Shown here one piece after another: positions 1 through 64,000 of a stretch of DNA of 64,000 bases. The position numbers and the translations under genes were made by a program. A model generated the notes under the pieces. It was not told the DNA's origin. It worked only from the letters and a program-made list of their open reading frames with translations, and did not search any database. Source of the DNA: Catellatospora sichuanensis (GTDB taxonomy: Bacteria > Actinomycetota > Actinomycetes > Mycobacteriales > Micromonosporaceae); contig NZ_ML660194.1 of NCBI RefSeq assembly GCF_007483665.1, positions 2,688-66,687 of the forward strand, given 5' to 3'. How positions within the stretch are numbered: position 1 is the stretch's first letter; the number at the start of each line of letters is the position of its first letter.

Positions 1-81
1 GGGGGGGGGGGGGGGGGGCGGGGGGGGGGGGGGGGGCGGGGGGGGGGGGGGGGGGGGGGGGCCCCCCCCCCCCCCCCCCCC
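1..81. other. Homopolymer tract, probable assembly artefact
   Basis: The first 61 bases are G with only two C interruptions, followed by about 20 C. Such a tract is not expected in genomic DNA at a gene boundary. It resembles low-quality sequence at a contig end, and nothing biological should be read into it. Confidence 0.8.
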
Positions 82-135
82 GGGCCCAATGATCTTCCTG
101 CCGTCACCGCTTTCCGCGGCGGCCCGTGCCCCGCG

Positions 136-645
136 TCAGCTGGTCGCGCCGACCTTCTCTCGGTCGCTGGTGGCCTCAGTGCTCTGCTCGCCGGAGTCAC
201 CGGTGATCATCTTGTGGCCCTGGTGCGATCCGATCTCGGTGGGCTGAGTCCGCAGAATCTCGATCTTGCGTGGCTTGGCCTGCTCCGCGACGGGGATTGT
301 GAGGGTCAGCACCCCGTCGGTGTACTGGGCCCGGATGTCGTCGACGGCCAGGCCGTCGCCGAGGACCAGTTGGCGGCTGTAGGCACCCGACGGGCGCTCG
401 GAGACCAGGTAGGTCGCGCCTTGCGGGTCGTGGCGGCGCCGTTCGGCCCGCACGGTCAGGGTCTGGTTCTCCGCCGACACGTCCAGGGAGTCGGGGTCGA
501 TGCCGGGCAGGTCGAACCGGACCACGAACTCATCGCCCGCGCGCAGACAGTCCATCGGCATCAGCGACGGGGTGCGCGCGGTTCCGAACACTTCGGCGGC
601 CAGCCGGTCGAAGTCGCGGAACGGATCGAAACGAAGGGTCTGCAT
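136..645 (-). CDS. Small heat shock protein, Hsp20/alpha-crystallin family
   Basis: A 169-residue ATP-independent holdase that binds unfolding proteins in the cytoplasm. The N-terminus has the DPFRDFDRLA motif typical of actinobacterial Hsp20. The alpha-crystallin domain covers roughly residues 35-130, with the VRFDLPGIDPDSLDVSAEN strand region and the GVLTLTIPVA segment carrying the conserved G-x-L. The start is set by AGGAGG seven bases before the ATG at 645; a GTG nine bases upstream overlaps the ribosome binding site and is rejected. It is a close paralogue of the Hsp20 at 6903-7370 but has a longer C-terminal tail. No HspR-type inverted repeat was found upstream. Confidence 0.95.
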   Translation of the reverse strand: MQTLRFDPFRDFDRLAAEVFGTARTPSLMPMDCLRAGDEFVVRFDLPGIDPDSLDVSAENQTLTVRAERRRHDPQGATYLVSERPSGAYSRQLVLGDGLAVDDIRAQYTDGVLTLTIPVAEQAKPRKIEILRTQPTEIGSHQGHKMITGDSGEQSTEATSDREKVGATS

Positions 646-1007
646 GACCAACACCTCCTGATGTCCGGGGCGCCAGTGCGCCCGCGTTGCATGTAGGGCT
701 TAACGCTTTGAGCAATCCGGCGCTCGCCGGGGCTCAGTGTCGCCGGTTCGGCGGTCTGCGGCAGTCCAGTCGCGCCCGCCGACGGCGGTGGTAGTGGGCC
801 GGAACCAGCAAGGCCACCGTGATCACCCCCTTGTGCGAGCTGCCCTCACCAGGAACCATGACCCAACTGACACAAGAATTTTATGTCCACGACCGCAGAT
901 TCTGTCAAGCGGTGGACGGCCTTTTCCTGTCTGCGCTGGGGGTGGGGCAGCCCGGACCGGGGCGACACGTGCAGGTGCCGGCGGGCGGGCGCTCCATTGC
1001 TGCGGCG
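646..1007. other. Intergenic, no gene seen
   Basis: About 360 bases between the hsp20 start and the end of the STAS gene. Open frames here lack ribosome binding sites and actinobacterial codon pattern. The stretch upstream of hsp20 should hold its promoter, but no confident box was recognised. Confidence 0.5.
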
Positions 1008-1316
1008 CTATCGGCCCAGCAGCGTGGACAGGTTTGCTGCCTGAAGGGTTCTGCGAAGCCAGGGCTGGACGTGCACGCACCGCATGGCGATGTCCTGGCT
1101 GAGCGCGTACTCCTGGATGCGGGCCAGCGCGGTCAGCGCGGCGGGTTCCAAAACCAGTGCGCAGCCCAGGTCCACGACCAGGCGGCGGCAGCCGGCCCCG
1201 TCCAACGCCCGGCACAGTTCGCCGACCACGACCTCGACGTCACCGTCGATGATCTCGCCGACGACCTTCACCGTGCACTCGTCGCCGTTCACGCTGACAT
1301 CGCACCTCGCGGGCAC
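1008..1316 (-). CDS. STAS-domain protein (anti-sigma factor antagonist-like)
   Basis: A protein of about 102 residues forming one STAS domain, the fold of SpoIIAA/RsbV anti-anti-sigma factors that bind anti-sigma kinases. A conserved beta-alpha pattern is visible (CTVKVVGEIIDGDVEVVVGE, then RRLVVDLG). The phosphorylatable Ser of the usual D-S-x-G motif is absent: the region reads CALVLEPAALTAL. It may therefore be a divergent regulator not controlled by phosphorylation. The GTG at 1316 is preferred because AGGAGGAG lies just upstream; an ATG at 1349 has no such site. A second STAS protein lies at 6012-6413. Confidence 0.75.
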   Translation of the reverse strand: MPARCDVSVNGDECTVKVVGEIIDGDVEVVVGELCRALDGAGCRRLVVDLGCALVLEPAALTALARIQEYALSQDIAMRCVHVQPWLRRTLQAANLSTLLGR

Positions 1317-1661
1317 GGCTCCTCCTCTGACTGCGGCTTTCACCATCATGGCCCGCCGACCTCGCCTGTGGTACGGGTCCGGTGATCGCCCTGCCGCCGC
1401 ACCGTGAGCCTGGTCGTCCTGCCCGCCGCCCTGCGACCGGGGTGATGGGCCGCCTGCCGGCCGTCCGGTCAGAAGGGTTAGGCGCCGCGGGTCGCGGACG
1501 TCGCCGCCCCGGCCCCGCATGCGATCGGCGCGTTCACCGTGGCCACCGGCTTCGACGCTTGGGTGGTGTGCAGGCGTGCCGGCGCCGGTGCGCCAGTGGC
1601 CGCAGCGCGCGCATCTGGCAACCGCGGCCTGGTAGCGCTGCTTGTCTGGTTTGCGGGCGAG

Positions 1662-2626
1662 CTAATGCGGCGATTTCGGCCGTCTGGCGGATGTTCCCGC
1701 GCGCGCCGCGTGCGACTGTGGTCGTTTGGCGCTTCGTGCCGGAGGTACCGAAAGGAACGCGTGGGCGTCACCTGCGATGACATATTGCACAGGCTGGAAC
1801 GGCTTGCCGATTCCGGCGCCGGGGTCCTTGCCTGTGCCGTGCGTGACGCCATCGCGTGCAACGTACCGCTGGAACAAGATCGCACAGCGGGCGAACATGC
1901 CGTTGGAAGACATCCTGGCCGTTTTCGACCGGTAACGGCGACGGTCCCCCGCGCATCGGATGCCCGAACTGTGCACGAACTGCCGTGCGTCACCCGGCCG
2001 GGCCATCGTCGCCGCACGGCCCCGCGGATTGCAGCGTGACGACTCCCGTAACCAGGTAAGCGCATTCTCGTCGGCGAGTACCAAGGTCCACTGCCTGATG
2101 ACATCGACGCCAGCCAGTGGCGTGGAGTCGGCGCCCGAGCCGGGCAGCGCCACGCAGATCCAGATCTGCTCGCCGAGCGCTTGGGCCGCCTGGCGCAGTT
2201 GCACGGCGACAGGGTCGAACATGATGCTGTATTCCAGCCCCACACCGGTGAGGTCGACTCCGTAGCCGGGCGGCTGCTCGTGCGTCCCCACCAGGCCCGC
2301 GGTGAGCGTCACCGCCAGGTGCGGGCGCTGCTGGGCCGGGGCAGGCAACCCGGTGCCACGCTTGCCGAACTGCTCCCACGCGGCCTGCGGGTGCATGGAC
2401 AGCATGTCGCCCAGTGCCCACCAGTCCATGTCGGCGGCCAGCGCGTCGCGCACCACCGCCTTGACGAGGTGACGGCCGCCGTCGCTCAGCCGTTGTCTGG
2501 CCAGCGCCGCCTCCCGCAGCCGGCCTTGCTCAGCCGCCGACGCCGCCGTGCTCAACGCCTGCATAAGCTGGCGGTGTGCTCGGCGACGAACGCCGCAGCG
2601 TACGCGCCGATACCCGTAGAGCTCAT
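1662..2626 (-). CDS. Hypothetical protein with HTH-like N-terminal region, probably frameshifted
   Basis: Not recognised as a named family. An ATG at 2626 opens a helical N-terminus (MSSTGIGAYAAAFVAEHTAS). The convincing coding frame resumes at the ATG at 2564 (MQALSTAASAAEQGRLREAA), implying a one-base deletion near 2565. The middle part contains a winged-helix-like segment (LVKAVVRDALAADMDWWALG) and a beta-rich half (PHLAVTLTAGLVGTHEQPPG) that could be a sensor or binding domain. After about 2040 the composition looks non-coding and overlaps the small plus-strand gene at 1761-1935, so the true end is probably near 2000 and the tail to 1662 is doubtful. Confidence 0.45.
1761..1935 (+). pseudogene. 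Small HTH-like protein, broken by a +1 frameshift
   Basis: GTG at 1761 follows AAAGGA with good spacing. The first frame gives DDILHRLERLADSGAGVLA then VRDAIACNV. After about 1865 the coding pattern moves to the next frame and reads WNKIAQRANMPLEDILAVF, ending in TAA. Joined, this is a protein of about 58 residues ending in a helix-turn-helix-like segment. It resembles residues 70-105 of the protein encoded on the opposite strand at 1662-2626 (VVRDALAADMDWWALGDMLS). Either one base was inserted near 1862-1868 by sequencing error or the gene is decayed. Confidence 0.5.
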
Positions 2627-2984
2627 GCCAGGTCCCGTTCCCATACCGGACGCCCCGTCGAGCGCCGCAAAGGCTCAACGCAGACCCGGCCGGGTTGATG
2701 ACGAAACGCTCAGCCCGGCGATGCTGGCGCGGGGCCGGGGGACGTGCTGCGCCGCGCCGGCCGGCGCGGGCAGATGAACGAACAGAGACGGGCCCTCAGC
2801 CCGCGCACCGCATGGTCGCGCCTGATGTCAACGTCAAGGCCGCCAGCGGGCCGTCGGCGCGGAACCCGCGCATGCCCAGCACCCGCCCCAAGAGTCGGAT
2901 AACATCCGAATGCTGCGGTTTGCCGTATTCCCGCCCCTGGTGGTGCGGGCTCCGCGGGCGCGTCTTCGGCTCGCGGGGGCGCGA

Positions 2985-3017
2985 GAAAGGCCGGGCTACG
3001 GGGGTGCCCGGCCTTTC
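2985..3017. terminator. Strong hairpin, terminator-like
   Basis: A perfect 12-bp stem, GAAAGGCCGGGC paired with GCCCGGCCTTTC, with a 9-base loop. It lies in the 660-base gap between the hypothetical gene at 1662-2626 and the J-domain gene. No U-tract follows, as is common in actinobacteria. Nothing else was recognised between 2627 and 3291. Confidence 0.6.
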
Positions 3018-3291
3018 CGCCGTCGCCAGGCGCGGCCCGCTCCGTCCGGGTCGTCCCGCCGGCCGGGCATCTTCAGCGGCCAACACCCCCGCTACGCGCA
3101 AGCCTGACCACTCGGCACGCTGTTGCATCCACGGACGTGGCGCACTCCGGCGACCCCCCCAGCAGCCGCGGGCCGAACCCGCGTCACAGCCACCCTCCGC
3201 CAGGTCTTGACGCGCCGCAGTTGGGCGCGGTAGCTGTGGATGTGGCGGGGCGTGCCCGCCCCTGTGGTGCCCGGAGCGGCGGGAGGAGCCG

Positions 3292-3849
3292 ATGCCCTTA
3301 CGGCCAGACCACTACCAGGTGCTCCAGATCGGCCAGCGGGCCAGCATGGACGACATCCGGCGCGCCTACCACCGCCTGGCACGGCACCTGCATCCCGATG
3401 TCACCGCTGACCCAGCGGCGCACGAGCGGTTCCGGGCCGCTAGCGAGGCCTACGAGGTGCTGTCGGACCCGGCCCGCCGCTCGCGCTACGACCGCACGGT
3501 GGCCGAACCGGCGCCTGGGATGGCCGACGGCCCGCCCGGGGCATCGGCCGTCGAACACGGCGGCCGGGCGGAGCGAAGGCCCTGGGACGACATCGCCGCC
3601 CTGTGGTCGGGGCAGCGCCCGGCGGTGTGCGTGCCAGTGGACCTGACACCCGCGCAGACGCGGTCGGGTGCGCGGCGGCTCATCTGCCTGCGCACCCGTG
3701 ACCGTGTGGTGACCTGGGAGGTCGCCGTGCCGCCTGGCGTCGCCGACGGCCAGCGCCTGCGCTTGGCCGGTGTACGCGCCGTCGACTCGCTCGGGCGCGA
3801 CGCTGATGTGTTCGTCGTCGTGCACCTTACGCGCGGCCTGAGCTGGTGA
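3292..3849 (+). CDS. J-domain co-chaperone (DnaJ/CbpA-like)
   Basis: A 185-residue protein. Residues 5-68 are a J domain with the HPD motif at 34-36 (HLHPDV), which stimulates DnaK ATPase. The middle is a short Pro/Gly-rich linker. Residues 105-182 resemble half of a DnaJ C-terminal substrate-binding domain (VPPGVADGQRLRLAG). There is no zinc-finger (CxxCxGxG) region, so this is a shortened type II or III J protein. GGGAGGAG precedes the ATG by six bases. Its position among Hsp20, STAS and MerR genes fits a stress-response role. Confidence 0.92.
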   Translation: MPLRPDHYQVLQIGQRASMDDIRRAYHRLARHLHPDVTADPAAHERFRAASEAYEVLSDPARRSRYDRTVAEPAPGMADGPPGASAVEHGGRAERRPWDDIAALWSGQRPAVCVPVDLTPAQTRSGARRLICLRTRDRVVTWEVAVPPGVADGQRLRLAGVRAVDSLGRDADVFVVVHLTRGLSW

Positions 3850-4048
3850 AACACTACCTCAGCCACGATCGAATTAGTTCATCGGTCGGTTCAGTATCGC
3901 GGCCCGGGGGTGTGTCGGACGGCCGGTAGTCACGACGGCCCTCGTTCCGGCCTGCTACCGGGGTGCGGCGCGCTGTCGGTCTGACGTGCGACGGAGGGCC
4001 GCGTGCTACGGGCCGCACGGGTGTGTGCAGTACCAGCGGGAGGCGGCT

Positions 4049-4300
4049 ATGACAGCGCTCAAGCATTGGACTTTGAATGTGACCATCGCCGAGCAGGACG
4101 AGCGGCGTACCAGCGCGGTGGCGGTGCTGGTTGACGACAAGGGCCGGATCCTGCAGTCGCAGGCCACCGCCTTGCGGGCACCGGTCGATTCGTACGTGCC
4201 TGCCGTCGGAGACGAACTGGCCGCCGGCCGGGCGTTGACCGCGCTGGGCTGGCATCTGCAGGCGCAGGCCGAAACCGACCTGGACCGGTCGCGGGGCTGA
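4049..4300 (+). CDS. DUF1876-type small protein
   Basis: An 83-residue protein beginning MTALKHWTLNVTIAEQDE, with a beta-beta-alpha pattern (RTSAVAVLV) and a C-terminal helix ending at ALGWHLQAQ. This matches the actinobacterial DUF1876 (dsRBFC-like) family, whose function is unknown and which often sits near stress genes. GGGAGG lies about seven bases before the ATG at 4049; an upstream in-frame ATG at 3986 has no site. Confidence 0.7.
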   Translation: MTALKHWTLNVTIAEQDERRTSAVAVLVDDKGRILQSQATALRAPVDSYVPAVGDELAAGRALTALGWHLQAQAETDLDRSRG

Positions 4301-4367
4301 ACGCGCCCGCGACGTCGGGTGCCGCGTTCGAGGGTCGGGCGGGCCGGGCGGCGGCGATGATGATCGG

Positions 4368-4844
4368 GTGGACGTGGCCGAGGTCCTGCTGCCCGGAGTC
4401 GGGGTGCGTTACGAGTTCGTCACCGAGGCGGGCGACCGGCTGCGAATCGTCGCGCGCCGCGACGGCAGCGTGGACGTGCTCGGCGGCGGCGGCGACCCCG
4501 ACGCGGCGGCGACGCTGTTCACGCTCACCGCCCAGGAGGCCGACACGGTCGCCGAGCTGCTCGGCGCGCCGCGCATCGCAGAGCGGCTGGCCGATCTGAC
4601 CCGTGAGATCCCCGGTCTGGAGGCCGGGCAGGTCACCGTCGGCGACCGGTCGCCGTATGCGGGCCGCACGTTGGGCGACACCAGGGCCCGGACGCGGACC
4701 GGGGCCTCTATCGTGGCGATCGTCCGTGGCCGCGACGTCGTCGCGGCACCGGCGCCCAACCAGCCGCTGTACGCCGGTGACGTGCTCGTCGTGATCGGCA
4801 CCAGTGACGGCGTCGCCGCGGTCGCCGACCTGGTCCGGGGCTGA
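4368..4844 (+). CDS. Cation:proton antiporter regulatory subunit (KhtT-like, RCK_C/TrkA_C domain)
   Basis: A 158-residue soluble protein. The N-terminal half (VRYEFVTEAGDRLRIVARRD) is typical of KhtT-type subunits. The C-terminal half, about residues 75-158, is a TrkA_C/RCK_C ligand-binding domain (GASIVAIVRGRDVVAAPAPN, GDVLVVIGTSDGVAAVADL). KhtT binds the KhtU antiporter and gates it in response to pH or nucleotides. The antiporter gene starts four bases after its stop, so the two are surely co-expressed. GTG start; an ATG at 4357 lies in another frame. Confidence 0.88.
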   Translation: MDVAEVLLPGVGVRYEFVTEAGDRLRIVARRDGSVDVLGGGGDPDAAATLFTLTAQEADTVAELLGAPRIAERLADLTREIPGLEAGQVTVGDRSPYAGRTLGDTRARTRTGASIVAIVRGRDVVAAPAPNQPLYAGDVLVVIGTSDGVAAVADLVRG

Positions 4845-4847
4845 GGC

Positions 4848-6002
4848 GTGCACACCTCCACGGCGCTGCTGATCGAGCTCGGCGTCGTGCTGGCCGCGTT
4901 GAGCGTGCTCGCCGGGCTGGCCCGCCGGGTCGGGCTGTCGCCGGTGCCGCTGTATCTGCTGGCCGGGCTGTGCCTGGGCCCCGGCGGGATCGCGCCGGTG
5001 CCGGCCGCGGGCGGGTTCGTGCAGACCGGTGCAGCCCTGGGGGTGGTCCTGCTGCTGCTGGCGCTGGGCTTGGAGTTCACCGCGGCCGAGTTCGCCGACA
5101 GCGCCCGCCGCCACCTGCCCTCGGCCGGTGTCGACCTGGCGCTCAACGCCGCGCCGGGGCTGGTACTGGGCTGGGTCGCCGGTGCCGGGCTCACCGCCAC
5201 TCTTGCCCTGGCCGGGATCACCTGGATCTCGTCATCGGGCATCGCGGCGCGGCTGCTGGGCGACCTGGACCGCCTCGGCAACCGGGAGACCCCGGCGGTG
5301 CTGTCGGTGCTGGTGCTCGAGGACGTCGCCGTCGCCGTGTACCTGCCGCTGTTGGCGGTCCTGGCCGCCGGCGGCAGCTGGTGGCACGCCGCGGCCGCGG
5401 CCGCCACCGCCGCCGGCGCGCTCATCCTGGCGTTCACCGCCTCGTATCGGTTCGGTGGAGGACTGGCCCGCGTGGTGCACAGCACCGACCCCGAGCAGCT
5501 GCTGCTGCGGGTGTTCGGGCTGACCTTGCTCGTGGCGGGGCTCGCGGAGCTGGTCAACGCCTCGGCCGCGGTCGGGGCGTTCCTGTTCGGGCTGGCGCTG
5601 ACCGGGCAGGTCGCCGACCGGACCCGCCGGGTGATCGCACCGCTGCGGGACCTGTTCGCGACCGTGTTCTTCTTCGGGATCGGCCTGTCGGTCGACCCGT
5701 CCGACATCGTGCCGGTCCTGCCTGTGGCGCTGGCGGTCGCGGCGGTGGGCACGGCCACGAAGATGGCCACCGGCTGGTTCGCCGCCGCCCGCGACGGTGC
5801 CGGCACGTGGGCGCGGCTGCGCGCCGGCAGCGCGCTTATCGCGCGCGGCGAGTTCTCGCTGGTCATCGCGAGCCTGCCCGCGTCGGTCACCCATCCTAGG
5901 CTCGGCCCATTCACGGCCGCGTTCGTGATCGTCGCGGCGATCGCCGGGCCGGTCATCGCGCGGCTGGTCGATGTCGTGGAGGCCCGCGCCAGGGTGCGGT
6001 GA
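4848..6002 (+). CDS. Cation:proton antiporter, CPA2/KefB family (KhtU-like)
   Basis: A 384-residue polytopic membrane protein with about 11-12 hydrophobic segments. It has the CPA2 features LGLEFT near residue 75 and, in the C-terminal half, GAFLFGLALTGQVADR and FFFGIGLSVDP. It probably exchanges K+ or Na+ for H+ across the cytoplasmic membrane. It lacks the C-terminal TrkA_N domain of KefB/C; regulation is supplied by the separate KhtT-like subunit directly upstream. It ends ten bases from the convergent STAS gene at 6012. Confidence 0.9.
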   Translation: MHTSTALLIELGVVLAALSVLAGLARRVGLSPVPLYLLAGLCLGPGGIAPVPAAGGFVQTGAALGVVLLLLALGLEFTAAEFADSARRHLPSAGVDLALNAAPGLVLGWVAGAGLTATLALAGITWISSSGIAARLLGDLDRLGNRETPAVLSVLVLEDVAVAVYLPLLAVLAAGGSWWHAAAAAATAAGALILAFTASYRFGGGLARVVHSTDPEQLLLRVFGLTLLVAGLAELVNASAAVGAFLFGLALTGQVADRTRRVIAPLRDLFATVFFFGIGLSVDPSDIVPVLPVALAVAAVGTATKMATGWFAAARDGAGTWARLRAGSALIARGEFSLVIASLPASVTHPRLGPFTAAFVIVAAIAGPVIARLVDVVEARARVR

Positions 6003-6011
6003 CCGGGCAGG

Positions 6012-6413
6012 TCACCGCACCCGCCGGGCAAGGCCACGGCGCTGAGTGCGCAGGTGCTCGGCCGTCGCGGTCGGCAGATGCCGGGCGGGCATGGCACCGA
6101 GGGTGCCGGTGGCCCGGTCCCAGCCCGCGGCCAGGGCCAGGACGCGCGCGGCGATGCCGTCAGCGCCGCGGACGCGAAACGGGATCCGTGCCGCCTGCGC
6201 TGCGGCCGCGGCCTGGACCAGCACGCCGACGCCACCGGCGTCCAAGAACGTCACCTGCGCCAGGTCGACGACCAGGCGGCGGGGCCGCATGGCCAGCACG
6301 CGGTGCAGCGCTGCCCGCAGCCGCTCGTGCACGGCCAGGTCGATTTCACCGGCGACGTGCAGGCAGCCGCCGCCGCGGTGGTCAGCGAAGTAGCGGATGT
6401 GCAGCTGTTGCAT
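6012..6413 (-). CDS. STAS-domain protein (anti-sigma factor antagonist-like)
   Basis: A 133-residue protein with a full STAS domain: GEIDLAVHERLRAALHRVL, RRLVVDLAQVTFLDAGGVGV, then a C-terminal tail. The core D-A-G-G replaces the usual D-S-S-G, so the phosphorylated Ser of SpoIIAA-like proteins is missing. That implies a constitutively binding or non-partner-switching form. AGGAGG lies nine bases before the ATG. It sits just downstream of the MerR-type gene and is probably co-transcribed with it. Confidence 0.88.
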   Translation of the reverse strand: MQQLHIRYFADHRGGGCLHVAGEIDLAVHERLRAALHRVLAMRPRRLVVDLAQVTFLDAGGVGVLVQAAAAAQAARIPFRVRGADGIAARVLALAAGWDRATGTLGAMPARHLPTATAEHLRTQRRGLARRVR

Positions 6414-6450
6414 CGCAGGTCACCTCCTGCGCCAGCGGTCTGGCCGCGTG

Positions 6451-6786
6451 TCAGCCGCTGCCGCGCGGTTGGTCCAACCGACGCTGCAGCACCTCGATCA
6501 TCGCGTGCGCGGCGGCGAGCTGGTACTCGAGCTTGACGATGCGCACGGCGGCGTCCAGAGGCAGCCCGTCGTCGACCAGGTGCCGGGCTCGTTCGGCCAG
6601 GTGCAGGTCGTCGAGGCTGTAGCGGCGGTGCCCGCCGTCGGAGCGGTGCGCCTCGAACAGCCCGGCGGTCTCCACCGCCCGCAAGAACGCCGGCGTCACG
6701 TTCAGCGCGTGGGCGGCGGCACCCATCGCATAGCCGGGGTAGTCGGCGTCGCCGATGTTCGGCACCGGCACACCAGCTCCGGTCAT
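6451..6786 (-). CDS. MerR-family regulator, HspR-like
   Basis: A 111-residue protein. Residues 18-75 form a MerR winged helix (GAAAHALNVTPAFLRAVETA, then GGHRRYSLDDL), followed by a C-terminal helix for dimerisation. There is no ligand-binding domain and no Cys cluster, which resembles the heat-shock repressor HspR rather than metal-sensing MerR proteins. AGGAGG precedes the ATG at 6786. Its neighbour upstream on the same strand is hsp20, so it may control the stress genes here. This role is inferred from context. Confidence 0.85.
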   Translation of the reverse strand: MTGAGVPVPNIGDADYPGYAMGAAAHALNVTPAFLRAVETAGLFEAHRSDGGHRRYSLDDLHLAERARHLVDDGLPLDAAVRIVKLEYQLAAAHAMIEVLQRRLDQPRGSG

Positions 6787-6902
6787 GCCGCCCTCCTGTC
6801 GGTTCGGCCGGTGGCATCGGCCTGATGCCACCGGCACCGGGATGCGTCGGCTCGCCCCTGGGTCACCACCCCCCATCCCCGGCGTTCTCGGACCCGGCGT
6901 CC

Positions 6903-7370
6903 TCAGGCGTCGACCAGGTGCTTGTCCGCCTGCTGGTCGCCCTGCTGATCGGTCAGTGCCTTGCGGCCCGCCTCCGCCCGACCAATCTCGATCTTGCGTG
7001 GCTTGGCCTGCGGCGCGACCGGGATGTGCAGGGTCAGCACGCCGTCGGTGTACTCGGCGCTGATCGCGTCGACGTCCACGCCGTCGCCCAGGACCAGCTG
7101 GCGGCTGTAGCTGCCCGTCGGCCGCTCCGACACCAGGTATACCGCGTCGTCGGGATCGTGGCGGTGGCGCTGTCCGCGCACGGTCAGGGTGTTATTCTCG
7201 GCCGACACGTCCAGGGTGTCGGGCTCGATGCCCGGCATGTCGAACCGGACCAGGAACTCCTCGCCGCTGCGCAGGCAGTCCATCGGCATCAGCGCCGGGG
7301 TGCGGGCCGCGCCGAAGGCCTCACCGGCCAGGCGGTCGAAGTCACGGAACGGATCCCATCGCATCTGCAT
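6903..7370 (-). CDS. Small heat shock protein, Hsp20/alpha-crystallin family
   Basis: A 155-residue Hsp20. The N-terminus MQMRWDPFRDFDRLAGEAFG and the alpha-crystallin domain (FLVRFDMPGIEPDTLDVSAE; GVLTLHIPVAPQAKPRKIEI) closely match the paralogue at 136-645, including near-identical DNA in the 3' part. AAAGGAG precedes the ATG by 12 bases. It is probably the first gene of the minus-strand group hsp20, merR-like, STAS. Confidence 0.95.
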   Translation of the reverse strand: MQMRWDPFRDFDRLAGEAFGAARTPALMPMDCLRSGEEFLVRFDMPGIEPDTLDVSAENNTLTVRGQRHRHDPDDAVYLVSERPTGSYSRQLVLGDGVDVDAISAEYTDGVLTLHIPVAPQAKPRKIEIGRAEAGRKALTDQQGDQQADKHLVDA

Positions 7371-7610
7371 CGCAGCTCAACTCCTTTGCCTGTCTCATCG
7401 CTGCGGGCCCGGCGGCGCGACCGCGGCGGCCGGGCCCTGTTTCGTCTGCACCACAAATTCTACTGCGATGGATGCAGCTATCAAGGGGTGACCACTATAT
7501 TTTCCCCGGCAGGCGTGCTGCTTTGAGAGGTCCGGCGCAGTCACGACGTGCAAACTATCGCTCCCGTCGCGGCCGGCGTCTTGCGGCGAGAGGGACATGC
7601 TGTATCCCCG

Positions 7611-7805
7611 TCACGGGGCTGCGCACCGTGACGGGTCGATGCCCGGCTGGTACGTCAGCGGGCAGATCCGTTCTGTGCCGAACGCGGCGACGGTGAGCCG
7701 CTGCAGCGCCAGCAGCTCCAGCGCGAACGGCAGGCGCCAACCAGCGTCGTCGAAGCGGGTCTCGACGAACCCCGCGCGGGTGAGATTGTCGGCGATGCTA
7801 TCCAC
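7611..7805 (-). CDS. Hypothetical 64-residue protein
   Basis: A small open frame starting GTG with GAGG nine bases upstream. The N-terminus (MDSIADNLTRAGFVETRFDD) and middle (WRLPFALELLALQRLTVAAF) have normal actinobacterial composition. No family recognised. It begins 35 bases after the tniQ stop, so it could be the last cargo gene of the transposition module or a chromosomal gene just outside it. Confidence 0.4.
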   Translation of the reverse strand: MDSIADNLTRAGFVETRFDDAGWRLPFALELLALQRLTVAAFGTERICPLTYQPGIDPSRCAAP

Positions 7806-7839
7806 CGACTGGATCCTCGACCATGCGCTCGAGGGAACC

Positions 7840-10458
7840 TCAGGCGCGCGCGCTGCGCCGCAGCGCGTGATCGGGCTTCCAGCCCGCCGGCGGGCTGCCG
7901 AACCTGCTCAGAAGTTCCGAAACGGCGGGGAACTGTAGGGATCGCAGCAGCTCCTGGCCCTGCGGTGTCATTGTCATCGGCCGATCCGAGGTTGCTCGCC
8001 GGATGAGCGTGGCACCGATGTCGCGCTCGAGCCGCCCCAGTTGGGTGCTCAGGGCTGATGGGTTGGCGCCGATCTGGCGGGCGGCCTTGTTCAGGCTGGT
8101 GTGTCCGGCCATCTGCTGGAAGCGCCTGAGCCGTTGCCATGCCTTGGGCTGGCCCTGTACGGCTCGGCGCACGTCGGCCGGAATGGAGTCGTCCAGCTCG
8201 ATCACGAGACTGCGATGGCCGTGGATGCTGTTGGCGCGCACTGGTATCCCGAACGCGCGCAGTGCCTTGAGGACTCGCGTGTCGGTGGTGCGCAGCTCGT
8301 TGGCGATGTCGCCGGCCGAGCGGTGATGGACCTGGTACTGCTGGCTGAGCCAGGCTTGGTCGATGGTCGGCTGCAGGGGCTGGCGCGCGTTGCGCAGCGT
8401 GAACCCGCAAGCCCTGGCGAACGCCGACAGGGTCCGGGCCGAAATGCCGGTCTCGCGCGCCATTTGCCGCAGGTTCTTACCGGCCTCGACGTACTCGCGC
8501 TGGATCAGCTCCGGGCTCAGGCCGGGTGGGTGCGCGGCGCTGCGGCGGGTGGACACGGTTCGGTTGGCCGGGCGGTGGACTTGCTCCAGCGCGAGACGGA
8601 CGTGGTCGGTGGAGGTGTTCAACCGGCGTGCTGCGTGGCCGAGCCGGCGGTGTTCGTTCAGCAGCAGCCGGGTGACCTCGTCCAGGTCTATGTCGCTGGG
8701 GTCGCGGCCTGGCAGATCCAGGCCGGTAAGGCAGTCTCCTGGCGGCGCCCACCTGACGGGTTCGTCGATGCCGTGCAGGCTCAGGTATGCCGCGGCGTGC
8801 TGGTGCAGGGCCGCGCGCATCGGCGTGGTGAGCCCGTCGGTGAACTTGCGGTACCTGGCCCGCTCGGATTGGTTCTGCAGTGCCAGGCGGTGCCGGGGGT
8901 CGGTCAGGTCCGCGCCGGTGAGCAGTTGGTAGGTGTAGCGGCGGGCGTGGCGGTATCTGCCGCCTTGTCCGCGGTGAGTCAGCGTGGCCGTGCAGAGTCG
9001 GTCCCAGTCGTCGTCGGTGAGGACGTCGTCGGCGATGATCGCGCGTCGGCGCCGGTAGTCGATGGGGCTGGCGTGGACGTCGAGGTAGTCGGCCAGCCGG
9101 CAGATCGCGGTGAGGACCCTTGGGCCGTGGCTGGCGGTGAGGCGTCGCAGCGTGCCGTTGGCGTAGGACGGCCATCGGTCGCGTAGTTCCGCGACGACCT
9201 TGGCGTTGCTGGGCTGAGGGTGGCCGGGCAGCAGTAGGCAGCAGGGGATGATCGCGCGCAGGACGTCGGCGGCGTAGCCGCGTGGCGGCAGCAGCCGCAC
9301 CGCCCATTCGGGCCACAGCAGCTGGGGAACATAGCGGGCCCGCTCGGTCGCGGCGGAGGTGGTGTCGGGCAGTCCCGGCTGCGGGGTGCAGGTGCGGTAG
9401 CGCAGCTGGTCGGCGGGACACATCTGCGTTCCCATCGAGGTCAGCAGGCGCTGCTGGAGCGCGGCCGACAGCGTCGCCCACCGCGTGGGTTGGATGCTGA
9501 GCGAATGGTTGCTGCGGGTGACGCTGCCCGGTCGGGTGGCATTGCCCAGCAGGGGCCGCAGTTGGGCAAGCAGGTCGGGGCCCTGGTCACCGGCAAGCAT
9601 CGCGAAGGCCTTGGTGGTCAATGCCGCGGCGAGTAGTGGGTCCGCGCACTCGTCAGGGCGGCGGCCGTTGTGACGCTGGCTCGTGTACCGGTCGTAGGCG
9701 GCAGCCGTCTGCGTTCCGAACGCGGCGAAGTCGGCGCGGCCGGACCGGTGTTGGATCCACGCGGCGACCGCTTGCAGGTCCCGCAGGTCGGTGTGGGCGG
9801 CGGCCGAGACGGCTGTGTCGTCGGCCTGCATGCCGCACAGACGGTCGTTGATCCAGGCCTGGGTGGCCAGCCGACTGTCTCCGGCTGCCAACTCGGCCGC
9901 GTCAACTCTGGAGAGGTCACCGTCGCAGATCTTGCCGCGCCGCAGGAGGTTGGCGCAGGTTCCCGCTGGGTGGAGTCCGGTGATGCCGGTGATCGGGCGT
10001 AGTGGCATCCGCCCGCAGGCCGCGCATCGGTCCGGCAGCAGCGCCCGGTGGGTCAGGCACGCGAACACCCACGGCAGCCGCCAGACGAGCTGCCACCGGC
10101 CGCGGCTTTCGAACAGGCACCCCGGGCAGAAGCGTGAACCCCGTAGTGGCTTCCACCCCAACGGGTCGTACCGTTCCAGCACGGCGGCGTCGAGTCGGCC
10201 ATCGGGCAGTCCGGCCTGACGTTCCATCTGCCGCAGTACGGGTGCGGGTGTGCCGCGCACCAGCAGGTGTTGGCGGTCGCCGCGAAGGCTGCGCCAGGGC
10301 TGGCCGAGCAGCGGCAGCGCTAGGCGCACCGGTATGTCGTACCGGCGTGCGATGTGCTCGCCCCAGCTGTCCAGGCTCTCGCCGTCGGCGATCGGCACTC
10401 GTAGCGGCAGGGTGCGTTCCGGTGCGACACCGCTGCCGAAGACCGTGGCGGGGTTCAC
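7840..10458 (-). CDS. tniQ: TniQ-family transposition protein with C-terminal HTH region
   Basis: An 872-residue target-selection protein. The N-terminal 190 residues match TniQ: LPLRVPIADGESLDSWGEHI, then a zinc-binding cluster FCPGCLFESRGRW, the WRLPWVFACLTHR motif and CAACGRMP. The long middle part is unrecognised and helical. The C-terminal 200 residues hold several HTH-like repeats (NLRQMARETGISARTLSAFA; RSAGDIANELRTTDTRVLKA) and end with a LysR-like helix-turn-helix (SLNKAARQIGANPSALSTQL). The GTG start shares 4 nt with the tniB stop. TniQ/TnsD proteins choose target DNA, so the extra DNA-binding domains are probably used for site recognition. Confidence 0.85.
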   Translation of the reverse strand: MNPATVFGSGVAPERTLPLRVPIADGESLDSWGEHIARRYDIPVRLALPLLGQPWRSLRGDRQHLLVRGTPAPVLRQMERQAGLPDGRLDAAVLERYDPLGWKPLRGSRFCPGCLFESRGRWQLVWRLPWVFACLTHRALLPDRCAACGRMPLRPITGITGLHPAGTCANLLRRGKICDGDLSRVDAAELAAGDSRLATQAWINDRLCGMQADDTAVSAAAHTDLRDLQAVAAWIQHRSGRADFAAFGTQTAAAYDRYTSQRHNGRRPDECADPLLAAALTTKAFAMLAGDQGPDLLAQLRPLLGNATRPGSVTRSNHSLSIQPTRWATLSAALQQRLLTSMGTQMCPADQLRYRTCTPQPGLPDTTSAATERARYVPQLLWPEWAVRLLPPRGYAADVLRAIIPCCLLLPGHPQPSNAKVVAELRDRWPSYANGTLRRLTASHGPRVLTAICRLADYLDVHASPIDYRRRRAIIADDVLTDDDWDRLCTATLTHRGQGGRYRHARRYTYQLLTGADLTDPRHRLALQNQSERARYRKFTDGLTTPMRAALHQHAAAYLSLHGIDEPVRWAPPGDCLTGLDLPGRDPSDIDLDEVTRLLLNEHRRLGHAARRLNTSTDHVRLALEQVHRPANRTVSTRRSAAHPPGLSPELIQREYVEAGKNLRQMARETGISARTLSAFARACGFTLRNARQPLQPTIDQAWLSQQYQVHHRSAGDIANELRTTDTRVLKALRAFGIPVRANSIHGHRSLVIELDDSIPADVRRAVQGQPKAWQRLRRFQQMAGHTSLNKAARQIGANPSALSTQLGRLERDIGATLIRRATSDRPMTMTPQGQELLRSLQFPAVSELLSRFGSPPAGWKPDHALRRSARA

Positions 10459-11576
10459 CGCGAGGTTCGGGTGGTCAGCGCTCCGGTGGCCAGTGCGGTG
10501 TGCAGTTCCCGGCGTGCCTTCTCCGCCCCAGCGTCGATCTTGATCTGGTCGAGGAGGTCGACGTCCAGGCGTTCTGCGCTGCTGCGGATGGCCCGCTGGC
10601 ATCCGCGGTTGATCAGGGTCATCAGCGAACCGATGTGCCCGCTGCTGCGCGCGAACAGGTAGTCCGACAGGTCGTCGGCGATCATGCCTGGGTGCTTGTC
10701 CGTCAGCACGACGCGCTGCTCCAGTGCCAGGAGGAGCTGCCGCCACTCACGCCGGTGTGTGTCGGAGCCGATCCGAAACGGTGCCAGGCCGAGCACGGTG
10801 GTGCGCCGGCCGGTCTGGGCCAGGACCGCGTCATGGTAGTCGCCGCCCTCGCTGAACAGGCCATGCTTGTCCAACCCGACTCCGACGAAGATCAGCGTGA
10901 CGGGGAACTCGTTGGCGACGTACTTGAAGTGGTTGCTGACCTGGATGCCGTTGGTGTGGCGTAACCGCAGGAAGTGCAGGTCGTCGACTATCAGCAGCCG
11001 GGTCTGGCAGGCCAGTACACACTCCAGTGCCCGTTTGGCGAACTGCGCGGTCGTGCCGTGGTAGCTGCCCAGGTGGCCGAAGAACTCCAGCATCGCCTGG
11101 TTGAAGTCCTTCATCCCGGTGTTGCCGCTCAGCCCGACCCGGCAGACTGGCAGCCGTTCATGCCCGTCTGCGGTGAGCGGCCCGTTTTCGGCGAGGTCGC
11201 GCTGGTGGAACTGCTTGGCGAACGCCAGCACCGAGGTCGTCTTGCCCAGTCCGGGGAACGCGTCGATCGCGACGGCCCCCTTGGCCTTGTCGCCGTCCTG
11301 GACGTTGCTGTCGACGATGTCCCACAGGTCCTCGTGCAGCGCTGCCAGTTGCGGGGTACGGATCGGCCCGAGGTTGGCGTGCCACAACCTGCGGCAGGTG
11401 GCGTACTCGGACGCGGCTGCATCGCCCAGTGCCCGCAGTTCGGGCCGTGACAGCTGCTCGGGCTGCTGGCGGGCGGGGGTGTCTACGAACAGCTTCCAGC
11501 CCTCTTTGCGCGACAGCGTGAGGTTGTCCAAGGTAGCGGCAGCCCGCCTGGCCTCCGAGGACCGTGACCGGGTCAT
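10455..11576 (-). CDS. tniB: AAA+ ATPase TniB/TnsC-like transposition regulator
   Basis: A 373-residue AAA+ protein with Walker A AFPGLGKTTS at about 106-115 and Walker B RLLIVDDLHF at about 193-202. A sensor and lid region follows (DYLFARSSGHIGSLMTLINR). TniB/TnsC proteins form ATP-dependent filaments on target DNA and connect TniQ to the transposase. The ATG overlaps the tniA stop by 4 nt, and the stop overlaps the tniQ start by 4 nt, so all three are translationally coupled. Confidence 0.93.
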   Translation of the reverse strand: MTRSRSSEARRAAATLDNLTLSRKEGWKLFVDTPARQQPEQLSRPELRALGDAAASEYATCRRLWHANLGPIRTPQLAALHEDLWDIVDSNVQDGDKAKGAVAIDAFPGLGKTTSVLAFAKQFHQRDLAENGPLTADGHERLPVCRVGLSGNTGMKDFNQAMLEFFGHLGSYHGTTAQFAKRALECVLACQTRLLIVDDLHFLRLRHTNGIQVSNHFKYVANEFPVTLIFVGVGLDKHGLFSEGGDYHDAVLAQTGRRTTVLGLAPFRIGSDTHRREWRQLLLALEQRVVLTDKHPGMIADDLSDYLFARSSGHIGSLMTLINRGCQRAIRSSAERLDVDLLDQIKIDAGAEKARRELHTALATGALTTRTSR

Positions 11577-13696
11577 ACGTCCCCCAGCGCGTCGGAGTAG
11601 AACTCGTCGTCATCGAAGTCGGTGTCCAGGTCGTCGTCACCCAGCTGCGTGTGCCCGCCGGTAGGCGGTTCGGCATCTGCCGCATCCGGCTCCAGGACGT
11701 GCCGGACCGATGCCAGGGACTTCACCGGGTCGGGCGCGACCGGTAGGTGAAGGCCCGACTGCGACCGGGCGATCCGCAGCGCGATGCGCCGCTCCTCGCG
11801 GGTGTGGCCGAGCCCGACGTTCCAGCGGTCGAGCAGTTCGGCGACGGCGAGTTTGTCGTTGGGATAGGTGTACTTCGACGCGGCCAGTTCGCGGGCGAAA
11901 GCCAGACCTTCTTCCGACAGCGGCATCGCGGCGTCCGCGGCGTGTTCCCAGACCAGTTCCGTCCAGGCCCGGTCCTCGGGATCGCGGAAGTAGATCCGCG
12001 TGATGTCGTCGACGTTGACCGCGAAGGGCCACTTGCCGCGCTTGCGGCCGGTGGCGCTGCTGGAACGGTCCCGGTAGCTGTTCAACGCCCGGCCGTTATA
12101 GCGGCGGCCACCGATCTCGACACCGTAATGCTGGATCGTGCGCCACTCCGTCTGCAGGAACTCGAACCCGAGGTCCGGGTCACGTGGCGCCATGACGTAG
12201 CCCGCTTTCGCGATGCCGTGCTCGAACATCTTCGCCGGGGACAACGCCAGCCCCGGCACTCCCGGATCGCGTAAGCCCGCGTGCGGCCGGTGGTGGTAGA
12301 CCACCGCCACCCACTCCCGGATGATCGCTTCCAGTTCGTCGAGGAAGAAGAACGCGTCCCGCTCAGGGTTCAGGCCACGCGAGTGGACATCGGGACCCTT
12401 GTAGCCGGGCAGCACCTGCAGCAGGTCCTCCCGCAGGGTGCGGAAGAACCGCTCGATCGGGCCTTTGTCGCGTCCCGTGCGCAGCCGGGCCGGCTGTATC
12501 GAGATGCCCAGCCGCTGGCAGACGCTGGTCAGATGCTCGGAGATGTAGATGTTGCCGTGATCGATGACGATCGTCTCCGGCACGACCGCCGGGCCCGCCG
12601 CCGCCCGCAGCGGCCCCTCGACCGCATCGCGGTCGACCAGGACCGTGGCGGGGATCCCGTGCTCGGGCCACACCGCGTGCTGCGGCCACCCGCTGCTCGC
12701 CAGCGGAGGGCGGAACGCCTGGTAGAGGGTGACGCTGGCGTCCACCGACTTGGTCGACACGGGCGTGACCCTCACCCCCGTGACACAGCGGGTGTACCAG
12801 TCCATGGCCACCGTCAGCTCCGCCTGCATCCAGCGCAGCGTCAACGGATCCAGCGCGAACACGTCCAGGCGCGTGGTGTCCATCAGCATGTACTCACCAG
12901 GCCGGGTCGGGCGCAGCTTGCCGTACACATCCTTCGGGCGGGCGGCGACATCCCGGTTGCGTTTGGCGGAAAGCCGGAACGTCGGGTGCCGCCGTTCGAG
13001 GTCTTCGAGCAGGCGGTAGGCGCTGGCCTGGCTCGGCAGGCGCACCGCCCCGTCGCCGTAGCGGGCCGCCAGCCGCGCCTTGGTCCGCTCGATCACCAAC
13101 AGACGGGAGGGCCGCGACTCGTCGGTGTGCTCGACCATCACCTCCAGCGCCATCTCGACCCAACGCTCGTCCACCCGCGTGCGCGAGCGGGCCACCCCAC
13201 CGCGGGACGGCGCCAGACCGGCCTCGCCATACTGCTGGAAGCGACGCACCCACCGCTGGATAGTGCGGAACGTGACCCCGAGTTCGGCAGCCTTCGCCGA
13301 GTATCGCTCCCGCAGCGTCAGCGTCAGCGCATACTGCGGGCGCGGCTCATCCGGGCCTGCCAGCTGCGCCGACCCAGACCGGAACCCGGTCAGCACCTCC
13401 CGGACATCACCCGCACGTTGCGCGACCAGATGGCGTTCGGCGTCAGTGAGCTGGGCCAGCACCACGGCCGCAGAGTCGATGTCGTCGTCAGCGGCAGGCC
13501 CAGGTCGTCGAGGGATCAGCTGCGCCCTGCCGGAAAACAGCAGCTCCCGCACCGACAGCCGCAGCAGCTGCCCAGTCGCGGTCTTGCCGACCACCTCGTT
13601 GCCAGCCGCCGTCGCGACCAGCTCAACGACCTCCACGGTTTCACCGTCGAAGCGAAACAGCGTGCCGACCCCGACCCGCACGCCAGCCTCGCTCAC
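11573..13696 (-). CDS. tniA: TniA/TnsB-like DDE transposase (Mu transposase C-terminal domain)
   Basis: A 707-residue rve/DDE transposase. An N-terminal HTH (AAELGVTFRTIQRWVRRFQQ) precedes the catalytic core. Likely DDE residues are D near 271 (YMLMDTTRLD), D near 377 (ETIVIDHGN) and E near 414 (KGPIERFFRT). The C-terminal Mu_C beta barrel includes VEIGGRRYNGRALNSYRD. It catalyses 3'-strand cleavage and transfer. The start is the GTG at 13696, which overlaps the tnsA-like stop by 4 nt (GTGA); frame upstream of this is non-coding. Confidence 0.93.
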   Translation of the reverse strand: MSEAGVRVGVGTLFRFDGETVEVVELVATAAGNEVVGKTATGQLLRLSVRELLFSGRAQLIPRRPGPAADDDIDSAAVVLAQLTDAERHLVAQRAGDVREVLTGFRSGSAQLAGPDEPRPQYALTLTLRERYSAKAAELGVTFRTIQRWVRRFQQYGEAGLAPSRGGVARSRTRVDERWVEMALEVMVEHTDESRPSRLLVIERTKARLAARYGDGAVRLPSQASAYRLLEDLERRHPTFRLSAKRNRDVAARPKDVYGKLRPTRPGEYMLMDTTRLDVFALDPLTLRWMQAELTVAMDWYTRCVTGVRVTPVSTKSVDASVTLYQAFRPPLASSGWPQHAVWPEHGIPATVLVDRDAVEGPLRAAAGPAVVPETIVIDHGNIYISEHLTSVCQRLGISIQPARLRTGRDKGPIERFFRTLREDLLQVLPGYKGPDVHSRGLNPERDAFFFLDELEAIIREWVAVVYHHRPHAGLRDPGVPGLALSPAKMFEHGIAKAGYVMAPRDPDLGFEFLQTEWRTIQHYGVEIGGRRYNGRALNSYRDRSSSATGRKRGKWPFAVNVDDITRIYFRDPEDRAWTELVWEHAADAAMPLSEEGLAFARELAASKYTYPNDKLAVAELLDRWNVGLGHTREERRIALRIARSQSGLHLPVAPDPVKSLASVRHVLEPDAADAEPPTGGHTQLGDDDLDTDFDDDEFYSDALGDV

Positions 13697-14421
13697 GCCG
13701 GCCTCCGCAGCACCGTGGCACCCGACAGCCGCACGGCCATGTCGAACACGAGATGGCCCGTCCACATCAAGTGCAGCACCGCCGCCCGCGCCACCGGCGC
13801 GGGCCACCCCGCAGCGCACCCGGCCGCCACCGACACCGTCGCGCCATCCAGATCGGCGGCGCTCAACCGCGCCACCAGATCCGCATCGAACAACCAAGCA
13901 CGTCGATACCCGGCCAAGAACCGGACATTGGCCAGCTCGACCTCGGGCGGTTCCGTCCAAACCTCGTAGCGCATCCCACGCAACGCGACGACCTCGGCTG
14001 TCCACGCCAGCGTCGCCGCGACCGTCGCATCGACCAGACGCCTGGCGGGCTTCACATCCACGATCACGGCCCGATCGTCGACGACCAGCAGGAAGTCGGG
14101 CACATGCCTTCGGTGCGCTCCGCCGACGACGGCATGCAGCAGAAACGGCTGCGCCACGATCGCGCTCACCCGCCGGTCGAAATCGGCGAACAAGAGCCGG
14201 GCCAGCTCCAGCCGTGACTCATAGATCACATGATCCCGCTGGGTTGCCGACCAGTAGGTGCCCGAATAGTGCCTCTGCCCCTGGTGCCAGCGAAACGTCC
14301 GCCAGGGTAAGGCCGCTATCAGTGCTGCGACGGGAACCGTATCCCACGGCTGGCCTTCGACCGTCCTGCCCGCCGGCCGACGGTAGTCAACCGTCACACG
14401 CTCAGGCTCACCAGCAAGCAC
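13693..14421 (-). CDS. TnsA-like transposase endonuclease subunit
   Basis: A 242-residue protein with a restriction-endonuclease-like fold. It has the TnsA signature E68 (VIYESRLELARLLF), D109 (HVPDFLLVVDD) and D122-x-K124 (AVIVDVKPARR). TnsA makes the 5'-strand cuts that turn copy-in transposition into cut-and-paste. GTG start with GGAG about eight bases upstream. It is the first gene of the four-gene transposition operon; its presence separates this element from plain Tn5053-type elements, which lack TnsA. Confidence 0.85.
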   Translation of the reverse strand: MLAGEPERVTVDYRRPAGRTVEGQPWDTVPVAALIAALPWRTFRWHQGQRHYSGTYWSATQRDHVIYESRLELARLLFADFDRRVSAIVAQPFLLHAVVGGAHRRHVPDFLLVVDDRAVIVDVKPARRLVDATVAATLAWTAEVVALRGMRYEVWTEPPEVELANVRFLAGYRRAWLFDADLVARLSAADLDGATVSVAAGCAAGWPAPVARAAVLHLMWTGHLVFDMAVRLSGATVLRRPA

Positions 14422-14567
14422 GTTGGGCTCCAGTCGTCAGGTTCCCGAGCCCTCTCACCCGTCCGGAGATACGCAGGGAGCACGCCGGCCCAACATATCG
14501 ATATAGCTACGTTAGTCGATAGTCACTCCCATTGGAGTACACCTGAACGGGTGAACCCTGGACACAG
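14422..14567. other. AT-richer intergenic stretch, possible transposon end and promoter
   Basis: Between the tnsA-like start and the next gene the sequence is locally AT-rich around 14490-14530, including the small palindrome ATATCGATAT. This would suit the transposon end and the operon promoter. No convincing matching inverted end was found near 7400-7600, so the element boundaries remain unset. Confidence 0.3.
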
Positions 14568-14978
14568 CTACTGGGCCCAGTCCAGCTGCGCCTCGGGCAC
14601 ACCGACAGCGCGGGCGTACTCCCTGACCGCCGCGAGCCCCACCGCATCCTGCCGATCGACCTTGAAAATCCTGCCCGCGAACACGACCTGCTTCGCCGGC
14701 CCCACCGTCCAGTCCGCGTACCACGGACCCGGCAGCAACCCGACGGACAACTGCGCCGCGAGCTCGTCCCCAAGACCCTCATCGCACGTAAAGTCCAGCA
14801 AAGTCCACACCTCAGGCTGTCCACCAACGCGGTCAACCGCACTGCCTGCCCTAACCCTGTGGATCCGGCGAATCACAATCGGAAGATCGACTACAGCGCC
14901 TGGAGCAAGACTCTCCGCCACCAGCGTGCCCACCACCGTCGCCGGTCCGATACCGCGCTGGACATCCTTAACCGTCAT
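14568..14978 (-). CDS. Hypothetical protein, tandem paralogue
   Basis: A 136-residue protein not assigned to a family. The N-terminus MTVKDVQRGIGPATVVGTLV and the segment VVDLPIVIRRIHRV are matched by the shorter protein just upstream (VPVIGTLIAESLAADGVLDV; PLTLRRLQRI). The C-terminal half (PGPWYADWTVGPAKQVVFAG) is present only here. The ATG at 14978 shares 4 nt with the stop of the upstream gene. Confidence 0.6.
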   Translation of the reverse strand: MTVKDVQRGIGPATVVGTLVAESLAPGAVVDLPIVIRRIHRVRAGSAVDRVGGQPEVWTLLDFTCDEGLGDELAAQLSVGLLPGPWYADWTVGPAKQVVFAGRIFKVDRQDAVGLAAVREYARAVGVPEAQLDWAQ

Positions 14979-15157
14979 ACGACAACCCCACGACATTCGC
15001 TGTGAGAAAAGGACACGGAACCAGAGAACCTACACTCGGGCTGGCCGGGAGCCGGGTTGGAGATGACAATCCGCTGTAGCCGGCGCAGCGTCAGGGGCAC
15101 GTCCAGAACCCCATCTGCTGCCAGGCTTTCGGCGATGAGCGTCCCGATCACAGGCAC
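14975..15157 (-). CDS. Short paralogue of the downstream hypothetical protein
   Basis: About 60 residues from the GTG at 15157, chosen for its GGAGG site (an ATG at 15226 is also possible). It aligns with the first half of the 14568-14978 protein as far as GQPE, then ends after about 20 unrelated-looking residues. It looks like a partial tandem duplication that has lost its C-terminal half, yet it keeps a coupled ATGA junction with its neighbour. Confidence 0.5.
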   Translation of the reverse strand: MPVIGTLIAESLAADGVLDVPLTLRRLQRIVISNPAPGQPECRFSGSVSFSHSECRGVVV

Positions 15158-15354
15158 AGGGTCCTCCGGGTCAGGTTGTCCGGCCGACAGCTTAGCTCCG
15201 GTTCGTACGCGTGTACTCCTGACCATCGCGGCGTGTCATCTGACGGCGAGGGCGGTCACGGCAGCCTGCTTCAGCGCCCCTGTCGAGCCGTCCCACGCGG
15301 CCCGCACCTCCAGGCGGTGTCGCAAAGTGCGCAGGCTGCCCTGCTTGCTGCCGG

Positions 15355-15614
15355 ATGGCAAGCTCACGTCCCGTGATCGATGATCTCGTGAAGGACCACC
15401 TGCACCACCAGCTCAGATCGACACGTCAGGCGCTGGTGCGGAAGCTCGACGGCCTGTCCGAGCACGACGTGCGGCGTCCCCTGACGGCGACGGCACCAAC
15501 CTCCTCGGCCTGGTCAAGCACTCGGCGACCTTGGAGGCCTGGTACTTCGGCGAGGTTTTCGGCCGCGATGGGGACGCCGTGAGAAATACGGATCTCGTGG
15601 CGGCCCGCCAGTGA
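15355..15614 (+). pseudogene. DinB/DUF664-like remnant, frameshifted and truncated
   Basis: The first frame reads VIDDLVKDHLHHQLRSTRQA then [20 protein letters not shown], typical of the N-terminus of DinB-superfamily (DUF664) proteins. Near 15481-15495 the coding sense moves frame and continues [20 protein letters not shown], the conserved second helix. The frame stops at 15614, and the rest of the roughly 160-residue family length is missing. Its TGA overlaps the GTG of the mraY copy. Confidence 0.7.
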
Positions 15615-16714
15615 GGGCAGTCATCGTCGCGGCCGCGGTCGCGTTCATCATCTCCCTGTTCGGCACCCCGGTCGCGGTCCGCGTCTTCACCGCGCTCAAG
15701 GCCGGCCAGCCGATCCGATCCCTCGGGCTCGCCAGCAACCAGGGCAAGAAGGCCACGCCGACGATGGGCGGCGTCGCCTTCATCGTGGCGACCGTCTTCG
15801 CCTACCTGGCCGGGCACATCACCCTGATGACCCTGCCCGAACGGCAGATCGCGCAGGAGGGCCCGACCATGACGGCCCTGGTCCTGCTCGGGCTGTTCGT
15901 CTTCTGCGGCGGGGTCGGCTTCCTCGACGACTTCCTCAAGGTGCGCCGGCGCAGCTCCGACGGCCTGTCCGCCAAAGGCAAGCTGCTCGGCCAGGCGATC
16001 GTCGGCGGCGGGTTCGGCATCGCCGCGCTCTATGCGGCCAGCACCAACGGCCAGACTGTGGCCAGCGAGCACATCTCGCTCATCCGCGACATCAGCTGGC
16101 TGAACGTCGGCAAGGTCGGCTCGGTGATCGTGTTCGTCTTCGTGATCACGGCGATGTCAAACGGCGTGAACCTCACCGACGGCCTCGACGGCCTGGCTAC
16201 CGGCGCGTCGGCCCTGGTGTTCGGCGCATACGCGCTGATCGGCTTCTGGCAGTACCGGCACTGGTGCGCCGACGACGCGTACGTCCGCGTGAACGACTAC
16301 TGCTACCAGGTCCGGGATCCCCTGGAGATCGTCATGATCGCGGCGGCGGCCGCCGGTGCCTGCGTGGGCTTCCTGTGGTGGAACACGTCCCCGGCGCGGA
16401 TCTACATGGGTGACGTGGGCTCGCTCGGGCTCGGTGCCCTGATCGGCGGTCTCGCGGTGGCAACCCGCACCACGCTGCTGTCGATCGTTATCGGCGGGCT
16501 CTTCGTCATCATCGTGACCACCTGGGTGATCCAGATCGTCTCGTTCCGGACCACCGGCAGACGTGTCTTCCGGATGGTGCCGCTGCACCACCATTTCGAC
16601 CTGGCCGGGTGGAGCGAGGTCAATATCGTGGTCCGGTTCTGGACCGTGGCCGGCGTCTGCGTGGCGGCCGGCCTGGGCCTGTTCTACTCGGATTTCCTGG
16701 CGGCCGCGGGATAA
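15611..16714 (+). CDS. mraY: Phospho-N-acetylmuramoyl-pentapeptide transferase (MraY)
   Basis: A 367-residue polytopic membrane enzyme transferring phospho-MurNAc-pentapeptide from UDP to undecaprenyl phosphate (lipid I formation). Diagnostic motifs are present: [13 protein letters not shown] (46-58), FLDDFLK with D106/D107, [10 protein letters not shown] (187-196), [10 protein letters not shown] and [11 protein letters not shown]. It appears complete and active. It is not in a dcw cluster: no murF, murD or ftsW lie nearby. It is therefore probably a second copy, joined by a GTGA overlap to the DinB remnant. No clear ribosome binding site, so expression may depend on coupling. Confidence 0.95.
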
Positions 16715-16930
16715 AGCGAGCACGCCGGACAGTCCACCCAACGAGTGGCTACACGACTTCGAGACACCGCCTAACTGCGACTTCTCCCGCCCGCAGGAGG
16801 CAACGACGGCAAGACCGGCTCAGCTCAGGCTGGGGGTTCGGGTCACAGCCGAGCGGGGCGCAGGCCCTCCGATGCCCCTTTACGCCGAATGGCGGTGACG
16901 ACGAGGAAGCGGCGGCGACAGCAACTGAGA

Positions 16931-17413
16931 TCACCGCTGGAAGGACCAACTGAGCATCTCGTGGCCGTCATATGGCATTACGCCGTAGAACGGCTTCGTG
17001 TTGGTGTCGAAGACCATGGGCAGCCACAGGCGGTCGCTTTCCCACATCGGGCGGCCGTCCAGTTCGTCCATCGGCACCCACTCAAGGGTTCCTTCTTCGT
17101 TGCCGTTATGTGGTGTGCCTGCGAAAACGTCGGCTCGGAAGATAAAGCACAGGGCGTTGATGCGGTCGTGGCCGAAGCCGGTCCACATGACCGTTCCACG
17201 GAGTGTCAGGTCGGTAGCGGTGAGGCCGGATTCTTCGTAGACCTCTCGGCGGGCGCAGGTCAGAATGTCCTCGTCGGGCTCGACGTGACCGCCGAGGCTG
17301 AGGTACTTGCCGAAGTGAATGTCCTGCGACCACTTGTTGCGATGCATTAGCAGCACTTGGGTTCGGTCAGCGGAACGGACGAAGACGGTGGTCTGAAGAA
17401 TGGGAGTGATCAC
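16931..17413 (-). CDS. NUDIX hydrolase
   Basis: A 160-residue protein with a complete NUDIX box beginning at GGHVEPDEDILTCARREV and ending YEESGL. It hydrolyses a nucleoside-diphosphate-linked substrate with Mg2+. The substrate cannot be read from sequence; MutT/ADP-ribose-type activity is possible. Flanked by mraY and another NUDIX gene on the same strand. Confidence 0.9.
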   Translation of the reverse strand: MITPILQTTVFVRSADRTQVLLMHRNKWSQDIHFGKYLSLGGHVEPDEDILTCARREVYEESGLTATDLTLRGTVMWTGFGHDRINALCFIFRADVFAGTPHNGNEEGTLEWVPMDELDGRPMWESDRLWLPMVFDTNTKPFYGVMPYDGHEMLSWSFQR

Positions 17414-17564
17414 CCTCGAAGTATCGCGGAGTGCAGCTGATTCAATGGTGCCGCGACCAGGCCATTCCGCAAGCGCGATGATGACCAGCAGGCGCTGGCC
17501 GGGAACCTGTCCCTGACGGCGGCGAAGGCCAAGCAGTAGCGCGCTCAGCGGCGCGACTGACTAG

Positions 17565-18023
17565 TTAGAACTCGGCGGTCTCGGCGTACTTGGCGGCCGC
17601 CAGGATGAGCGACGGGAGTTCCGGTGGGGTTGGCAGGTCTGCGACATCGGCCAGTGCAACCCAGTGGTATCCGTCGACTTCGTTGGGGTTGAGCGTGACA
17701 TTCGACGAGGTCGGCCGGCAGACGTAGACAAGGTCGATGTGGGTATGCGGCCCGACGGCTGGGTCCGCGACATTGTCGATCACCAAAATGGTCAACGGCG
17801 GTTCGAGCGTCGCTACCACGGGGTGGCTGAACTGTTTCCTGGCGTAGATCTCGACGGTGAGACCGACTTCCTCCATGACTTCTCGATGGATGGCGTCGGT
17901 AGGCAGTTCATGATCGTCGAGATGGCCGCCCGGCGGGAGGAACAGGCCGCTCTTGCGGTGTTCGACCAGCAGGACGTGATCGTCGCGAAGAATGATCGCG
18001 GAAACGGTCAGGTGGCGGATCAT
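17565..18023 (-). CDS. NUDIX hydrolase
   Basis: A 152-residue protein with a NUDIX box GGHLDDHELPTDAIHREV then MEEVGL at about 36-59. The ATG at 18023 has GGAGG five bases upstream and fits the fold (IRHLTVSAIILRDDHVLLVE). The second of four NUDIX or NUDIX-like proteins in 9 kb; substrate unknown. Confidence 0.9.
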   Translation of the reverse strand: MIRHLTVSAIILRDDHVLLVEHRKSGLFLPPGGHLDDHELPTDAIHREVMEEVGLTVEIYARKQFSHPVVATLEPPLTILVIDNVADPAVGPHTHIDLVYVCRPTSSNVTLNPNEVDGYHWVALADVADLPTPPELPSLILAAAKYAETAEF

Positions 18024-18133
18024 GCGGCCTCCGGCGTACGTGCGTCTGGTGGGTGAAGTTTGCATCGCGGGTGAGGTGGCCTACTCCGCCGACACGCTGG
18101 CGTAGGCGTGTCGGCTTGCCTGATCAAGAGACC

Positions 18134-18481
18134 TCACCGGCAGCGGCGACGCGGGGCCTTCTGAGGGACTGACGGGCGGCCGGGACGAGGGCCGGGTTGT
18201 TGCTTCCCGCGCGAGGGCTCGTGGCCCGGGAGGATCCTGAACATGCCCCGGCTCTCGACCCGGCCGCCCGCCAGCACGGGTAGCCCGGTCGGCGCCCCGA
18301 ACCGGTCGAGGTAGAGGCGGCCGAGCAGCCGCCAGCCGGCGGATGCTGCGGCCATCAGCAGCAGGGCGATCCACAGCGCTGCCAGCTTCAGCGACGCGAT
18401 GTGTTGCAAGACGCCGGTCAGCAGTACCAGCGCGGCCACCGCGGCAAAGGCGACGGTGGCGCAACGACGAGGGGCGAGCAT
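18134..18481 (-). CDS. Small two-helix membrane protein
   Basis: A 115-residue protein with two hydrophobic segments (ATVAFAAVAALVLLTGVLQ and LAALWIALLLMAAASAGW) and a basic, Pro-rich tail. No family recognised. Composition is consistent with coding, but the start is not supported by a clear ribosome binding site. Confidence 0.5.
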   Translation of the reverse strand: MLAPRRCATVAFAAVAALVLLTGVLQHIASLKLAALWIALLLMAAASAGWRLLGRLYLDRFGAPTGLPVLAGGRVESRGMFRILPGHEPSRGKQQPGPRPGRPSVPQKAPRRRCR

Positions 18482-18626
18482 CAGATCGGCTTTCTCGGTG
18501 AGTGCGCCTAAGCAGGAACGCGGTCATCTATTTCGCGAGTGGGTGTGGCCGTCCTGACGCAGGCCTGGCACCGGCGGCCCGGTCGGCGTACAGCGCAGCC
18601 TCGGCAGAGCGGTATGGCGCCGGGGT

Positions 18627-19499
18627 TCATGGTGAGGGCTTTTCCAGGGTGGCGTGCAGGATCTCGCGGGCGTGGCTGAGGTTGGTGTTAAGCACCGTTC
18701 GTCGTCGGTTAGAGGTGTGGGCGCCGAATGTTTGATGCAGGGCCAGTTCGTGGCAGGCGTAGGCGATCAGCGCGACGGCGTAGCCGTCGTGGACCCGGTC
18801 ACGATCGACTGCGGCCTGCAGCAGGCCGCGCAGGTCAGGCTGCCGCGGTGCCCACAGCAGGGTCATCAAGGCCCAGTCGGTTCCGGGCAGATGCCAGCCC
18901 GCGTGCTCGAGGTCCAGCACCGCGGCCCGGCCGCCATCGAGCAGGAAATTGCCCGCGAGCGGGTCGCCGTGTTCGACGCGCAGTCGGGTGCTGCGGGCGT
19001 GCAGGATGTCGACGGCGTGGGCGTCACGGTCGGCCAGGCCCGCGTTGGCCAGGGCGCGGTGCACGTTCAGGCGTGTGCCCGGGAACGCGTCGAGGGCCTG
19101 GTAGGTCGGACGCCATGCGTGCAGGCACGTCAGGGCGTCCATCACCGCCGCCGCACCCGCCGTGGTGACATCGGCCGGATAGCGGCCGGTTCCGGCCGCC
19201 GTGCCGGCAAGCCGCTCCAGGACGATCATCCGGTCGTCGCAGTACAGCAGCCGCGCGGTGCGCACGCCTGCTTCCTGCTCCGCCAGCGCCGCATAGACAC
19301 GGCGTTCGGCCTGCTGACGCACACCCCAGTAGCCGTCGTCACCGACACGGATCTTGGCGACGGCTTGCTCGCCCTCCCAGACGCCGGCCACGACCACGAC
19401 CTTGTCGCTGACGTGCAGCACGTCCCTGCCGGCGAACCCACGATCGGCAAGCATCGCGGCTACGCCGGCTGGCAACGGCCGATGAGCCGGGTCAACCAT
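18627..19499 (-). CDS. APH-fold phosphotransferase
   Basis: A 290-residue kinase of the aminoglycoside phosphotransferase/choline kinase fold. The N-lobe has an ATP-binding Lys (EGEQAVAKIRVG). The catalytic loop is RVEHGDPLAGNFLLDGG, with the Brenner motif H-G-D and Asn, followed by the metal-binding D in AAVLDLEHAGW. The ATG at 19499 has GGAAGGA upstream. It is the last gene of a minus-strand group with two more APH-fold kinases, a P-loop kinase, NUDIX proteins and an exporter. Whether it phosphorylates an antibiotic or a metabolite is not known. Confidence 0.85.
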   Translation of the reverse strand: MVDPAHRPLPAGVAAMLADRGFAGRDVLHVSDKVVVVAGVWEGEQAVAKIRVGDDGYWGVRQQAERRVYAALAEQEAGVRTARLLYCDDRMIVLERLAGTAAGTGRYPADVTTAGAAAVMDALTCLHAWRPTYQALDAFPGTRLNVHRALANAGLADRDAHAVDILHARSTRLRVEHGDPLAGNFLLDGGRAAVLDLEHAGWHLPGTDWALMTLLWAPRQPDLRGLLQAAVDRDRVHDGYAVALIAYACHELALHQTFGAHTSNRRRTVLNTNLSHAREILHATLEKPSP

Positions 19500-19623
19500 G
19501 TCGAATCCTTCCGGGCGCAGGTCAGGGTGAACGGATGCGGTTTCATGACGCCACAACGGCGCAGACCGCAGGCCGGGCAACAGCGGCATCGCGGCTCGCT
19601 CAGCACAGCTAGCGGCGGCTGGT

Positions 19624-20181
19624 TCAGGCGGCGACCGGCTGGAGTTGGCAGATGGCGGTGTAGCCGCGGATGGCGTTCGCGACGACCGTCAGCGGATCGG
19701 TGGCGTTGATGACCACGTGTGCCAGCCGGCTTGTGGCGGCACGGTCGGTGGCGAACCGCTCGGCAAGCAGTTGGCGGCTGGCACCGGCGCGGCCGAAGTC
19801 GTTGCCGCGCTCGGGGTGGCGAAGGCGGGCCAGCATGATCTCGAGGTCGACGTCGAGCGCGAAGATCAGATCGAACCGGTCGGTCAACAGCGCCATGTTC
19901 GCCGCGGTCCCGCACACGAACACCCGGTCGAGGTCAGCACTACGCAGCTGCCCGATCAGCATGTCCAGCACGGCGGGGCGCCAGTTCCAGTGGTGGCGGC
20001 GCAGCCATCCGATGTCGGGCTGCTCAGGGCGGACTACCGGGCGGCCGGTCGGGTCCTCCCAGCGGCACAGACCGGGCTGGGCGTCGAGGCTGATCACATG
20101 CTCGCCTCGGGCGGTCAGGTGCCTGGCCAGCGCGGACTTGCCGGTGCCGGACACTCCGGTGATCAGGACGACGGTACTCAT
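19624..20181 (-). CDS. P-loop nucleoside/metabolite kinase-like ATPase
   Basis: A 185-residue protein with Walker A GVSGTGKSALARHL at about 9-22 and the general shape of a small P-loop kinase (adenylate kinase/gluconate kinase class): a DLIFALDVDLEIMLARL strand and a lid-like Arg-rich region (RHPERGNDFGRAG). Substrate unknown. It lies between two APH-fold kinases on the same strand. Confidence 0.75.
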   Translation of the reverse strand: MSTVVLITGVSGTGKSALARHLTARGEHVISLDAQPGLCRWEDPTGRPVVRPEQPDIGWLRRHHWNWRPAVLDMLIGQLRSADLDRVFVCGTAANMALLTDRFDLIFALDVDLEIMLARLRHPERGNDFGRAGASRQLLAERFATDRAATSRLAHVVINATDPLTVVANAIRGYTAICQLQPVAA

Positions 20182-20233
20182 TGCATGCTCCTGACGGCGC
20201 GGTGCAGACGTGTGCGGGCGTCGGCGAGAACGC

Positions 20234-21307
20234 TCACCGGACCGCCCCGGTGATAGCCGCGCGACCGTGGCTGTGCATACCGGCGGCCAGCCCGGTGAGC
20301 TGCTGCTCGACCTGGGGCAGGTGCTGCAGCAGGCGCCGGGTGAACAGGTGCCGGTCGGCCCAGTAGCGGTCGAGGCTCTTCTGGATCCGCGCCGGCCGCG
20401 GCGCGAGGTACCGCTCCTCGACCCCGTAGGTGCTCAGTAGGGCGTGCAGCAGGGCAAGGCGGGCGCAGTTGCGAACCTCGTCGCCGGTCGCCGGGCCGCC
20501 TGCTTCCAGGTAGGCAGCCACCGCCGCGAGAGAGATCTGCTGCCAGTCGTCGCGGTGGGCGACGGTGTGCGGGTCGAATGCCATCCGGCCCAGTTCCCGG
20601 CCCCGATCGGCGTGCTGTAGCCGCAGGTCGATGATCGCGGCCAACTGGTCGCCGGCGAACAGGGTGTTCGGGGTGACCAGGTCGCCGTGGGCCGGCCGTA
20701 GCCGCAGCGGCGCCAGACCGTCCTGCAGCCGACCGACGTGGTCGAGGTCGGTGATGCGCTGACGCAGGCGCGCGATGTTGGCGTGGTCGGTGCGGTCGGT
20801 GAACACCCGCGCGCTGATCAGGTCGAGCAGATGCTCGCAGCGGGCCTGGGCCTGCGCGGGCAGGGTAGTGCGGCACCGTTCGGCGCTGACGGGAAGCCGC
20901 TGCGCAGCCAGCCCGTCCAGGACGTGATGCAGTCCCGCGGTGGCCCGGCCCAGCGCCGCAGCCTGCCTGACATTGAGCACTGCGGGGCTGGTCGCGTCGG
21001 TCCACAGCCACACCGATACCGCCAGATCCGCCTCGACGTGCATCCGCTCGCCACTCGTGGTCCGGACTAGCCTGGTCGTGGGCACGCCCGCCTGGGCCAG
21101 GTACATGGTTGCGTCGAGGATCTGCCGTTCGTAGGTGAGGTCGCCACCCGTGCGGTAGATCTTGACGAAGCGGCTGGTGTCGTCGGCGAGTTCCGCACGC
21201 AGGTTGTCGGTCTGGGTGCCTGCCCAGACCCGCCGAATGCGTCCTACCCGCAGGCCGTAGGCGGCTTCCAGGACCGCGCGGATACGCGGGTTGAGCGTGA
21301 ACGTCAT
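20234..21307 (-). CDS. APH-fold phosphotransferase
   Basis: A 357-residue kinase-like protein. The N-lobe has RFVKIYRTGGD as the candidate ATP-binding Lys. The catalytic loop is PAHGDLVTPNTLF and the metal site is AAIIDLRLQHADRG. The ATG at 21307 overlaps the stop of the GrpB-NUDIX gene by one base (TGATG), so they are co-translated. Second of three APH-fold proteins in this group. Confidence 0.85.
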   Translation of the reverse strand: MTFTLNPRIRAVLEAAYGLRVGRIRRVWAGTQTDNLRAELADDTSRFVKIYRTGGDLTYERQILDATMYLAQAGVPTTRLVRTTSGERMHVEADLAVSVWLWTDATSPAVLNVRQAAALGRATAGLHHVLDGLAAQRLPVSAERCRTTLPAQAQARCEHLLDLISARVFTDRTDHANIARLRQRITDLDHVGRLQDGLAPLRLRPAHGDLVTPNTLFAGDQLAAIIDLRLQHADRGRELGRMAFDPHTVAHRDDWQQISLAAVAAYLEAGGPATGDEVRNCARLALLHALLSTYGVEERYLAPRPARIQKSLDRYWADRHLFTRRLLQHLPQVEQQLTGLAAGMHSHGRAAITGAVR

Positions 21308-22302
21308 CACCGGCCTCCCGGGCTGCTGGTTCTGGCAGGTCGCGGTGCCCATCGCGGGGGTTCCTGGTCACGCAGGTCGGGCAGTGTGAACAGGTCGGTG
21401 CCGGCGGTGATGTGTTCGACCAGCCACTGCGCGGTCGGCAACGGCCAGACCAGCCCGCGGGCGAACACCGGATCGCGAGGGTCGAGTTCGTCGAGGTGGT
21501 AGCCGCCACGGGACGCGTCCGCCAGCTCTGGGCCCGTACGTGCCGACTCGTCCCACTGGTCGATGCGGCCGAGGAAGATCGCATGCGCGGTCCCGGCGAC
21601 GACCGCGACGTGGATCAGCCGGTGCAACCGGGCGTGGCCGCCTGTCTCCTCCCGGACCTCCCGCAGTGCCGTGTCCTCCAAGCCTGCATCGCCGAGCTCG
21701 ATTCCCCCACCGGGCAGCACCCAGTGAATCGGCTCGCCTGGCTTGGTGCGCCGCACGAGCAGGATCCGTTCTGCGGGAGTGAACAGAGCCGCCCGGACCC
21801 GGTTCACCACCGGCATCTGCTCGGCCGGTCCGTAGCGGTCGGCGATCTGTACCAGAAGCTGCTGCGCGGCACCCGGATACCGCAATCCGTCGCGGATGAG
21901 GTGGCTGTACCGGGCGGCCAGGTCCGCATCGGCGCGCAGTGTGTCGCGTACGCCCAGCAGCCGATCCCATAGCGGCTGGAACGCGCCGATCACGTGCAGC
22001 CGCACCGTCAACCCGGCATGGTGCCTGGTGAACACCAGGCCGCCGTCGGCGCCCAGGTCACCGTCGAAGGCCCAACCGGCGACCGTCGCCAGCCGCATCA
22101 GCGTGCTCACGTTCGCCGTCGCATCGAGCCTGGCGGCGATCCCGATCACCGGATCCGCGGGCAGCCCGGCGACCGCAGTCGGGCCGACGTGCTCGACCTG
22201 CGTCACCAGGCCGCTCAGGGCGTCACGCACCCCGGCGATATGCGCCGCAGCCAGCACCGCCCAGCTCTGATCGTGTTCGACGACCCGCCGGTCTGCCATC
22301 AT
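21307..22302 (-). CDS. GrpB-NUDIX fusion protein
   Basis: A 331-residue fusion. Residues about 8-160 match the GrpB/UPF0157 nucleotidyltransferase-like family (VEHDQSWAVLAAAHIAGVRD; TQVEHVGPTAVAGLPADPVI). Residues about 165-300 are a NUDIX domain with box PGGGIELGDAGLEDTALREV then REETGG. The start is either ATG of an ATGATG pair, and it overlaps the ABC transporter stop. One polypeptide carrying both a nucleotidyltransferase-like and a nucleotide-hydrolase domain suggests handling of one nucleotide-linked substrate; this is inference. Confidence 0.85.
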   Translation of the reverse strand: MMADRRVVEHDQSWAVLAAAHIAGVRDALSGLVTQVEHVGPTAVAGLPADPVIGIAARLDATANVSTLMRLATVAGWAFDGDLGADGGLVFTRHHAGLTVRLHVIGAFQPLWDRLLGVRDTLRADADLAARYSHLIRDGLRYPGAAQQLLVQIADRYGPAEQMPVVNRVRAALFTPAERILLVRRTKPGEPIHWVLPGGGIELGDAGLEDTALREVREETGGHARLHRLIHVAVVAGTAHAIFLGRIDQWDESARTGPELADASRGGYHLDELDPRDPVFARGLVWPLPTAQWLVEHITAGTDLFTLPDLRDQEPPRWAPRPARTSSPGGR

Positions 22303-24242
22303 GACACCGCCTCGGCGTAGCCCCGGGCCTGCAATGTGTAGAGCTCGCTATAGAGGCCGCCGTCGGCGATCAGCTCGTCATGGCTGCCGGACTGCACGAT
22401 CCGGCCATCGTGCATGACGACGATGAGGTCGGCGTGACGGATGTTGGCCAGCCGGTGCGTGATCAGGATCGTGGTCCGCTGGCCCTGCCGGTCCCGGATC
22501 GCCTGGAACAGGGCGTCTTCGGCGCGGGGATCCAGCGCAGAAGACGGCTCGTCCATCACGAGCAGGTCGGCGTCGCGGTACAGCCCGCGAGCGGAGGTGA
22601 TCCGCTGCCACTGTCCTCCGGAAAGGTCCTGGCCGTCGGCGAACGTGCGGTCCAGCAGCGTCTCGTATCCGTGCGGCAGGCCGGCGATCACCGGGTGGGC
22701 GACAGCGCGCCCGGCGGCTTCATGGATCCGGTCAGGGTCGGCGTCGGCGTCGATGTCGCCCAGCGCGATGTTTGTGACGACCGACAGCGGCCACTTGTAG
22801 AAGTCCTGCCGGACCACGGCGATCCGTCCGCGCAGCCCGTCGAGGTCGTGTTCGGCGTAGTCGCGGCCGTTCCAGCTGATGCTGCCGCTGTCGGGCTCGC
22901 GCAGCCCGGCGATCACGGCTGCGAGCGTCGACTTGCCGCTGCCGTTCTCCCCCACCAGGGCGATCGTCTGCCCGCGGCGGATCGTCAAGCTGACATCGGC
23001 CACCGCTGGGGTGTCGCGGTCGGGGAACGCGAAGCTCACCTTGTCCAGGTGCAGCTCGTCCAGCGGCGCGCTCTGGTGGCTGCCGCGGGTGTCGGGCATG
23101 TGCTGGCGCGAACGTGCCAGGAAGTTCTGATAGTCGCGGACGTGGACACCCTCGTCGTAGACCCGATCGACCTGCCATGCCGCCATGGACAGATGCCGTT
23201 GAGCAGTTTGCACCGCGATCACGCACGTCGCCGCCGCGGCCAGGGGAATGCCACCGTCGAGCAGCAGCACGCCGAGCAGCACATACACGGCCGTGGAGGC
23301 GATGCCGGAGGTCAACGATCCGATCGTGGTGGTGATCGTGACCCGCCGCGCCAGGTCCAGCTGGATCTTCGTTTCGGCGCCCATTACCTGGTCGTACTGG
23401 GCCAGCAGGAACCTGCGCAGGCCGTAGGAGCGCAGTTCGGCGGCACTGTCGCGTTCGGCCATGAGCCGGTGCAGGACCCCGAGTCGGCGGCGGCGTACTG
23501 AGCCGGCGATGTAGGTGCGGTAGCGCTGGTGCCCTGCCGATAGCGCAGCCCAAACGTTGGGTACCGTCGCGACCAGTAGCGCTGCCAGCAGCACCGGCTC
23601 GATCACCACGACCGCCGCGGTGACCGCGATGATTCCCGATAGGCCGGCCATCAGGTTGAGGGTTCCCTGGACCAGGCCGATGACGGAGCTGCTTCCGCGG
23701 CCGGCGCGTTCCATGTCGTCGGCGAACGCGTCGGCGTCGAACGCCGCCAACCGCACACTGGTGGTGGCTTCGAACAGGCGCCGCTCGACGTCGCGGTCGA
23801 CGCGGGGGCTGAGCCCGTTCTGCGCGAACCCGGTCACGATGCTCAGCCCGGCACGGGTCGCGGCGGTGGCGGCCAGCATGATCAACGCGGGCAGCGCCGC
23901 CCAGACCCGGTCTGGGGTCGGCCCGGCTGCGAACAGCTCGACCAGGACCCGCTGGGTGGCCAGCAGCCCGAGCGCGGACAGGATCCCGGCGCCGACGGTC
24001 GCGCCGGCCACGGTCAGGGTGCGGGCGCGGTCGGCGCGCCAGGCGATGCCCAGGGCGGTGCGGATCAGCTGCGGGATCTCGGCGAACACGGCCAGCAAGC
24101 CGGCGTCGGCGCGGGCGCGCATGCCGGTCTCCCACCACATGGTGCGCATCTCCGGCAGTGCGGCATCACCGGCCGTGCGGGGGCGTGGCGGCTGTAGCAC
24201 GGTGGTGTCGGCAGCGGTCGGTGTTTGTGATGTCTGTGTCAC
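22299..24242 (-). CDS. ABC transporter, fused permease-ATPase (exporter type)
   Basis: A 647-residue half-transporter. Six membrane segments lie between about residues 70 and 350, followed by an ATPase domain with Walker A LVGENGSGKST, the ABC signature DLSGGQWQRI, Walker B DLLVMDEPSSALD and the switch His in TTILITHRL. It probably works as a homodimer exporting a hydrophobic or peptide-like compound. Downstream genes overlap it by 4 nt, so export is tied to the kinase/NUDIX group. Confidence 0.93.
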   Translation of the reverse strand: MTQTSQTPTAADTTVLQPPRPRTAGDAALPEMRTMWWETGMRARADAGLLAVFAEIPQLIRTALGIAWRADRARTLTVAGATVGAGILSALGLLATQRVLVELFAAGPTPDRVWAALPALIMLAATAATRAGLSIVTGFAQNGLSPRVDRDVERRLFEATTSVRLAAFDADAFADDMERAGRGSSSVIGLVQGTLNLMAGLSGIIAVTAAVVVIEPVLLAALLVATVPNVWAALSAGHQRYRTYIAGSVRRRRLGVLHRLMAERDSAAELRSYGLRRFLLAQYDQVMGAETKIQLDLARRVTITTTIGSLTSGIASTAVYVLLGVLLLDGGIPLAAAATCVIAVQTAQRHLSMAAWQVDRVYDEGVHVRDYQNFLARSRQHMPDTRGSHQSAPLDELHLDKVSFAFPDRDTPAVADVSLTIRRGQTIALVGENGSGKSTLAAVIAGLREPDSGSISWNGRDYAEHDLDGLRGRIAVVRQDFYKWPLSVVTNIALGDIDADADPDRIHEAAGRAVAHPVIAGLPHGYETLLDRTFADGQDLSGGQWQRITSARGLYRDADLLVMDEPSSALDPRAEDALFQAIRDRQGQRTTILITHRLANIRHADLIVVMHDGRIVQSGSHDELIADGGLYSELYTLQARGYAEAVS

Positions 24243-24293
24243 GGCAGGTCCTTCAGTCCGTAAGGGGTCGGGCTGACCGGTCAGGTGATTGGT

Positions 24294-25274
24294 TCAGTGC
24301 TCGAGTCGGCGCTGCAGCCAACCGAGGGCGGCCAGGCCGGACTGGCGGCGGTGCGCGGCCAGGTGCGGCGAGGCGGGGTTCGGTTCGGCGCGGCCGTGGA
24401 CGAGCAGGTATCCGGCGTAGGCGGCCAGCATCGCCTCCACGCCCTGTGCTGGAATTCCGGCGGCCGTCGGGTGCTCGGCCAGCAGCTGGTCGACGTCGGG
24501 ACGGTCGCTGGCGCCGATCAGCAGGGCGACGGTGTCGACCCACGACGGCCCGCGCATGACCCACGCCCAGTCGGTGACCAGGGTCCAGTTGTAGCGGTTG
24601 AGGACCAGCAGATTGTCGGCGCGTATGTCGTAGTGGATGAGGCTGGTCGCACCGACGGTCAGCCCGGGCAGCCGCGCTTCCAGACCGACCAGGAGCCCCA
24701 GCTGCTCGCTCGCCCACGACGGGACGTCGGGCATCGGGACCTGGCCCGCGGCGATCGCCGCCCAGTTGGCGTACCTGTCGCGGGCGGTCTGGGAGAACGA
24801 TGTCGTCACCAGGTCCGCCAGCCGGGCGGGCGGGTCGGCCAGGCTCGCGGCGACCGCGGTCTGGGCGCGCAACGCCGCCCGCAGCTCGTCTGCGCTCCAG
24901 GGCAGCTGCGGGATGCGGCCGACGACCGCGACGAAGCACAGCACCACATGCCCGGCCAGCTCCGCACTCCACAGGAACTTCGGCGCTGGCACCGCCACTG
25001 GCAGCGCCGCGGCGAACTGCGCCTCGGCCTGATACAGCTGCGCCGCCGACGACGTCGCGCTGGTGGCCTTGATGAAGTAGGAGCCGCAGTCGGCGGTCGT
25101 CAGGACAGAGGCGAACCCGTCGCTGAAACCGCTGGTACGCGACACCGCACTGGTGACGGGGCTACCCAGCCGGTCGGTGATCGCCGCCCGCAGCTGTTCG
25201 GGCAGGTGCTCCCACTCGGGACGCTGCGCTGTGCGCTCGTAGTCGAGCAGACTGTTGCCGGTACCGGTACCCAT
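24294..25274 (-). CDS. APH-fold phosphotransferase
   Basis: A 326-residue kinase-like protein. The catalytic loop SLIHYDIRADNLLVLNRY has H-Y-D in place of H-G-D, and the metal site is LVTDWAWVMRG. The N-lobe includes GSYFIKATSATSS with the expected Lys. It resembles actinobacterial aminoglycoside phosphotransferase-family proteins of unknown substrate. It begins about 140 bases after the NUDIX-like gene and is followed by the ABC exporter. Confidence 0.82.
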   Translation of the reverse strand: MGTGTGNSLLDYERTAQRPEWEHLPEQLRAAITDRLGSPVTSAVSRTSGFSDGFASVLTTADCGSYFIKATSATSSAAQLYQAEAQFAAALPVAVPAPKFLWSAELAGHVVLCFVAVVGRIPQLPWSADELRAALRAQTAVAASLADPPARLADLVTTSFSQTARDRYANWAAIAAGQVPMPDVPSWASEQLGLLVGLEARLPGLTVGATSLIHYDIRADNLLVLNRYNWTLVTDWAWVMRGPSWVDTVALLIGASDRPDVDQLLAEHPTAAGIPAQGVEAMLAAYAGYLLVHGRAEPNPASPHLAAHRRQSGLAALGWLQRRLEH

Positions 25275-25417
25275 GACACTCCAATGCGAAAGTTCTATGC
25301 GTGGTTACGGCCGCCCGTAGTCGGATCCGGATGAGCGCCTAGGGCTTCGGCGGCTTGGTGCCTGAGCCCGCTGTCCGGGCAAGGCGCAGCCGCACACGGA
25401 TGCCGTGCAGGGACTCG

Positions 25418-25936
25418 CTAACCGGGCTGGTTGACGGTGGAGGCGGGGTCGGGCAGGGACAGCAGGGTCTGCGCCGGGATGCCGCCGGTGGTCATCAGGT
25501 CGTTGATCGCCAGTGGGCGCACGTCGAGCGCGGCCAGGGTCTCCGCGGTGACCGCCAGCGCCTGCAGGGCGCGGCGGGAGGTCCCGGTCGCCTCACGAGC
25601 GGCGAGGATCTCCGCGGCGGGCAGGTCCAGGCTGGCGGCGTAGACCGCGGAGCGGGCGTGGGTGCGCGCCGCAGGCAGGACGTGCACCAGCCGTAACCCG
25701 CCCGACTCGGCGCCGAGTTCTTCGCGCAGTAGCCGCCGCGCGATGGTGGCCGGGTCGGTGCGCATCGTGCCGCGCTGCATCGTCGGGTACGTCCAGCAAC
25801 AGTGCCGTTCGCTCTCGTGACGATGCAGCAGCAGCAGCCCGTCGGCGCTGACCGGCACGACGAACACCCGCGCGACACCGGATAGCAGTCGGCGCAACAG
25901 CGCCTGCGGCGATGCCGCCGGTGGACTCGACATCAT
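25418..25936 (-). CDS. NUDIX-like protein with incomplete box
   Basis: A 172-residue protein. VARVFVVPVSADGLLLLHRH is the first NUDIX strand pair. The helix region reads GTMRTDPATIARRLLREELG, keeping R-E-E-L-G but lacking part of the consensus Gly-x5-Glu spacing. It may be catalytically weak or have changed substrate. A G-rich site lies before the ATG pair at 25936. Confidence 0.65.
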   Translation of the reverse strand: MMSSPPAASPQALLRRLLSGVARVFVVPVSADGLLLLHRHESERHCCWTYPTMQRGTMRTDPATIARRLLREELGAESGGLRLVHVLPAARTHARSAVYAASLDLPAAEILAAREATGTSRRALQALAVTAETLAALDVRPLAINDLMTTGGIPAQTLLSLPDPASTVNQPG

Positions 25937-25996
25937 GACGTACCCCCATCTCGATCGATGATCAAAACCTTTGGACCTGGCCGCGTTACTCGACGC

Positions 25997-26355
25997 TCAT
26001 GCGCGAGATCTGCGCGCCGGCACGAACACCGTCGTCGGGCGCGCCCGCATATCGGGCTGGCGGCCGATCCAGCGGTCGTTTCGCCAACGCACGCCCACAC
26101 CTGCCGGGCCGTGTCGTGCGACGGTGATCGCCGTGATCGCTTCGGCCGCTCGCACCAGCGGCACCCTGCCCGCCAGCGCCCGCACGACCTGCTCCTCCAG
26201 CCAGACCGCGTCGACAGGCTGGCGCCGGCAACCCGGCGCGCACTGGAACACCCGCTGCGGGCCGCCGGTGAGTTCGCGCATCCGGCGGCGGCAGCCGGCG
26301 CAGTACAGCAGCGGCGCGAACCCTGCCAGCTGCTGCGAGGTGACCCCGTCGACAT
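25997..26355 (-). pseudogene. Zinc-ribbon protein, frameshifted in a G4 run
   Basis: The ATG at 26355 has a strong AGGAG site, but its frame gives an Arg/Ser-rich nonsense product. Adding one G to the G4 run at 26344-26347 joins the start to a sensible protein: VTSQQLAGFAPLLYCAGCRR, then FQCAPGCRRQPVDAVWLEEQ. This carries two Cys pairs like the zinc ribbon of serine recombinases and is followed by a helical region and WRNDRWIGRQPD. About 115 residues when repaired. Either a homopolymer error or a real, possibly phase-variable, break. Confidence 0.55.
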
Positions 26356-26383
26356 GTCCTCTCCTCGTCTCTCGAACCGGTAG

Positions 26384-26796
26384 GTGTGGCGTGTACGGCC
26401 CAGGCCGCCCCCGGCAACCGCTCGCCCTGTGTCCCTAGCGAGGGCTGCCTTTCGGCCTGGGCCGCGGCGGAGACCCCTTATTTCCTCCGCCCGCGCCGCT
26501 CACCCCCAGGGTCCGGCGCGCCTCCACCACGTCTTGGCAGGTTGCGTTCGCGTAGCACGTCGGGAGTCCCTTTCAGTCGGGTGTCGGGTGGTGCAGGTGA
26601 TGGCTCAGACCGGCGGACCCGGTTTCGGGACCAAGCGCTGGCGCAGCGCCCTGCCGGGCCGCCGGCCCGAGCCGCGGGGTGTGGCAGAGCGGGAGGCTCG
26701 CTGCCGCACCCCGGCACCGGCTGACCGCCTATGGCGCGGCGCCGATGCTGCCGCGCCCAGGCGGTGGGCACGGCCGATAACGTCACGATGTACCTG
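26384..26796. other. Intergenic, no gene seen
   Basis: About 410 bases between the zinc-ribbon start and the end of the decarboxylase gene. Open frames are present in all directions but have no ribosome binding site or family resemblance. The only structure seen is the hairpin at 26676-26712. Confidence 0.5.
26676..26712. terminator. Hairpin downstream of the decarboxylase operon
   Basis: A 12-bp stem GGGGTGTGGCAG with CTGCCGCACCCC (one G-T wobble) and a 13-base loop, 85 bases after the decarboxylase stop. It probably terminates the 30.9-26.8 kb operon and separates it from the kinase/NUDIX group. Confidence 0.55.
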
Positions 26797-27975
26797 TCAG
26801 CTCGCGGCCATCGCGGGCCTTCGCGCTCCGAGCAGCCCTCGCCTCCGGCCGACCAGCGCCTGCCAATCGGCCACGAAACGGTCGACATCCGACCTGGTGA
26901 CCTGCGGCATGCAGATCAGATGGGCACAGCGGTCGTCGGCGGGCACGACCCACCGCTGGGCCAACTCCGGCGGTGGCGGCGGGAAGAAGACCGTGAACGC
27001 GTGCGGATGCCGGTTAGCGTCCACCCCGATACGCCGCAGCCGCTCGCAGGCGTAGGCGGCGGTGTCGCGGCAGGCCCGCACCCGCGCCCGGTGCGCCTCC
27101 GTACCCAGCCCAGCCAGAGACTTGTACAGCTTCAGCGTGGTGTGCCCGGAACGACTGCCAGCCAGGGTCACCGACGCCGTGCCCGTGTACGAGACCCGGC
27201 CCGCGGCCGCCGCCAACGGCTGGTCTCGGTACACCAGGACCCCGCAGGGCTCCAAGGTTGACAGGAACTTGTGGCCCGACACCACCGTCGAGGTCACTCC
27301 GCGGACGCTGAAGTCGACCCGCGGGACGCCGTCGACCGGGACGAGGGCCAGCGGCAGGCCCGACAGCGCGGCGTCGACGTGGATCCGGCGGCGGGTGATC
27401 GACAGCCGGTCGCACGCGGCGACGATCGCCGGAACATCGTCGACAGCCTCTGTCATCGTCGTGCCCGCCACCGCCACGATCACCGCCGCCCGGTCCCGGC
27501 GCCTGGCCAGTTCTCCCGCCAGATCCGCCACGTCGATACCGCCGCCGTCATCGACGCCGATGACCACCAGCGGCATCATCAGCTTCTCCGCGAGCTCGCC
27601 GAGCATGTAATGTCCGGCTGCCGAGGCGTAGATCACCGCGTCGGGGAAGCGACGCCGGGCATCAAGCAGCGCGTGCTCGGTGCCCTCGGTCGCCCCGTCG
27701 GTCACGTAACCCCACCGGCTGGCCGGGGCGCCCACGATGTCGGCGACCATGTTCACGACCTGCACCTCGAGGTCCTTGGTGTGGTTGCGGCCGTGGCCGC
27801 CGTCGTACGGGGACCCGATGTTGTTCAGCAGGCTCCCCGACCACAGATGCGCGAGGTCCTCGTAGGTGATGTCGGTGGCGCCGGGAAAACCGAGGTTCAT
27901 GCGCCCGTCGTCGGCATACTGCCGACCCAGCTGCTCCCAAACCGGCTTGAGATCACGCGGCTCGGCTGTGTTCAT
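26797..27975 (-). CDS. PLP-dependent group II decarboxylase, histidine decarboxylase-like
   Basis: A 392-residue fold-type I PLP enzyme. SPYDGGHGRNHTKDLEVQVV and the Schiff-base Lys motif STVVSGHKFLST match pyridoxal-dependent histidine decarboxylases. RRIHVDAALSG holds the PLP-ring Asp. Histidine as the substrate is inferred by family resemblance; another amino acid is possible. The ATG at 27975 overlaps the upstream stop by 4 nt (ATGA). Co-transcribed with an amino-acid permease, which suggests uptake or exchange of its substrate. Confidence 0.85.
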   Translation of the reverse strand: MNTAEPRDLKPVWEQLGRQYADDGRMNLGFPGATDITYEDLAHLWSGSLLNNIGSPYDGGHGRNHTKDLEVQVVNMVADIVGAPASRWGYVTDGATEGTEHALLDARRRFPDAVIYASAAGHYMLGELAEKLMMPLVVIGVDDGGGIDVADLAGELARRRDRAAVIVAVAGTTMTEAVDDVPAIVAACDRLSITRRRIHVDAALSGLPLALVPVDGVPRVDFSVRGVTSTVVSGHKFLSTLEPCGVLVYRDQPLAAAAGRVSYTGTASVTLAGSRSGHTTLKLYKSLAGLGTEAHRARVRACRDTAAYACERLRRIGVDANRHPHAFTVFFPPPPPELAQRWVVPADDRCAHLICMPQVTRSDVDRFVADWQALVGRRRGLLGARRPAMAAS

Positions 27976-28826
27976 GCTTGCCGCCGTCCCTGCCGACTGG
28001 TGTTGGCGTGTGCGGCGGCCTTGAGCGCCGTGATGCGGCCGTTGTCGGCCTGGGCCAGGGTGTCCGACAGCTCCCCCGCCCAACGCAGCACCTCACCATG
28101 GCCGGCATCGGCGAGCATCCGCTGGCGATCCACCGAGTAAGCTTCGAACAGCCGCGACCCGGACGCCGGCCTCACCGGATGAGTGGACTGCACCGTGAAC
28201 GCGTTGTACTCCGCCCGGGTGCCGTGATAGCAGACCATCGTCGTCTTGTCGGTCAGCACAATCCGGCTCACCGCAGGAACGTCCAGCGGTGAGCGGGCCG
28301 TGCGCTGCACCTTCTCCCACGTCCCGGTCGGGCTATCGGTGCCGGGGGCGGTGTCCAGGCTGATCACCGCCAGGCCCGCGTACACGGCCCCGATGTCGGA
28401 GGCCATGTGTTTGTCGTGGCCGACCGACAGTTCCTCGCGGATGTCGAAGCCCACCCCCGCCGCGCGGGGCGCGAACTGGTGATGCAGCTCGAACAGCAGC
28501 CGCGGCAGGACCCGCACGTCCGGGTGGTCCAACCACAGGTGCCACGCCGCCGCTACCTCGAAGAACTTCCTGCGTCGCCGGTCGTGCTGCAGGTACAGGT
28601 ATCCCAGCGCGTGTGGTGCGAGTTTGTCCTGACTGAACCGCTGCTCCCACGCATTGATCTTGAAGTGGGCGCCCATCATCTGGACCCGCTCGGCCGCTTG
28701 GTAGCGCCAGTCGGCATACAGCGTGTTGTCGTCGGGCCTCTTGTCCTGGGCTGCGTCCGCCGCCGCGCCGGCTGGTGCTGCCTGCGCGGGCTGCGCCTGG
28801 TCGGTGTGGGTGTGCCTGGCGGTCAT
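27972..28826 (-). CDS. Unrecognised 284-residue protein
   Basis: No family recognised. A low-complexity Ala/Gln-rich N-terminus (about 30 residues) is followed by a globular part rich in aromatic and His residues (ADWRYQAAERVQMMGAHFKI; HLWLDHPDVRVLPRLLFELH; GHDKHMASDIGAVYAGLAVI). The many His and Asp residues could bind a metal, but no standard motif is present. It is locked between the permease (one-base gap) and the decarboxylase (4-nt overlap), so it probably acts in the same pathway. Confidence 0.75.
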   Translation of the reverse strand: MTARHTHTDQAQPAQAAPAGAAADAAQDKRPDDNTLYADWRYQAAERVQMMGAHFKINAWEQRFSQDKLAPHALGYLYLQHDRRRRKFFEVAAAWHLWLDHPDVRVLPRLLFELHHQFAPRAAGVGFDIREELSVGHDKHMASDIGAVYAGLAVISLDTAPGTDSPTGTWEKVQRTARSPLDVPAVSRIVLTDKTTMVCYHGTRAEYNAFTVQSTHPVRPASGSRLFEAYSVDRQRMLADAGHGEVLRWAGELSDTLAQADNGRITALKAAAHANTSRQGRRQA

Positions 28827-28827
28827 G

Positions 28828-30279
28828 TCACATCACCAGCTTGCTCAGTCGGCGCGCAGGCGAGGTGACCGGATCGGCCACGACCCGGCCGACCGCGGCC
28901 AGCGCCGCGGGCCGGACCGCACGCATCACCGCACCCCATCCCAGGCCGGCCAGCAGCACCGCCACCGCGAGCGCGGGCAGCAGCAGCCAGCCCCGCGAAC
29001 CTGGCGCCAGGCCGAGCAGCGAGCCGAGGTTGGCCAGCATCATCGCCATCAGCAGGAACCCGAGTACGCACCCGCTGATCGGCGCGATGCGGCGTACCAG
29101 CACGCTGTCGTTTGTGCCCTGACCGGTGGCGAAGAACCGGTGCACCGCGGCGCACGCCACGACCAGCAGCGCCAGCAGCATCACCGCACCACCAGTCGAC
29201 AGCCACGTGAACATCACCGCGAGCGGGTCGGCGCCTGAAACGGCGAACCCGGCGATGACCAGCCCGGCCAGGATGGTCTGGGTCAGCGACGCCGCGACGG
29301 GTGTCTCACCGGACCTGCTCGTCGTGGCCAGATATCTAGGCAGGACCTGCTCTCGGGCCATCGCGAACAGGTATCGCGTGCCGGCCTGGTGGAAGCTCGA
29401 CATCGCCGCCCCGACACTGGTCATCAGCAGCATCGTCGTCAGCCAGCCGATGGAGGGCCCGAACACGGTGCTCAGCGTCTGCAGCGGTCCACCCGCAGCA
29501 TCCGAGCCGATCTTCGCCACCCCGCCCGGGCCGGCCTGCATGGCCATCGCCCATGCGCCTAGGGCGTAGAACACCCCGGCGAACCCGATCGCGGCCAGCA
29601 TCGCCCGGCGGATGCTCGGTGCACCCCCGCGCGCTTCCTCGGCGTACGCCGGGACCGTCTCCACACCGACGAACGCCGCCATCGCGAACGCGATCACACC
29701 GGCCAGACCTGGTACCAGCAGCGCCGCCGGCGAGAACGCCTCGAAAGTCAGCGGCCCCGGCCGCTGCGACAGCGCCGTGATCACGTAGAACACGATCACC
29801 GCGAGTTCCAGCGCCAGCAGGAACCCCAGGATCCACACGTTGCCCAGCCCGCCCACCAGGCCGAGCACCGCGACGACGACCAGCGCCGCCAGAGACCAGA
29901 CCCACCACGGGCCGAACCCGGTCATGCCTGCCATGGTCGAACCCAGCAGCCCGTACAGCGACGTCCCGATCGCCAGGTAGCCCATCAGCGCGCACAGCCC
30001 CGCAGCGACCCCCGCGACCGGGGACAGGCCCCGGCCCATCAGCGCGTACAGCGGCGCCGCATGGCTCAAATGCCCCGCAGCCCCCACATACCCGATACCG
30101 ATCACGTACAGCACGCCGGCGACCAGCACGAAGGCCAGCGGGACACCGACGACCCCCGTCGCGGCATACATCGTGGGGATACCACCGACCTGCACTGTCA
30201 ACGGCGACGATGCCACCACTGCCATGATGAACAAGCCGACCGGGCCGATCCGGCCCTGCGCCAGCGTCACACGCGCCAT
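28828..30279 (-). CDS. APC-superfamily amino acid permease
   Basis: A 483-residue membrane protein with about 12 hydrophobic segments. The APC N-terminal signature is present (GRIGPVGLFIMAVVASSPLT), as is the helix-6 to helix-8 region VPAYAEEARGGAPSIRRAML. Likely an amino acid/amine exchanger or importer. The ATG at 30279 overlaps the upstream stop (TGATG). Its pairing with a decarboxylase resembles substrate/product antiport systems for decarboxylated amino acids, though the partner here is not proven. Confidence 0.9.
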   Translation of the reverse strand: MARVTLAQGRIGPVGLFIMAVVASSPLTVQVGGIPTMYAATGVVGVPLAFVLVAGVLYVIGIGYVGAAGHLSHAAPLYALMGRGLSPVAGVAAGLCALMGYLAIGTSLYGLLGSTMAGMTGFGPWWVWSLAALVVVAVLGLVGGLGNVWILGFLLALELAVIVFYVITALSQRPGPLTFEAFSPAALLVPGLAGVIAFAMAAFVGVETVPAYAEEARGGAPSIRRAMLAAIGFAGVFYALGAWAMAMQAGPGGVAKIGSDAAGGPLQTLSTVFGPSIGWLTTMLLMTSVGAAMSSFHQAGTRYLFAMAREQVLPRYLATTSRSGETPVAASLTQTILAGLVIAGFAVSGADPLAVMFTWLSTGGAVMLLALLVVACAAVHRFFATGQGTNDSVLVRRIAPISGCVLGFLLMAMMLANLGSLLGLAPGSRGWLLLPALAVAVLLAGLGWGAVMRAVRPAALAAVGRVVADPVTSPARRLSKLVM

Positions 30280-30599
30280 CACGCCACCACCGAACGGCTC
30301 TCGACCGACGCCGCGACGGCGCAGTCCGGCGACCGGCAGTCACGGCGGCGACGGTGCAGTGCGAACTCGTGCTCGCTCAGCGCCGCCACGCTGAGCGTCG
30401 GACGGACCGGACTTCGCCTCCAGTAGGCGCGCAGCCGCGCAGCGGCCAGCAGCGCACGCTCAGGCGAGGACCGTCGGTCCACGAACTGGTGTGTTCTGTC
30501 GGCCCAGTCCATCCGAACCGCGTAGACGGTCACCGCCGATGACGGCGGCCGTCGCTGGCGCAGGATGACCCTACGCGCCAATCGCAGCATCACGCTCAT
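30279..30599 (-). CDS. Hypothetical 106-residue protein
   Basis: A basic protein (MSVMLRLARRVILRQRRPPS; VTVYAVRMDWADRTHQFVDR) with a C-terminal Arg/Cys patch (RRRRDCRSPDCA). A very strong purine-rich site GGGGGAGGGG lies before the ATG at 30599. Coupled to both neighbours by overlapping start/stop codons. No family recognised. Confidence 0.7.
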   Translation of the reverse strand: MSVMLRLARRVILRQRRPPSSAVTVYAVRMDWADRTHQFVDRRSSPERALLAAARLRAYWRRSPVRPTLSVAALSEHEFALHRRRRDCRSPDCAVAASVESRSVVA

Positions 30600-30883
30600 G
30601 CTTGACCCCTCCCCCAGTTGACTTCGAGCCCTCCAGGCCGGCCGACGAGAACGGCATCGCCGCTGAAGCGGCCACCGGCTACAGCGTCTGGTCGTCCGGC
30701 CAGGGACGTGATGGCACCGCCCCGCTCGTCCGATGCTCGCGACACGGGTTCGGCAGCAGGCGAAGTACCTGCTCCTCGCATCGTGGCCACACCGCCGGAC
30801 GGCCAGTGGACACAGCCGTCGGTAGGCGCGAACATCGTGTGTCTCCCGTCTCGGCTCAGTAGCCCCGTGACTGTCACGGGCAT
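30596..30883 (-). CDS. Hypothetical small protein, first gene of the decarboxylase operon
   Basis: About 95 residues from the ATG at 30883 (MPVTVTGLLSRDGRHTMFAP), probably beta-rich. It shares an ATGA junction with the next gene, which supports it being real. No good ribosome binding site is seen at this start, so the true start could differ. It lies about 105 bases from the inverted repeat at 30990-31026. Confidence 0.5.
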   Translation of the reverse strand: MPVTVTGLLSRDGRHTMFAPTDGCVHWPSGGVATMRGAGTSPAAEPVSRASDERGGAITSLAGRPDAVAGGRFSGDAVLVGRPGGLEVNWGRGQA

Positions 30884-31272
30884 CGACCAATTGCCGCGAC
30901 CGGCTGTCAGGCGGTGACCTGCCAGATCAACGCGGCTAAGCGACGATGATGGTCGCGTTAAAGAGGCCGCGGTAGATCCACGGTGAGCCCCTACCATGGG
31001 GGTCCATCGTGGACCCCTACGATGGGCTGGGCTCACGCCGTCCGCGCCGAAGGGCGCGTTTGCCCAGTTCAACGCAGCCGTCAGCCGCGGCGGAGCCTCC
31101 GCTACGACCGGGCGCTGGCCGGCGTAGCCTCTGGCCAGCGGCCGGTCTGCGGTCTAACATGACCCCGGCATGATCGCGGCAAGGCTGGCACCTGTGCGGC
31201 CATGGACGCCAGCCATGAGTCACTCACACGCCGCGCCGACCATAGGACTGCGTCGACACCGGAGGTGACAAG
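30884..31272. other. Divergent intergenic region
   Basis: About 390 bases between the minus-strand decarboxylase operon and the plus-strand HTH-SLOG gene. It contains the inverted repeat at 30990-31026 and no gene. Promoters for both directions must lie here. Confidence 0.6.
30990..31026. promoter_or_regulatory. 37-nt inverted repeat, copy A (putative operator)
   Basis: Half-sites CCTACCATGGGGGTCCA and TGGACCCCTACGATGGG are separated by three bases; 13 of 17 positions are symmetric. Same 17-3-17 geometry as copies at 33476, 35974 and 46886. Located between the decarboxylase operon and the HTH-SLOG regulator. Confidence 0.75.
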
Positions 31273-32091
31273 GTGCCAGCGCGGGACATCGACCCTCGAT
31301 GGTGGAGCGAGGCCAGCTGGAACGGCGTGCCGCTGGCTGACGTGCTGCGCCAGCGGGATGTCACCTCGCTGTTCCTCTTCCTTCGCTCACGCGGCATCAC
31401 GCGTGCGTCGATCGCGGCACAGACCGGACTGGCGGAGAACCGCGTCCGGGCCATATCGCAGGGCCAACAGCAGGTGACCGCCTACGACGTACTGGAACGG
31501 ATCGCCGAAGGCCTGACCATTCCGCGCGCCATGATGGGCCTCGGTACCGCCGACGACGACATAGCCAGCATCAGCCCGGCGTCGATGTCCGTGCGTCCCC
31601 GGATCGCGATCTGCGGCAGCCGCCACCGGCCAGGTACCAACGAAGGGGTCATCGACGTCAGCGTCCAGTCGCTGGCCGAGACCCTACGCGACGGACAGCT
31701 CGAGGTCCTGCACGGACCTGTCGGCGTGGGAGTCGAGGTGATGACCTACATCGCCAACAACTACCGCCCCGCGCATCTACGGCGCACCGTGGGGATCTTC
31801 GGCCACGCCAATGTCGTCAGAGACGTCCGCCTGGCCGTGATCGTCGGAGGCGGCCGCGGCACCCATGACGAGATAGACCTCGCACTGGAGGGCGGCACCC
31901 GCCTGCTGCCGCTCAACGCCTCCGGCGGAGCAGCACAACGCGCTTACCTGCTCATGCGCACAGATGTGAGCCTGCGCAGCTGGATCGCCGAGGCCGACTT
32001 CGCCGCCCTGGAACACTGCGCCGACATGCACACCATCACCGATGTCACACGCCGACTCATCACCGCCTGCCTGCCCGGGAGCCCTCCGTGA
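31273..32091 (+). CDS. HTH regulator with C-terminal SLOG-like domain
   Basis: A 272-residue protein. Residues about 5-90 form an XRE-like HTH domain (TSLFLFLRSRGITRASIAAQ; GLAENRVRAISQGQQQVTAY) nearly matching that of the protein at 36059-37318. Residues about 112-270 resemble a SLOG/LOG Rossmann-like nucleotide-binding domain: RIAICGSRHRPG, LHGPVGVGVEVM and LAVIVGGGRGTHDEIDLALE, close to the PGGxGTxxE signature of LOG proteins. Probably a transcription factor responding to a nucleotide-like ligand; the ligand is unknown. The stop overlaps the next gene by 4 nt. Confidence 0.8.
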   Translation: MPARDIDPRWWSEASWNGVPLADVLRQRDVTSLFLFLRSRGITRASIAAQTGLAENRVRAISQGQQQVTAYDVLERIAEGLTIPRAMMGLGTADDDIASISPASMSVRPRIAICGSRHRPGTNEGVIDVSVQSLAETLRDGQLEVLHGPVGVGVEVMTYIANNYRPAHLRRTVGIFGHANVVRDVRLAVIVGGGRGTHDEIDLALEGGTRLLPLNASGGAAQRAYLLMRTDVSLRSWIAEADFAALEHCADMHTITDVTRRLITACLPGSPP

Positions 32092-32780
32092 CCGACCGAC
32101 CTTACGTACTGCTCAAAGCCGCCGTGTCCGTCGACGGCTACCTCGATGACTCCAGCGCCCAGCGTCTGCTGCTGTCGAGCCCGGAGGACTTCGCCGCGGT
32201 TGACGAGCTACGCGCCGGCGTTGACGCGATCCTCGTAGGCGCGTCGACGCTGCGCGCCGACAACCCGCGCCTGATGGTCCGCTCGGCTCAGCTGCGGCAA
32301 AAGCGCCTCGCCGACGGCCTGCCGGAGACACCGGCGAAGGTGACGATCAGCCGAAGCATCGACCTCGACCCGCAGTTGCCGTTCTTCACCACCGGTGACT
32401 GCGACAAGATCGTCTACGTTCCGGACGCCGCGGCCGGCACCGCCGGGCAGCGCCTCGGTGCCGTCGCCCACATCGTCGGCGCCGGTGATCCGATCTCGTT
32501 GCCGAAGGTCCTGGCCGATCTTCACCGGCGCGGGATCCGCCGGCTCATGATCGAGGGCGGCAGCACGGTCCATACCCAGTTCCTGGCCGATGGCCTCGTC
32601 GATGAGATACGCCTGTCGATCGCGCCGTTCTTCGTCGGTGACAGCAGCGCCCCGCGGCTGGCCGGCGATGCGGCGTTCCCCTTCGGCTCCGGAAGGCGGA
32701 TGCACTTGGCGCAGGTCAGCCACGAGGGCGACTGCGTCATCGTGCGGTACCTGCTGGGCGAGCCCGCAGACAAGCCGTAA
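32088..32780 (+). CDS. RibD C-terminal-like reductase (dihydrofolate reductase fold)
   Basis: A 230-residue NADPH-dependent reductase of the RibD_C family. Motifs are VLLKAAVSVDGYLDD, ILVGASTLRADNPRL and RRLMIEGGSTVHTQFL. There is no deaminase domain. RibD_C reduces pyrimidine ribosyl intermediates in riboflavin synthesis, but stand-alone copies act on other pterin- or nucleotide-like substrates. Its ATGA coupling to an HTH-SLOG regulator suggests that the two share a metabolite; this is inference. Confidence 0.88.
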   Translation: MTDRPYVLLKAAVSVDGYLDDSSAQRLLLSSPEDFAAVDELRAGVDAILVGASTLRADNPRLMVRSAQLRQKRLADGLPETPAKVTISRSIDLDPQLPFFTTGDCDKIVYVPDAAAGTAGQRLGAVAHIVGAGDPISLPKVLADLHRRGIRRLMIEGGSTVHTQFLADGLVDEIRLSIAPFFVGDSSAPRLAGDAAFPFGSGRRMHLAQVSHEGDCVIVRYLLGEPADKP

Positions 32781-33017
32781 CTGGTCCGCCTGTCGGGTGC
32801 CACGTGTGCAACACAGGCTCGCGAGCACCTCGCGAGTGGCTTTCGTACCCGCGGACCCTGATCGCGACGGTGCGTCGAGCCTCCATCCGCCGCCGAACCG
32901 GCGCAGCATATGGCCGCGGAAGGACCGGCAGCGCTCGCGATCGCAGCGCAGCCGAGTACGGGCGCCTCGACGGCGCCGCTCTCGCATGTTCGCGACGCGA
33001 CTGGCTGAGGCGAACGG

Positions 33018-33293
33018 TCATCCGTGATGTCGTCGTGGATCGGCGCCATGGGCGTAGCCGCGGCTGGTCTGGACCAGGCCAGGTTCGGCTGCGCGCAGCA
33101 CCAACTGGATGGTCTGCCGCAGCAGCCGCGCGGCCTGCTCGGCTTGGCTGGTGCTGATCGGCCAGGCCAGCTCGACGTGCCAGTTCTCGTCACCGGTCTC
33201 GGTCGCCTGCCAGCCCCCGCCGATGAGCTGCTGTTCCTCCTGCCCAGTGAGCGCAGGTGTACGCGGCGAGCACGAATGGGGCGACAGACCCAA
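33018..33293 (-). CDS. Hypothetical small protein, start uncertain
   Basis: The coding pattern is good from LTGQEEQQLIGGGWQATETG through ENWHVELAWPISTSQAEQAA to PGLVQTSRGYAHG. No plausible start with a site lies in this frame except TTG at 33293. A strong GGGGAG site and ATG at about 33343 lie in another frame, so a one-base frameshift near 33325 is suspected. Family unknown. Inverted repeat copy C lies about 135 bases upstream of that ATG. Confidence 0.4.
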   Translation of the reverse strand: MGLSPHSCSPRTPALTGQEEQQLIGGGWQATETGDENWHVELAWPISTSQAEQAARLLRQTIQLVLRAAEPGLVQTSRGYAHGADPRRHHG

Positions 33294-33475
33294 CGCGGCA
33301 TGTAGACAGCGGTAGCTGGCGAGCAGGTGCGGTCACCACCGCCATCACCTACTCCCCTCACCTGGTGCCTGCACGTCGCCATACGAAGTCGCCCACGCAG
33401 ACCCGTGCGGCTCCCGACGGGCGCGCGGGGCAGATCGACCGCCGTCCACTGACGTATCGCCGATGCGGCCACCAG

Positions 33476-33512
33476 CCCATCATGGGCGTCTACGACGGAC
33501 CCCCATGCTGAC
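33476..33512. promoter_or_regulatory. 37-nt inverted repeat, copy C (putative operator)
   Basis: Half-sites CCCATCATGGGCGTCTA and CGGACCCCCATGCTGAC with a three-base spacer. The most degenerate of the four copies, but with the same geometry. It lies upstream of the small minus-strand gene near 33018-33343. Confidence 0.6.
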
Positions 33513-33667
33513 CAGGCACGAACCCACTGCTGGCCTCAGCCGCGGCAAGCAGCTTCGTGCGTTAATCCGAGCTAGAGACGATCAGGGTGCGAGCAACGGC
33601 GCTCAACCATTCGCGAGCACGGCGCTCGGCAGTCATCTGCCGGCGACCGACGACCCCGCCGGCGGCC

Positions 33668-34056
33668 TCACTGCGGGCGGCGCTGGCGGTACCTACGGCC
33701 GAACTGGGCGAAGACCGAGTCCTGCGCCCACTGCGCGTGCCACGCCTCGGCCACTTCAGGAGACATCGCAGCGACCGGTGTCTCGTACCCATGGGGAATG
33801 TGCACAGTCCACAGCGCGAGCCTGCCAGCCGGGCCCTGCGGCGTTCGAGCGACCACACCATGACGCCGGTGCACGAAAACCTCTGTGCCATGATCGTCGA
33901 CGTACACCAGGGCGGCGGTCGAAGTGCTCGCACGCGAGGAGTCAGATCCGCCATGTGCGCCACGCCGTTGGCGCCGACGGCATCGATCAGATGCTTGATC
34001 ATCGCACCGGGATAGCCGCCGAGTTCGTCGAGTTTACCGACCATCGACGGCGTCAC
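33668..34056 (-). pseudogene. Hypothetical protein broken by a one-base frameshift
   Basis: The first frame gives MVGKLDELGGYPGAMIKHLI then DAVGANGVAHMADL. Near 33940-33950 the coding sense moves frame and continues ALVYVDDHGTEVFVHRRHGV, VPVA-region HIPHGYETPVAAMSPEVAEA and a C-terminal helix WHAQWAQDSVFAQFGRRYRQ. Joined, about 125 residues. Family not recognised. It begins inside the end of the ApeA-like gene (start/stop overlap), so it may be that gene's partner. Confidence 0.5.
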
Positions 34057-35587
34057 TCGAGCTCGGCGTGGGTATTTGCGTCACGGACATGTCCGCGACG
34101 GCGCCGACGGTGGGTACCTCTTTGCGCCCCGGATTGGCCACGGACTCACGGCCGCTGATCCTCGCTTCAAGCTGGGCCCAGTCGGTAACGTGCTGATTCG
34201 CGAGAGCAACATAGTGCCGGTCCTGCTGAATCATCTTGAGCAGCTTGGTGCCGTTCGGGATTCCAGCTTCGATCAGGAGGCGTAGGCGGATGATCGCAAG
34301 GGTCGTGTAGACGATCGCGATCTGAGCTCCGTGGTCCTGCTCTACTCGATGCGCAGTGGGATATCCATGGCTTAGGGCGTTTCGCACCGTGCTTGCGGCG
34401 ACTGCCCAGGCGGCGTGCCGACCATTTAGGAGCCACTCGCAGGGCTCTCGTCCGAGCGCCTGTACCAGCTGTAGCAAGCGGCCTTCAAGGGTCGTCTCGG
34501 TCAACTTTACCGCCGAACGCACCTTCTCGCGTTTCGATCTCGCCAGGCTCGTTGTCTTGAGCGCTTCCCAAACCTCACTTGCGAATGGGAAATCGGCTGG
34601 CTGATCGTGGCTGGTTCGATGGAGTGTTTCCGCCGCGTTCACGACCTCGACGACCCTGCTCGACAAAGACGCATTCTCTGCTCGCGACTGATCGGCAACA
34701 TCGAAAGGCACAAGATTCCGTTGAGCGAGAAGAAACCATCGTGGAATGACTGTCGCAAGGTCAATGTCCCTGGCTGTGAACATCAGCCCATGGCGGTACG
34801 GGTTTGATTCCGCGACGGCATCAACCACGTCCGGGTCTACGCGAATGGGAAGTGTCCAGGTCGGGTCGTGTTCGCCGTATTGCGGCTGAAGTCTGAGGTT
34901 GAAATGCACGACACGCTCATGCAAGGCGATTCCCAGCAATACGCACAGTGGCATCACGATCTCTTGCTGCAGGGTATCGAGGGTAAGCCCGTGGGGTTGC
35001 TCAAGGTCGATCACGACGCGTTCCTCGACCAACCTTGAACGGACACCCTCAGTTCTTGCAACCAGGGAGCCGATCGTGAGGACTAGACCGTTACCGCAGT
35101 CGATAGTCGAGGGCTCCGCTCCATCGTAGTCAGGCTGTCGGCTACGTTCTGCATTCTCACCTCGAAAACCGCCATATGGCCACCAGGCAGCCAGCCCGGT
35201 CAGCTCGAATTGAGCGCGCACAATGAGAGCATCGTTAGGCAGGCAGTCACCCTCGAGGAGCTCATATCCTCGCCAGCGCTGCGAGTGTTGATCGTCGGCC
35301 TGGTCGCGGTCGTCTTGGGGAACGTCGAAGTGACGTCCTGGTTCCTTCGTGCTTTCCAGGTTGGCGTGTCGCAACGTGTAGCGAGTTCCCAGGCAGGCGC
35401 CATAGATGGTCGTCGGCGGGACGAGGGCTAGTTGATCAACGTCCTGCAGTTCGTGGACTTCTTGCGCGGGTGCCAGTGTGCCAACGAGATCCAACTGCCA
35501 TGCGTCGGAGGTTCGCACCAGTGTGCCTGGCACACGCTTACCTGGATCGATATTGGTCCACCAGACGCCACTACGAGAATCGATCAC
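34034..35587 (-). CDS. ApeA-like anti-phage HEPN protein
   Basis: A 517-residue protein. The N-terminal beta-rich part (VWWTNIDPGKRVPGTLVRTS; WQLDLVGTLAPAQEVHELQD) matches the ApeA N-terminal domain. The C-terminal 150 residues are a HEPN domain with the RNase-type R-x4-H motif in STVRNALSHGYPT. ApeA is a known single-gene abortive-infection defence protein thought to cleave RNA on phage infection. The GTG at 35587 is chosen for its AGGGAG site and fit to the family start. Confidence 0.75.
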   Translation of the reverse strand: MIDSRSGVWWTNIDPGKRVPGTLVRTSDAWQLDLVGTLAPAQEVHELQDVDQLALVPPTTIYGACLGTRYTLRHANLESTKEPGRHFDVPQDDRDQADDQHSQRWRGYELLEGDCLPNDALIVRAQFELTGLAAWWPYGGFRGENAERSRQPDYDGAEPSTIDCGNGLVLTIGSLVARTEGVRSRLVEERVVIDLEQPHGLTLDTLQQEIVMPLCVLLGIALHERVVHFNLRLQPQYGEHDPTWTLPIRVDPDVVDAVAESNPYRHGLMFTARDIDLATVIPRWFLLAQRNLVPFDVADQSRAENASLSSRVVEVVNAAETLHRTSHDQPADFPFASEVWEALKTTSLARSKREKVRSAVKLTETTLEGRLLQLVQALGREPCEWLLNGRHAAWAVAASTVRNALSHGYPTAHRVEQDHGAQIAIVYTTLAIIRLRLLIEAGIPNGTKLLKMIQQDRHYVALANQHVTDWAQLEARISGRESVANPGRKEVPTVGAVADMSVTQIPTPSSSDAVDGR

Positions 35588-35681
35588 GGCTTGCTCCCTT
35601 CTGAAACCTGGTCCGAACTGAAAATTATGACCCTGCCGGACCTGCGAACTTCTTTCACGGTGTGGTTGCGACTCTGGCCGG

Positions 35682-35861
35682 TCAAGTTTGCACAGAGGCC
35701 GCGGGCTCGACCTGTGGTCGGTGGTGCCCGGTGGCCTGTGTGGCAAGGATGAGGGCTTCCAGATCTGCGATGCGGCGGTCTTGAAACCGGTTGTTTTCGC
35801 GGCACGCCTTCAGCTTCTGATCCCCGGTGACGTCGGCGGCAGCCTCGCATGGGTTCCTCAC
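35682..35861 (-). CDS. Small coiled-coil-like protein
   Basis: About 59 residues from a GTG at 35861: CEAAADVTGDQKLKACRENN then RFQDRRIADLEALILATQAT. Codon pattern and a heptad-like helix support it, but there is no clear ribosome binding site. It ends 95 bases before the ApeA-like gene on the same strand. May be the tail of a decayed gene. Confidence 0.3.
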   Translation of the reverse strand: MRNPCEAAADVTGDQKLKACRENNRFQDRRIADLEALILATQATGHHRPQVEPAASVQT

Positions 35862-35973
35862 CTTCAGCGACTGCTTCGGAATCGGCCCAGTCGATCAACT
35901 GCCAACGATATGGTTGCTGGGTGCCCGGTGTGGCGCAGGTCGATGGTGACGCTTCCCTGGGTAGGCTCACCAG

Positions 35974-36010
35974 CCCACAGTGGGGATCCATGTTGGACCA
36001 CCTACCGTCA
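35974..36010. promoter_or_regulatory. 37-nt inverted repeat, copy D (putative operator)
   Basis: Half-sites CCCACAGTGGGGATCCA and TGGACCACCTACCGTCA with a three-base spacer. It ends 49 bases before the start of the HTH-TPR regulator at 36059, consistent with autoregulation. Confidence 0.7.
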
Positions 36011-36058
36011 ACGTCCAGACCCGACCGGTGCCGGTGCACTTCCCAGAGGCGGTGAACT

Positions 36059-37318
36059 ATGACAGCGCGCCACCCCGACCCAACCTGGTGGACTCGCGAG
36101 ACCTTCGAAGGCGTACCCCTCGACCATTTCCTGCAGAAGCACGACCTGGGAGCGATCTTTCGATTCCTTCGCAGCCGAGGCTTCAGCCGACATGTCATCG
36201 CCGCCATGGCCGGTCTCAGTGAGACACGGATCCGCGCCATCTCCCACGGCACCCAACGCGTCACGGCCTACGAGGTCCTCACACGCGTCGCCGACGGTCT
36301 GCACGTGCCACGCGAACTCATGGGCCTCAGCCATCATCGGCAGCCGCCACCATCCGGCCCCACCACCGAGCTCGACCTCGCTCACCAACTACTGCAAGCG
36401 GCCAGCACCGGCGTCAGCCAGGACATGGTAACCGCATGGAATGACCGCGTCGATCAACTGGGTCGGGCAACCCGAAGCGAGTCGCCAGATGTCCTCGCCG
36501 ACCAGCTCGTCAGCGGCACCGTGCAGCTCGCACCGCTGATCAACGACAACCGGATTCCCGCACGGCACCGGCTCGAGCTACGTCACAACACCGCACGCAT
36601 CGCCGGCCTCACCGCGCTGACTCTGCTCAAAACCGGCGACCGGCACCGTAGCGAGCACTGGTTCGCCACCGCCAACCAGCTCACCGACGAATCGACCAGC
36701 CCGCAACTACAGTCATGGATCGACGCGCAGCACGCGTATGCCGCGTTCTACCACGCCGACATAGCCTCGGCGCTCACCCTCGCCGAACGCGCGCGAGCGC
36801 GCGGCACTGGCGTCGGCGCGGCACTGGCTGCGGCACTGCTGGCCAGAGCGCACGCTGCCGTAGGCGACCACCGTGGCGCGCTCTCGGCGCTCGATGCCGC
36901 CATCGAGCTAACCGACCGCCTCGATCCAACCGAAGCCATCCGATCAGCGTTCGGCTACGACCATGCACAACTCGCATTTCACCGAGGCAACGCACTGACC
37001 GCCCTCGGGCTGCACACCATGGCTAGGCAAGAACACCAACGCGCTCTCACCCTGTACCCTGCCGACGACTACCTCGACCGCACCCTGATCGAGCTCGACC
37101 ACGCCGAGAGCCTCATCCATAGCGGCGAGCCCACGCACGCCCTCCACACGGTCACTGCCGTCATCAGGTCTCTCACCACGCAGCGGTCAGCCGGACTGAT
37201 CACCGACAGGTTCGGCCGGGTCCTGTATCTTGTCCCGGCAGCTGCAAGATCCCACGCCGCATACCGTGAAGCCAGTCAACTGCTGCGCGAACGCACCACC
37301 GCAGGAGCGCGCCAATGA
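36059..37318 (+). CDS. HTH regulator with TPR-like C-terminal region
   Basis: A 419-residue protein. Residues 5-90 are an XRE-like HTH domain (IFRFLRSRGFSRHVIAAMAG; LSETRIRAISHGTQRVTAYE) strongly similar to that of the HTH-SLOG protein at 31273. The remaining 300 residues are helical repeats of TPR type (GLTALTLLKTGDRHRSEHWF; IASALTLAERARARGTGVGA; GNALTALGLHTMARQEHQRA). Such regions often bind peptides or partner proteins. Inverted repeat copy D lies just upstream. The stop overlaps the GNAT gene by 4 nt. Confidence 0.85.
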   Translation: MTARHPDPTWWTRETFEGVPLDHFLQKHDLGAIFRFLRSRGFSRHVIAAMAGLSETRIRAISHGTQRVTAYEVLTRVADGLHVPRELMGLSHHRQPPPSGPTTELDLAHQLLQAASTGVSQDMVTAWNDRVDQLGRATRSESPDVLADQLVSGTVQLAPLINDNRIPARHRLELRHNTARIAGLTALTLLKTGDRHRSEHWFATANQLTDESTSPQLQSWIDAQHAYAAFYHADIASALTLAERARARGTGVGAALAAALLARAHAAVGDHRGALSALDAAIELTDRLDPTEAIRSAFGYDHAQLAFHRGNALTALGLHTMARQEHQRALTLYPADDYLDRTLIELDHAESLIHSGEPTHALHTVTAVIRSLTTQRSAGLITDRFGRVLYLVPAAARSHAAYREASQLLRERTTAGARQ

Positions 37319-37773
37319 TCGAGGTCAGGCACACGACGAGCGACGACGCCGAAACGATCGCCATGCTGCTCAACGAGGTCGACCGGTACTACGGCGCAAC
37401 CGAACTCGAGCCGCTCGACACCCGCGTCGCGCAGATCCACGACTTCGTCTTCACCGGCCATGCCAGGCCGACGGTGCTGCTCGCTCACGTCGACGGGAAA
37501 CCGGCAGGGTTCGCCAGCTGCTCATTGCTGTGGCCCGCTGCGGTGACCACCCGCTCGATGTACCTCAAGGAGCTGTTCGTCGTCGAAGGCGCGCGGCGGC
37601 GCGGAGTAGCCAGGGCGCTGATCGACGATGTGATCGCGGCAGCACGCGGCGCCGGATGCAGCCGAGTCGAATGGACGGCGGACGCCGACAACCCCGCCGC
37701 CCTCGAGTTCTACCGGGCCATCGGCGTAGAGATCAGCGAATCAAAGGTGTTCTACCGGCTGCCGTTGACCTAG
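37315..37773 (+). CDS. GNAT-family N-acetyltransferase
   Basis: A 152-residue acyl-CoA-dependent acetyltransferase. The acetyl-CoA-binding motif is LKELFVVEGARRRGVARALI (R/QxxGxG/A), followed by VEWTADADNPAALEFYRAIG. Substrate unknown. ATGA overlap with the HTH-TPR regulator indicates co-translation. Confidence 0.92.
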   Translation: MIEVRHTTSDDAETIAMLLNEVDRYYGATELEPLDTRVAQIHDFVFTGHARPTVLLAHVDGKPAGFASCSLLWPAAVTTRSMYLKELFVVEGARRRGVARALIDDVIAAARGAGCSRVEWTADADNPAALEFYRAIGVEISESKVFYRLPLT

Positions 37774-38152
37774 CTGGTATCGGTCCGTCAACCGCCAGCC
37801 CGCACCACTCGCACGGCACTGCTATCGATCATGTGTTTGCCGCGACCTCGCTATGGGGCCATCGGCCCAGCAGCCACTTCACGCAGTCCAAGCAACGGCG
37901 CCTGGCCGACGTACAGGACGGCCGATGCGGCCTGCAGCCGACGCCAGTGAGACCTCTCGGTCGCGCGCCCGGCCCCGTCCGGCAGCAATGCCGTGCGCTG
38001 CGGTGACAGCGCTTGAGAATGTTCTGACTCTGCCTTCGGCCCGCCCTCTGGTGCCCCGGAAGGCCCCAGAGGGCGGGCAAGCACCGCAGGTCAGCAGGTC
38101 CTGTCGGCTCGAGGTGGTGCGCGATGCAGTCGCTTACGCGTCGCAACCTCGG
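37774..38152. other. Intergenic, terminator only
   Basis: About 380 bases between the convergent GNAT and VOC genes. No gene recognised; it contains the hairpin at 38039-38078. Confidence 0.5.
38039..38078. terminator. Hairpin terminator
   Basis: A perfect 13-bp stem GCCCGCCCTCTGG with CCAGAGGGCGGGC and a 14-base loop. Placed about 75 bases after the VOC stop, it fits as terminator of the ATP-grasp/VOC transcript. Confidence 0.75.
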
Positions 38153-38557
38153 TCAGTGCGTCGGGGTCGGCACATGGCAGACCTCGACGCGCAGGCCGGA
38201 GGGACAAGCAACGAACACGGCGAAGTACCCCGGCGCGTACTCGGGGTACTCGCGTGGCTCGTGGACGACCGTCCAGCCTCCGGCCACGACCGCCTTGTGG
38301 ACATCGAGCACCGTCTGCTGGTCGGCGACGGCGAAAGCAGCGTGCTGCAGACCCGGTCGGCCGTGGGTGTGCGGGGTGAGGTCGTCGCCTTCGGGTCGGT
38401 AGAGCAGGATCTCCGGACTCGGTCCGGTCCAGGTGCGCAGCCGCTCGGAGTTGTGGGCCGGGGCGTAGCCCAAAGGCGCCAGGAGGGCGTCGAAGAACTG
38501 CCCCGACTTGCTCAGGTCGACGGCGGTCAGGGCGAGGTGGTGCAGGGTCGTGGGCAT
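38153..38557 (-). CDS. VOC-family protein (glyoxalase/bleomycin-resistance fold)
   Basis: A 134-residue protein with paired beta-alpha-beta-beta-beta modules: TLHHLALTAVDLSKSGQFFD, then LQHAAFAVADQQTVLDVHKA and CPSGLRVEVCHV. The likely metal ligands H6, H72 and E128 are present. Members are metalloenzymes or drug-binding resistance proteins. It is 42 bases after the ATP-grasp gene and probably co-transcribed with it. Confidence 0.88.
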   Translation of the reverse strand: MPTTLHHLALTAVDLSKSGQFFDALLAPLGYAPAHNSERLRTWTGPSPEILLYRPEGDDLTPHTHGRPGLQHAAFAVADQQTVLDVHKAVVAGGWTVVHEPREYPEYAPGYFAVFVACPSGLRVEVCHVPTPTH

Positions 38558-38599
38558 GTCTTCCTCAATCGTTCGGATGGGATCGGCTCATTGTGCTGG

Positions 38600-39874
38600 T
38601 CAGGCCGCGGTGTAGCCGTGCGGCTCGACGAGCGCCCGAAGACGGGTCAACGCCGCCTGCGGAGCGGGCGCCCCGACTCCGACTGACAGGCCGGCGTCGG
38701 GTTCGAACAGGGCGTCGACGACCTCGGCGGCGTTGATGTGCCAGCCGATGACGTCGGTTGCGCCGCGGAAGTCTGCCGCCACCTGCGCCTGGTTCGCGAA
38801 AGTGACCTGAGCTCGCCTCGCGGAAGGGGTGTAGCAGCAGGCGATGCAAGTCGCGTTGTGGGCCGCGGCTGCGTCGTTGCGGGCCTGGTCGCTGACCGGC
38901 TGCCCGAGACCGGCCAAGATGTGGCACACCCGCGGGTCGATCCCGGTGATCGCCTGCACCGAGTGCGCGATCAGTCCCCCACCTGGCCGAACGGCGATGT
39001 CCAGCGCCTGCCAGACGTCGCCGTCGAGACGCAGTTCGGCGTGCAGGACGCCGTGGACGACGCCGAGCGCCGCGGCGATACGTTCGGCGTGTCCGCGCAG
39101 ATCAGGTAGAGCGTCAATGATCTTCGGGTGGACCGGCGGTGACACCATGGCCCGATCGACGAAGGGGTGGACCTGGGTCGAGGTCAGCTTCTCGTGAACG
39201 ACGAGACTGATCACCCGACCGGCGCCCATCGTGATCTCGGCGCTGATCTCCATGCCTTCGGCCCCGCCGACGTAGCGCATGGCGATGATGTTGGAAGTTG
39301 CCGGGACGTTGCCCATTCGCAGCAGAATCCGGTAGTAGGCCAGGTTGTCGGCCGGGCTCAGGTCGTCGCGGTAGCGGTACACCCCCAGCGAACTGGTTCC
39401 GGTCGCGGGTTTGAGCACCGGCCGCGGTCCGTAGGCCGCGATCGCGTTGTCGATCAGTTGCGGGCTGAGGTTGCTGTAGAAGTAGTCGGGCACCTGCACT
39501 CCGGCTGCGGTGAGCCGGTCGTAGGTGGTTGCCTTGTCGACGGTGATGCATCGACTGGCAGCCAGCGGGCCGTACGCGGTGTCGTCGTTGAGGATGTGCA
39601 GTGAGGTGTTCCAGTAGTCGTCCAGGCAGGTCGCAGTCGTCAGCGGCAGCCCTTCGCCCGCTGCGGCGACGCGGTCCAGTGCCTCATCGCGTAGTGCGCT
39701 GCTGCCTGATTCCAGGGCCAGCAGGACCGATACGGGGATCTGCCGGATGACGGCGCCGCCGGACAACAGGTCGGGCAAGGTGGCGGCGTCGGTGTTCACA
39801 GGTCCGTAGATGCCGTAGACGGGGCTGGTGCCGCCCGGACGTTCGGCGGTCATGTCGCGGGAGGTTCCGGCCAT
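38600..39874 (-). CDS. ATP-grasp ligase (amino-acid ligase-like)
   Basis: About 424 residues. The ATP-grasp core includes RPVLKPATGTSSLGVYRYRD (phosphate-binding Lys) and YVGGAEGMEISAEITMGAGR. The C-terminal metal/ATP site is HAELRLDGDVWQALDIAVRP then GGGLIAHSVQ. It resembles carnosine synthase/L-amino acid ligase-type enzymes that form an amide bond by acyl phosphate chemistry. The ATG at 39874 is favoured because GAGG lies about ten bases upstream; the ATG at 39883 is too close to that site. Part of the presumed biosynthetic cluster. Confidence 0.85.
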   Translation of the reverse strand: MAGTSRDMTAERPGGTSPVYGIYGPVNTDAATLPDLLSGGAVIRQIPVSVLLALESGSSALRDEALDRVAAAGEGLPLTTATCLDDYWNTSLHILNDDTAYGPLAASRCITVDKATTYDRLTAAGVQVPDYFYSNLSPQLIDNAIAAYGPRPVLKPATGTSSLGVYRYRDDLSPADNLAYYRILLRMGNVPATSNIIAMRYVGGAEGMEISAEITMGAGRVISLVVHEKLTSTQVHPFVDRAMVSPPVHPKIIDALPDLRGHAERIAAALGVVHGVLHAELRLDGDVWQALDIAVRPGGGLIAHSVQAITGIDPRVCHILAGLGQPVSDQARNDAAAAHNATCIACCYTPSARRAQVTFANQAQVAADFRGATDVIGWHINAAEVVDALFEPDAGLSVGVGAPAPQAALTRLRALVEPHGYTAA

Positions 39875-39920
39875 GTGCGTCATACCTCGTTTCTGGTCGG
39901 GTCCGCGGTAGCGTCGCGGA

Positions 39921-40574
39921 ATGGGTAGCGGCGACGGTCGGCAGCTGGCCGGCATGGTGCGGCAGCGGCTTCGGGAGCTGGCGCAGCCGGAGATAGTCGG
40001 TGGCATCGTCGAGTCGCGCAGCCCGGGCAAGCAGGTGCTGGGTATCCGCATCCCGCCGCTGCGTCAAGCTGTCCGGCAGAGCTTGCAGGCCGAAGGCAGC
40101 AGCGGCGCTGGCGCTGCCGCCGATGTGCTGTGGCACGGGCAGTCGCATGAGGAGGAGCTGGCCGCGTGCATGCTGCTGCGGCTTTCGACCCAACGTCTGA
40201 CCAGCGAGGTTGTCGTATCGTGGGCGCCGCTGCTGGACAACTGGCTCAGCGTCGACGAACTCGGAGGCTGCGTCGGCGAAGCTCTGCTCGACGCGACGCT
40301 GGCACTGGGCGAGTTGGGGTGGCTGGCTGTGTCTTCGTCGCAGTGGCAGCGGCGGCTTTACGTCGTAGGTCTCATCAAACCTCTTCGTGACGGACTTGAT
40401 CCGCGGCAGGTGCCTCACGTCGCCGAGCTGCTGGCCGACCGCACGGCCATGGTCCGCAAGGCGTGCGTGTGGCTGCTCAGCGACACGGTCAAGCGTCGGC
40501 CGAGTGCCGGCCCGCAGTTCCGGCAGCTGCTGCCCGAGCAGGCGCCCGTAGCGCTGACCCGGCTGGTCCGCTAG
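39921..40574 (+). CDS. AlkD-like DNA alkylation repair protein
   Basis: A 217-residue HEAT-repeat protein of the AlkD/AlkC family: KQVLGIRIPPLRQAVRQ, VLWHGQSHEEELAACMLL, LLDNWLSVDELGGCVGEALL and VSSSQWQRRLYVVGLI, ending LLADRTAMVRKACVWLLSD. AlkD-type glycosylases remove bulky or cationic alkylated bases. It is the only plus-strand gene inside this cluster, divergent from the ATP-grasp gene and convergent with the antiporter. In yatakemycin-type clusters an AlkD-family protein protects the producer; a similar role here is inference. Confidence 0.85.
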   Translation: MGSGDGRQLAGMVRQRLRELAQPEIVGGIVESRSPGKQVLGIRIPPLRQAVRQSLQAEGSSGAGAAADVLWHGQSHEEELAACMLLRLSTQRLTSEVVVSWAPLLDNWLSVDELGGCVGEALLDATLALGELGWLAVSSSQWQRRLYVVGLIKPLRDGLDPRQVPHVAELLADRTAMVRKACVWLLSDTVKRRPSAGPQFRQLLPEQAPVALTRLVR

Positions 40575-40594
40575 CAGCGCGGATGCGTCCGGCG

Positions 40595-41998
40595 TCATGA
40601 TGGTGCCGCAGCCATGACCGGGACGGGCGGTTGCGCCGCAGTATTGGGGCGGGTGGGACGGCGGTAGCCCAGCAGGGTCAGCAGCGGACCGGTGGCCGCT
40701 GTGGTCACCAACGTCATCACCACGAAGACCGCGAAGACGTCAGAGCCGATGACTCCTGCGGCCAAGCCGGTGTTGAGCACCAGCAGTTCGGTCATGCCCC
40801 GGCAGTTCATGGCGACTCCGATAGCCGCGCTGTCACGCCAGGACAGCCCGACTGCGCGGCTCACCGTGGTCGCGGAGATCAGTTTGCTCAGCGCGGCGAC
40901 GGCGAGCACCGCGGCACACAGGCTGATGGCGGTGTTGCCTGACAGCAGCCCCAGGTCGGTGCGTAAGCCGACTGCGGTGAAGAACAGCGGCAGCAGCAGC
41001 CACTCAGTCAAGCCGCTGGCCATCGTCGTGACCTGCTGCACCGCGACGGCACCGCGCGGCACAGCCAGACCGAACAGGAACGCACCGAAGATGGCGTGCA
41101 AGCCCAGGTATTCGGTCGCGGCCGCGCTCAGCAGCAGCCCGGCCAGCAACGCGGCGGGACCGAGAATCCCGCCGGCGGCGTAACGGCCGGCGGCATCGGC
41201 CATCAGCGGCCGGGCCAGCCACCAGACCGCCGCGGCGAACACGGCGGCACCCGCCAGACGGGTCATCGTCTGGGCGAGAGAGCCGCGTTCGACCAGGCAC
41301 ATGGTGACTGCCAGCAGACACCACAGGGTGGCGTCGCCGACCGCGGCCGAACCAGTCGCCAGCGTTCCGACTTTGCTGGTCAGCATTCGGCGTTCGGCGA
41401 GAATATGCGCCAGGACCGGTAGGGCGGTGGCGCTCAACGCCGCACCGAGAAACAGCGCGTACGGCAGCCCGGCGACCGCCGGCGGCCGGTACGGCTCCAG
41501 CAGCAGCACCACGGTGAGGACTCCGCACACGAACGGAACGGCGATCATCGCATGGCCGATGGCGACGGCCTGGGACGCGCTGCCAGCAGCAGAGTGCCCG
41601 GCCATCTGCTGGCCGACGACGAACACGAACAAGATCACGCCCAGCTGGGCGAGCAGGTCGACGGCCCGGACACTAGCCGGATGCCTCAGGAAGTCCGCGG
41701 CGCCGGGCGCCAGCACCCCCAGCAGCGACGGCCCGAGCATCAGCCCCACCGCGGCCTGGCCGATGACGCGTGGCTGGTGCAGCCGCACAGCCAGCGCTCC
41801 CCCGGCGTGAGCGGCGACGACCACGATGACGATGGTGGCCAGGACCCGGCCGAGGTCGCCGGCGTGGGCCGCCGCCTGGGCATCGGATGCGGGCACTTCT
41901 GCGGCGCCGACGGCGGCCAGCACCGCCGCGGCGACCGCAGCCGGGATGACCACCGCCGCCATGTAGATCCACGTCAGTCGGCTTCTCAGAGGACTCAC
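40595..41998 (-). CDS. Cation:proton antiporter, CPA2 family
   Basis: A 467-residue membrane protein with about 13 hydrophobic segments and CPA2 motifs (LFVFVVGQQMAGHSAAG, HAIFGAFLFGLAVPRG, MNCRGMTELLVLNTGLAAG). The GTG start overlaps the aminotransferase stop by 4 nt, so it is the last gene of the radical-SAM operon. Similar antiporters occur in some antibiotic clusters, where they may export product or balance charge; unproven here. Confidence 0.9.
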   Translation of the reverse strand: MSPLRSRLTWIYMAAVVIPAAVAAAVLAAVGAAEVPASDAQAAAHAGDLGRVLATIVIVVVAAHAGGALAVRLHQPRVIGQAAVGLMLGPSLLGVLAPGAADFLRHPASVRAVDLLAQLGVILFVFVVGQQMAGHSAAGSASQAVAIGHAMIAVPFVCGVLTVVLLLEPYRPPAVAGLPYALFLGAALSATALPVLAHILAERRMLTSKVGTLATGSAAVGDATLWCLLAVTMCLVERGSLAQTMTRLAGAAVFAAAVWWLARPLMADAAGRYAAGGILGPAALLAGLLLSAAATEYLGLHAIFGAFLFGLAVPRGAVAVQQVTTMASGLTEWLLLPLFFTAVGLRTDLGLLSGNTAISLCAAVLAVAALSKLISATTVSRAVGLSWRDSAAIGVAMNCRGMTELLVLNTGLAAGVIGSDVFAVFVVMTLVTTAATGPLLTLLGYRRPTRPNTAAQPPVPVMAAAPS

Positions 41999-43035
41999 TG
42001 CTGCTCCAGGATGTGGGCTGCGGCATCGACGACCGCAGCAGGCTGGGCGGAGCAGAGCCGGACGGTCGACTGGCCGGCGCCGAAGACAACTCCCGGCAGG
42101 CCGACGATTCCCGCAGCACGCAGCATCGCCCAGGCGTCGGCTTCACGTTCAGCGCTGACCAGCAGGTGTGTGCCAGCATCGGCTTCCACACAACGAAAAG
42201 CTGCTGACCTGTTGACTGCGGTCTGCAGCCGAAGTCGGTGGCGGTCGACCTGATGTTTCCTGGCGCCCAGTTCAGCCTGGATCGTCGGACTGGTGAGCAC
42301 GCCGAGCGCCACCTGCTGGCTGAGCTGGCTGGCCGACATCGACATGTGGGTCTTGACCGCCTCAACAACTTTGATCAGCGCCGCCGACGGTGAGGCCAGG
42401 CAACCGATCCTGATCCCGGGCAGGCGCAGCAGCTTGGACAGGCTGAACACCACGATGTCGCACTCAGCGGCGGGAGCAGCCGGATGGGAGGTGATCAGCG
42501 GAGCACTGTGGGAGACATCCCAGATGGTCCAACCCCCGCCAGGCCGCACGTCCTGACCGCCGACAAGGACCCCCGTCGGGTTGTGCGGACTGCAGATCAC
42601 ACGTACCTGGCCATGCCCCACGCCGGGAATCGGACCGGGCACGTCATAGTGGTCAACGTGCAGGCCAGCCAGCACGGCGAGCTGGTCGAAACCCGGAAAG
42701 CCCGGCCGCGGCGCGATGACCGTGTCGCCCGGATCGGCGGCACACAGCAGCGCCAAGTGCAGCGCCTCGCTTCCCCCGGCCGTGATCACGACCTGGGCGG
42801 CGCTCAGACCGAGCATCCGCCCGACCACCTCCCGCAGCGGCTGCTCGCCCGCCACCGATCCGTAGAAGGCAGCTTGCTCGGCGGTGGCGTTCAGCCCGGC
42901 AAGGACCAGGCGGGCCGTCTCCAGCGGCGGGGAGTTGTCCCCGCGCAGGTCCAGCGAACCGTCAGGCACGGGGAAGGAATCGTAGGTCCAGGTCACCACG
43001 GACCGGCAGCGGTCGCTGACCGCGGGCCCGCTCAT
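41995..43035 (-). CDS. PLP-dependent aminotransferase (class I/II, HisC-like)
   Basis: A 346-residue fold-type I enzyme: LDLRGDNSPPLETARLV at the N-terminus, VVITAGGSEALHLALLCAA, VICSPHNPTGVLVGG and the Schiff-base Lys in VVFSLSKLLRLPGIRIGCLA. It has the size and N-terminus of histidinol-phosphate-aminotransferase-like enzymes. The ATG at 43035 overlaps the aldolase stop (ATGA). May be a transaminase or a PLP-dependent decarboxylase/lyase in the pathway. Confidence 0.88.
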   Translation of the reverse strand: MSGPAVSDRCRSVVTWTYDSFPVPDGSLDLRGDNSPPLETARLVLAGLNATAEQAAFYGSVAGEQPLREVVGRMLGLSAAQVVITAGGSEALHLALLCAADPGDTVIAPRPGFPGFDQLAVLAGLHVDHYDVPGPIPGVGHGQVRVICSPHNPTGVLVGGQDVRPGGGWTIWDVSHSAPLITSHPAAPAAECDIVVFSLSKLLRLPGIRIGCLASPSAALIKVVEAVKTHMSMSASQLSQQVALGVLTSPTIQAELGARKHQVDRHRLRLQTAVNRSAAFRCVEADAGTHLLVSAEREADAWAMLRAAGIVGLPGVVFGAGQSTVRLCSAQPAAVVDAAAHILEQQ

Positions 43036-44078
43036 GGCTGCTCCGCGCTGCGCCAGCACTCCAGCAGGTCGTCCGCACGGTAGGAGTCCACAGACCCCGC
43101 GACGGTGGCCAGCCACATGGCTGCCCGGTCGAGGTCCAACCCTGCGGTGTCAGCGAAAGCCCGCAACGCCTGCTCCTCTACCGGGGTCAAGTTGAGGGCA
43201 CCGCAGACCCGCGCCAGCAGCGGTAGCACCGGCCAGCCCGACACGACCGACAACTCACCGCGCAGAGCCAGCAACGCGTCGACGTCGGCCAAGCGGCCCG
43301 CGCCCAGCAGGCGGTGCCGGACCAGCATCAGCTCGCCGGAGAGGTTGCCGCCCCCTCGGCCAAGACCCAGCAGCGAGCAGTCCAGGAAGGTGGCACCTGC
43401 GCCAGCCGCGGCCAGGCTGTTGGCGTACGCCAGGCTCAGCGGATCGTGCGCGTGGAAGCCGATCTGGGCGCCAGTGACCTTCTTGATCCGCCCGATGCGG
43501 TCGGCGACCTCTTCAGGTGCCATACCGCCGCAGGTGTCGGCGATGTACAGCACGTCGGGGCTGATCTTGTCGCTGATCCTCGCGGCATGGTCGGCGAGTT
43601 CGCCGGGTTCGTATCGTGAGGCCATGGCGATGTTCACGCTGACGGTCAGGCCGACGCGGCTGGCTGCCGCTGCCAGCTGCGCGATGTCGGCGAACCAGTC
43701 CGGGTGGTAAACCAGCCGGACCATGTTCAGGCCGGCGGCGGCGCACGGCTGAAGATCAAGTGGCCGGCTCAGCGCCGTCGGGTGGATCATCGCCGCCAGC
43801 AGGGCGCTGCTCGCCCGCGCCTGGGCGACGTGTCCGATGGTCAGGTGCGCGGCCGCGCCCGCGTACGGGGCGCCGTGCTCGGCGGGTACTCCCCCGATGT
43901 AGCCCAGCTCGACGACATCGACGCCGCAGGCTCCGGCGACGGCCGCCACGCGCGAGAACATGTGAGCAGGCCAGGCGAAGTCGACTTCGAATCCGCCGTC
44001 GCGCAAGGTGACGTCGATGAGGTTCGCCGCCCGTCCGGCTGTCGTCTCGGGTCGGTCGAGGGTGAAGTGGTCACGCAT
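43032..44078 (-). CDS. DRE-TIM aldolase/metallolyase (HMGL-like)
   Basis: A 348-residue TIM barrel of the homocitrate synthase/4-hydroxy-2-oxovalerate aldolase superfamily. The signature IDVTLRDGGFEVDFAW holds the catalytic D-x-T-L-R-D. VVELGYIGGVP, IADTCGGMAPEEVADRIG and the metal-binding H-x-H in IGFHAHDPLSLAYANS follow. It is expected to form or break a C-C bond next to a keto acid. The start overlaps the upstream aminotransferase by 8 nt. Confidence 0.9.
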   Translation of the reverse strand: MRDHFTLDRPETTAGRAANLIDVTLRDGGFEVDFAWPAHMFSRVAAVAGACGVDVVELGYIGGVPAEHGAPYAGAAAHLTIGHVAQARASSALLAAMIHPTALSRPLDLQPCAAAGLNMVRLVYHPDWFADIAQLAAAASRVGLTVSVNIAMASRYEPGELADHAARISDKISPDVLYIADTCGGMAPEEVADRIGRIKKVTGAQIGFHAHDPLSLAYANSLAAAGAGATFLDCSLLGLGRGGGNLSGELMLVRHRLLGAGRLADVDALLALRGELSVVSGWPVLPLLARVCGALNLTPVEEQALRAFADTAGLDLDRAAMWLATVAGSVDSYRADDLLECWRSAEQP

Positions 44079-45210
44079 CGTCGCCTGCCAGGGTCCGGGC
44101 GACCGCCGCCGCAGCTGCCGTCGGCTCCAGGCCTGCCCGGGCCGGGCACAGTCGGAAGAACCCTGGGGCACCGAAGCCCGCGCCGCCGGTCACGCGGGCT
44201 AGCAGCCCTGACCTGTCTTGTTCAGCGACCGGGCGGGCTTCGGGGACGCGGCACCACAGGTAGAGCCCACCGGCTGAGACGACGTCGATCTCCCACCGGG
44301 CCAGCGCAGCTGCCAACGCCGCCCTTGAGGCCGACACCTGTTCACGGACTGCCGTGAGCCAATGCCGGGCGGCAGGACTTTCGATCAGAGTGTGCGCCGC
44401 TCGTTGAGCCACCGTGCTGGTGCAGGACGCGTACGTCGACCGGTACAGGGTCAAGTCCCTGACCATCTGCGGGGCGGCAGCCAGGAACCCTACCCGCAGG
44501 CCAGCGGCCGCCAGCCACTTGGAGCACGAGTCGACCACGACATGCCGGTCCGGGTCGAAGGCGGCAACCTTCGTCGCGAGACCGGGTTGGTCGCTGAACA
44601 TCCGGTACACCTCGTCGGACACCACGCCGAGCCCGTACTCGACGGCGATGCCGATCAGCGCGTCCATGGTCGGTTGATCGACCCCGACACCCGTCGGGTT
44701 GTGCGGGTAGTTCAGCACCAGCAGAGCGGGCTTCCTGCTCGCCGAGGTGATGATGCGCCTAAGCGCCCCTGGGTCGGCGGCCACGGCGACCGGGTCGTAG
44801 CCGACCCGGGTGCGCCCGATCGCGTCCAGCCACAGGCCGTAGGGCTCCCATCCGGGCTGCGGCACCAGCACCGACCCGTGCGGCCGCTGGTGCAGCAGGT
44901 AGCGGATCGCCAACCACGCGGCTTCCTTGCCACCGCCCGTGACCAACACACCGAGCTCGTCTCGCCGACCTTCGGCGATGGTGTCCAGGTACGTCGCGCG
45001 CAGCACCGCGTCGCCGGCGGGGTCGGCGTATCCGAAGTCGCTGATCCGGGCCACAGCGCTGCCCAGCTCCTCACGGACTTCGGTGGGCAGGCTGTAGCGC
45101 GCCTCACCGACGCTGAGGTCCAGCATCGGTGAGGCGTCGAAAGTGCGTGCGTACGCCGAGCCGGGCGCCGACAGCGCTTGCAGCGTCCGCCCGATCGCCG
45201 TGTCGCTCAT
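44071..45210 (-). CDS. PLP-dependent aminotransferase (class I/II)
   Basis: A 379-residue fold-type I enzyme with LLVLNYPHNPTGVGVDQ, VVSDEVYRMFSDQPG and the Lys motif VVVDSCSKWLAAAGLRVGFL. Similar to aspartate/LL-DAP-type aminotransferases. The ATG at 45210 overlaps the radical SAM stop by 4 nt. Two aminotransferases plus an aldolase suggest building an unusual amino acid. Confidence 0.9.
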   Translation of the reverse strand: MSDTAIGRTLQALSAPGSAYARTFDASPMLDLSVGEARYSLPTEVREELGSAVARISDFGYADPAGDAVLRATYLDTIAEGRRDELGVLVTGGGKEAAWLAIRYLLHQRPHGSVLVPQPGWEPYGLWLDAIGRTRVGYDPVAVAADPGALRRIITSASRKPALLVLNYPHNPTGVGVDQPTMDALIGIAVEYGLGVVSDEVYRMFSDQPGLATKVAAFDPDRHVVVDSCSKWLAAAGLRVGFLAAAPQMVRDLTLYRSTYASCTSTVAQRAAHTLIESPAARHWLTAVREQVSASRAALAAALARWEIDVVSAGGLYLWCRVPEARPVAEQDRSGLLARVTGGAGFGAPGFFRLCPARAGLEPTAAAAAVARTLAGDDA

Positions 45211-46616
45211 GACGACGACAGCACCGGAAGCCGGCGGCCGGTGGCGGTGGGCAGGGCGTTGTAGGCGCCCATGTGCCGGGCCCGCGGAGAGCCGTCGAGC
45301 CAGGCCGGTGCGTCGACGCCGCCGACCTGCGCGTCCAGCCGGGCGCACATCTTCAGGTACAGCCGGCGCTGGGCGTCGGCGAAGAAGTGCGCCATCAGCT
45401 CGCTGTAGATCAGCTTGCCGTCGGTCGTCAGCCGCAGCACCCCGTCGGCGATGGTGGCGTACCCGTCGGCGACGATCTGGTCGATCCGCGGCTGGTAGAC
45501 CTCCGCCAACCCGAGGCCGTCGAGGTCGGCCATGGTGAACGTGAGCCGCTTCGGGAAGAACACCAGGCCCTTCTCGTAGGCGTGTCCAGGCGACGAGCAC
45601 ACGATCGGCAGCCGCGCAGATGCGGCCTGCTTGGCGTAGTCGCGCTCGTTGGCCTCGTTGTACCAGGCCAGGCCGCGGATGAACGAGTACGCGCCCGCGC
45701 CGACCCCGACGCACTCGTCGTGGTAGCCGCCGTAGAGCGTGGAGAACATGTACCTGGTCGGCGGTGCGTCCGGCGACCCGAAGCAGTACATGTTCTGCTC
45801 GGCCATACCGTCTCGCTGCAGCTGCGCGCGAGCCTCGTGGAACATGCGCGAGCGTTCGTCGAGCACCGCCGGCTGCGGCAGCTCACCGGACCTGATGCGG
45901 TCCTGCCACCCCGGCAACGTCATCACGTAGTCGACCGGGTAGATCGACACGCTGCCGATGCCCGACGTCGCCGCCAGCGACGCGTCGATGCACGCGGCGT
46001 CGAAGTCCTGGCCCGGGAACCCGACCATCATGTCCAGGTTCGTGTTCGTGAAGTACTTGTTGGCACCCTGGATCGCCGCGTAGACCTGGTCCAGCGTCGC
46101 GGTGATGTTCACCATCTCGCGCGTGGCGGGATGGAACGACTGCACACCGAAGCTGACCCGCGTGACACCCAGCTGCGCCAGCAACGCGAACTTGGCGTCG
46201 TCGACGCTCTTGGCCTCGAACTCGAAGGAGATCTCCGCGTCCGGCTTGATCCTGAACGACTCACGGATCACCGAGAACAGGGCGACCAGCTGCTCGTGGT
46301 CCAGCACCGACGGCGTACCGCCACCGATGTAGACCGCGTCGAGTTCCCAGCTGGCCATCCGTCGTGTGGAGCCCAGCGTCCGCAGTTCGACGTGAAGCGC
46401 CTGAAGGTAGGCGCTGACGCGCTCGGCGTTGCCGACCGACTTCACGAACGGGCAGAACGTGCAGATCGTGTCGCAGAACGGGATGTGGACGTACAGGGCG
46501 CGCAGCCCCGCTGCCGGGGCGTCGTCAGCCGACAGGAAGGAGGACACCACTCCGCCGTGGTCGGCGCGGTAGTTCAAATCGAAGAACGGGTAGGAGAAAG
46601 ACTCAAACCGAAGCAT
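45207..46616 (-). CDS. HemW/HemN-like radical SAM enzyme
   Basis: A 469-residue protein. The [4Fe-4S] motif C48-x3-C52-x2-C55 (HIPFCDTICTFCPF) is followed by AVYIGGGTPSVLDHEQL, EFEAKSVDD and VSFGVQSFH, then TNLDMMVGFPGQ, all typical of the HemN/HemW class that uses two SAM molecules. True HemW is a haem chaperone; members in secondary-metabolite clusters do radical methylation or cyclopropanation. It is the first large gene of a five-gene operon with 4-8 nt overlaps. GGGAG before the ATG. Confidence 0.9.
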   Translation of the reverse strand: MLRFESFSYPFFDLNYRADHGGVVSSFLSADDAPAAGLRALYVHIPFCDTICTFCPFVKSVGNAERVSAYLQALHVELRTLGSTRRMASWELDAVYIGGGTPSVLDHEQLVALFSVIRESFRIKPDAEISFEFEAKSVDDAKFALLAQLGVTRVSFGVQSFHPATREMVNITATLDQVYAAIQGANKYFTNTNLDMMVGFPGQDFDAACIDASLAATSGIGSVSIYPVDYVMTLPGWQDRIRSGELPQPAVLDERSRMFHEARAQLQRDGMAEQNMYCFGSPDAPPTRYMFSTLYGGYHDECVGVGAGAYSFIRGLAWYNEANERDYAKQAASARLPIVCSSPGHAYEKGLVFFPKRLTFTMADLDGLGLAEVYQPRIDQIVADGYATIADGVLRLTTDGKLIYSELMAHFFADAQRRLYLKMCARLDAQVGGVDAPAWLDGSPRARHMGAYNALPTATGRRLPVLSSS

Positions 46617-46675
46617 GCCGACTCCCGAATAATGTCGATCAATGGTTGAGTGATTGTGTGATCAAATGGCGGCCC

Positions 46676-46708
46676 GCCGGAGGCGGTCTCCGGCAGGCCG
46701 CCTCCGGC
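46676..46708 (-). promoter_or_regulatory. Leader hairpin before the radical SAM gene
   Basis: A perfect 11-bp stem GCCGGAGGCGG with CCGCCTCCGGC and an 11-base loop, in the untranslated leader 60 bases upstream of the radical SAM start and immediately after the tiny reading frame at 46709-46738. The arrangement of short reading frame then hairpin is that of an attenuator, but no U-tract follows. Confidence 0.5.
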
Positions 46709-46738
46709 TCACGCGCCGCCCGCGACCCACTTCGTCAT
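46709..46738 (-). CDS. Candidate 9-residue leader peptide
   Basis: Reads MTKWVAGGA then TGA. A purine-rich site (GAAAGGCGG) lies upstream with usable spacing. It may be a leader controlling the radical SAM operon through the hairpin that follows. It is too short to judge by composition and could be chance. Confidence 0.3.
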   Translation of the reverse strand: MTKWVAGGA

Positions 46739-46885
46739 GAAAATCACCGCCTTTCTGCACGCGTCTACACGGCGAGAATCGCCGTGGTCTGGGCTTCTTC
46801 GGCACCTGTCTTGGGCACTCGCCTTGCTCGCCTGAGACGTGCCGATTGGCACTCATCCTGAACGCATGCAGAAGCCGCGCATAAG

Positions 46886-46922
46886 CCCATCGTGGGGGTC
46901 CAGGGTGGACCCCCACGGTGGC
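46886..46922. promoter_or_regulatory. 37-nt inverted repeat, copy B (putative operator)
   Basis: The best copy: half-sites CCCATCGTGGGGGTCCA and TGGACCCCCACGGTGGC with spacer GGG; 15 of 17 positions are symmetric. It lies about 150 bases upstream of the leader reading frame and 270 bases upstream of the radical SAM start. Confidence 0.75.
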
Positions 46923-47523
46923 GGCCCGCGACGGACCGGAGCGATGACATGCGCGGACACGAGCTGGGCATCTGCGGACGCGAAGATTTTCGGCCCGCCT
47001 GGCGACGGCCCAGCCGCCGATCCTTCACCAACGGAATGGAGCTGGCCACAGCCCTGCTGCTGGCACCTGTCGCTGATGTCGACCCAGCGAAACGCCTTCA
47101 GTGCCCAACGGGGCGCGAGCCGGGTGAGTCTTTGCCAGGAACCTGGTCCGGGATGAGGTGACGGCAGCCAGGACCGGCTACGACGTGTTGACGCGGTGGT
47201 CGGGGTGCTTTGTCGACGGTCTTGTAGAGGCGCGTCCGTCGACAGCGCTGCGGAAGAGCAGGAGCGGTTGCGTCCACTGAGGAACGTGGTGTACGAGGCC
47301 GAGTCTCTGACTCGTCCGTAACGAGTTGACGGCCATCGCGTAGATCCTTCAGAACTCCCACTGGGCGTTTAGATCACTTTCGTGGTTACTCGCCAGGTCG
47401 GTCCGGCACTATCGGCACCCTGGACGTCCCGGAATTGAGCCAGATCCGAAGAGCGGAACAGCTCGCAGTCTTCGTTCTTTTAGGGGCAGCGCGATCAGTG
47501 ATCGAGCCGATACTCTCGGTCGG
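46923..47523. other. Intergenic, no gene seen
   Basis: About 600 bases between the biosynthetic cluster and the Wadjet operon. Open frames are present but without ribosome binding sites or family resemblance. The jet promoter should be near its right end. Confidence 0.5.
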
Positions 47524-49080
47524 GTGAGCATCGGGGCGGCCGACTACCAAGGTCCTTCACCTGCGGCGCCTGCTGTTCGAGCGGGCGAGATCGCGGTGTC
47601 CATCGGCGACGAGGGACTGACGCGGAGGCTGAAGGCGCTTGCGTGCACCGCGCCGCTTCATGATCTCGACACTAGAAAGGTACGTCTGGATTGGGCGGAT
47701 GCGTCCGGATATCAGATGTCTGAGATCGCTCTCCAGACGATTGATCAGGTGACCGTCGCTATGGATTTCGATCGAGGAGCAGGTCAGGATGTCATCGTCT
47801 CCCGCCTCGTTCCGTATATCGCCGTCCAGGTTCCAGGACGTGACGGCGCCGAGTACGAGCGTGTTGCCCGCTGGGTGATCGATAATCTGATCAATGTCGG
47901 TAGCCTGGACCGCGGCTTCCGGGCGATCTACGGGGTTTTGGGTTCCGACGGCGGGTATCGCCGGCTCAGCTTCGACTTCAAGCTGTTGATCGAGCAGGTG
48001 TCCGCTGAAGGCGATGTCTATCTGCGTGCCAGCGACGAGGCAATCAACGTGCTGGTTGGTGCGCTGGACACCGATGTTGAGTCCGCGCAGATCGCCGCCG
48101 AGGTGAAGCTGGAGAATCTCATCAAGCGGGGCCGGTTGTCCGACGCGCAGCTGGCGGCGGAGCAGGCGCGCTACCGGACGGTGCAGTACGCGGAGGTCCT
48201 TCGGCGCAAGCTGGATGCGACTCGACGGGATGTTCGAGCGGTCGACTGGCTGCATGAGGTGCCGGATCTGATCGCCGAGGCGCTGACTCACATCGCAGCC
48301 CGTTACCGGGCGGAAAACGCGATCTTGGAGAACATTGCTCGGGCACGGGACGAGGCCGACGATCCTGACCGTAAACGGCGGGCCGCTCATCTCGTGGACA
48401 TCGTCCGGGACTGTATCCGCCGGCACACCCAGCTGCAGGCCCGGCTGCAAATGGCGGGCGAGGTCTTTCGCACGGAACAGGATCGGCAGCAGTTCTCTGG
48501 GCCTCCGCAGCGCGCCACTGTCGACCTGTTCGGGCAGCTGCTGGTTCCTGTACTCGGTCTGCCCATCGGCGAAGCGGGCGACGCGACGTCGGCGTTCTTT
48601 CGCTGTGTCGCCGGCGCCGGGCCGGTGATCGTCCCGAGGTTGAGCAATCTTGTCGACATGCTGTTGAGTCCGGCCCGTGAGCGGGACCCGCTAGGAGAGC
48701 CGGTTCCGGAGCCGGAACTTGCGCCTCTTCCCGATCCTGACCGATTCGATCCAGCACTCTGGGATCTCGCCGAGCAATTGCTCGACTTGCCCGCCGTTCC
48801 ACGACGGCTGTCAGGTCTGCTCGCCGAAGCGCGAACGCTGGACCCGGATCTGCCGCATCTCATCGCGCTGGCTGCGCTACATGCTGTGAGCCCTGCGATC
48901 GGCACCGCGATCCGGCAAAGTGACCAGTACGTGCTGCTGGCGGTCGACGACGGACAGCCCCTGAGCGACCCTCAGTTCGGTGGAGCAGATCTGTTGGTCT
49001 GCTCTGCTTGGCTGGATCTCGCTGAGCAGAGCTCGGTGCCGGCTCCGCGGGCGCCGATGGTGGGGAGTGTGACGGTATGA
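47524..49080 (+). CDS. jetA: Wadjet component JetA (kleisin-like, MksF type)
   Basis: A 518-residue protein, first gene of a four-gene anti-plasmid Wadjet operon. An N-terminal winged-helix-like region (IAVSIGDEGLTRRLKALACT) is followed by long helices (IAAEVKLENLIKRGRLSDAQ; RRKLDATRRDVRAVDWLHEV) as expected of a kleisin bridging the SMC subunits. Identification rests mainly on gene order with unmistakable JetC and JetD. GTG start; weak ribosome binding site. Stop overlaps jetB by 4 nt. Confidence 0.82.
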   Translation: MSIGAADYQGPSPAAPAVRAGEIAVSIGDEGLTRRLKALACTAPLHDLDTRKVRLDWADASGYQMSEIALQTIDQVTVAMDFDRGAGQDVIVSRLVPYIAVQVPGRDGAEYERVARWVIDNLINVGSLDRGFRAIYGVLGSDGGYRRLSFDFKLLIEQVSAEGDVYLRASDEAINVLVGALDTDVESAQIAAEVKLENLIKRGRLSDAQLAAEQARYRTVQYAEVLRRKLDATRRDVRAVDWLHEVPDLIAEALTHIAARYRAENAILENIARARDEADDPDRKRRAAHLVDIVRDCIRRHTQLQARLQMAGEVFRTEQDRQQFSGPPQRATVDLFGQLLVPVLGLPIGEAGDATSAFFRCVAGAGPVIVPRLSNLVDMLLSPARERDPLGEPVPEPELAPLPDPDRFDPALWDLAEQLLDLPAVPRRLSGLLAEARTLDPDLPHLIALAALHAVSPAIGTAIRQSDQYVLLAVDDGQPLSDPQFGGADLLVCSAWLDLAEQSSVPAPRAPMVGSVTV

Positions 49081-49889
49081 CGGATGTGATCCGGCTGGCG
49101 GATGCGGCCGACGCGGCGCGCCTGGTCGCGCTGGGACTTCGGCCTAAGCAGCGCCCGGCACGGGATCTGCTGTATGCAGACCTTGTGCGCCGCTACCAGC
49201 AGGATCCGTTGTTCGAGGAGCTGGTCGAAGCGGTAGCCGCTGGGATGGGGCTGGCCGTTCTCGCGGTGACCGCTCAGTCGGGCGCCGTACTGGCCGCGAT
49301 GACCGACTCGGTGTTCGAGGTGAAGATCGACGATTATGCGCGGCGGACCCAGCTGCGTGACCGCCAGCTGGAGAAAACGCTGCACGGCCTCATCCACATT
49401 GCGGTCGCGGCGCTGGCCTTCCCCCGCCCAGATGATCTAGCCAGCGACACCTACGTCGGCCGGGTGGTTGTGGACTACGTGGACCAGGTGGTCCGAGAGG
49501 CGTGCCGCAAGTTGGAAGACCGGGCCCGTGCCGCCGAAGAAAACCATGATCCTCTTGAAGGAGCTCCGGCCCTGGAACGGGCTTGGCGGGTGTACGCCCG
49601 TCGAGCGGAAGCCGCCAGCACCCGAGACGGCCGGCAGGCGGCGAACACTACTCGCGCGATGATCAGCAAAGCGTTGAAGTTCCTCACCGATCAGGGCTTC
49701 CTCCACCAGATGAGCGAGGACGGCGGCGGGACGTTCCGCACCACGTCCCGCTACCAGATCCAGGTCCGCGAGCTGGCCGCCGACAGCGCCTTCGACGAGC
49801 TCCTTCGCCTGGGTGTCATCTCTACCGTCAGCCCCACCGGAACGCTGCGGACGTCGGACGAGAAGAAGCCGGAGTCCGCTCGTGTATGA
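49077..49889 (+). CDS. jetB: Wadjet component JetB (KITE-like, MksE type)
   Basis: A 270-residue protein with winged-helix features (FEELVEAVAAGMGLAVLAVT; FLTDQGFLHQMSEDGGGTFR; TSRYQIQVRELAADSAFDEL). JetB/MksE proteins form a dimer on the kleisin and assist DNA binding by the SMC complex. Starts in the ATGA overlap with jetA and ends in an 8-nt overlap with jetC. Confidence 0.82.
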   Translation: MTDVIRLADAADAARLVALGLRPKQRPARDLLYADLVRRYQQDPLFEELVEAVAAGMGLAVLAVTAQSGAVLAAMTDSVFEVKIDDYARRTQLRDRQLEKTLHGLIHIAVAALAFPRPDDLASDTYVGRVVVDYVDQVVREACRKLEDRARAAEENHDPLEGAPALERAWRVYARRAEAASTRDGRQAANTTRAMISKALKFLTDQGFLHQMSEDGGGTFRTTSRYQIQVRELAADSAFDELLRLGVISTVSPTGTLRTSDEKKPESARV

Positions 49890-52800
49890 GTTGTCTCGTA
49901 TCCGTCTGCACTCCGTTGGGCCGAAGGCTGCCAGGTACCACGACGTGACGATCAATCTGCGCGACGTTGGACTTCCGGTCAAGCGCCCGGGGCAGAACGC
50001 CTTGTTCAGCCTCGAGCCAGGCGATAGCGCGGTCGCGCGGCGTCCCTCGCCGGCCAGCGTCCTATTCCTGGAGAACGGCGGCGGGAAGTCCGTGCTCATG
50101 AAGCTGATCTTCTCGGTCATGCTGCCCGGCCGGCGCAACGTCCTGGGCTCCTCTAGCACCAGGGTGCTGGAGGATTTCGTGCTCGCGGCGGACGAGGCCC
50201 ATGTCGTGTTGGAGTGGCAGCACACCCAGACCGGAGATCGTGTCGTCACGGCGAAAGCGAGCGAATGGCGGGGCCATGTCGTCTCGACCGATCCGAGCAA
50301 GCTCACCGAGCTGTGGTACACGTTTCGGCCCACGGAGCACTTCAACCTCGACACTCTGCCGCTGACCGTCGACGGCCGGAAGGTGACGTTGAGCAGCTTC
50401 CGGGAGCGGCTGGGGGTGGCGAGCAGGGAAGAGCCCCGGCTGCAGGCCGCGTCGGTGACCAGCCACGGCGACTGGGTCGCCAAACTCGACGACCTCGGCC
50501 TCGATCCGGAGCTGTTCAAGTACCAGCGAAGGATGAACGCCGGTGAAGGGGAAGCAGCTGACGCTTTCGCCTTCAAGAGCGATGAGGCGTTCGTGGAGTT
50601 CCTCCTGAGCGCCGTCACCGACGAAGAGGACCCGCGAGGACTCGCCGAAGTTGTCGCCGGCTACGCCAAGAAGCTGGCCGACCGCGAAGGCATGCTCGCC
50701 GAGCGCGGTTTCATCGCCGGCGCGCTGGACCGTATCGCTCCACTGGCCGACGCCGCCAGCGACGCCGCAGCAGCCGCGCAGCTAGCAGCCGGTGCACGCC
50801 GGGAAATGGAAGAGTTCAAAGCCGCCCTTGCCGGACGTCGGGGCGTCGACCAGGTCTTGCTCGATGAGGGCAACGATCAGGTGGCCGCGATCGCGGAGAC
50901 GGAAGCCGCGGCCGACCAGGACGCCCGGCGGCTGGGCTCCGTCGTGCTGGAGCTGCGTCGTCTGGTGGCTGGCCTGCGGCTGAGCAATGCCCAGGCTGCC
51001 AAGACAGCCTTGGAGCAGCACCGAGCTGTGGCCCGCGAACTCGTCGCGGAATGGGAGGCCACCGGCCTGCTCGTCCGCTATCACGAAGCGTATGGCAAGG
51101 CCGAGGCGAACCGGACGATCGTCCGCGCCAAGAAGCAGTCCGAGATGCCGGCGAAGGACGCCCGCGACGCGGCGGCACGTCGGCTGGCACGCGCCCTGTC
51201 AGCGATGGTGGAAGCAGCCGATCGCGAGCAGGACGCGCTGAGCAGAAAAGCCGTGCTGCTGGGCGCTCAGGCGGTCGAAGCTGGGGCGGAGGCTGTGCAG
51301 GCAGCGCAGGCGGGCGCAAGAGCTGAGACGCGGAAAGCAGCGGTAGACAGAAGCATCAGCACCCTCAGTGGCGTGATCAAGAAGGCGATCGATGATGGTC
51401 TTGCGCCGGACGCGGATCACATCGAGTCGGCTGCCGTTACGGCTGCGCAGACATCTGAGGCGGCAGATCGCCAGCTGAAGTCCGTAAAGCAGCAACAAGC
51501 CGAATATGCGGCGAAGAGGGCTGCAGCGGTCACCGGCCAGATCAGCGCGCACGCCGAGTGGACGAGGCGGGACTCCACAGCCCGCCAGCTCACTTCAAAT
51601 GTCGCGAGCCTCGCTGCAGAGCGGGCGGGTATCGCGAATCAGGAACGGCTCGCCGAGCTGCTGGAGACCGATCAGATCGATCTCGACAACGATGGCGTGA
51701 CGCTCAGTCATCGGCTGCAGACGGCAATCGACGAGGTCGAGCGGCAGCTGACGCAGCTGGCGATGGCGGAGGAAAAGGACCTGCGAGTGTCAGCGGCGCT
51801 GGGCGTCGGAGATCTGCTCCCGCCGAGTGAGCCGGTGGTCGCCGCCCTGGCGATCTTGGAGACGGAAGATATCCGTGCCTGGGCCGGTTGGACATATCTC
51901 GCGCAGCTGCCACCCGCGAGGCGCGACTCCGCCCTGCGATCCATCCCGCACCTGATCGACGGGATCGTCCTCAACAACCCCGACGACATCGGCCCGGCGC
52001 AGCGGCTCCTAGACGAAGCCAGGCTCCTGCCCAGCTGCCTCATTGCCGTCGGGACCACCGCCGCCATGCTGCAGCCCGACCTGCCGCCGCCGACAGGCGT
52101 GGCGTTCTGCGTCCCGCCGAACCCGGCGATGTTTGACGCGGCCGCGGCAGACATCGAACGACGTCTGCTGGCAGAAGTGAGGGAGCATCGGTCAGCTGTT
52201 GTCCTTGAGCTGCGCGCGCGTTGCTCGGACGACAAAGCCCTCCTCGATCAGATCTCGTCCTGGATAAGACGATTCCCGGCAGAAGCCTTCGGACAGCTGG
52301 AACGCGACGCGCAGAAGGCTGCGATGACCGCAGCCGAGGCACATGCCGCCATGGAAGCCGCGAAGGAAGCGGCAGAGAACGCCGCCGCGGCGGAGGCGCA
52401 ACATCAGGCGACCATTCCGCTGCTGGAGACCGCGGCTGCCGATCTTCTCGCACGAAGCCGGCAGCTCGAGGCATTGGCGGAACAAGCCCGGGAACTCCCA
52501 GCCTGGATCGAGGAATCCCGCCTCGAAAAGCTGAACCTCGAACTCGCCAAGAGAGAACAGGAAGCTCGTAGCCGCGAAGCGGAGCAGCTGCGCGAAGAGG
52601 CCAGACAGGTCGAGAGGCATGCCGGCGACGCACGACGCAGCCGTGACACGTTTCGTGACGAGATCGGCGAGCTGCTCGGCGCCGGAACCGTCGACCTGGC
52701 AGACCCGACGCCCACCGAGCCGCTGGTACAACTGCGCCGTCGCCACCAGGAGGCCCGGGTCGCGTACCTCAAAGTCGAGGTGGGAGCCGACCTGCTCACC

Positions 52801-54327
52801 GAGCTGCGACAGGCGGAGGAAGCGGAGGCGAAGGCGAGCGCCGATGCCGACGGCCTGCCCGTCGAGCGGCGGCGGCGCGCCGAGCAGCTGCTCTTGACCT
52901 CGGATGGCAGCGATGCCGCCGGCCGTGCCGCTGGCGTGGAACGGGCAAGGTCAGAGGCCGAGGCGCTGAATGTCCGGGTCGAGGAAGCGGCACGGGAGGT
53001 GGGCCGCCTCGAAATCGAGTTCGCAGGTTTCGTGCAGCAAGATCGCTCGCTGGAGCCCTACGGAAAGCCGCTCGACGTCGCGCATGGCGAGTCCCTCATC
53101 GCGCAGGCCAGCGTCGACTGGGACAAGGCCCGCCGAGCGCTGGAGATGGTCAGAGCGGGACGCGAAGCGTTGGAGAAGGCAGTGGCCGGCCTGCAAGAGA
53201 CCCTCAACGCGTTCGCGTCCATCACCGACTCACTGGCCGACATCGCCGACACCGGCCGGGAATACACAGAACGATTCATCGGAGACGTCGCTCAGGCACG
53301 GGCGCTGAGAGAACAGCACCGAGCGACGCTCACCGAAGCCGACCGACTACAGGCGGAGACCCAGCGGAAAGTGCGCGCCAACGCCGACGAGCTCGCACAG
53401 TTCGCCGTCGACACCCAATTCGAAACTGTCACCAGCCCGGTCCGCCGGCTGATCCTGTCGGTCAACCGCGAGACGCTGCCCTCCTACGCGGCCGACTGGG
53501 AACGTGATCTACAACCACGCCTGCGTATTCTCGACGACGAACTCTCCCAGATCAACGAGCACCGCAACGGGATCATCACCCGGCTGCACGGCATGGTCAC
53601 CACCGCGCTGGCCACCCTCAACACGGCACAACGGCTGTCACGGCTACCCAAAGAACTCGGAGACTGGGGCGGACAGGAGTTTCTCCGGATCCGCTTCACC
53701 CCGCTGGAGGCACACCTTCTCCAAGACAGGCTCGGCCAGGTCATTGACGACACCGCTCAGGCAGTCAGCCAGACCTCGGAGAAGAAGCAGCGAGACGGCC
53801 TCAGCATCCTGCTGCGCGGCGTCCGCGCCGCCATACCGAAGGGCGTCGTCGTCGAGATGCTCAAACCCGACGCAGTGCTGCGCGCGGAGCGAGTACGCGT
53901 CGCCAGCATGAGCGACGTGTTCTCCGGCGGCCAACTGCTCACCGCAGCGATCATCCTCTACTGCACCATGGCGGCGCTACGCGCCAATGAACGTGGCCGC
54001 ACGAACCTCGCCCACGCCGGGGTGCTCTTCCTCGACAACCCGATCGGTCGCGCATCCGCTGGCTACCTTCTCGAGCTGCAGCTCGCCGTCGCCAGCGCGC
54101 TCGGCGTCCAACTGATCTACACCACCGGCATCTTTGACACCAACGCGTTGAGCGCATTCCCTCTCATCGTGCGGCTACGAAACGACGCCGACCTGCGGGC
54201 CGGCATGAAATACCTATCTATCGACGAAGAGATCCGCCGTGTACTCGACGACAACGACGACACGGCAGACACCGATCAGATCACCGCGACACGGCTCTTC
54301 GTCCGACCGCGAGAGGCCGGTGAATGA
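49882..54327 (+). CDS. jetC: Wadjet component JetC (SMC-like ATPase, MksB type)
   Basis: A 1481-residue SMC protein. Walker A is FLENGGGKSVLMK (GGGKS at 66-70). Two long Ala/Glu/Arg-rich coiled-coil arms run from about 300 to 1250, with a hinge-like stretch in the middle near 680-800. The C-terminal head has signature DVFSGGQLLTAAI near 1346 and Walker B VLFLDNPIGRAS near 1381. It drives ATP-dependent loop extrusion to detect small circular plasmids. The GTG at 49882 overlaps jetB and has GGAG eight bases upstream. Confidence 0.95.
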   Translation: MYELSRIRLHSVGPKAARYHDVTINLRDVGLPVKRPGQNALFSLEPGDSAVARRPSPASVLFLENGGGKSVLMKLIFSVMLPGRRNVLGSSSTRVLEDFVLAADEAHVVLEWQHTQTGDRVVTAKASEWRGHVVSTDPSKLTELWYTFRPTEHFNLDTLPLTVDGRKVTLSSFRERLGVASREEPRLQAASVTSHGDWVAKLDDLGLDPELFKYQRRMNAGEGEAADAFAFKSDEAFVEFLLSAVTDEEDPRGLAEVVAGYAKKLADREGMLAERGFIAGALDRIAPLADAASDAAAAAQLAAGARREMEEFKAALAGRRGVDQVLLDEGNDQVAAIAETEAAADQDARRLGSVVLELRRLVAGLRLSNAQAAKTALEQHRAVARELVAEWEATGLLVRYHEAYGKAEANRTIVRAKKQSEMPAKDARDAAARRLARALSAMVEAADREQDALSRKAVLLGAQAVEAGAEAVQAAQAGARAETRKAAVDRSISTLSGVIKKAIDDGLAPDADHIESAAVTAAQTSEAADRQLKSVKQQQAEYAAKRAAAVTGQISAHAEWTRRDSTARQLTSNVASLAAERAGIANQERLAELLETDQIDLDNDGVTLSHRLQTAIDEVERQLTQLAMAEEKDLRVSAALGVGDLLPPSEPVVAALAILETEDIRAWAGWTYLAQLPPARRDSALRSIPHLIDGIVLNNPDDIGPAQRLLDEARLLPSCLIAVGTTAAMLQPDLPPPTGVAFCVPPNPAMFDAAAADIERRLLAEVREHRSAVVLELRARCSDDKALLDQISSWIRRFPAEAFGQLERDAQKAAMTAAEAHAAMEAAKEAAENAAAAEAQHQATIPLLETAAADLLARSRQLEALAEQARELPAWIEESRLEKLNLELAKREQEARSREAEQLREEARQVERHAGDARRSRDTFRDEIGELLGAGTVDLADPTPTEPLVQLRRRHQEARVAYLKVEVGADLLTELRQAEEAEAKASADADGLPVERRRRAEQLLLTSDGSDAAGRAAGVERARSEAEALNVRVEEAAREVGRLEIEFAGFVQQDRSLEPYGKPLDVAHGESLIAQASVDWDKARRALEMVRAGREALEKAVAGLQETLNAFASITDSLADIADTGREYTERFIGDVAQARALREQHRATLTEADRLQAETQRKVRANADELAQFAVDTQFETVTSPVRRLILSVNRETLPSYAADWERDLQPRLRILDDELSQINEHRNGIITRLHGMVTTALATLNTAQRLSRLPKELGDWGGQEFLRIRFTPLEAHLLQDRLGQVIDDTAQAVSQTSEKKQRDGLSILLRGVRAAIPKGVVVEMLKPDAVLRAERVRVASMSDVFSGGQLLTAAIILYCTMAALRANERGRTNLAHAGVLFLDNPIGRASAGYLLELQLAVASALGVQLIYTTGIFDTNALSAFPLIVRLRNDADLRAGMKYLSIDEEIRRVLDDNDDTADTDQITATRLFVRPREAGE

Positions 54328-55370
54328 CCGACCGAGCCAGCCTGTCAGACCGTGCCGGCCGGGTGAGTCAAGCTCTCAGCGCCTGGCCGCGCCAACGAGT
54401 GCCACTCGACGACCTGTGGCAGCTGCTCGATGACGCCGACCCCACCAGCCGAGTCTCCACCAGCCGGCGCAGGCTGCTGGCCGACACCCTCACCGAACTC
54501 GTGGCCGCACAGATCATCGGCCTCCCGGGACCCAGATCCTATGACCTCTCGGAGCAACCCGCCCTGCCGCGGTTCATCACGGTCATCAACGATGTGCCAG
54601 AGCGGAGCCAACGTCGAGCGATCGTCTGGCATCCGGCGCTCGCCTGGGCGGCCAACGCCCGCCTGACAACCGCGCACCAAGAGGTGCTAGAGCGCATAAA
54701 TGGCTGGCTGTTCACCCACACCGACCAGCTGATCATGCCACTGCGGGAGCGCTCGGTGGAGATCCTCGATGACGAGAAGGCCTTCGACCGGCTCCTGACC
54801 ACCAACCTGTTCGCGCCCGGCCGCCTGACGTTGGAGCTGCTCCGCGCCCGCAGGGTGGCGCCGCCGATGCACATCCGAGAAGTCGGCGCCGGCTCGGTGC
54901 TGCTGGTGATCGAAAACAGCGATACGTTCGACTCGGTCGTCCACGCACTCGCTGCCAGTTCCGGGAAGGTGGGGATGGTTGGCTGGGGCGCGGGCTCGGC
55001 GTTCGAGGCCTCAGTGCTGTCCATCGCGCAGCTCGCACGACCGGTCACCCACATCGCCTATTTCGGCGATCTCGACGCGAAGGGTCTGGCGATTCCCGTC
55101 AACGCGGGCCGGGTCGCCACCAGTATCGGACTTCCAGGGATACAACCTGCGGACGGCCTGTACGCCGCGCTCCAGCAAGCCGGTCGCCCACGTCCTGGCA
55201 CCGCACTCGTCACCGACGATGCGGCCGCTAGCCTTGTGAGCTGGCTCGCGGAACCTCAACGTCAGTGGGCCATTGGGGTGCTAACTTCGGCAGCTCGGGT
55301 TGCCCAGGAATCGGTGAACCTGTCATATCTGCTACGAGAGCCCGGTTGGCGTGACGGGCTCGCCTATTGA
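54324..55370 (+). CDS. jetD: Wadjet component JetD (TOPRIM nuclease)
   Basis: A 348-residue protein. The N-terminal 170 residues are winged-helix and helical (DLWQLLDDADPTSRVSTSRR). The C-terminal half is a topoisomerase VI-A-like TOPRIM domain with the acidic Glu in SVLLVIENSDTFD (about 196) and D-x-D in IAYFGDLDAKGLAIP (about 247-253). JetD cleaves the DNA loop held by JetABC. ATGA overlap with jetC. The TOPRIM acidic residues are intact, so the system appears functional; Wadjet subtype not assigned. Confidence 0.93.
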   Translation: MTDRASLSDRAGRVSQALSAWPRQRVPLDDLWQLLDDADPTSRVSTSRRRLLADTLTELVAAQIIGLPGPRSYDLSEQPALPRFITVINDVPERSQRRAIVWHPALAWAANARLTTAHQEVLERINGWLFTHTDQLIMPLRERSVEILDDEKAFDRLLTTNLFAPGRLTLELLRARRVAPPMHIREVGAGSVLLVIENSDTFDSVVHALAASSGKVGMVGWGAGSAFEASVLSIAQLARPVTHIAYFGDLDAKGLAIPVNAGRVATSIGLPGIQPADGLYAALQQAGRPRPGTALVTDDAAASLVSWLAEPQRQWAIGVLTSAARVAQESVNLSYLLREPGWRDGLAY

Positions 55371-55716
55371 TCAATGCTGGCCGTGTCTGGCCCACGGGCC
55401 AGTCACTGGAGCGAACGGTCCGCTTCGTCTTGATCACCTCGCCTAACTGCTCAAGCTCCAAGGCTGTCGGGCTGTCGATCCTTCTATCGCCCCAGAGTTC
55501 CACGACCTTGGCCCAGTAGGAGACGTAGGTCTTCAGCGTTCCGGCAGCCACGGCCGCCGCGACCTCCGGGACGAACTCGGCAAACGTCGGCACACTCGGC
55601 CTGCCCGCCATGCTGCTTGAGACGAGATCGGCCGGTGTCAAACCGAGTTTGCCGAGTAGCAGGAGCGCAGCTTCGATCTCAGGACGTGCGATTGCCGATG
55701 ATTCCGCAGATGTCAT
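55228..55716 (-). pseudogene. Tyrosine recombinase N-terminal fragment
   Basis: From the ATG at 55716 (GGAG upstream): a DNA-binding arm region and the SAM-like core-binding domain GTLKTYVSYWAKVVELWGDR then TALELEQLGEVIKT, as in phage-type integrases. The catalytic half is missing: after about 55420 the frame runs antisense through the end of jetD. Apparently the integrase of an older insertion, cut off when the jet region arrived or was rearranged. Confidence 0.65.
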
Positions 55717-55841
55717 GAGGCTTGACTCCGCGTGCCGGAAGGCGGCCGGTTGACCGGATCTCCGCAGTGACCCAGCGGAGCTGACCGTGTTCAAGTCCAC
55801 TTGAACACGTGTGCGCCAAAATGCGCACCGGTGCGGTTCTG

Positions 55842-55866
55842 TGGTGTCCGAGGGGGACTTGAACTC
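55842..55866 (-). repeat. tRNA 3'-end remnant, probable old attachment site
   Basis: On the minus strand the sequence reads GAGTTCAAGTCCCCC then TCGGACACCA, closely resembling the T-loop, acceptor 3' strand and CCA of an actinobacterial tRNA-Leu. No 5' half is present. Lying 126 bases from the start of the truncated integrase, it is best read as an att remnant of a past integration into a tRNA gene. Confidence 0.5.
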
Positions 55867-56008
55867 GGCGGCCCAGGTGCGCTTCGCGAGCGCCGCTGCT
55901 GATGCCTGCTATCCCATTCTCGCTGGCGAGAGCCAATGGTGCAACCATGTCCATCTAACTGATATGGCCGTCCGTTCCTCTACTTCAGCTCGGCTGCAGC
56001 TGGCACCG

Positions 56009-56058
56009 TGTTGGGTGCTGTTGGGCAGTGTTGGGTAACCGCCGCTCGGCCAACACTG
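56009..56058. repeat. Helically phased TTGGG repeats with inverted copy
   Basis: TTGGG occurs at 56011, 56021 and 56031, exactly ten bases apart, and CAGTGTTGG (56026-56034) pairs with CCAACACTG (56050-56058). Such phasing suggests a protein-binding array, perhaps integrase or excisionase arm sites or an operator for the integrase gene 130 bases downstream. Confidence 0.4.
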
Positions 56059-56191
56059 CAATCGGCACCGCGAGCTGACCTTTTACGGGCATGACACGAA
56101 CCAAGCTCAGGCGTCACGCCGTCACGCTTCCTTTGTTAGTCACAGGCCGCCGGTCGGCAGGCAGCTTCTGCCACGTTCCGAGCGCTCCCTC

Positions 56192-57151
56192 ATGGAGACA
56201 ATCGTGAAGTTTGACGCCGATCGGCTGATCTCCCGGAACCCGTCAATGTGGGCCAGCTTCCTGCGCGACTGGGATCGGTCCCTGCGCGCCGCCGATCACC
56301 CAGCCACCACACGCTACAACTACCTGCTCGCCGCCACCCAGCTGTGCGGGTTCCTCGGCACGTTCGGCCACATCCGCAGCGGAGCAGGCCAAGACCCGCT
56401 CGCAGTCACGAAAGCGGACATCGAGCGGTTCCAAGTCTGGATGATCGAGACCCGGTCGGCATCAACGGCACTGAACAAGCACAAGAGCCTGCAGCAGTTC
56501 TTCAGCTGGCTGGTGGCAGAGGAGGAGCTCGACGTCTCCCCGCTGGCGCGCGTGCGCCAACCCCGCAGGAAGAAGAAGCTCATTCCGATCATCGGCGAGG
56601 ACCAGACCCGCAAGGTCCTCAACACCTGTGACCGGCGCACGTTCGCCGGTGCTCGCGACGAAGCGATCATCAGAATGTTTGCCAACACGGGTGCACGCCT
56701 GTCAGAGGTCGCCGACCTCGAGATCCACGACATCGACATGTCGCTGGACACCGCCCTCTACCACGGCAAGGGCGGCAAGGACCGCAGAGTGCGGTTCGGG
56801 CCGAAGACCGGCCGAGCGCTCAGCCGATACATCAGGATGCGGTCGCAGCACCGCGCCGCCCAGCTATCCCACCTGTGGCTGGCGCAGAAGGGTGCAGCGC
56901 ACCTGAGCGACAACGGAATCCAGATGATGCTCAGGCGGCGAGGCCAAGCCGCCGACGTCGAACACCTGCACGCCCACCGCTGGCGGCACACCTACGCCCA
57001 CGAGTGGAAACGCGCCGGCGGCGACACCGGCGACCTGATGGTGGTACTCGGCTGGTCATCAGACGAGATGCCGCGACACTACGGTGCCAGCGCCGCCGCC
57101 GAACGCGCTCAGGAGACCCAAGCACGGCTGAGGATCGGCGAAGATGTCTGA
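56192..57151 (+). CDS. Tyrosine recombinase/integrase
   Basis: A 319-residue XerC-like recombinase. The SAM-like N-terminal domain covers about 20-110. The catalytic residues are R169 (NTGARLSEVADLE), K196 (HGKGGKDRRV), H262-x-x-R265 (LHAHRWRHTYAHE), W288 (VLGWSS) in place of the usual His, and Y297 (MPRHYGAS). All are present. About 60 percent similar by eye to the convergent integrase at 57482-58441. The stop overlaps the next gene by 8 nt. Confidence 0.93.
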   Translation: METIVKFDADRLISRNPSMWASFLRDWDRSLRAADHPATTRYNYLLAATQLCGFLGTFGHIRSGAGQDPLAVTKADIERFQVWMIETRSASTALNKHKSLQQFFSWLVAEEELDVSPLARVRQPRRKKKLIPIIGEDQTRKVLNTCDRRTFAGARDEAIIRMFANTGARLSEVADLEIHDIDMSLDTALYHGKGGKDRRVRFGPKTGRALSRYIRMRSQHRAAQLSHLWLAQKGAAHLSDNGIQMMLRRRGQAADVEHLHAHRWRHTYAHEWKRAGGDTGDLMVVLGWSSDEMPRHYGASAAAERAQETQARLRIGEDV

Positions 57152-57425
57152 CTCCGCCGACTCGCTGGAGGCCAGAACCGGCCTTACTGCCGCCCAGCGC
57201 CGTCGCCGTGCGCGAGTCGCCGTGCACACTTCCTGGGCCAACACCGCGGATCGGTCGGCGCGGACAGCCCCAGCCAGGCAGGCGTTCCAAGCCAGGTTCG
57301 AACGCCAGGTCGACCCGAACGGGCTGCTGCCTGCCGAGGAGCGTGCCGAGCGCGTCAGGCACGCGATCAAGGCCTACATGCTGCAACTGGCCGAACGCTC
57401 TCGCCGCTCACGGCAGGCGAAATGA
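57144..57425 (+). CDS. Small basic protein coupled to the integrase
   Basis: A 93-residue Arg/Ala-rich helical protein (GLTAAQRRRRARVAVHTSWA; LPAEERAERVRHAIKAYMLQ). Its ATG overlaps the integrase stop by 8 nt. Family unknown; location and basic charge would suit a recombination accessory or regulatory factor, which is inference. Confidence 0.65.
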   Translation: MSDSADSLEARTGLTAAQRRRRARVAVHTSWANTADRSARTAPARQAFQARFERQVDPNGLLPAEERAERVRHAIKAYMLQLAERSRRSRQAK

Positions 57426-57432
57426 CACCCAA

Positions 57433-57462
57433 AAGGGTGCGCCCCACGCGGAGCGCACCCTT
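57433..57462. terminator. Bidirectional terminator between convergent integrases
   Basis: A perfect 10-bp stem AAGGGTGCGC with GCGCACCCTT and a 10-base loop, between the plus-strand integrase pair (ending 57425) and the minus-strand integrase (ending 57482). A/T bases at the stem foot give weak U-tracts on both sides. Confidence 0.85.
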
Positions 57463-57481
57463 GACTGCGCCGATAGGCCAG

Positions 57482-58441
57482 TCAGACGCGCTCGCCGATG
57501 CCGAGCCGCTGCTGGGTCTCCAGCGCGCGTTCGGCAGCGGCGCTGCGCCCGTAGTGCCGCGGCATCGCGTCGGAGGTCCAGCCGAGCACGAGCATCAGGT
57601 CGCCGGTGTCGGCGCCGGCGCGTTTCCATTCGTGGGCGTAGCTGTGCCGCCACCGGTGCGCGTGCAGGCGTTCGATGCCTGCCTTTTCCCCCAGCCGCCG
57701 CAGCATGATCTTGATGCCGTTCGGGGCGAGCCGACGGCCACCGCGGTCAGCCAGCCACAGGAACGGCAGCTCGTTGCCCCGGTGGGTCGCCCGAGCCCGC
57801 AGGTACCGGCTCAACGCTCGGGCGGTCTTCGGACCGAACCGCACCCGCCGGTCTTTGGCACCTTTACCTCGGAAACGCACGGACTCGGTGGCCAGGTCGA
57901 TGTCGTCGAGGGCCAGGTCGCCGACCTCGGACAGGCGGGCGCCGGTGTTGCACAGCAGCCGGATGATCGCCTGGTCACGCAGGTTCGCGAAGGTCTTTCC
58001 CTTGCACAGGTCGAGGACCTTCTTGGTGTCGACGTCGCTGAGCACCGGGATCAGCTTCTCCGGCGTCTTGGGCTGACGCACGCGCTCCATCGGGGAGCGG
58101 TCCATCTCCTCCTCGTCGATGACCAGCCACTTGAAGAACTGCTGCAGGGCCTTGTGCTTGTTCAGGCCGGTCGACGCCGACCTGGTCTCGATTACCCATG
58201 CCTGGAACGCCTCGACGTGACCCTTGGTGACCAGCGTCGGGTCGTCGGCAGCGGCGTCGGAGTCGAAGTCGGGCGAGTGCTCCTTGAGGTACCGGGCGAG
58301 CTGGGCCGCGGCCAGGACGTAGTTGTAGCGGGTCGTGTCGGGGTGGTTGCGCGCGCGCATGGTCCGGTCCCAGTCCTGCAGGAAGCCGGCCCATACTCTG
58401 GGGAGGCCTTCGAAGACCTTTGCGACATTGAGAGTCGTCAC
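57482..58441 (-). CDS. Tyrosine recombinase/integrase
   Basis: A 319-residue recombinase of the same length and family as that at 56192. The catalytic set is intact: NTGARLSEVGDLALDD, FRGKGAKDRRVRFG, LHAHRWRHSYAHEWKRAG, LVLGWTSDAMPRHYG. It starts about 115 bases from tRNA-Pro, the usual place for an integrase next to its attachment site. It faces its paralogue across a shared terminator. Confidence 0.93.
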   Translation of the reverse strand: MTTLNVAKVFEGLPRVWAGFLQDWDRTMRARNHPDTTRYNYVLAAAQLARYLKEHSPDFDSDAAADDPTLVTKGHVEAFQAWVIETRSASTGLNKHKALQQFFKWLVIDEEEMDRSPMERVRQPKTPEKLIPVLSDVDTKKVLDLCKGKTFANLRDQAIIRLLCNTGARLSEVGDLALDDIDLATESVRFRGKGAKDRRVRFGPKTARALSRYLRARATHRGNELPFLWLADRGGRRLAPNGIKIMLRRLGEKAGIERLHAHRWRHSYAHEWKRAGADTGDLMLVLGWTSDAMPRHYGRSAAAERALETQQRLGIGERV

Positions 58442-58557
58442 TTAGCACCTTGCCTAGTCAAGGGGTCCACCAACGGTGTACTCGACTTCGGCTGACGTTC
58501 CCTGTACACAAGAAGAGGGCCCCCACAGGCTTTGACCTGCGGAAACCCTCGACGCTG

Positions 58558-58631
<74 letters not shown>

Positions 58632-59008
58632 TTGCCGAGATGATCTCTCACCGCGGCAGCCCGTACAGCGTAGCGCACTCTGACAGGGGCTGCGCACACG
58701 GCCCCCGTGTCCGTTTCATGCCGGTTCTACTGGGTGATTCAGCCCGCCTTGTCTAGACCATCCTAGGAACCTGCCTAACCGGCACCACCAGAAGGGCGCC
58801 GACACCCGCCGTAGTGCCGGAAGCGCCCCTTCCCCGAGTACAACGGCCAACAGGCCCCACAAAGCATGATCAGCGCCGTTCGGCGCTCCTCAGCGCTGTT
58901 CGGCATCTGTTCAGGGAGCGGCTCTGCTCCCATTTTTGCTCCCCACTCCCCGGCACGCCGTCAACGCGGACGGCCGTAGCGCGCGGGTCGGCCGGATGGG
59001 CCTGGACG
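58632..59008. other. Intergenic, no gene seen
   Basis: About 375 bases upstream of tRNA-Pro. It should hold the tRNA promoter; no gene or clear repeat recognised. Confidence 0.5.
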
Positions 59009-59047
59009 TGAGAGGTGCCGGACCGCCCAACGGTCCGGCACCTCTCA
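59009..59047. terminator. Very strong hairpin terminator
   Basis: A perfect 17-bp stem TGAGAGGTGCCGGACCG with CGGTCCGGCACCTCTCA and a 5-base loop CCCAA. Lies just after the integrase remnant (minus strand) and probably terminated that gene. Confidence 0.85.
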
Positions 59048-59070
59048 TGGTCGGTGTGGTGGGTCGTAAC

Positions 59071-59370
59071 TCAGTCGTGCCTGGCGCCGCGGCGGGTCCG
59101 CTTGGCTGCCAGGGTGTTGATGGTGAGGGTGAAGGCCGGGCCGTCGTTGGCGTGCCAGCGGCACTGGAGTCCGTCGATGATCGCCTGCTCCATCACGGGG
59201 GTGGTATGGCTGTATACCCCGCGCACCCCTTCAAGTGGTGGCCGAGGCGGTCGCACTGTGCGACCTCGGAAATGTTGTCCTCGATCATCCAGGTCTCATG
59301 GGTGTGGCGCAGGTCGGCTATGTCATGCCAGCCATCGAACTGGGCGTCGCGCTAGTGATCGGTCCCCGCC
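59071..59370 (-). pseudogene. Tyrosine recombinase C-terminal remnant
   Basis: Two frames together give the conserved end of an actinobacterial phage-type integrase: FDGWHDIADLRHTHETWMIE and SEVAQCDRLGHHLKG in one frame, then after about 59232 VRGVYSHTTPVMEQAIIDGL in another. This holds the H-x-x-R-like LRHTH box, the GHH region and the catalytic Tyr of VYSH. An in-frame TAG precedes it near 59350. The N-terminal half is absent. Confidence 0.7.
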
Positions 59371-59403
59371 GCTGGCGCGAACCTCGCGAACCGCCGAGTC
59401 CGA

Positions 59404-59677
59404 CGCCTGCGTTCATGGCGATTTGGCGAAGGCGTACGCGGTGGGTGGGTTCAATGATTCCTTCGATGGCTTCTCGGAAGCCCAGTACGTTGCGGGCGGC
59501 GTAGCCGTCGCCGGAGTCGATGGCGCGCTTGGGACGCGGCTGAGGATCTTGGCGGCCAGTTCTGGCCGTGTCGCGTTCGCGAGAATCGCGAGCGTAAGAC
59601 CCAGCCGGGCACGGTACGAGGCGTAGTTTGCCCCGGTGTCCGCCGCTGCGAATTGCCGCAGTGCGCCGGCGCGGGCG
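59404..59677 (-). pseudogene. Degenerate gene downstream of rhs, possible immunity gene
   Basis: Good coding pattern in two frames: ALRQFAAADTGANYASYRAR then LGLTLAILANATRPELAAKI up to about 59550, and after a one-base shift AIDSGDGYAARNVLGFREAI then EGIIEPTHRVRLRQIAMNAG. It begins at the end of the Rhs gene, the usual place for the cognate immunity gene. No start codon identified and no family recognised. Confidence 0.4.
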
Positions 59678-62600
59678 TCAGCCCATCCAGGCTCTGGGGT
59701 TGTGCGCCGCCTCCCAGAACGCGGACCAGCCGGTGGCCTCGTCGACGTGTTCGACGGTGCCCTCGACCGCGGATTCGAGCCAGCGCAGCTCGGTGGCGCC
59801 GGTGTAGCCGACCTGGACGTCGCCGCTGACCCCCGGCACGAGTTGCAGGCCGACGCCGGTGACGACGGAGACCGACGTGAAGTCCGACAGGTCGTCGGCG
59901 TTGAGACTGGCGCAGACCGCGGCGGCGCCGACCGCCACCGTGCCCGCGCTCACCGCGATGCACACCGACGGACCCCGCATCTCGCCCAGATTCTCCGCGG
60001 TGGAGTAGACGGTCTGGATGGTCGCCGCCGCGCTCGGTCCGTCCGGGCCTCCGGTGCCGAACCATCCCCAGTCGCCGGAGATGAAGCTGACGGCGCCGTA
60101 CTCGTCGCCGGCCTTGACGATGCAGCCCTGCCCGGACGCGCCCCAGAAGAGGATGCCGATGTCCCCGGCGCCGCAGAACCCGAGACCCTTGGGGTCGTCG
60201 TCCATCAGCCGCCGGGCCTCCGCCAGGATCTCGTCCTTGATCTGCGGCAGGATGTCCATGATGTCCTCCTCGGCGGTCCCGCCGTCGTCACCGCCGCCGC
60301 TCTCGCGCGGCCGGACGATCCACCGGTCCCCGTCGCGATGGCAGCTGATGTCACCGCGGACGCAGTCGTCGGGGATGTGGCCGTCCAGCTCTACGTTGCT
60401 GATCGGGTTACCGGCACCGAAGGCGTACCGGTTGCCGGTGAACGGGCTCGCGGCGAGGTTCAGGTCGGCGAGCGCGCCGTTGTAGACGTCCCGGCTGAGG
60501 AACCGGCCGATCGCCGGACTGTAGTCGCGGAAGCCCATGTCGTAATCGCCGGAGGCGGAGTCCCACCGCTTGGCGTTGAACCGGTACGGGTTGTACGCCT
60601 CCTTCGCGGGATCACCGGCGTCGGGCTTGTCGATGCCGGTGAGCTGCGTTTCGTCGGTGCGGCCGTAAGCGGTGTAGCCGTAGGTCGCCATGGTGGCGCC
60701 GGTGCCGCCGGTCAGGCTCTCGACGTCGGAATGCGGGTTGTAGCCGTAGTAGGCGGTCTCCTTCGAACCGTCGGTCTCAGTGGTGACCTGCGAGAGCCGC
60801 TCGCCCCAGGGCGAGTACTGGTAGGACTTGGTGACCTGGCCCGCGACCTGCTCGTCCAACACCTCGTCGGACAATCCGAGGTAGGCGAAGTCGGTCGTCT
60901 TCTGCTGAGGGCTACCGGCGTCCGTCGTCCTGGTCGCGGTGCGGTCGAAGGGATCGTAGGTGTAGCGGGTCGTACGGGTGATCCCGCCGCTGGTGGTGCG
61001 CTCCTCCGCGACGTGGTCGAAGCCGTCGTACGTCTTGCGCTGTAACACCTGGCCCGCGGCGGTGACGGTGTCCAGGCGGCCGAACGGGTCGTAGTTGTAT
61101 TTCGCCGTCACCCCGGATGTGACCGCGGTCAGCAGGCGGTTGCGGTCGTAGTTGAAGGTCGTCGCCACGCCGTTGATCGACTGCGAGACCACGTTGTCGT
61201 TGGCGTCGTGAACGTAGGTCTCGCTGCCGCCGGTCGCCTTGAACACCCCGGCGACCCGGTCCCGGGGATCGTAGGCGTACATCGCCGAGCCGTCGACGAG
61301 GGCGCCGTGGTCGTCGGCGTTCATCTTCCGGCTGGCGTCGCCGATCCGGTTGCCGTTGAGGTCGTAGGTCAGTCCGTGGTCGGCGACGAGCGCGCCGGCG
61401 GACGTGCGCTCGACCTGCGTACGCAGCAGCCCATCCAGGTAGTAGGTGTGGTCGACGGTGTTGCCGTTGCCCTTGACCTCCCGCAGCCGCTCGCCCTTGT
61501 CGGTGTACGTGTAGGTGGTGATCTTCGAAGCCGGGTCCGTCGGCGTGGCACCGCCGGTCACCTTGGACACCAGGTCGCGAGCGTCGTACTCGTAGCGGGA
61601 GAAGGTCGTGTCATGGGTGACCGTCTCCGCCGCGCCGGTCGGCGTGTAGGTGAGCGCCGTGGTGTCGACCGCGGTGGCGCCGAGCATCTCGCGTACCGAC
61701 GCCACCTGGTTCAGCTCGGTGTAGGCGATCTCGTACCGGTCGATCCGGCGACCGGGACTGGTGTCGGTGATCAGGTCCAGGTTGCCGTTGGAGTCGTAGT
61801 CGTAGGTGAACGTCCTGGATTCGGCGTCGGTCTCACCCGTGTTGTCACGGACCAGTTTGACGGCGTCGGCGACGGCGGTGCCGGTGGCGCTCTGGCCGAG
61901 GGTGACCTTGCCGGTGGTGCCGCCGGCGAACAGGTATTTGCCGACGTTCACCCAGGTTCCGGCGTTCTGCTGCTGGTTGACGGTGCGGTCGGTGGTCCCC
62001 GCGGCGTGGGTGACCTTGACCGGTGCGGCCGTCGCCGCGCCGGACACCGCCGGATACCGGACGAACACGTCGTACGCGCCGTCCTGGGGGATCGGCAGGC
62101 TCCACTCGAAGGTGTCCGTGCCGGCTCCGGTGGCGTGCGTGCGGTAGTCGTAACCGTGGAAGCCGGTGCCGCCGGTGGCGGTGGCCCAGGTCCCGGTGGT
62201 GGCGGCGTTGTGGAAGTCGGAGTTGTCGGTCAACGCCACCCGGTTGCCGACCGGTACGCCGAGGTCGCTGCGCGACTTCAGGGTGCCGTCGGGGTGGTAG
62301 TCCCAGACCATCCAGCGGCTGGAGGAGCCGCCGGCGGCACCGACCACGGTCGCGGTCTGCTGCCCCAGCCCGTTGTAGGCGTACCCGGTCAGGATGTCCC
62401 ACGGGTCCTTGGACGACTTGAGCCAGCCGTTGTCGAAGTACGTGTAGGTGGTGTCGTTGCGCACGGTCTGGCCCTGGGACGGCGGAGCGGAGACGGTCGT
62501 GACGCGCCCAGCGTCGTCGTAGCTGTAGACCGTCCGGTCCGCCTGGTTGTACCGCGCGTCGGCCGGGTCGTACGGGGTCAGGATCTCCTTCGCCCGGTTG

Positions 62601-64000
62601 AGTTGGTCGTAGACGGTCTGGTAGAGGAAGTCGGCGTTGTTCGCGGTCGCCGTGCCGCGCGGGCTGATCACCTTGGTCCGGTTGCCGACCTGGTCGTACT
62701 CGAACCGGGTGATCGGCGTGACCGGGGTGCCGTCGGTGCGGTGCGGTGAGCGCACCTCGACCGGCAGGCCGCGGGCGTCGAGGATCACGTCCGTCCGGGT
62801 GCCGGCCCGGTCGATGCGCGCCTTCACAAGGCCGTCGCGGTCGTACTCGGTGATGTCGGGCTTGCCGAGCGCGTCGAAGACGACCCGCACCAGATGGTTG
62901 CGGTCGTACCAGTAGGCGGTGGTGAAGTCGGCGGTGTCGGGGGACGCCGTCTTGCGCGGGTCCAGGATCGTGGCGACGTTGCCCGCAACGTCGTACCGGT
63001 ATTCCAGCCGCTGCCCGAGGGCGTTGGTCACGGTGGTGAGCCGGTGGATCTCGTCGTATCCGTAGGTCGTGGTGAAGTCCCCGGCGGTGGCCGTCAGGGT
63101 CCCCTTCGGCTCGGTGACCGTATGCAGCTTGCCTACCTTGGTGTAGGTGTAGGAGGTACGCCGTTCCGGGTTGCCGGCGGTGTGCTTCGGGGCGAGCGCG
63201 GAGGTCATCCGGTCCTCGGCGTCGAAGACGGCGTCGGTGACGGCACCGTTCGGCGCGGTGACCCGGGTGACGTTGTCGTTGGCGTCGTACACCGGCGCCG
63301 GGGTCACGATGAACTGGTTGTTCGCCTGGTCGAGCGGCATGGTGGTGACCAGCGACCGGCCGAAGCCGTCGTAGGTCTGCGTTGTCCGCTTCAGCAGCGG
63401 GTCGACCAGCTCGGTCAGGTTGCCGCGGCTGTCATAGCCGGCCGTGGTCACCTTGCCCAGCGCGTCCACCACCCGGCGCGGCTTGCCGGTGACGTCCTGG
63501 TTCTCATAGCGGGTGGTGTTGCCGTTGGCGTCCTTGGCGCTGAGCAGCTGTCCCCACGTGTCGTAGGTGTAGGTCGTCGTGTAGTCACCGGCGGTCGTGG
63601 TCGCGGTGCCCGCCGGGACGGTGACCGTGAGAAGGTCCGCCTCGCCGGAGTAGCCGAACGTCCACGTCCGCCCTTCGGGCGAGCGCTTGGACAGGAGTTC
63701 GGCGGTGTTGCCGCTCAGCGCGGTTTGATAGGTCAGGATCGTGCCGGCGGTGCCGTTGGCGACCGCCTCGGCGTCCTTGACCTCCGTCGGGTATCCGGTC
63801 TTCTGGTCGTAGGTCCATGTGCGGACGGCGCCGCCGGGCTCCTCCAGCCGGTTGACGTTGTGGTCGGCGTCCCAGCCGAGCTTCATCACCTGGTTCTTGG
63901 CGTCGGTCGCCTGGACCGGCCGGCCCAGCGGGTCGATGACGTACGCCGTCGCCCGGTTCTCCGCGTCGGTGACCGTGGTGGTCCGGTTCGGCGCGGTCTC
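59678..64000 (-). CDS. Rhs/YD-repeat protein, 5' end beyond the window
   Basis: At least 1440 residues; the frame is open to the window edge. Many YD repeats (for example RYENQDVTGKPRRVVDALGK, YRYDVAGNVATILDP) form the Rhs shell. A golvesin-like beta domain is inserted around 62230-61830 (TFEWSLPIPQDGAYDVFVRY; NAGTWVNVGKYLF). The Rhs core motif reads YNPYRFNAKRWDSASGDYDM, GRFLSRDVYNGA and NRYAFGAGNPISNVELDGH. The C-terminal 220 residues after this (from IPDDCVRGDISCHRDGDRW) are unlike the shell and would be the toxin or variable domain; no known toxin motif recognised. Confidence 0.93.
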   Translation of the reverse strand, partial: ETAPNRTTTVTDAENRATAYVIDPLGRPVQATDAKNQVMKLGWDADHNVNRLEEPGGAVRTWTYDQKTGYPTEVKDAEAVANGTAGTILTYQTALSGNTAELLSKRSPEGRTWTFGYSGEADLLTVTVPAGTATTTAGDYTTTYTYDTWGQLLSAKDANGNTTRYENQDVTGKPRRVVDALGKVTTAGYDSRGNLTELVDPLLKRTTQTYDGFGRSLVTTMPLDQANNQFIVTPAPVYDANDNVTRVTAPNGAVTDAVFDAEDRMTSALAPKHTAGNPERRTSYTYTKVGKLHTVTEPKGTLTATAGDFTTTYGYDEIHRLTTVTNALGQRLEYRYDVAGNVATILDPRKTASPDTADFTTAYWYDRNHLVRVVFDALGKPDITEYDRDGLVKARIDRAGTRTDVILDARGLPVEVRSPHRTDGTPVTPITRFEYDQVGNRTKVISPRGTATANNADFLYQTVYDQLNRAKEILTPYDPADARYNQADRTVYSYDDAGRVTTVSAPPSQGQTVRNDTTYTYFDNGWLKSSKDPWDILTGYAYNGLGQQTATVVGAAGGSSSRWMVWDYHPDGTLKSRSDLGVPVGNRVALTDNSDFHNAATTGTWATATGGTGFHGYDYRTHATGAGTDTFEWSLPIPQDGAYDVFVRYPAVSGAATAAPVKVTHAAGTTDRTVNQQQNAGTWVNVGKYLFAGGTTGKVTLGQSATGTAVADAVKLVRDNTGETDAESRTFTYDYDSNGNLDLITDTSPGRRIDRYEIAYTELNQVASVREMLGATAVDTTALTYTPTGAAETVTHDTTFSRYEYDARDLVSKVTGGATPTDPASKITTYTYTDKGERLREVKGNGNTVDHTYYLDGLLRTQVERTSAGALVADHGLTYDLNGNRIGDASRKMNADDHGALVDGSAMYAYDPRDRVAGVFKATGGSETYVHDANDNVVSQSINGVATTFNYDRNRLLTAVTSGVTAKYNYDPFGRLDTVTAAGQVLQRKTYDGFDHVAEERTTSGGITRTTRYTYDPFDRTATRTTDAGSPQQKTTDFAYLGLSDEVLDEQVAGQVTKSYQYSPWGERLSQVTTETDGSKETAYYGYNPHSDVESLTGGTGATMATYGYTAYGRTDETQLTGIDKPDAGDPAKEAYNPYRFNAKRWDSASGDYDMGFRDYSPAIGRFLSRDVYNGALADLNLAASPFTGNRYAFGAGNPISNVELDGHIPDDCVRGDISCHRDGDRWIVRPRESGGGDDGGTAEEDIMDILPQIKDEILAEARRLMDDDPKGLGFCGAGDIGILFWGASGQGCIVKAGDEYGAVSFISGDWGWFGTGGPDGPSAAATIQTVYSTAENLGEMRGPSVCIAVSAGTVAVGAAAVCASLNADDLSDFTSVSVVTGVGLQLVPGVSGDVQVGYTGATELRWLESAVEGTVEHVDEATGWSAFWEAAHNPRAWMG

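Follow-up and report, generated by a model that had tools for sequence, protein, structure and literature searches.

Putative box-array operators of NsdA-like HTH regulators in a gene cluster of Catellatospora sichuanensis

In streptomycetes, antibiotic production is influenced by NsdA-like regulators; the NsdA family of TPR-like regulators (NF053720) includes NsdA and NsdB of Streptomyces. XRE/Cro-like repressors, such as lambda CI and SinR, act on tandem operators. The main text of the report on NsdAsr (PMC12243394) describes promoter binding by ChIP-seq and EMSA, characterizes the protein as a DNA-binding repressor and documents its effect on antibiotic production; that main text contains none of the terms motif, palindrom, DNase or footprint. 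Among the matches listed in the literature searched, no operator sequence was found for the NsdA family, and to that extent the regulon studied here can be called unreported, as the original prediction had done. The candidate system is a cluster-situated, probably autoregulated HTH regulator with a putative box-array operator. From the comparative sequence data presented below, the four elements that we analyzed are very probably operators of this kind, belonging to the NsdA-like HTH regulators of their own cluster.

The window, that is, the whole stretch of 64,000 nucleotides analyzed from C. sichuanensis, contains two regulators of interest. The HTH-TPR regulator (36059..37318, plus strand) is a member of the NsdA family, since it reaches 97.3 bits against the NCBIfam whole-protein HMM NF053720, above the curated cut-off of 75, and its relatives in loci L030, L081 and L084 also exceed this cut-off. 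The HTH-SLOG regulator (31273..32091, plus strand), with its HTH at about residues 10-91, differs from the family in carrying a SLOG-like sensor (about residues 108-272) in place of the TPRs; it gave no match to NF053720 at E 0.01, and the long relative in L023 does not match that model either. In a Foldseek search, the predicted model of the HTH-SLOG protein (pLDDT 70, three-sequence alignment) appeared nearest to the SLOG domain of BcThsA (E 1.5e-4, TM 0.48 of the query), with TM1055 and the Moco carrier protein among the other best folds. Unlike described SLOG/LOG-like sensors (BcThsA SLOG, LOG, Moco carrier protein), it is joined to a DNA-binding HTH and falls below the Pfam and NCBIfam cut-offs, with 18.2 bits against TIGR00725 (cut-off 106.9) and, for the relative in L027, 21.6 bits against LSDAT_prok (cut-off 25.4). 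Downstream of the HTH-SLOG gene lies a gene for a RibD_C-domain reductase (32088..32780, plus strand), whose relatives in L027 and L138 are neighbours of HTH-SLOG genes, whereas the one in L167 adjoins the SLOG part with another HTH. The HTHs of the two regulators, originally described as nearly the same, are similar only (54% identity over 91 aa), and that of the HTH-SLOG protein scored below the cut-off of HTH_31. An HTH profile searched against the PDB retrieved the immunity repressor 8bny (E 1.3e-5) and, weakly, C.BclI (0.015) and SinR (0.59), a likeness to XRE/Cro-like repressors, from which the present system differs in that its boxes are short, keep a strict 13-bp period and stand in rows of two to four.

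Four copies of a palindrome, starting at 30990, 33476, 35974 and 46886 and each composed of a half-site, three nucleotides and the reverse complement of the half-site, were confirmed in the window, where the half-site occurs seven times at up to three mismatches, six of them within the four sites (100 shuffles: mean 1.28, maximum 5). The fixed 17-3-17 geometry initially assigned to them stood less well, as sites 2 and 3 are degenerate and the 37-nt repeat resolves more naturally into three tandem palindromic boxes of about 9 bp, YCA-NNN-TGR, with a 13-bp period. Site 1 (30978..31025) comprises four boxes in 13-bp register, at 30978-30986 (CCACGGTGA), 30991-30999 (CTACCATGG), 31004-31012 (CCATCGTGG) and 31017-31025 (CTACGATGG); it covers the 30990-31026 palindrome minus its end letters, and the box at 30978-30986 falls outside the 37-nt repeat. 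When scanned with R1, a sequence-only model built from 16 sites, the window's four among them, this region yielded 33.2 bits at 30991-31028 and 10.8 bits (E 0.033) at 30975-30998. Site 2 (33476..33512; box centres 33481, 33494 and 33507, the middle box degenerate) and site 3 (35974..36010; centres 35979, 35992 and 36005, the third box degenerate) reached 28.3 and 25.9 bits, respectively, both being training sites of R1. The genome's best site is site 4 (46886..46922), with three intact boxes centred at 46891, 46904 and 46917.

Within the genome, these sites are restricted to the cluster. The 20-letter core TGGGGGTCCA-N3-TGGACCCCCA was present at up to three mismatches in six places of the 9,454,573-base genome, four of which are the window sites (sites 2 and 3 with three mismatches each), and a reversed-pattern control gave none. 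R1 found nothing below E 0.2 over the whole genome apart from the four window sites, and R2, a model built from 13 sites of relatives and from none of the window, ranked the window sites first, with E 1.7e-7 for site 4 and 1.7e-6 for site 1; sites 2 and 3 are only marginal in R2, because their E values of 0.008 and 0.078 compare with 0.155 for the next place. Scattered matches across the genome, which the original prediction had named as one outcome that would speak against it, were thus not what the core, R1 and R2 scans returned. At E <= 0.001, a class-wide search gave hits in two of 394 genomes, one of them the genome studied here; the other (G665) has no HTH within its 3-kb locus. The prediction had also considered that the repeat might be the end of a mobile element, and the nearly equal spacing of the first three sites (2486 and 2498 bp) would fit ends or remnants of such an element. 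However, the matching between copies spans 36-42 nt only, just four clear copies exist in 9.45 Mb, and different genes follow the sites in other genomes. Given no extended similarity and no high copy number in the genome, this origin was rejected, and we regard it as exceedingly improbable.

The box geometry was examined upstream of 76 HTH genes, six from loci found by the motif and 70 from loci found by the HTH. Strict boxes occurred at 2.97/kb upstream of these genes versus 0.13/kb in their own ORFs and 0.33/kb further away, and the spacings of upstream box pairs up to 60 bp were 13 (16 pairs), 14 (nine) and 27 (one). The 14-bp period replaces the 13-bp one mainly in a clade of ~457-aa proteins (8 of 9 genes). 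Because the sites of relatives were found by means of a core derived from the window, only the outer boxes and the counts made from the HTH side are free of this particular bias. At offset 13, the outer-box letters lying outside the search core matched in 31 of 48 cases for 12 sites of relatives and in 13 of 16 for the window; at other offsets from 9 to 29, the matches amounted to 8-33% in relatives and 0-34% in the window, except for offset 10, at which the window letters also match (9 of 16), and this counts against the 13-bp reading.

Any palindrome with complementary arms and a 3-nt loop could also fold as an RNA hairpin, acting as an attenuator or terminator rather than as a DNA operator. 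In the 16 sites, 65.9% of the cells pair, versus 34.7-45.0% with slid partners, as is expected of any palindrome; shuffled controls, on the other hand, gave 67.5% pairing, and covariation was 0.133 against 0.148 in the shuffles. Moreover, a terminator scan of 30200-36200 detected none at sites 1-3 (site 4 lies beyond the scanned range), and divergent genes flank several sites. Since no measure rose above the shuffles and compensatory changes did not go beyond chance, the hairpin was rejected as well, and it appears very improbable that the elements act in this way.

The reading of the elements as putative operators of NsdA-like regulators is well supported by the comparative data, in which the sites cluster with the HTH of the window's two regulators and precede some of the regulator genes and other cluster genes. 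At E <= 1e-8, the profile of this HTH gave matches in 159 of 354 genomes of the family Micromonosporaceae. Over the same 354 genomes, R1 at E <= 0.005 located 39 distinct sites in 30 genomes, about 1.8 being expected by chance at that threshold. Among the HTH matches listed, at least 32 of these 39 sites have one on their own contig at a distance of no more than 12 kb, so that the matches cluster near genes with the HTH of the two regulators. In three cases (G186, G254 and G157) the listed HTH match sits on another contig, and in four (G243, G141, G155 and G351) no HTH was found in the surrounding 12-14 kb. In each of the genomes G243 and G141, a single weaker HTH match was recorded. Leaving out the training set, at least 17 of 23 sites were within 12 kb of the HTH, again among the HTH matches listed; these sites are not 17 independent cases, as several of those counted are orthologous. 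At up to two mismatches, the core was detected in 15 places, spread over 12 of the 354 family genomes (reversed-pattern control, five places), and inspection showed HTH relatives of the two regulators adjoining many of them. Among the matches listed, at least ten of these places are within 12 kb of an HTH on the same contig, one (G186) has HTHs on another contig, and four (G093:C40, G105, G141:C11 and G320) have no HTH nearby, the place in G141 being near a weak match (E 0.001).

Approached from the HTH side, the 350 bp upstream of the gene contain a box pair with a spacing of 13 or 14 bp in 28 of 70 HTH genes, and no such pair in the other 42. Among the other genes of the same loci the figure is 21 of 721, and several of these 21 encode permeases or radical-SAM proteins within the same clusters. 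After clustering the HTH proteins at 70%, a box pair was present in 7 of 22 clusters, including 9 of 31 members in the largest one, and in none of seven short proteins. The box-pair counts are dominated by large protein clusters. The core at up to four mismatches appeared in 12 places of 60 loci chosen by their HTH (L081-L140), two of them already known (L084), and the reversed control gave none in all 72 loci scanned.

It could be argued that the boxes are bound by a different regulator, perhaps one of the other HTH proteins encoded in these clusters, with the NsdA-like genes being merely co-localized targets. Additional HTH genes are indeed present in several loci, and 10 of the 13 stretches with an exact match to the 18-letter core in the genome collection lie outside the family, in surrounding DNA without this HTH; the remaining three are those of G093, G136 and G186, and overall this HTH is found inside the surrounding DNA of two of the 13 (L046 and L050). 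Yet the sites go with HTH genes whose C-terminal parts vary (SLOG, TPR, long or HTH-only), and the box spacing tracks the HTH clade, as the 14-bp arrays of one clade illustrate. A further argument comes from L167, in genome G084 of the same genus, whose SLOG part and RibD_C protein are 62% and 69% identical to those of the window and whose N-terminal part differs from that of the window, showing by eye the letters of another HTH. The box-pair pattern and the HTH of the window's regulators were both absent from the surrounding 18 kb of L167, and R1 had no hit over the G084 genome. The HTH exchange in L167 is a single case. On balance, control of the boxes by a different regulator seems unlikely. 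The operator reading, in which the palindromes are paired with the paralogous HTH proteins, drew support from the clustering of sites with the HTH, from the positions of the sites and from this exchange.

Regarding the candidate targets in the window, a gap of 49 bp separates the end of site 3 from the start of the HTH-TPR gene, precisely as predicted. The other three sites had been placed 105-150 bases before minus-strand frames, but several distances differ: about 708 bp from the start (30282) of an APC-type permease gene for site 1, about 180 bp from a 91-aa ORF (33018-33293, minus strand) for site 2, and about 270 bp from the start (46616) of a gene for a HemN/HutW-like radical SAM protein (45207..46616, minus strand), which opens the minus-strand run following site 4, for that site. 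In the opposite direction, about 247 bp lie between the end of site 1 and the HTH-SLOG start (31273). Despite its distance from site 1, the permease (28828..30282, minus strand) is the likely target through this site, followed in the same operon by a protein without Pfam or NCBIfam match (27972..28826, minus strand) and, as third gene, by a PLP-dependent decarboxylase (26797..27978, minus strand) that is histidine-decarboxylase-like and below the equivalog cut-off. In L024-L026, from the same genus, the permease, the unknown gene and the decarboxylase are kept, with an HTH-only gene nearby and the site about 225-250 bp upstream of the permease. An ORF at 30279-30890 lies about 100 bp from site 1; this ORF and the 91-aa ORF have no relative in the loci examined. 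Neither do the radical-SAM gene and its two next enzymes, so that the former is a candidate target by position only. An ApeA-like HEPN gene (34034-35596) faces site 3 and a Wadjet operon (47524-55370) faces site 4. A promoter scan of 30200-36200 found none, 0.7 being expected.

Similar positions were observed in other clusters. In L023, about 60 bp separate the site from the downstream regulator start used, other starts being possible there; in L081 and L082 the corresponding distance is about 130-145 bp. In L151-L155, it is flanked by a radical-SAM gene and, opposite, by a permease gene (a 241-aa gene in L154); the gene starts are about 90-330 bp away, except where a called ORF overlaps the site.

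We infer from these arrangements that the regulators bind the boxes physically, probably with one dimer per box and with cooperativity between neighbouring dimers, so that about 40 bp of the promoter would be covered. The effect would be repression rather than activation, given the association with the NsdA family. The HTH-TPR gene would be autoregulated through site 3, at -49, site 1 may control the permease/decarboxylase operon together with the HTH-SLOG gene, and site 4 may control the radical-SAM operon. Carried on similar HTHs, the SLOG and TPR sensors could free operators shared by both regulators upon different signals. A more general and rather speculative proposal, which we hold as a tentative possibility, is that a single HTH module, fitted with interchangeable sensors (SLOG nucleotide-type, TPR and others), reads a common array of 13-bp period, that two regulators of one cluster thereby combine two signals at shared operators, and that the arrays may also set the ApeA-like HEPN gene and the Wadjet operon, placing a biosynthetic cluster and defence against phages or plasmids under a single switch.

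Both the 13-bp period and the exchange of sensors on one HTH are directly testable. Overall, knowledge of the box sequence and its spacing would make NsdA-like regulons predictable from sequence and would allow orphan clusters to be assigned to their regulators.

Two of the predicted operators, rows of YCA-NNN-TGR boxes with a 13-bp period, adjoin genes recognizable by domain or system models. The operator at 35974 lies between the HTH-TPR regulator gene and a divergent minus-strand gene (34034-35596), whose product carries an ApeA N-terminal domain and a HEPN_Apea domain, both above Pfam cut-offs. PADLOC returned only a weak match for this protein (PDC-S58, E 3.4e-4), and the GC3 of its gene, 0.65, is below that of neighbouring genes. 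The operator at 46886-46922 is found ∼600 bp from a Wadjet-like operon (47524-55370) that is oriented away from it, with strong model matches to JetA3 (646.6 bits), JetC3 (1563.8 bits) and JetD3 (334 bits); the second gene of this operon (49077-49889) has no PADLOC match. The operators at 30990, 33476 and 35974 are almost evenly spaced (2486 and 2498 bp), perhaps by chance. Two 319-aa proteins (56192-57151 and 57482-58441), alike at the N-terminus, look by eye like putative recombinases.

In Kribbella kalugense, a site (L038, 4498-4518) contains the exact central search pattern and one good flanking box. Other HTH-like genes adjoin it, and the HTH common to the HTH-SLOG and HTH-TPR regulators is absent from the 8 kb fetched around it. 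At five further loci (L151-L155) arrays adjoin a gene cluster of the Micromonospora type that encodes permease, radical SAM, methyltransferase and acetamidase-like proteins, as assigned by Pfam in L151 only.

Genome G139 holds 11 matches to the shared HTH at E ≤ 1e-8, and genome G750 holds 17 to the HTH-SLOG profile, many of them within short frames; these matches represent an expansion. At a locus of another genome (L167, G084:C1:3150000-3168000), where no paired boxes were found, the pairing of SLOG with the RibD_C reductase (32088-32780 in the window) is kept and the N-terminal HTH is different. This locus is read as a natural HTH exchange on the SLOG-RibD_C pair.
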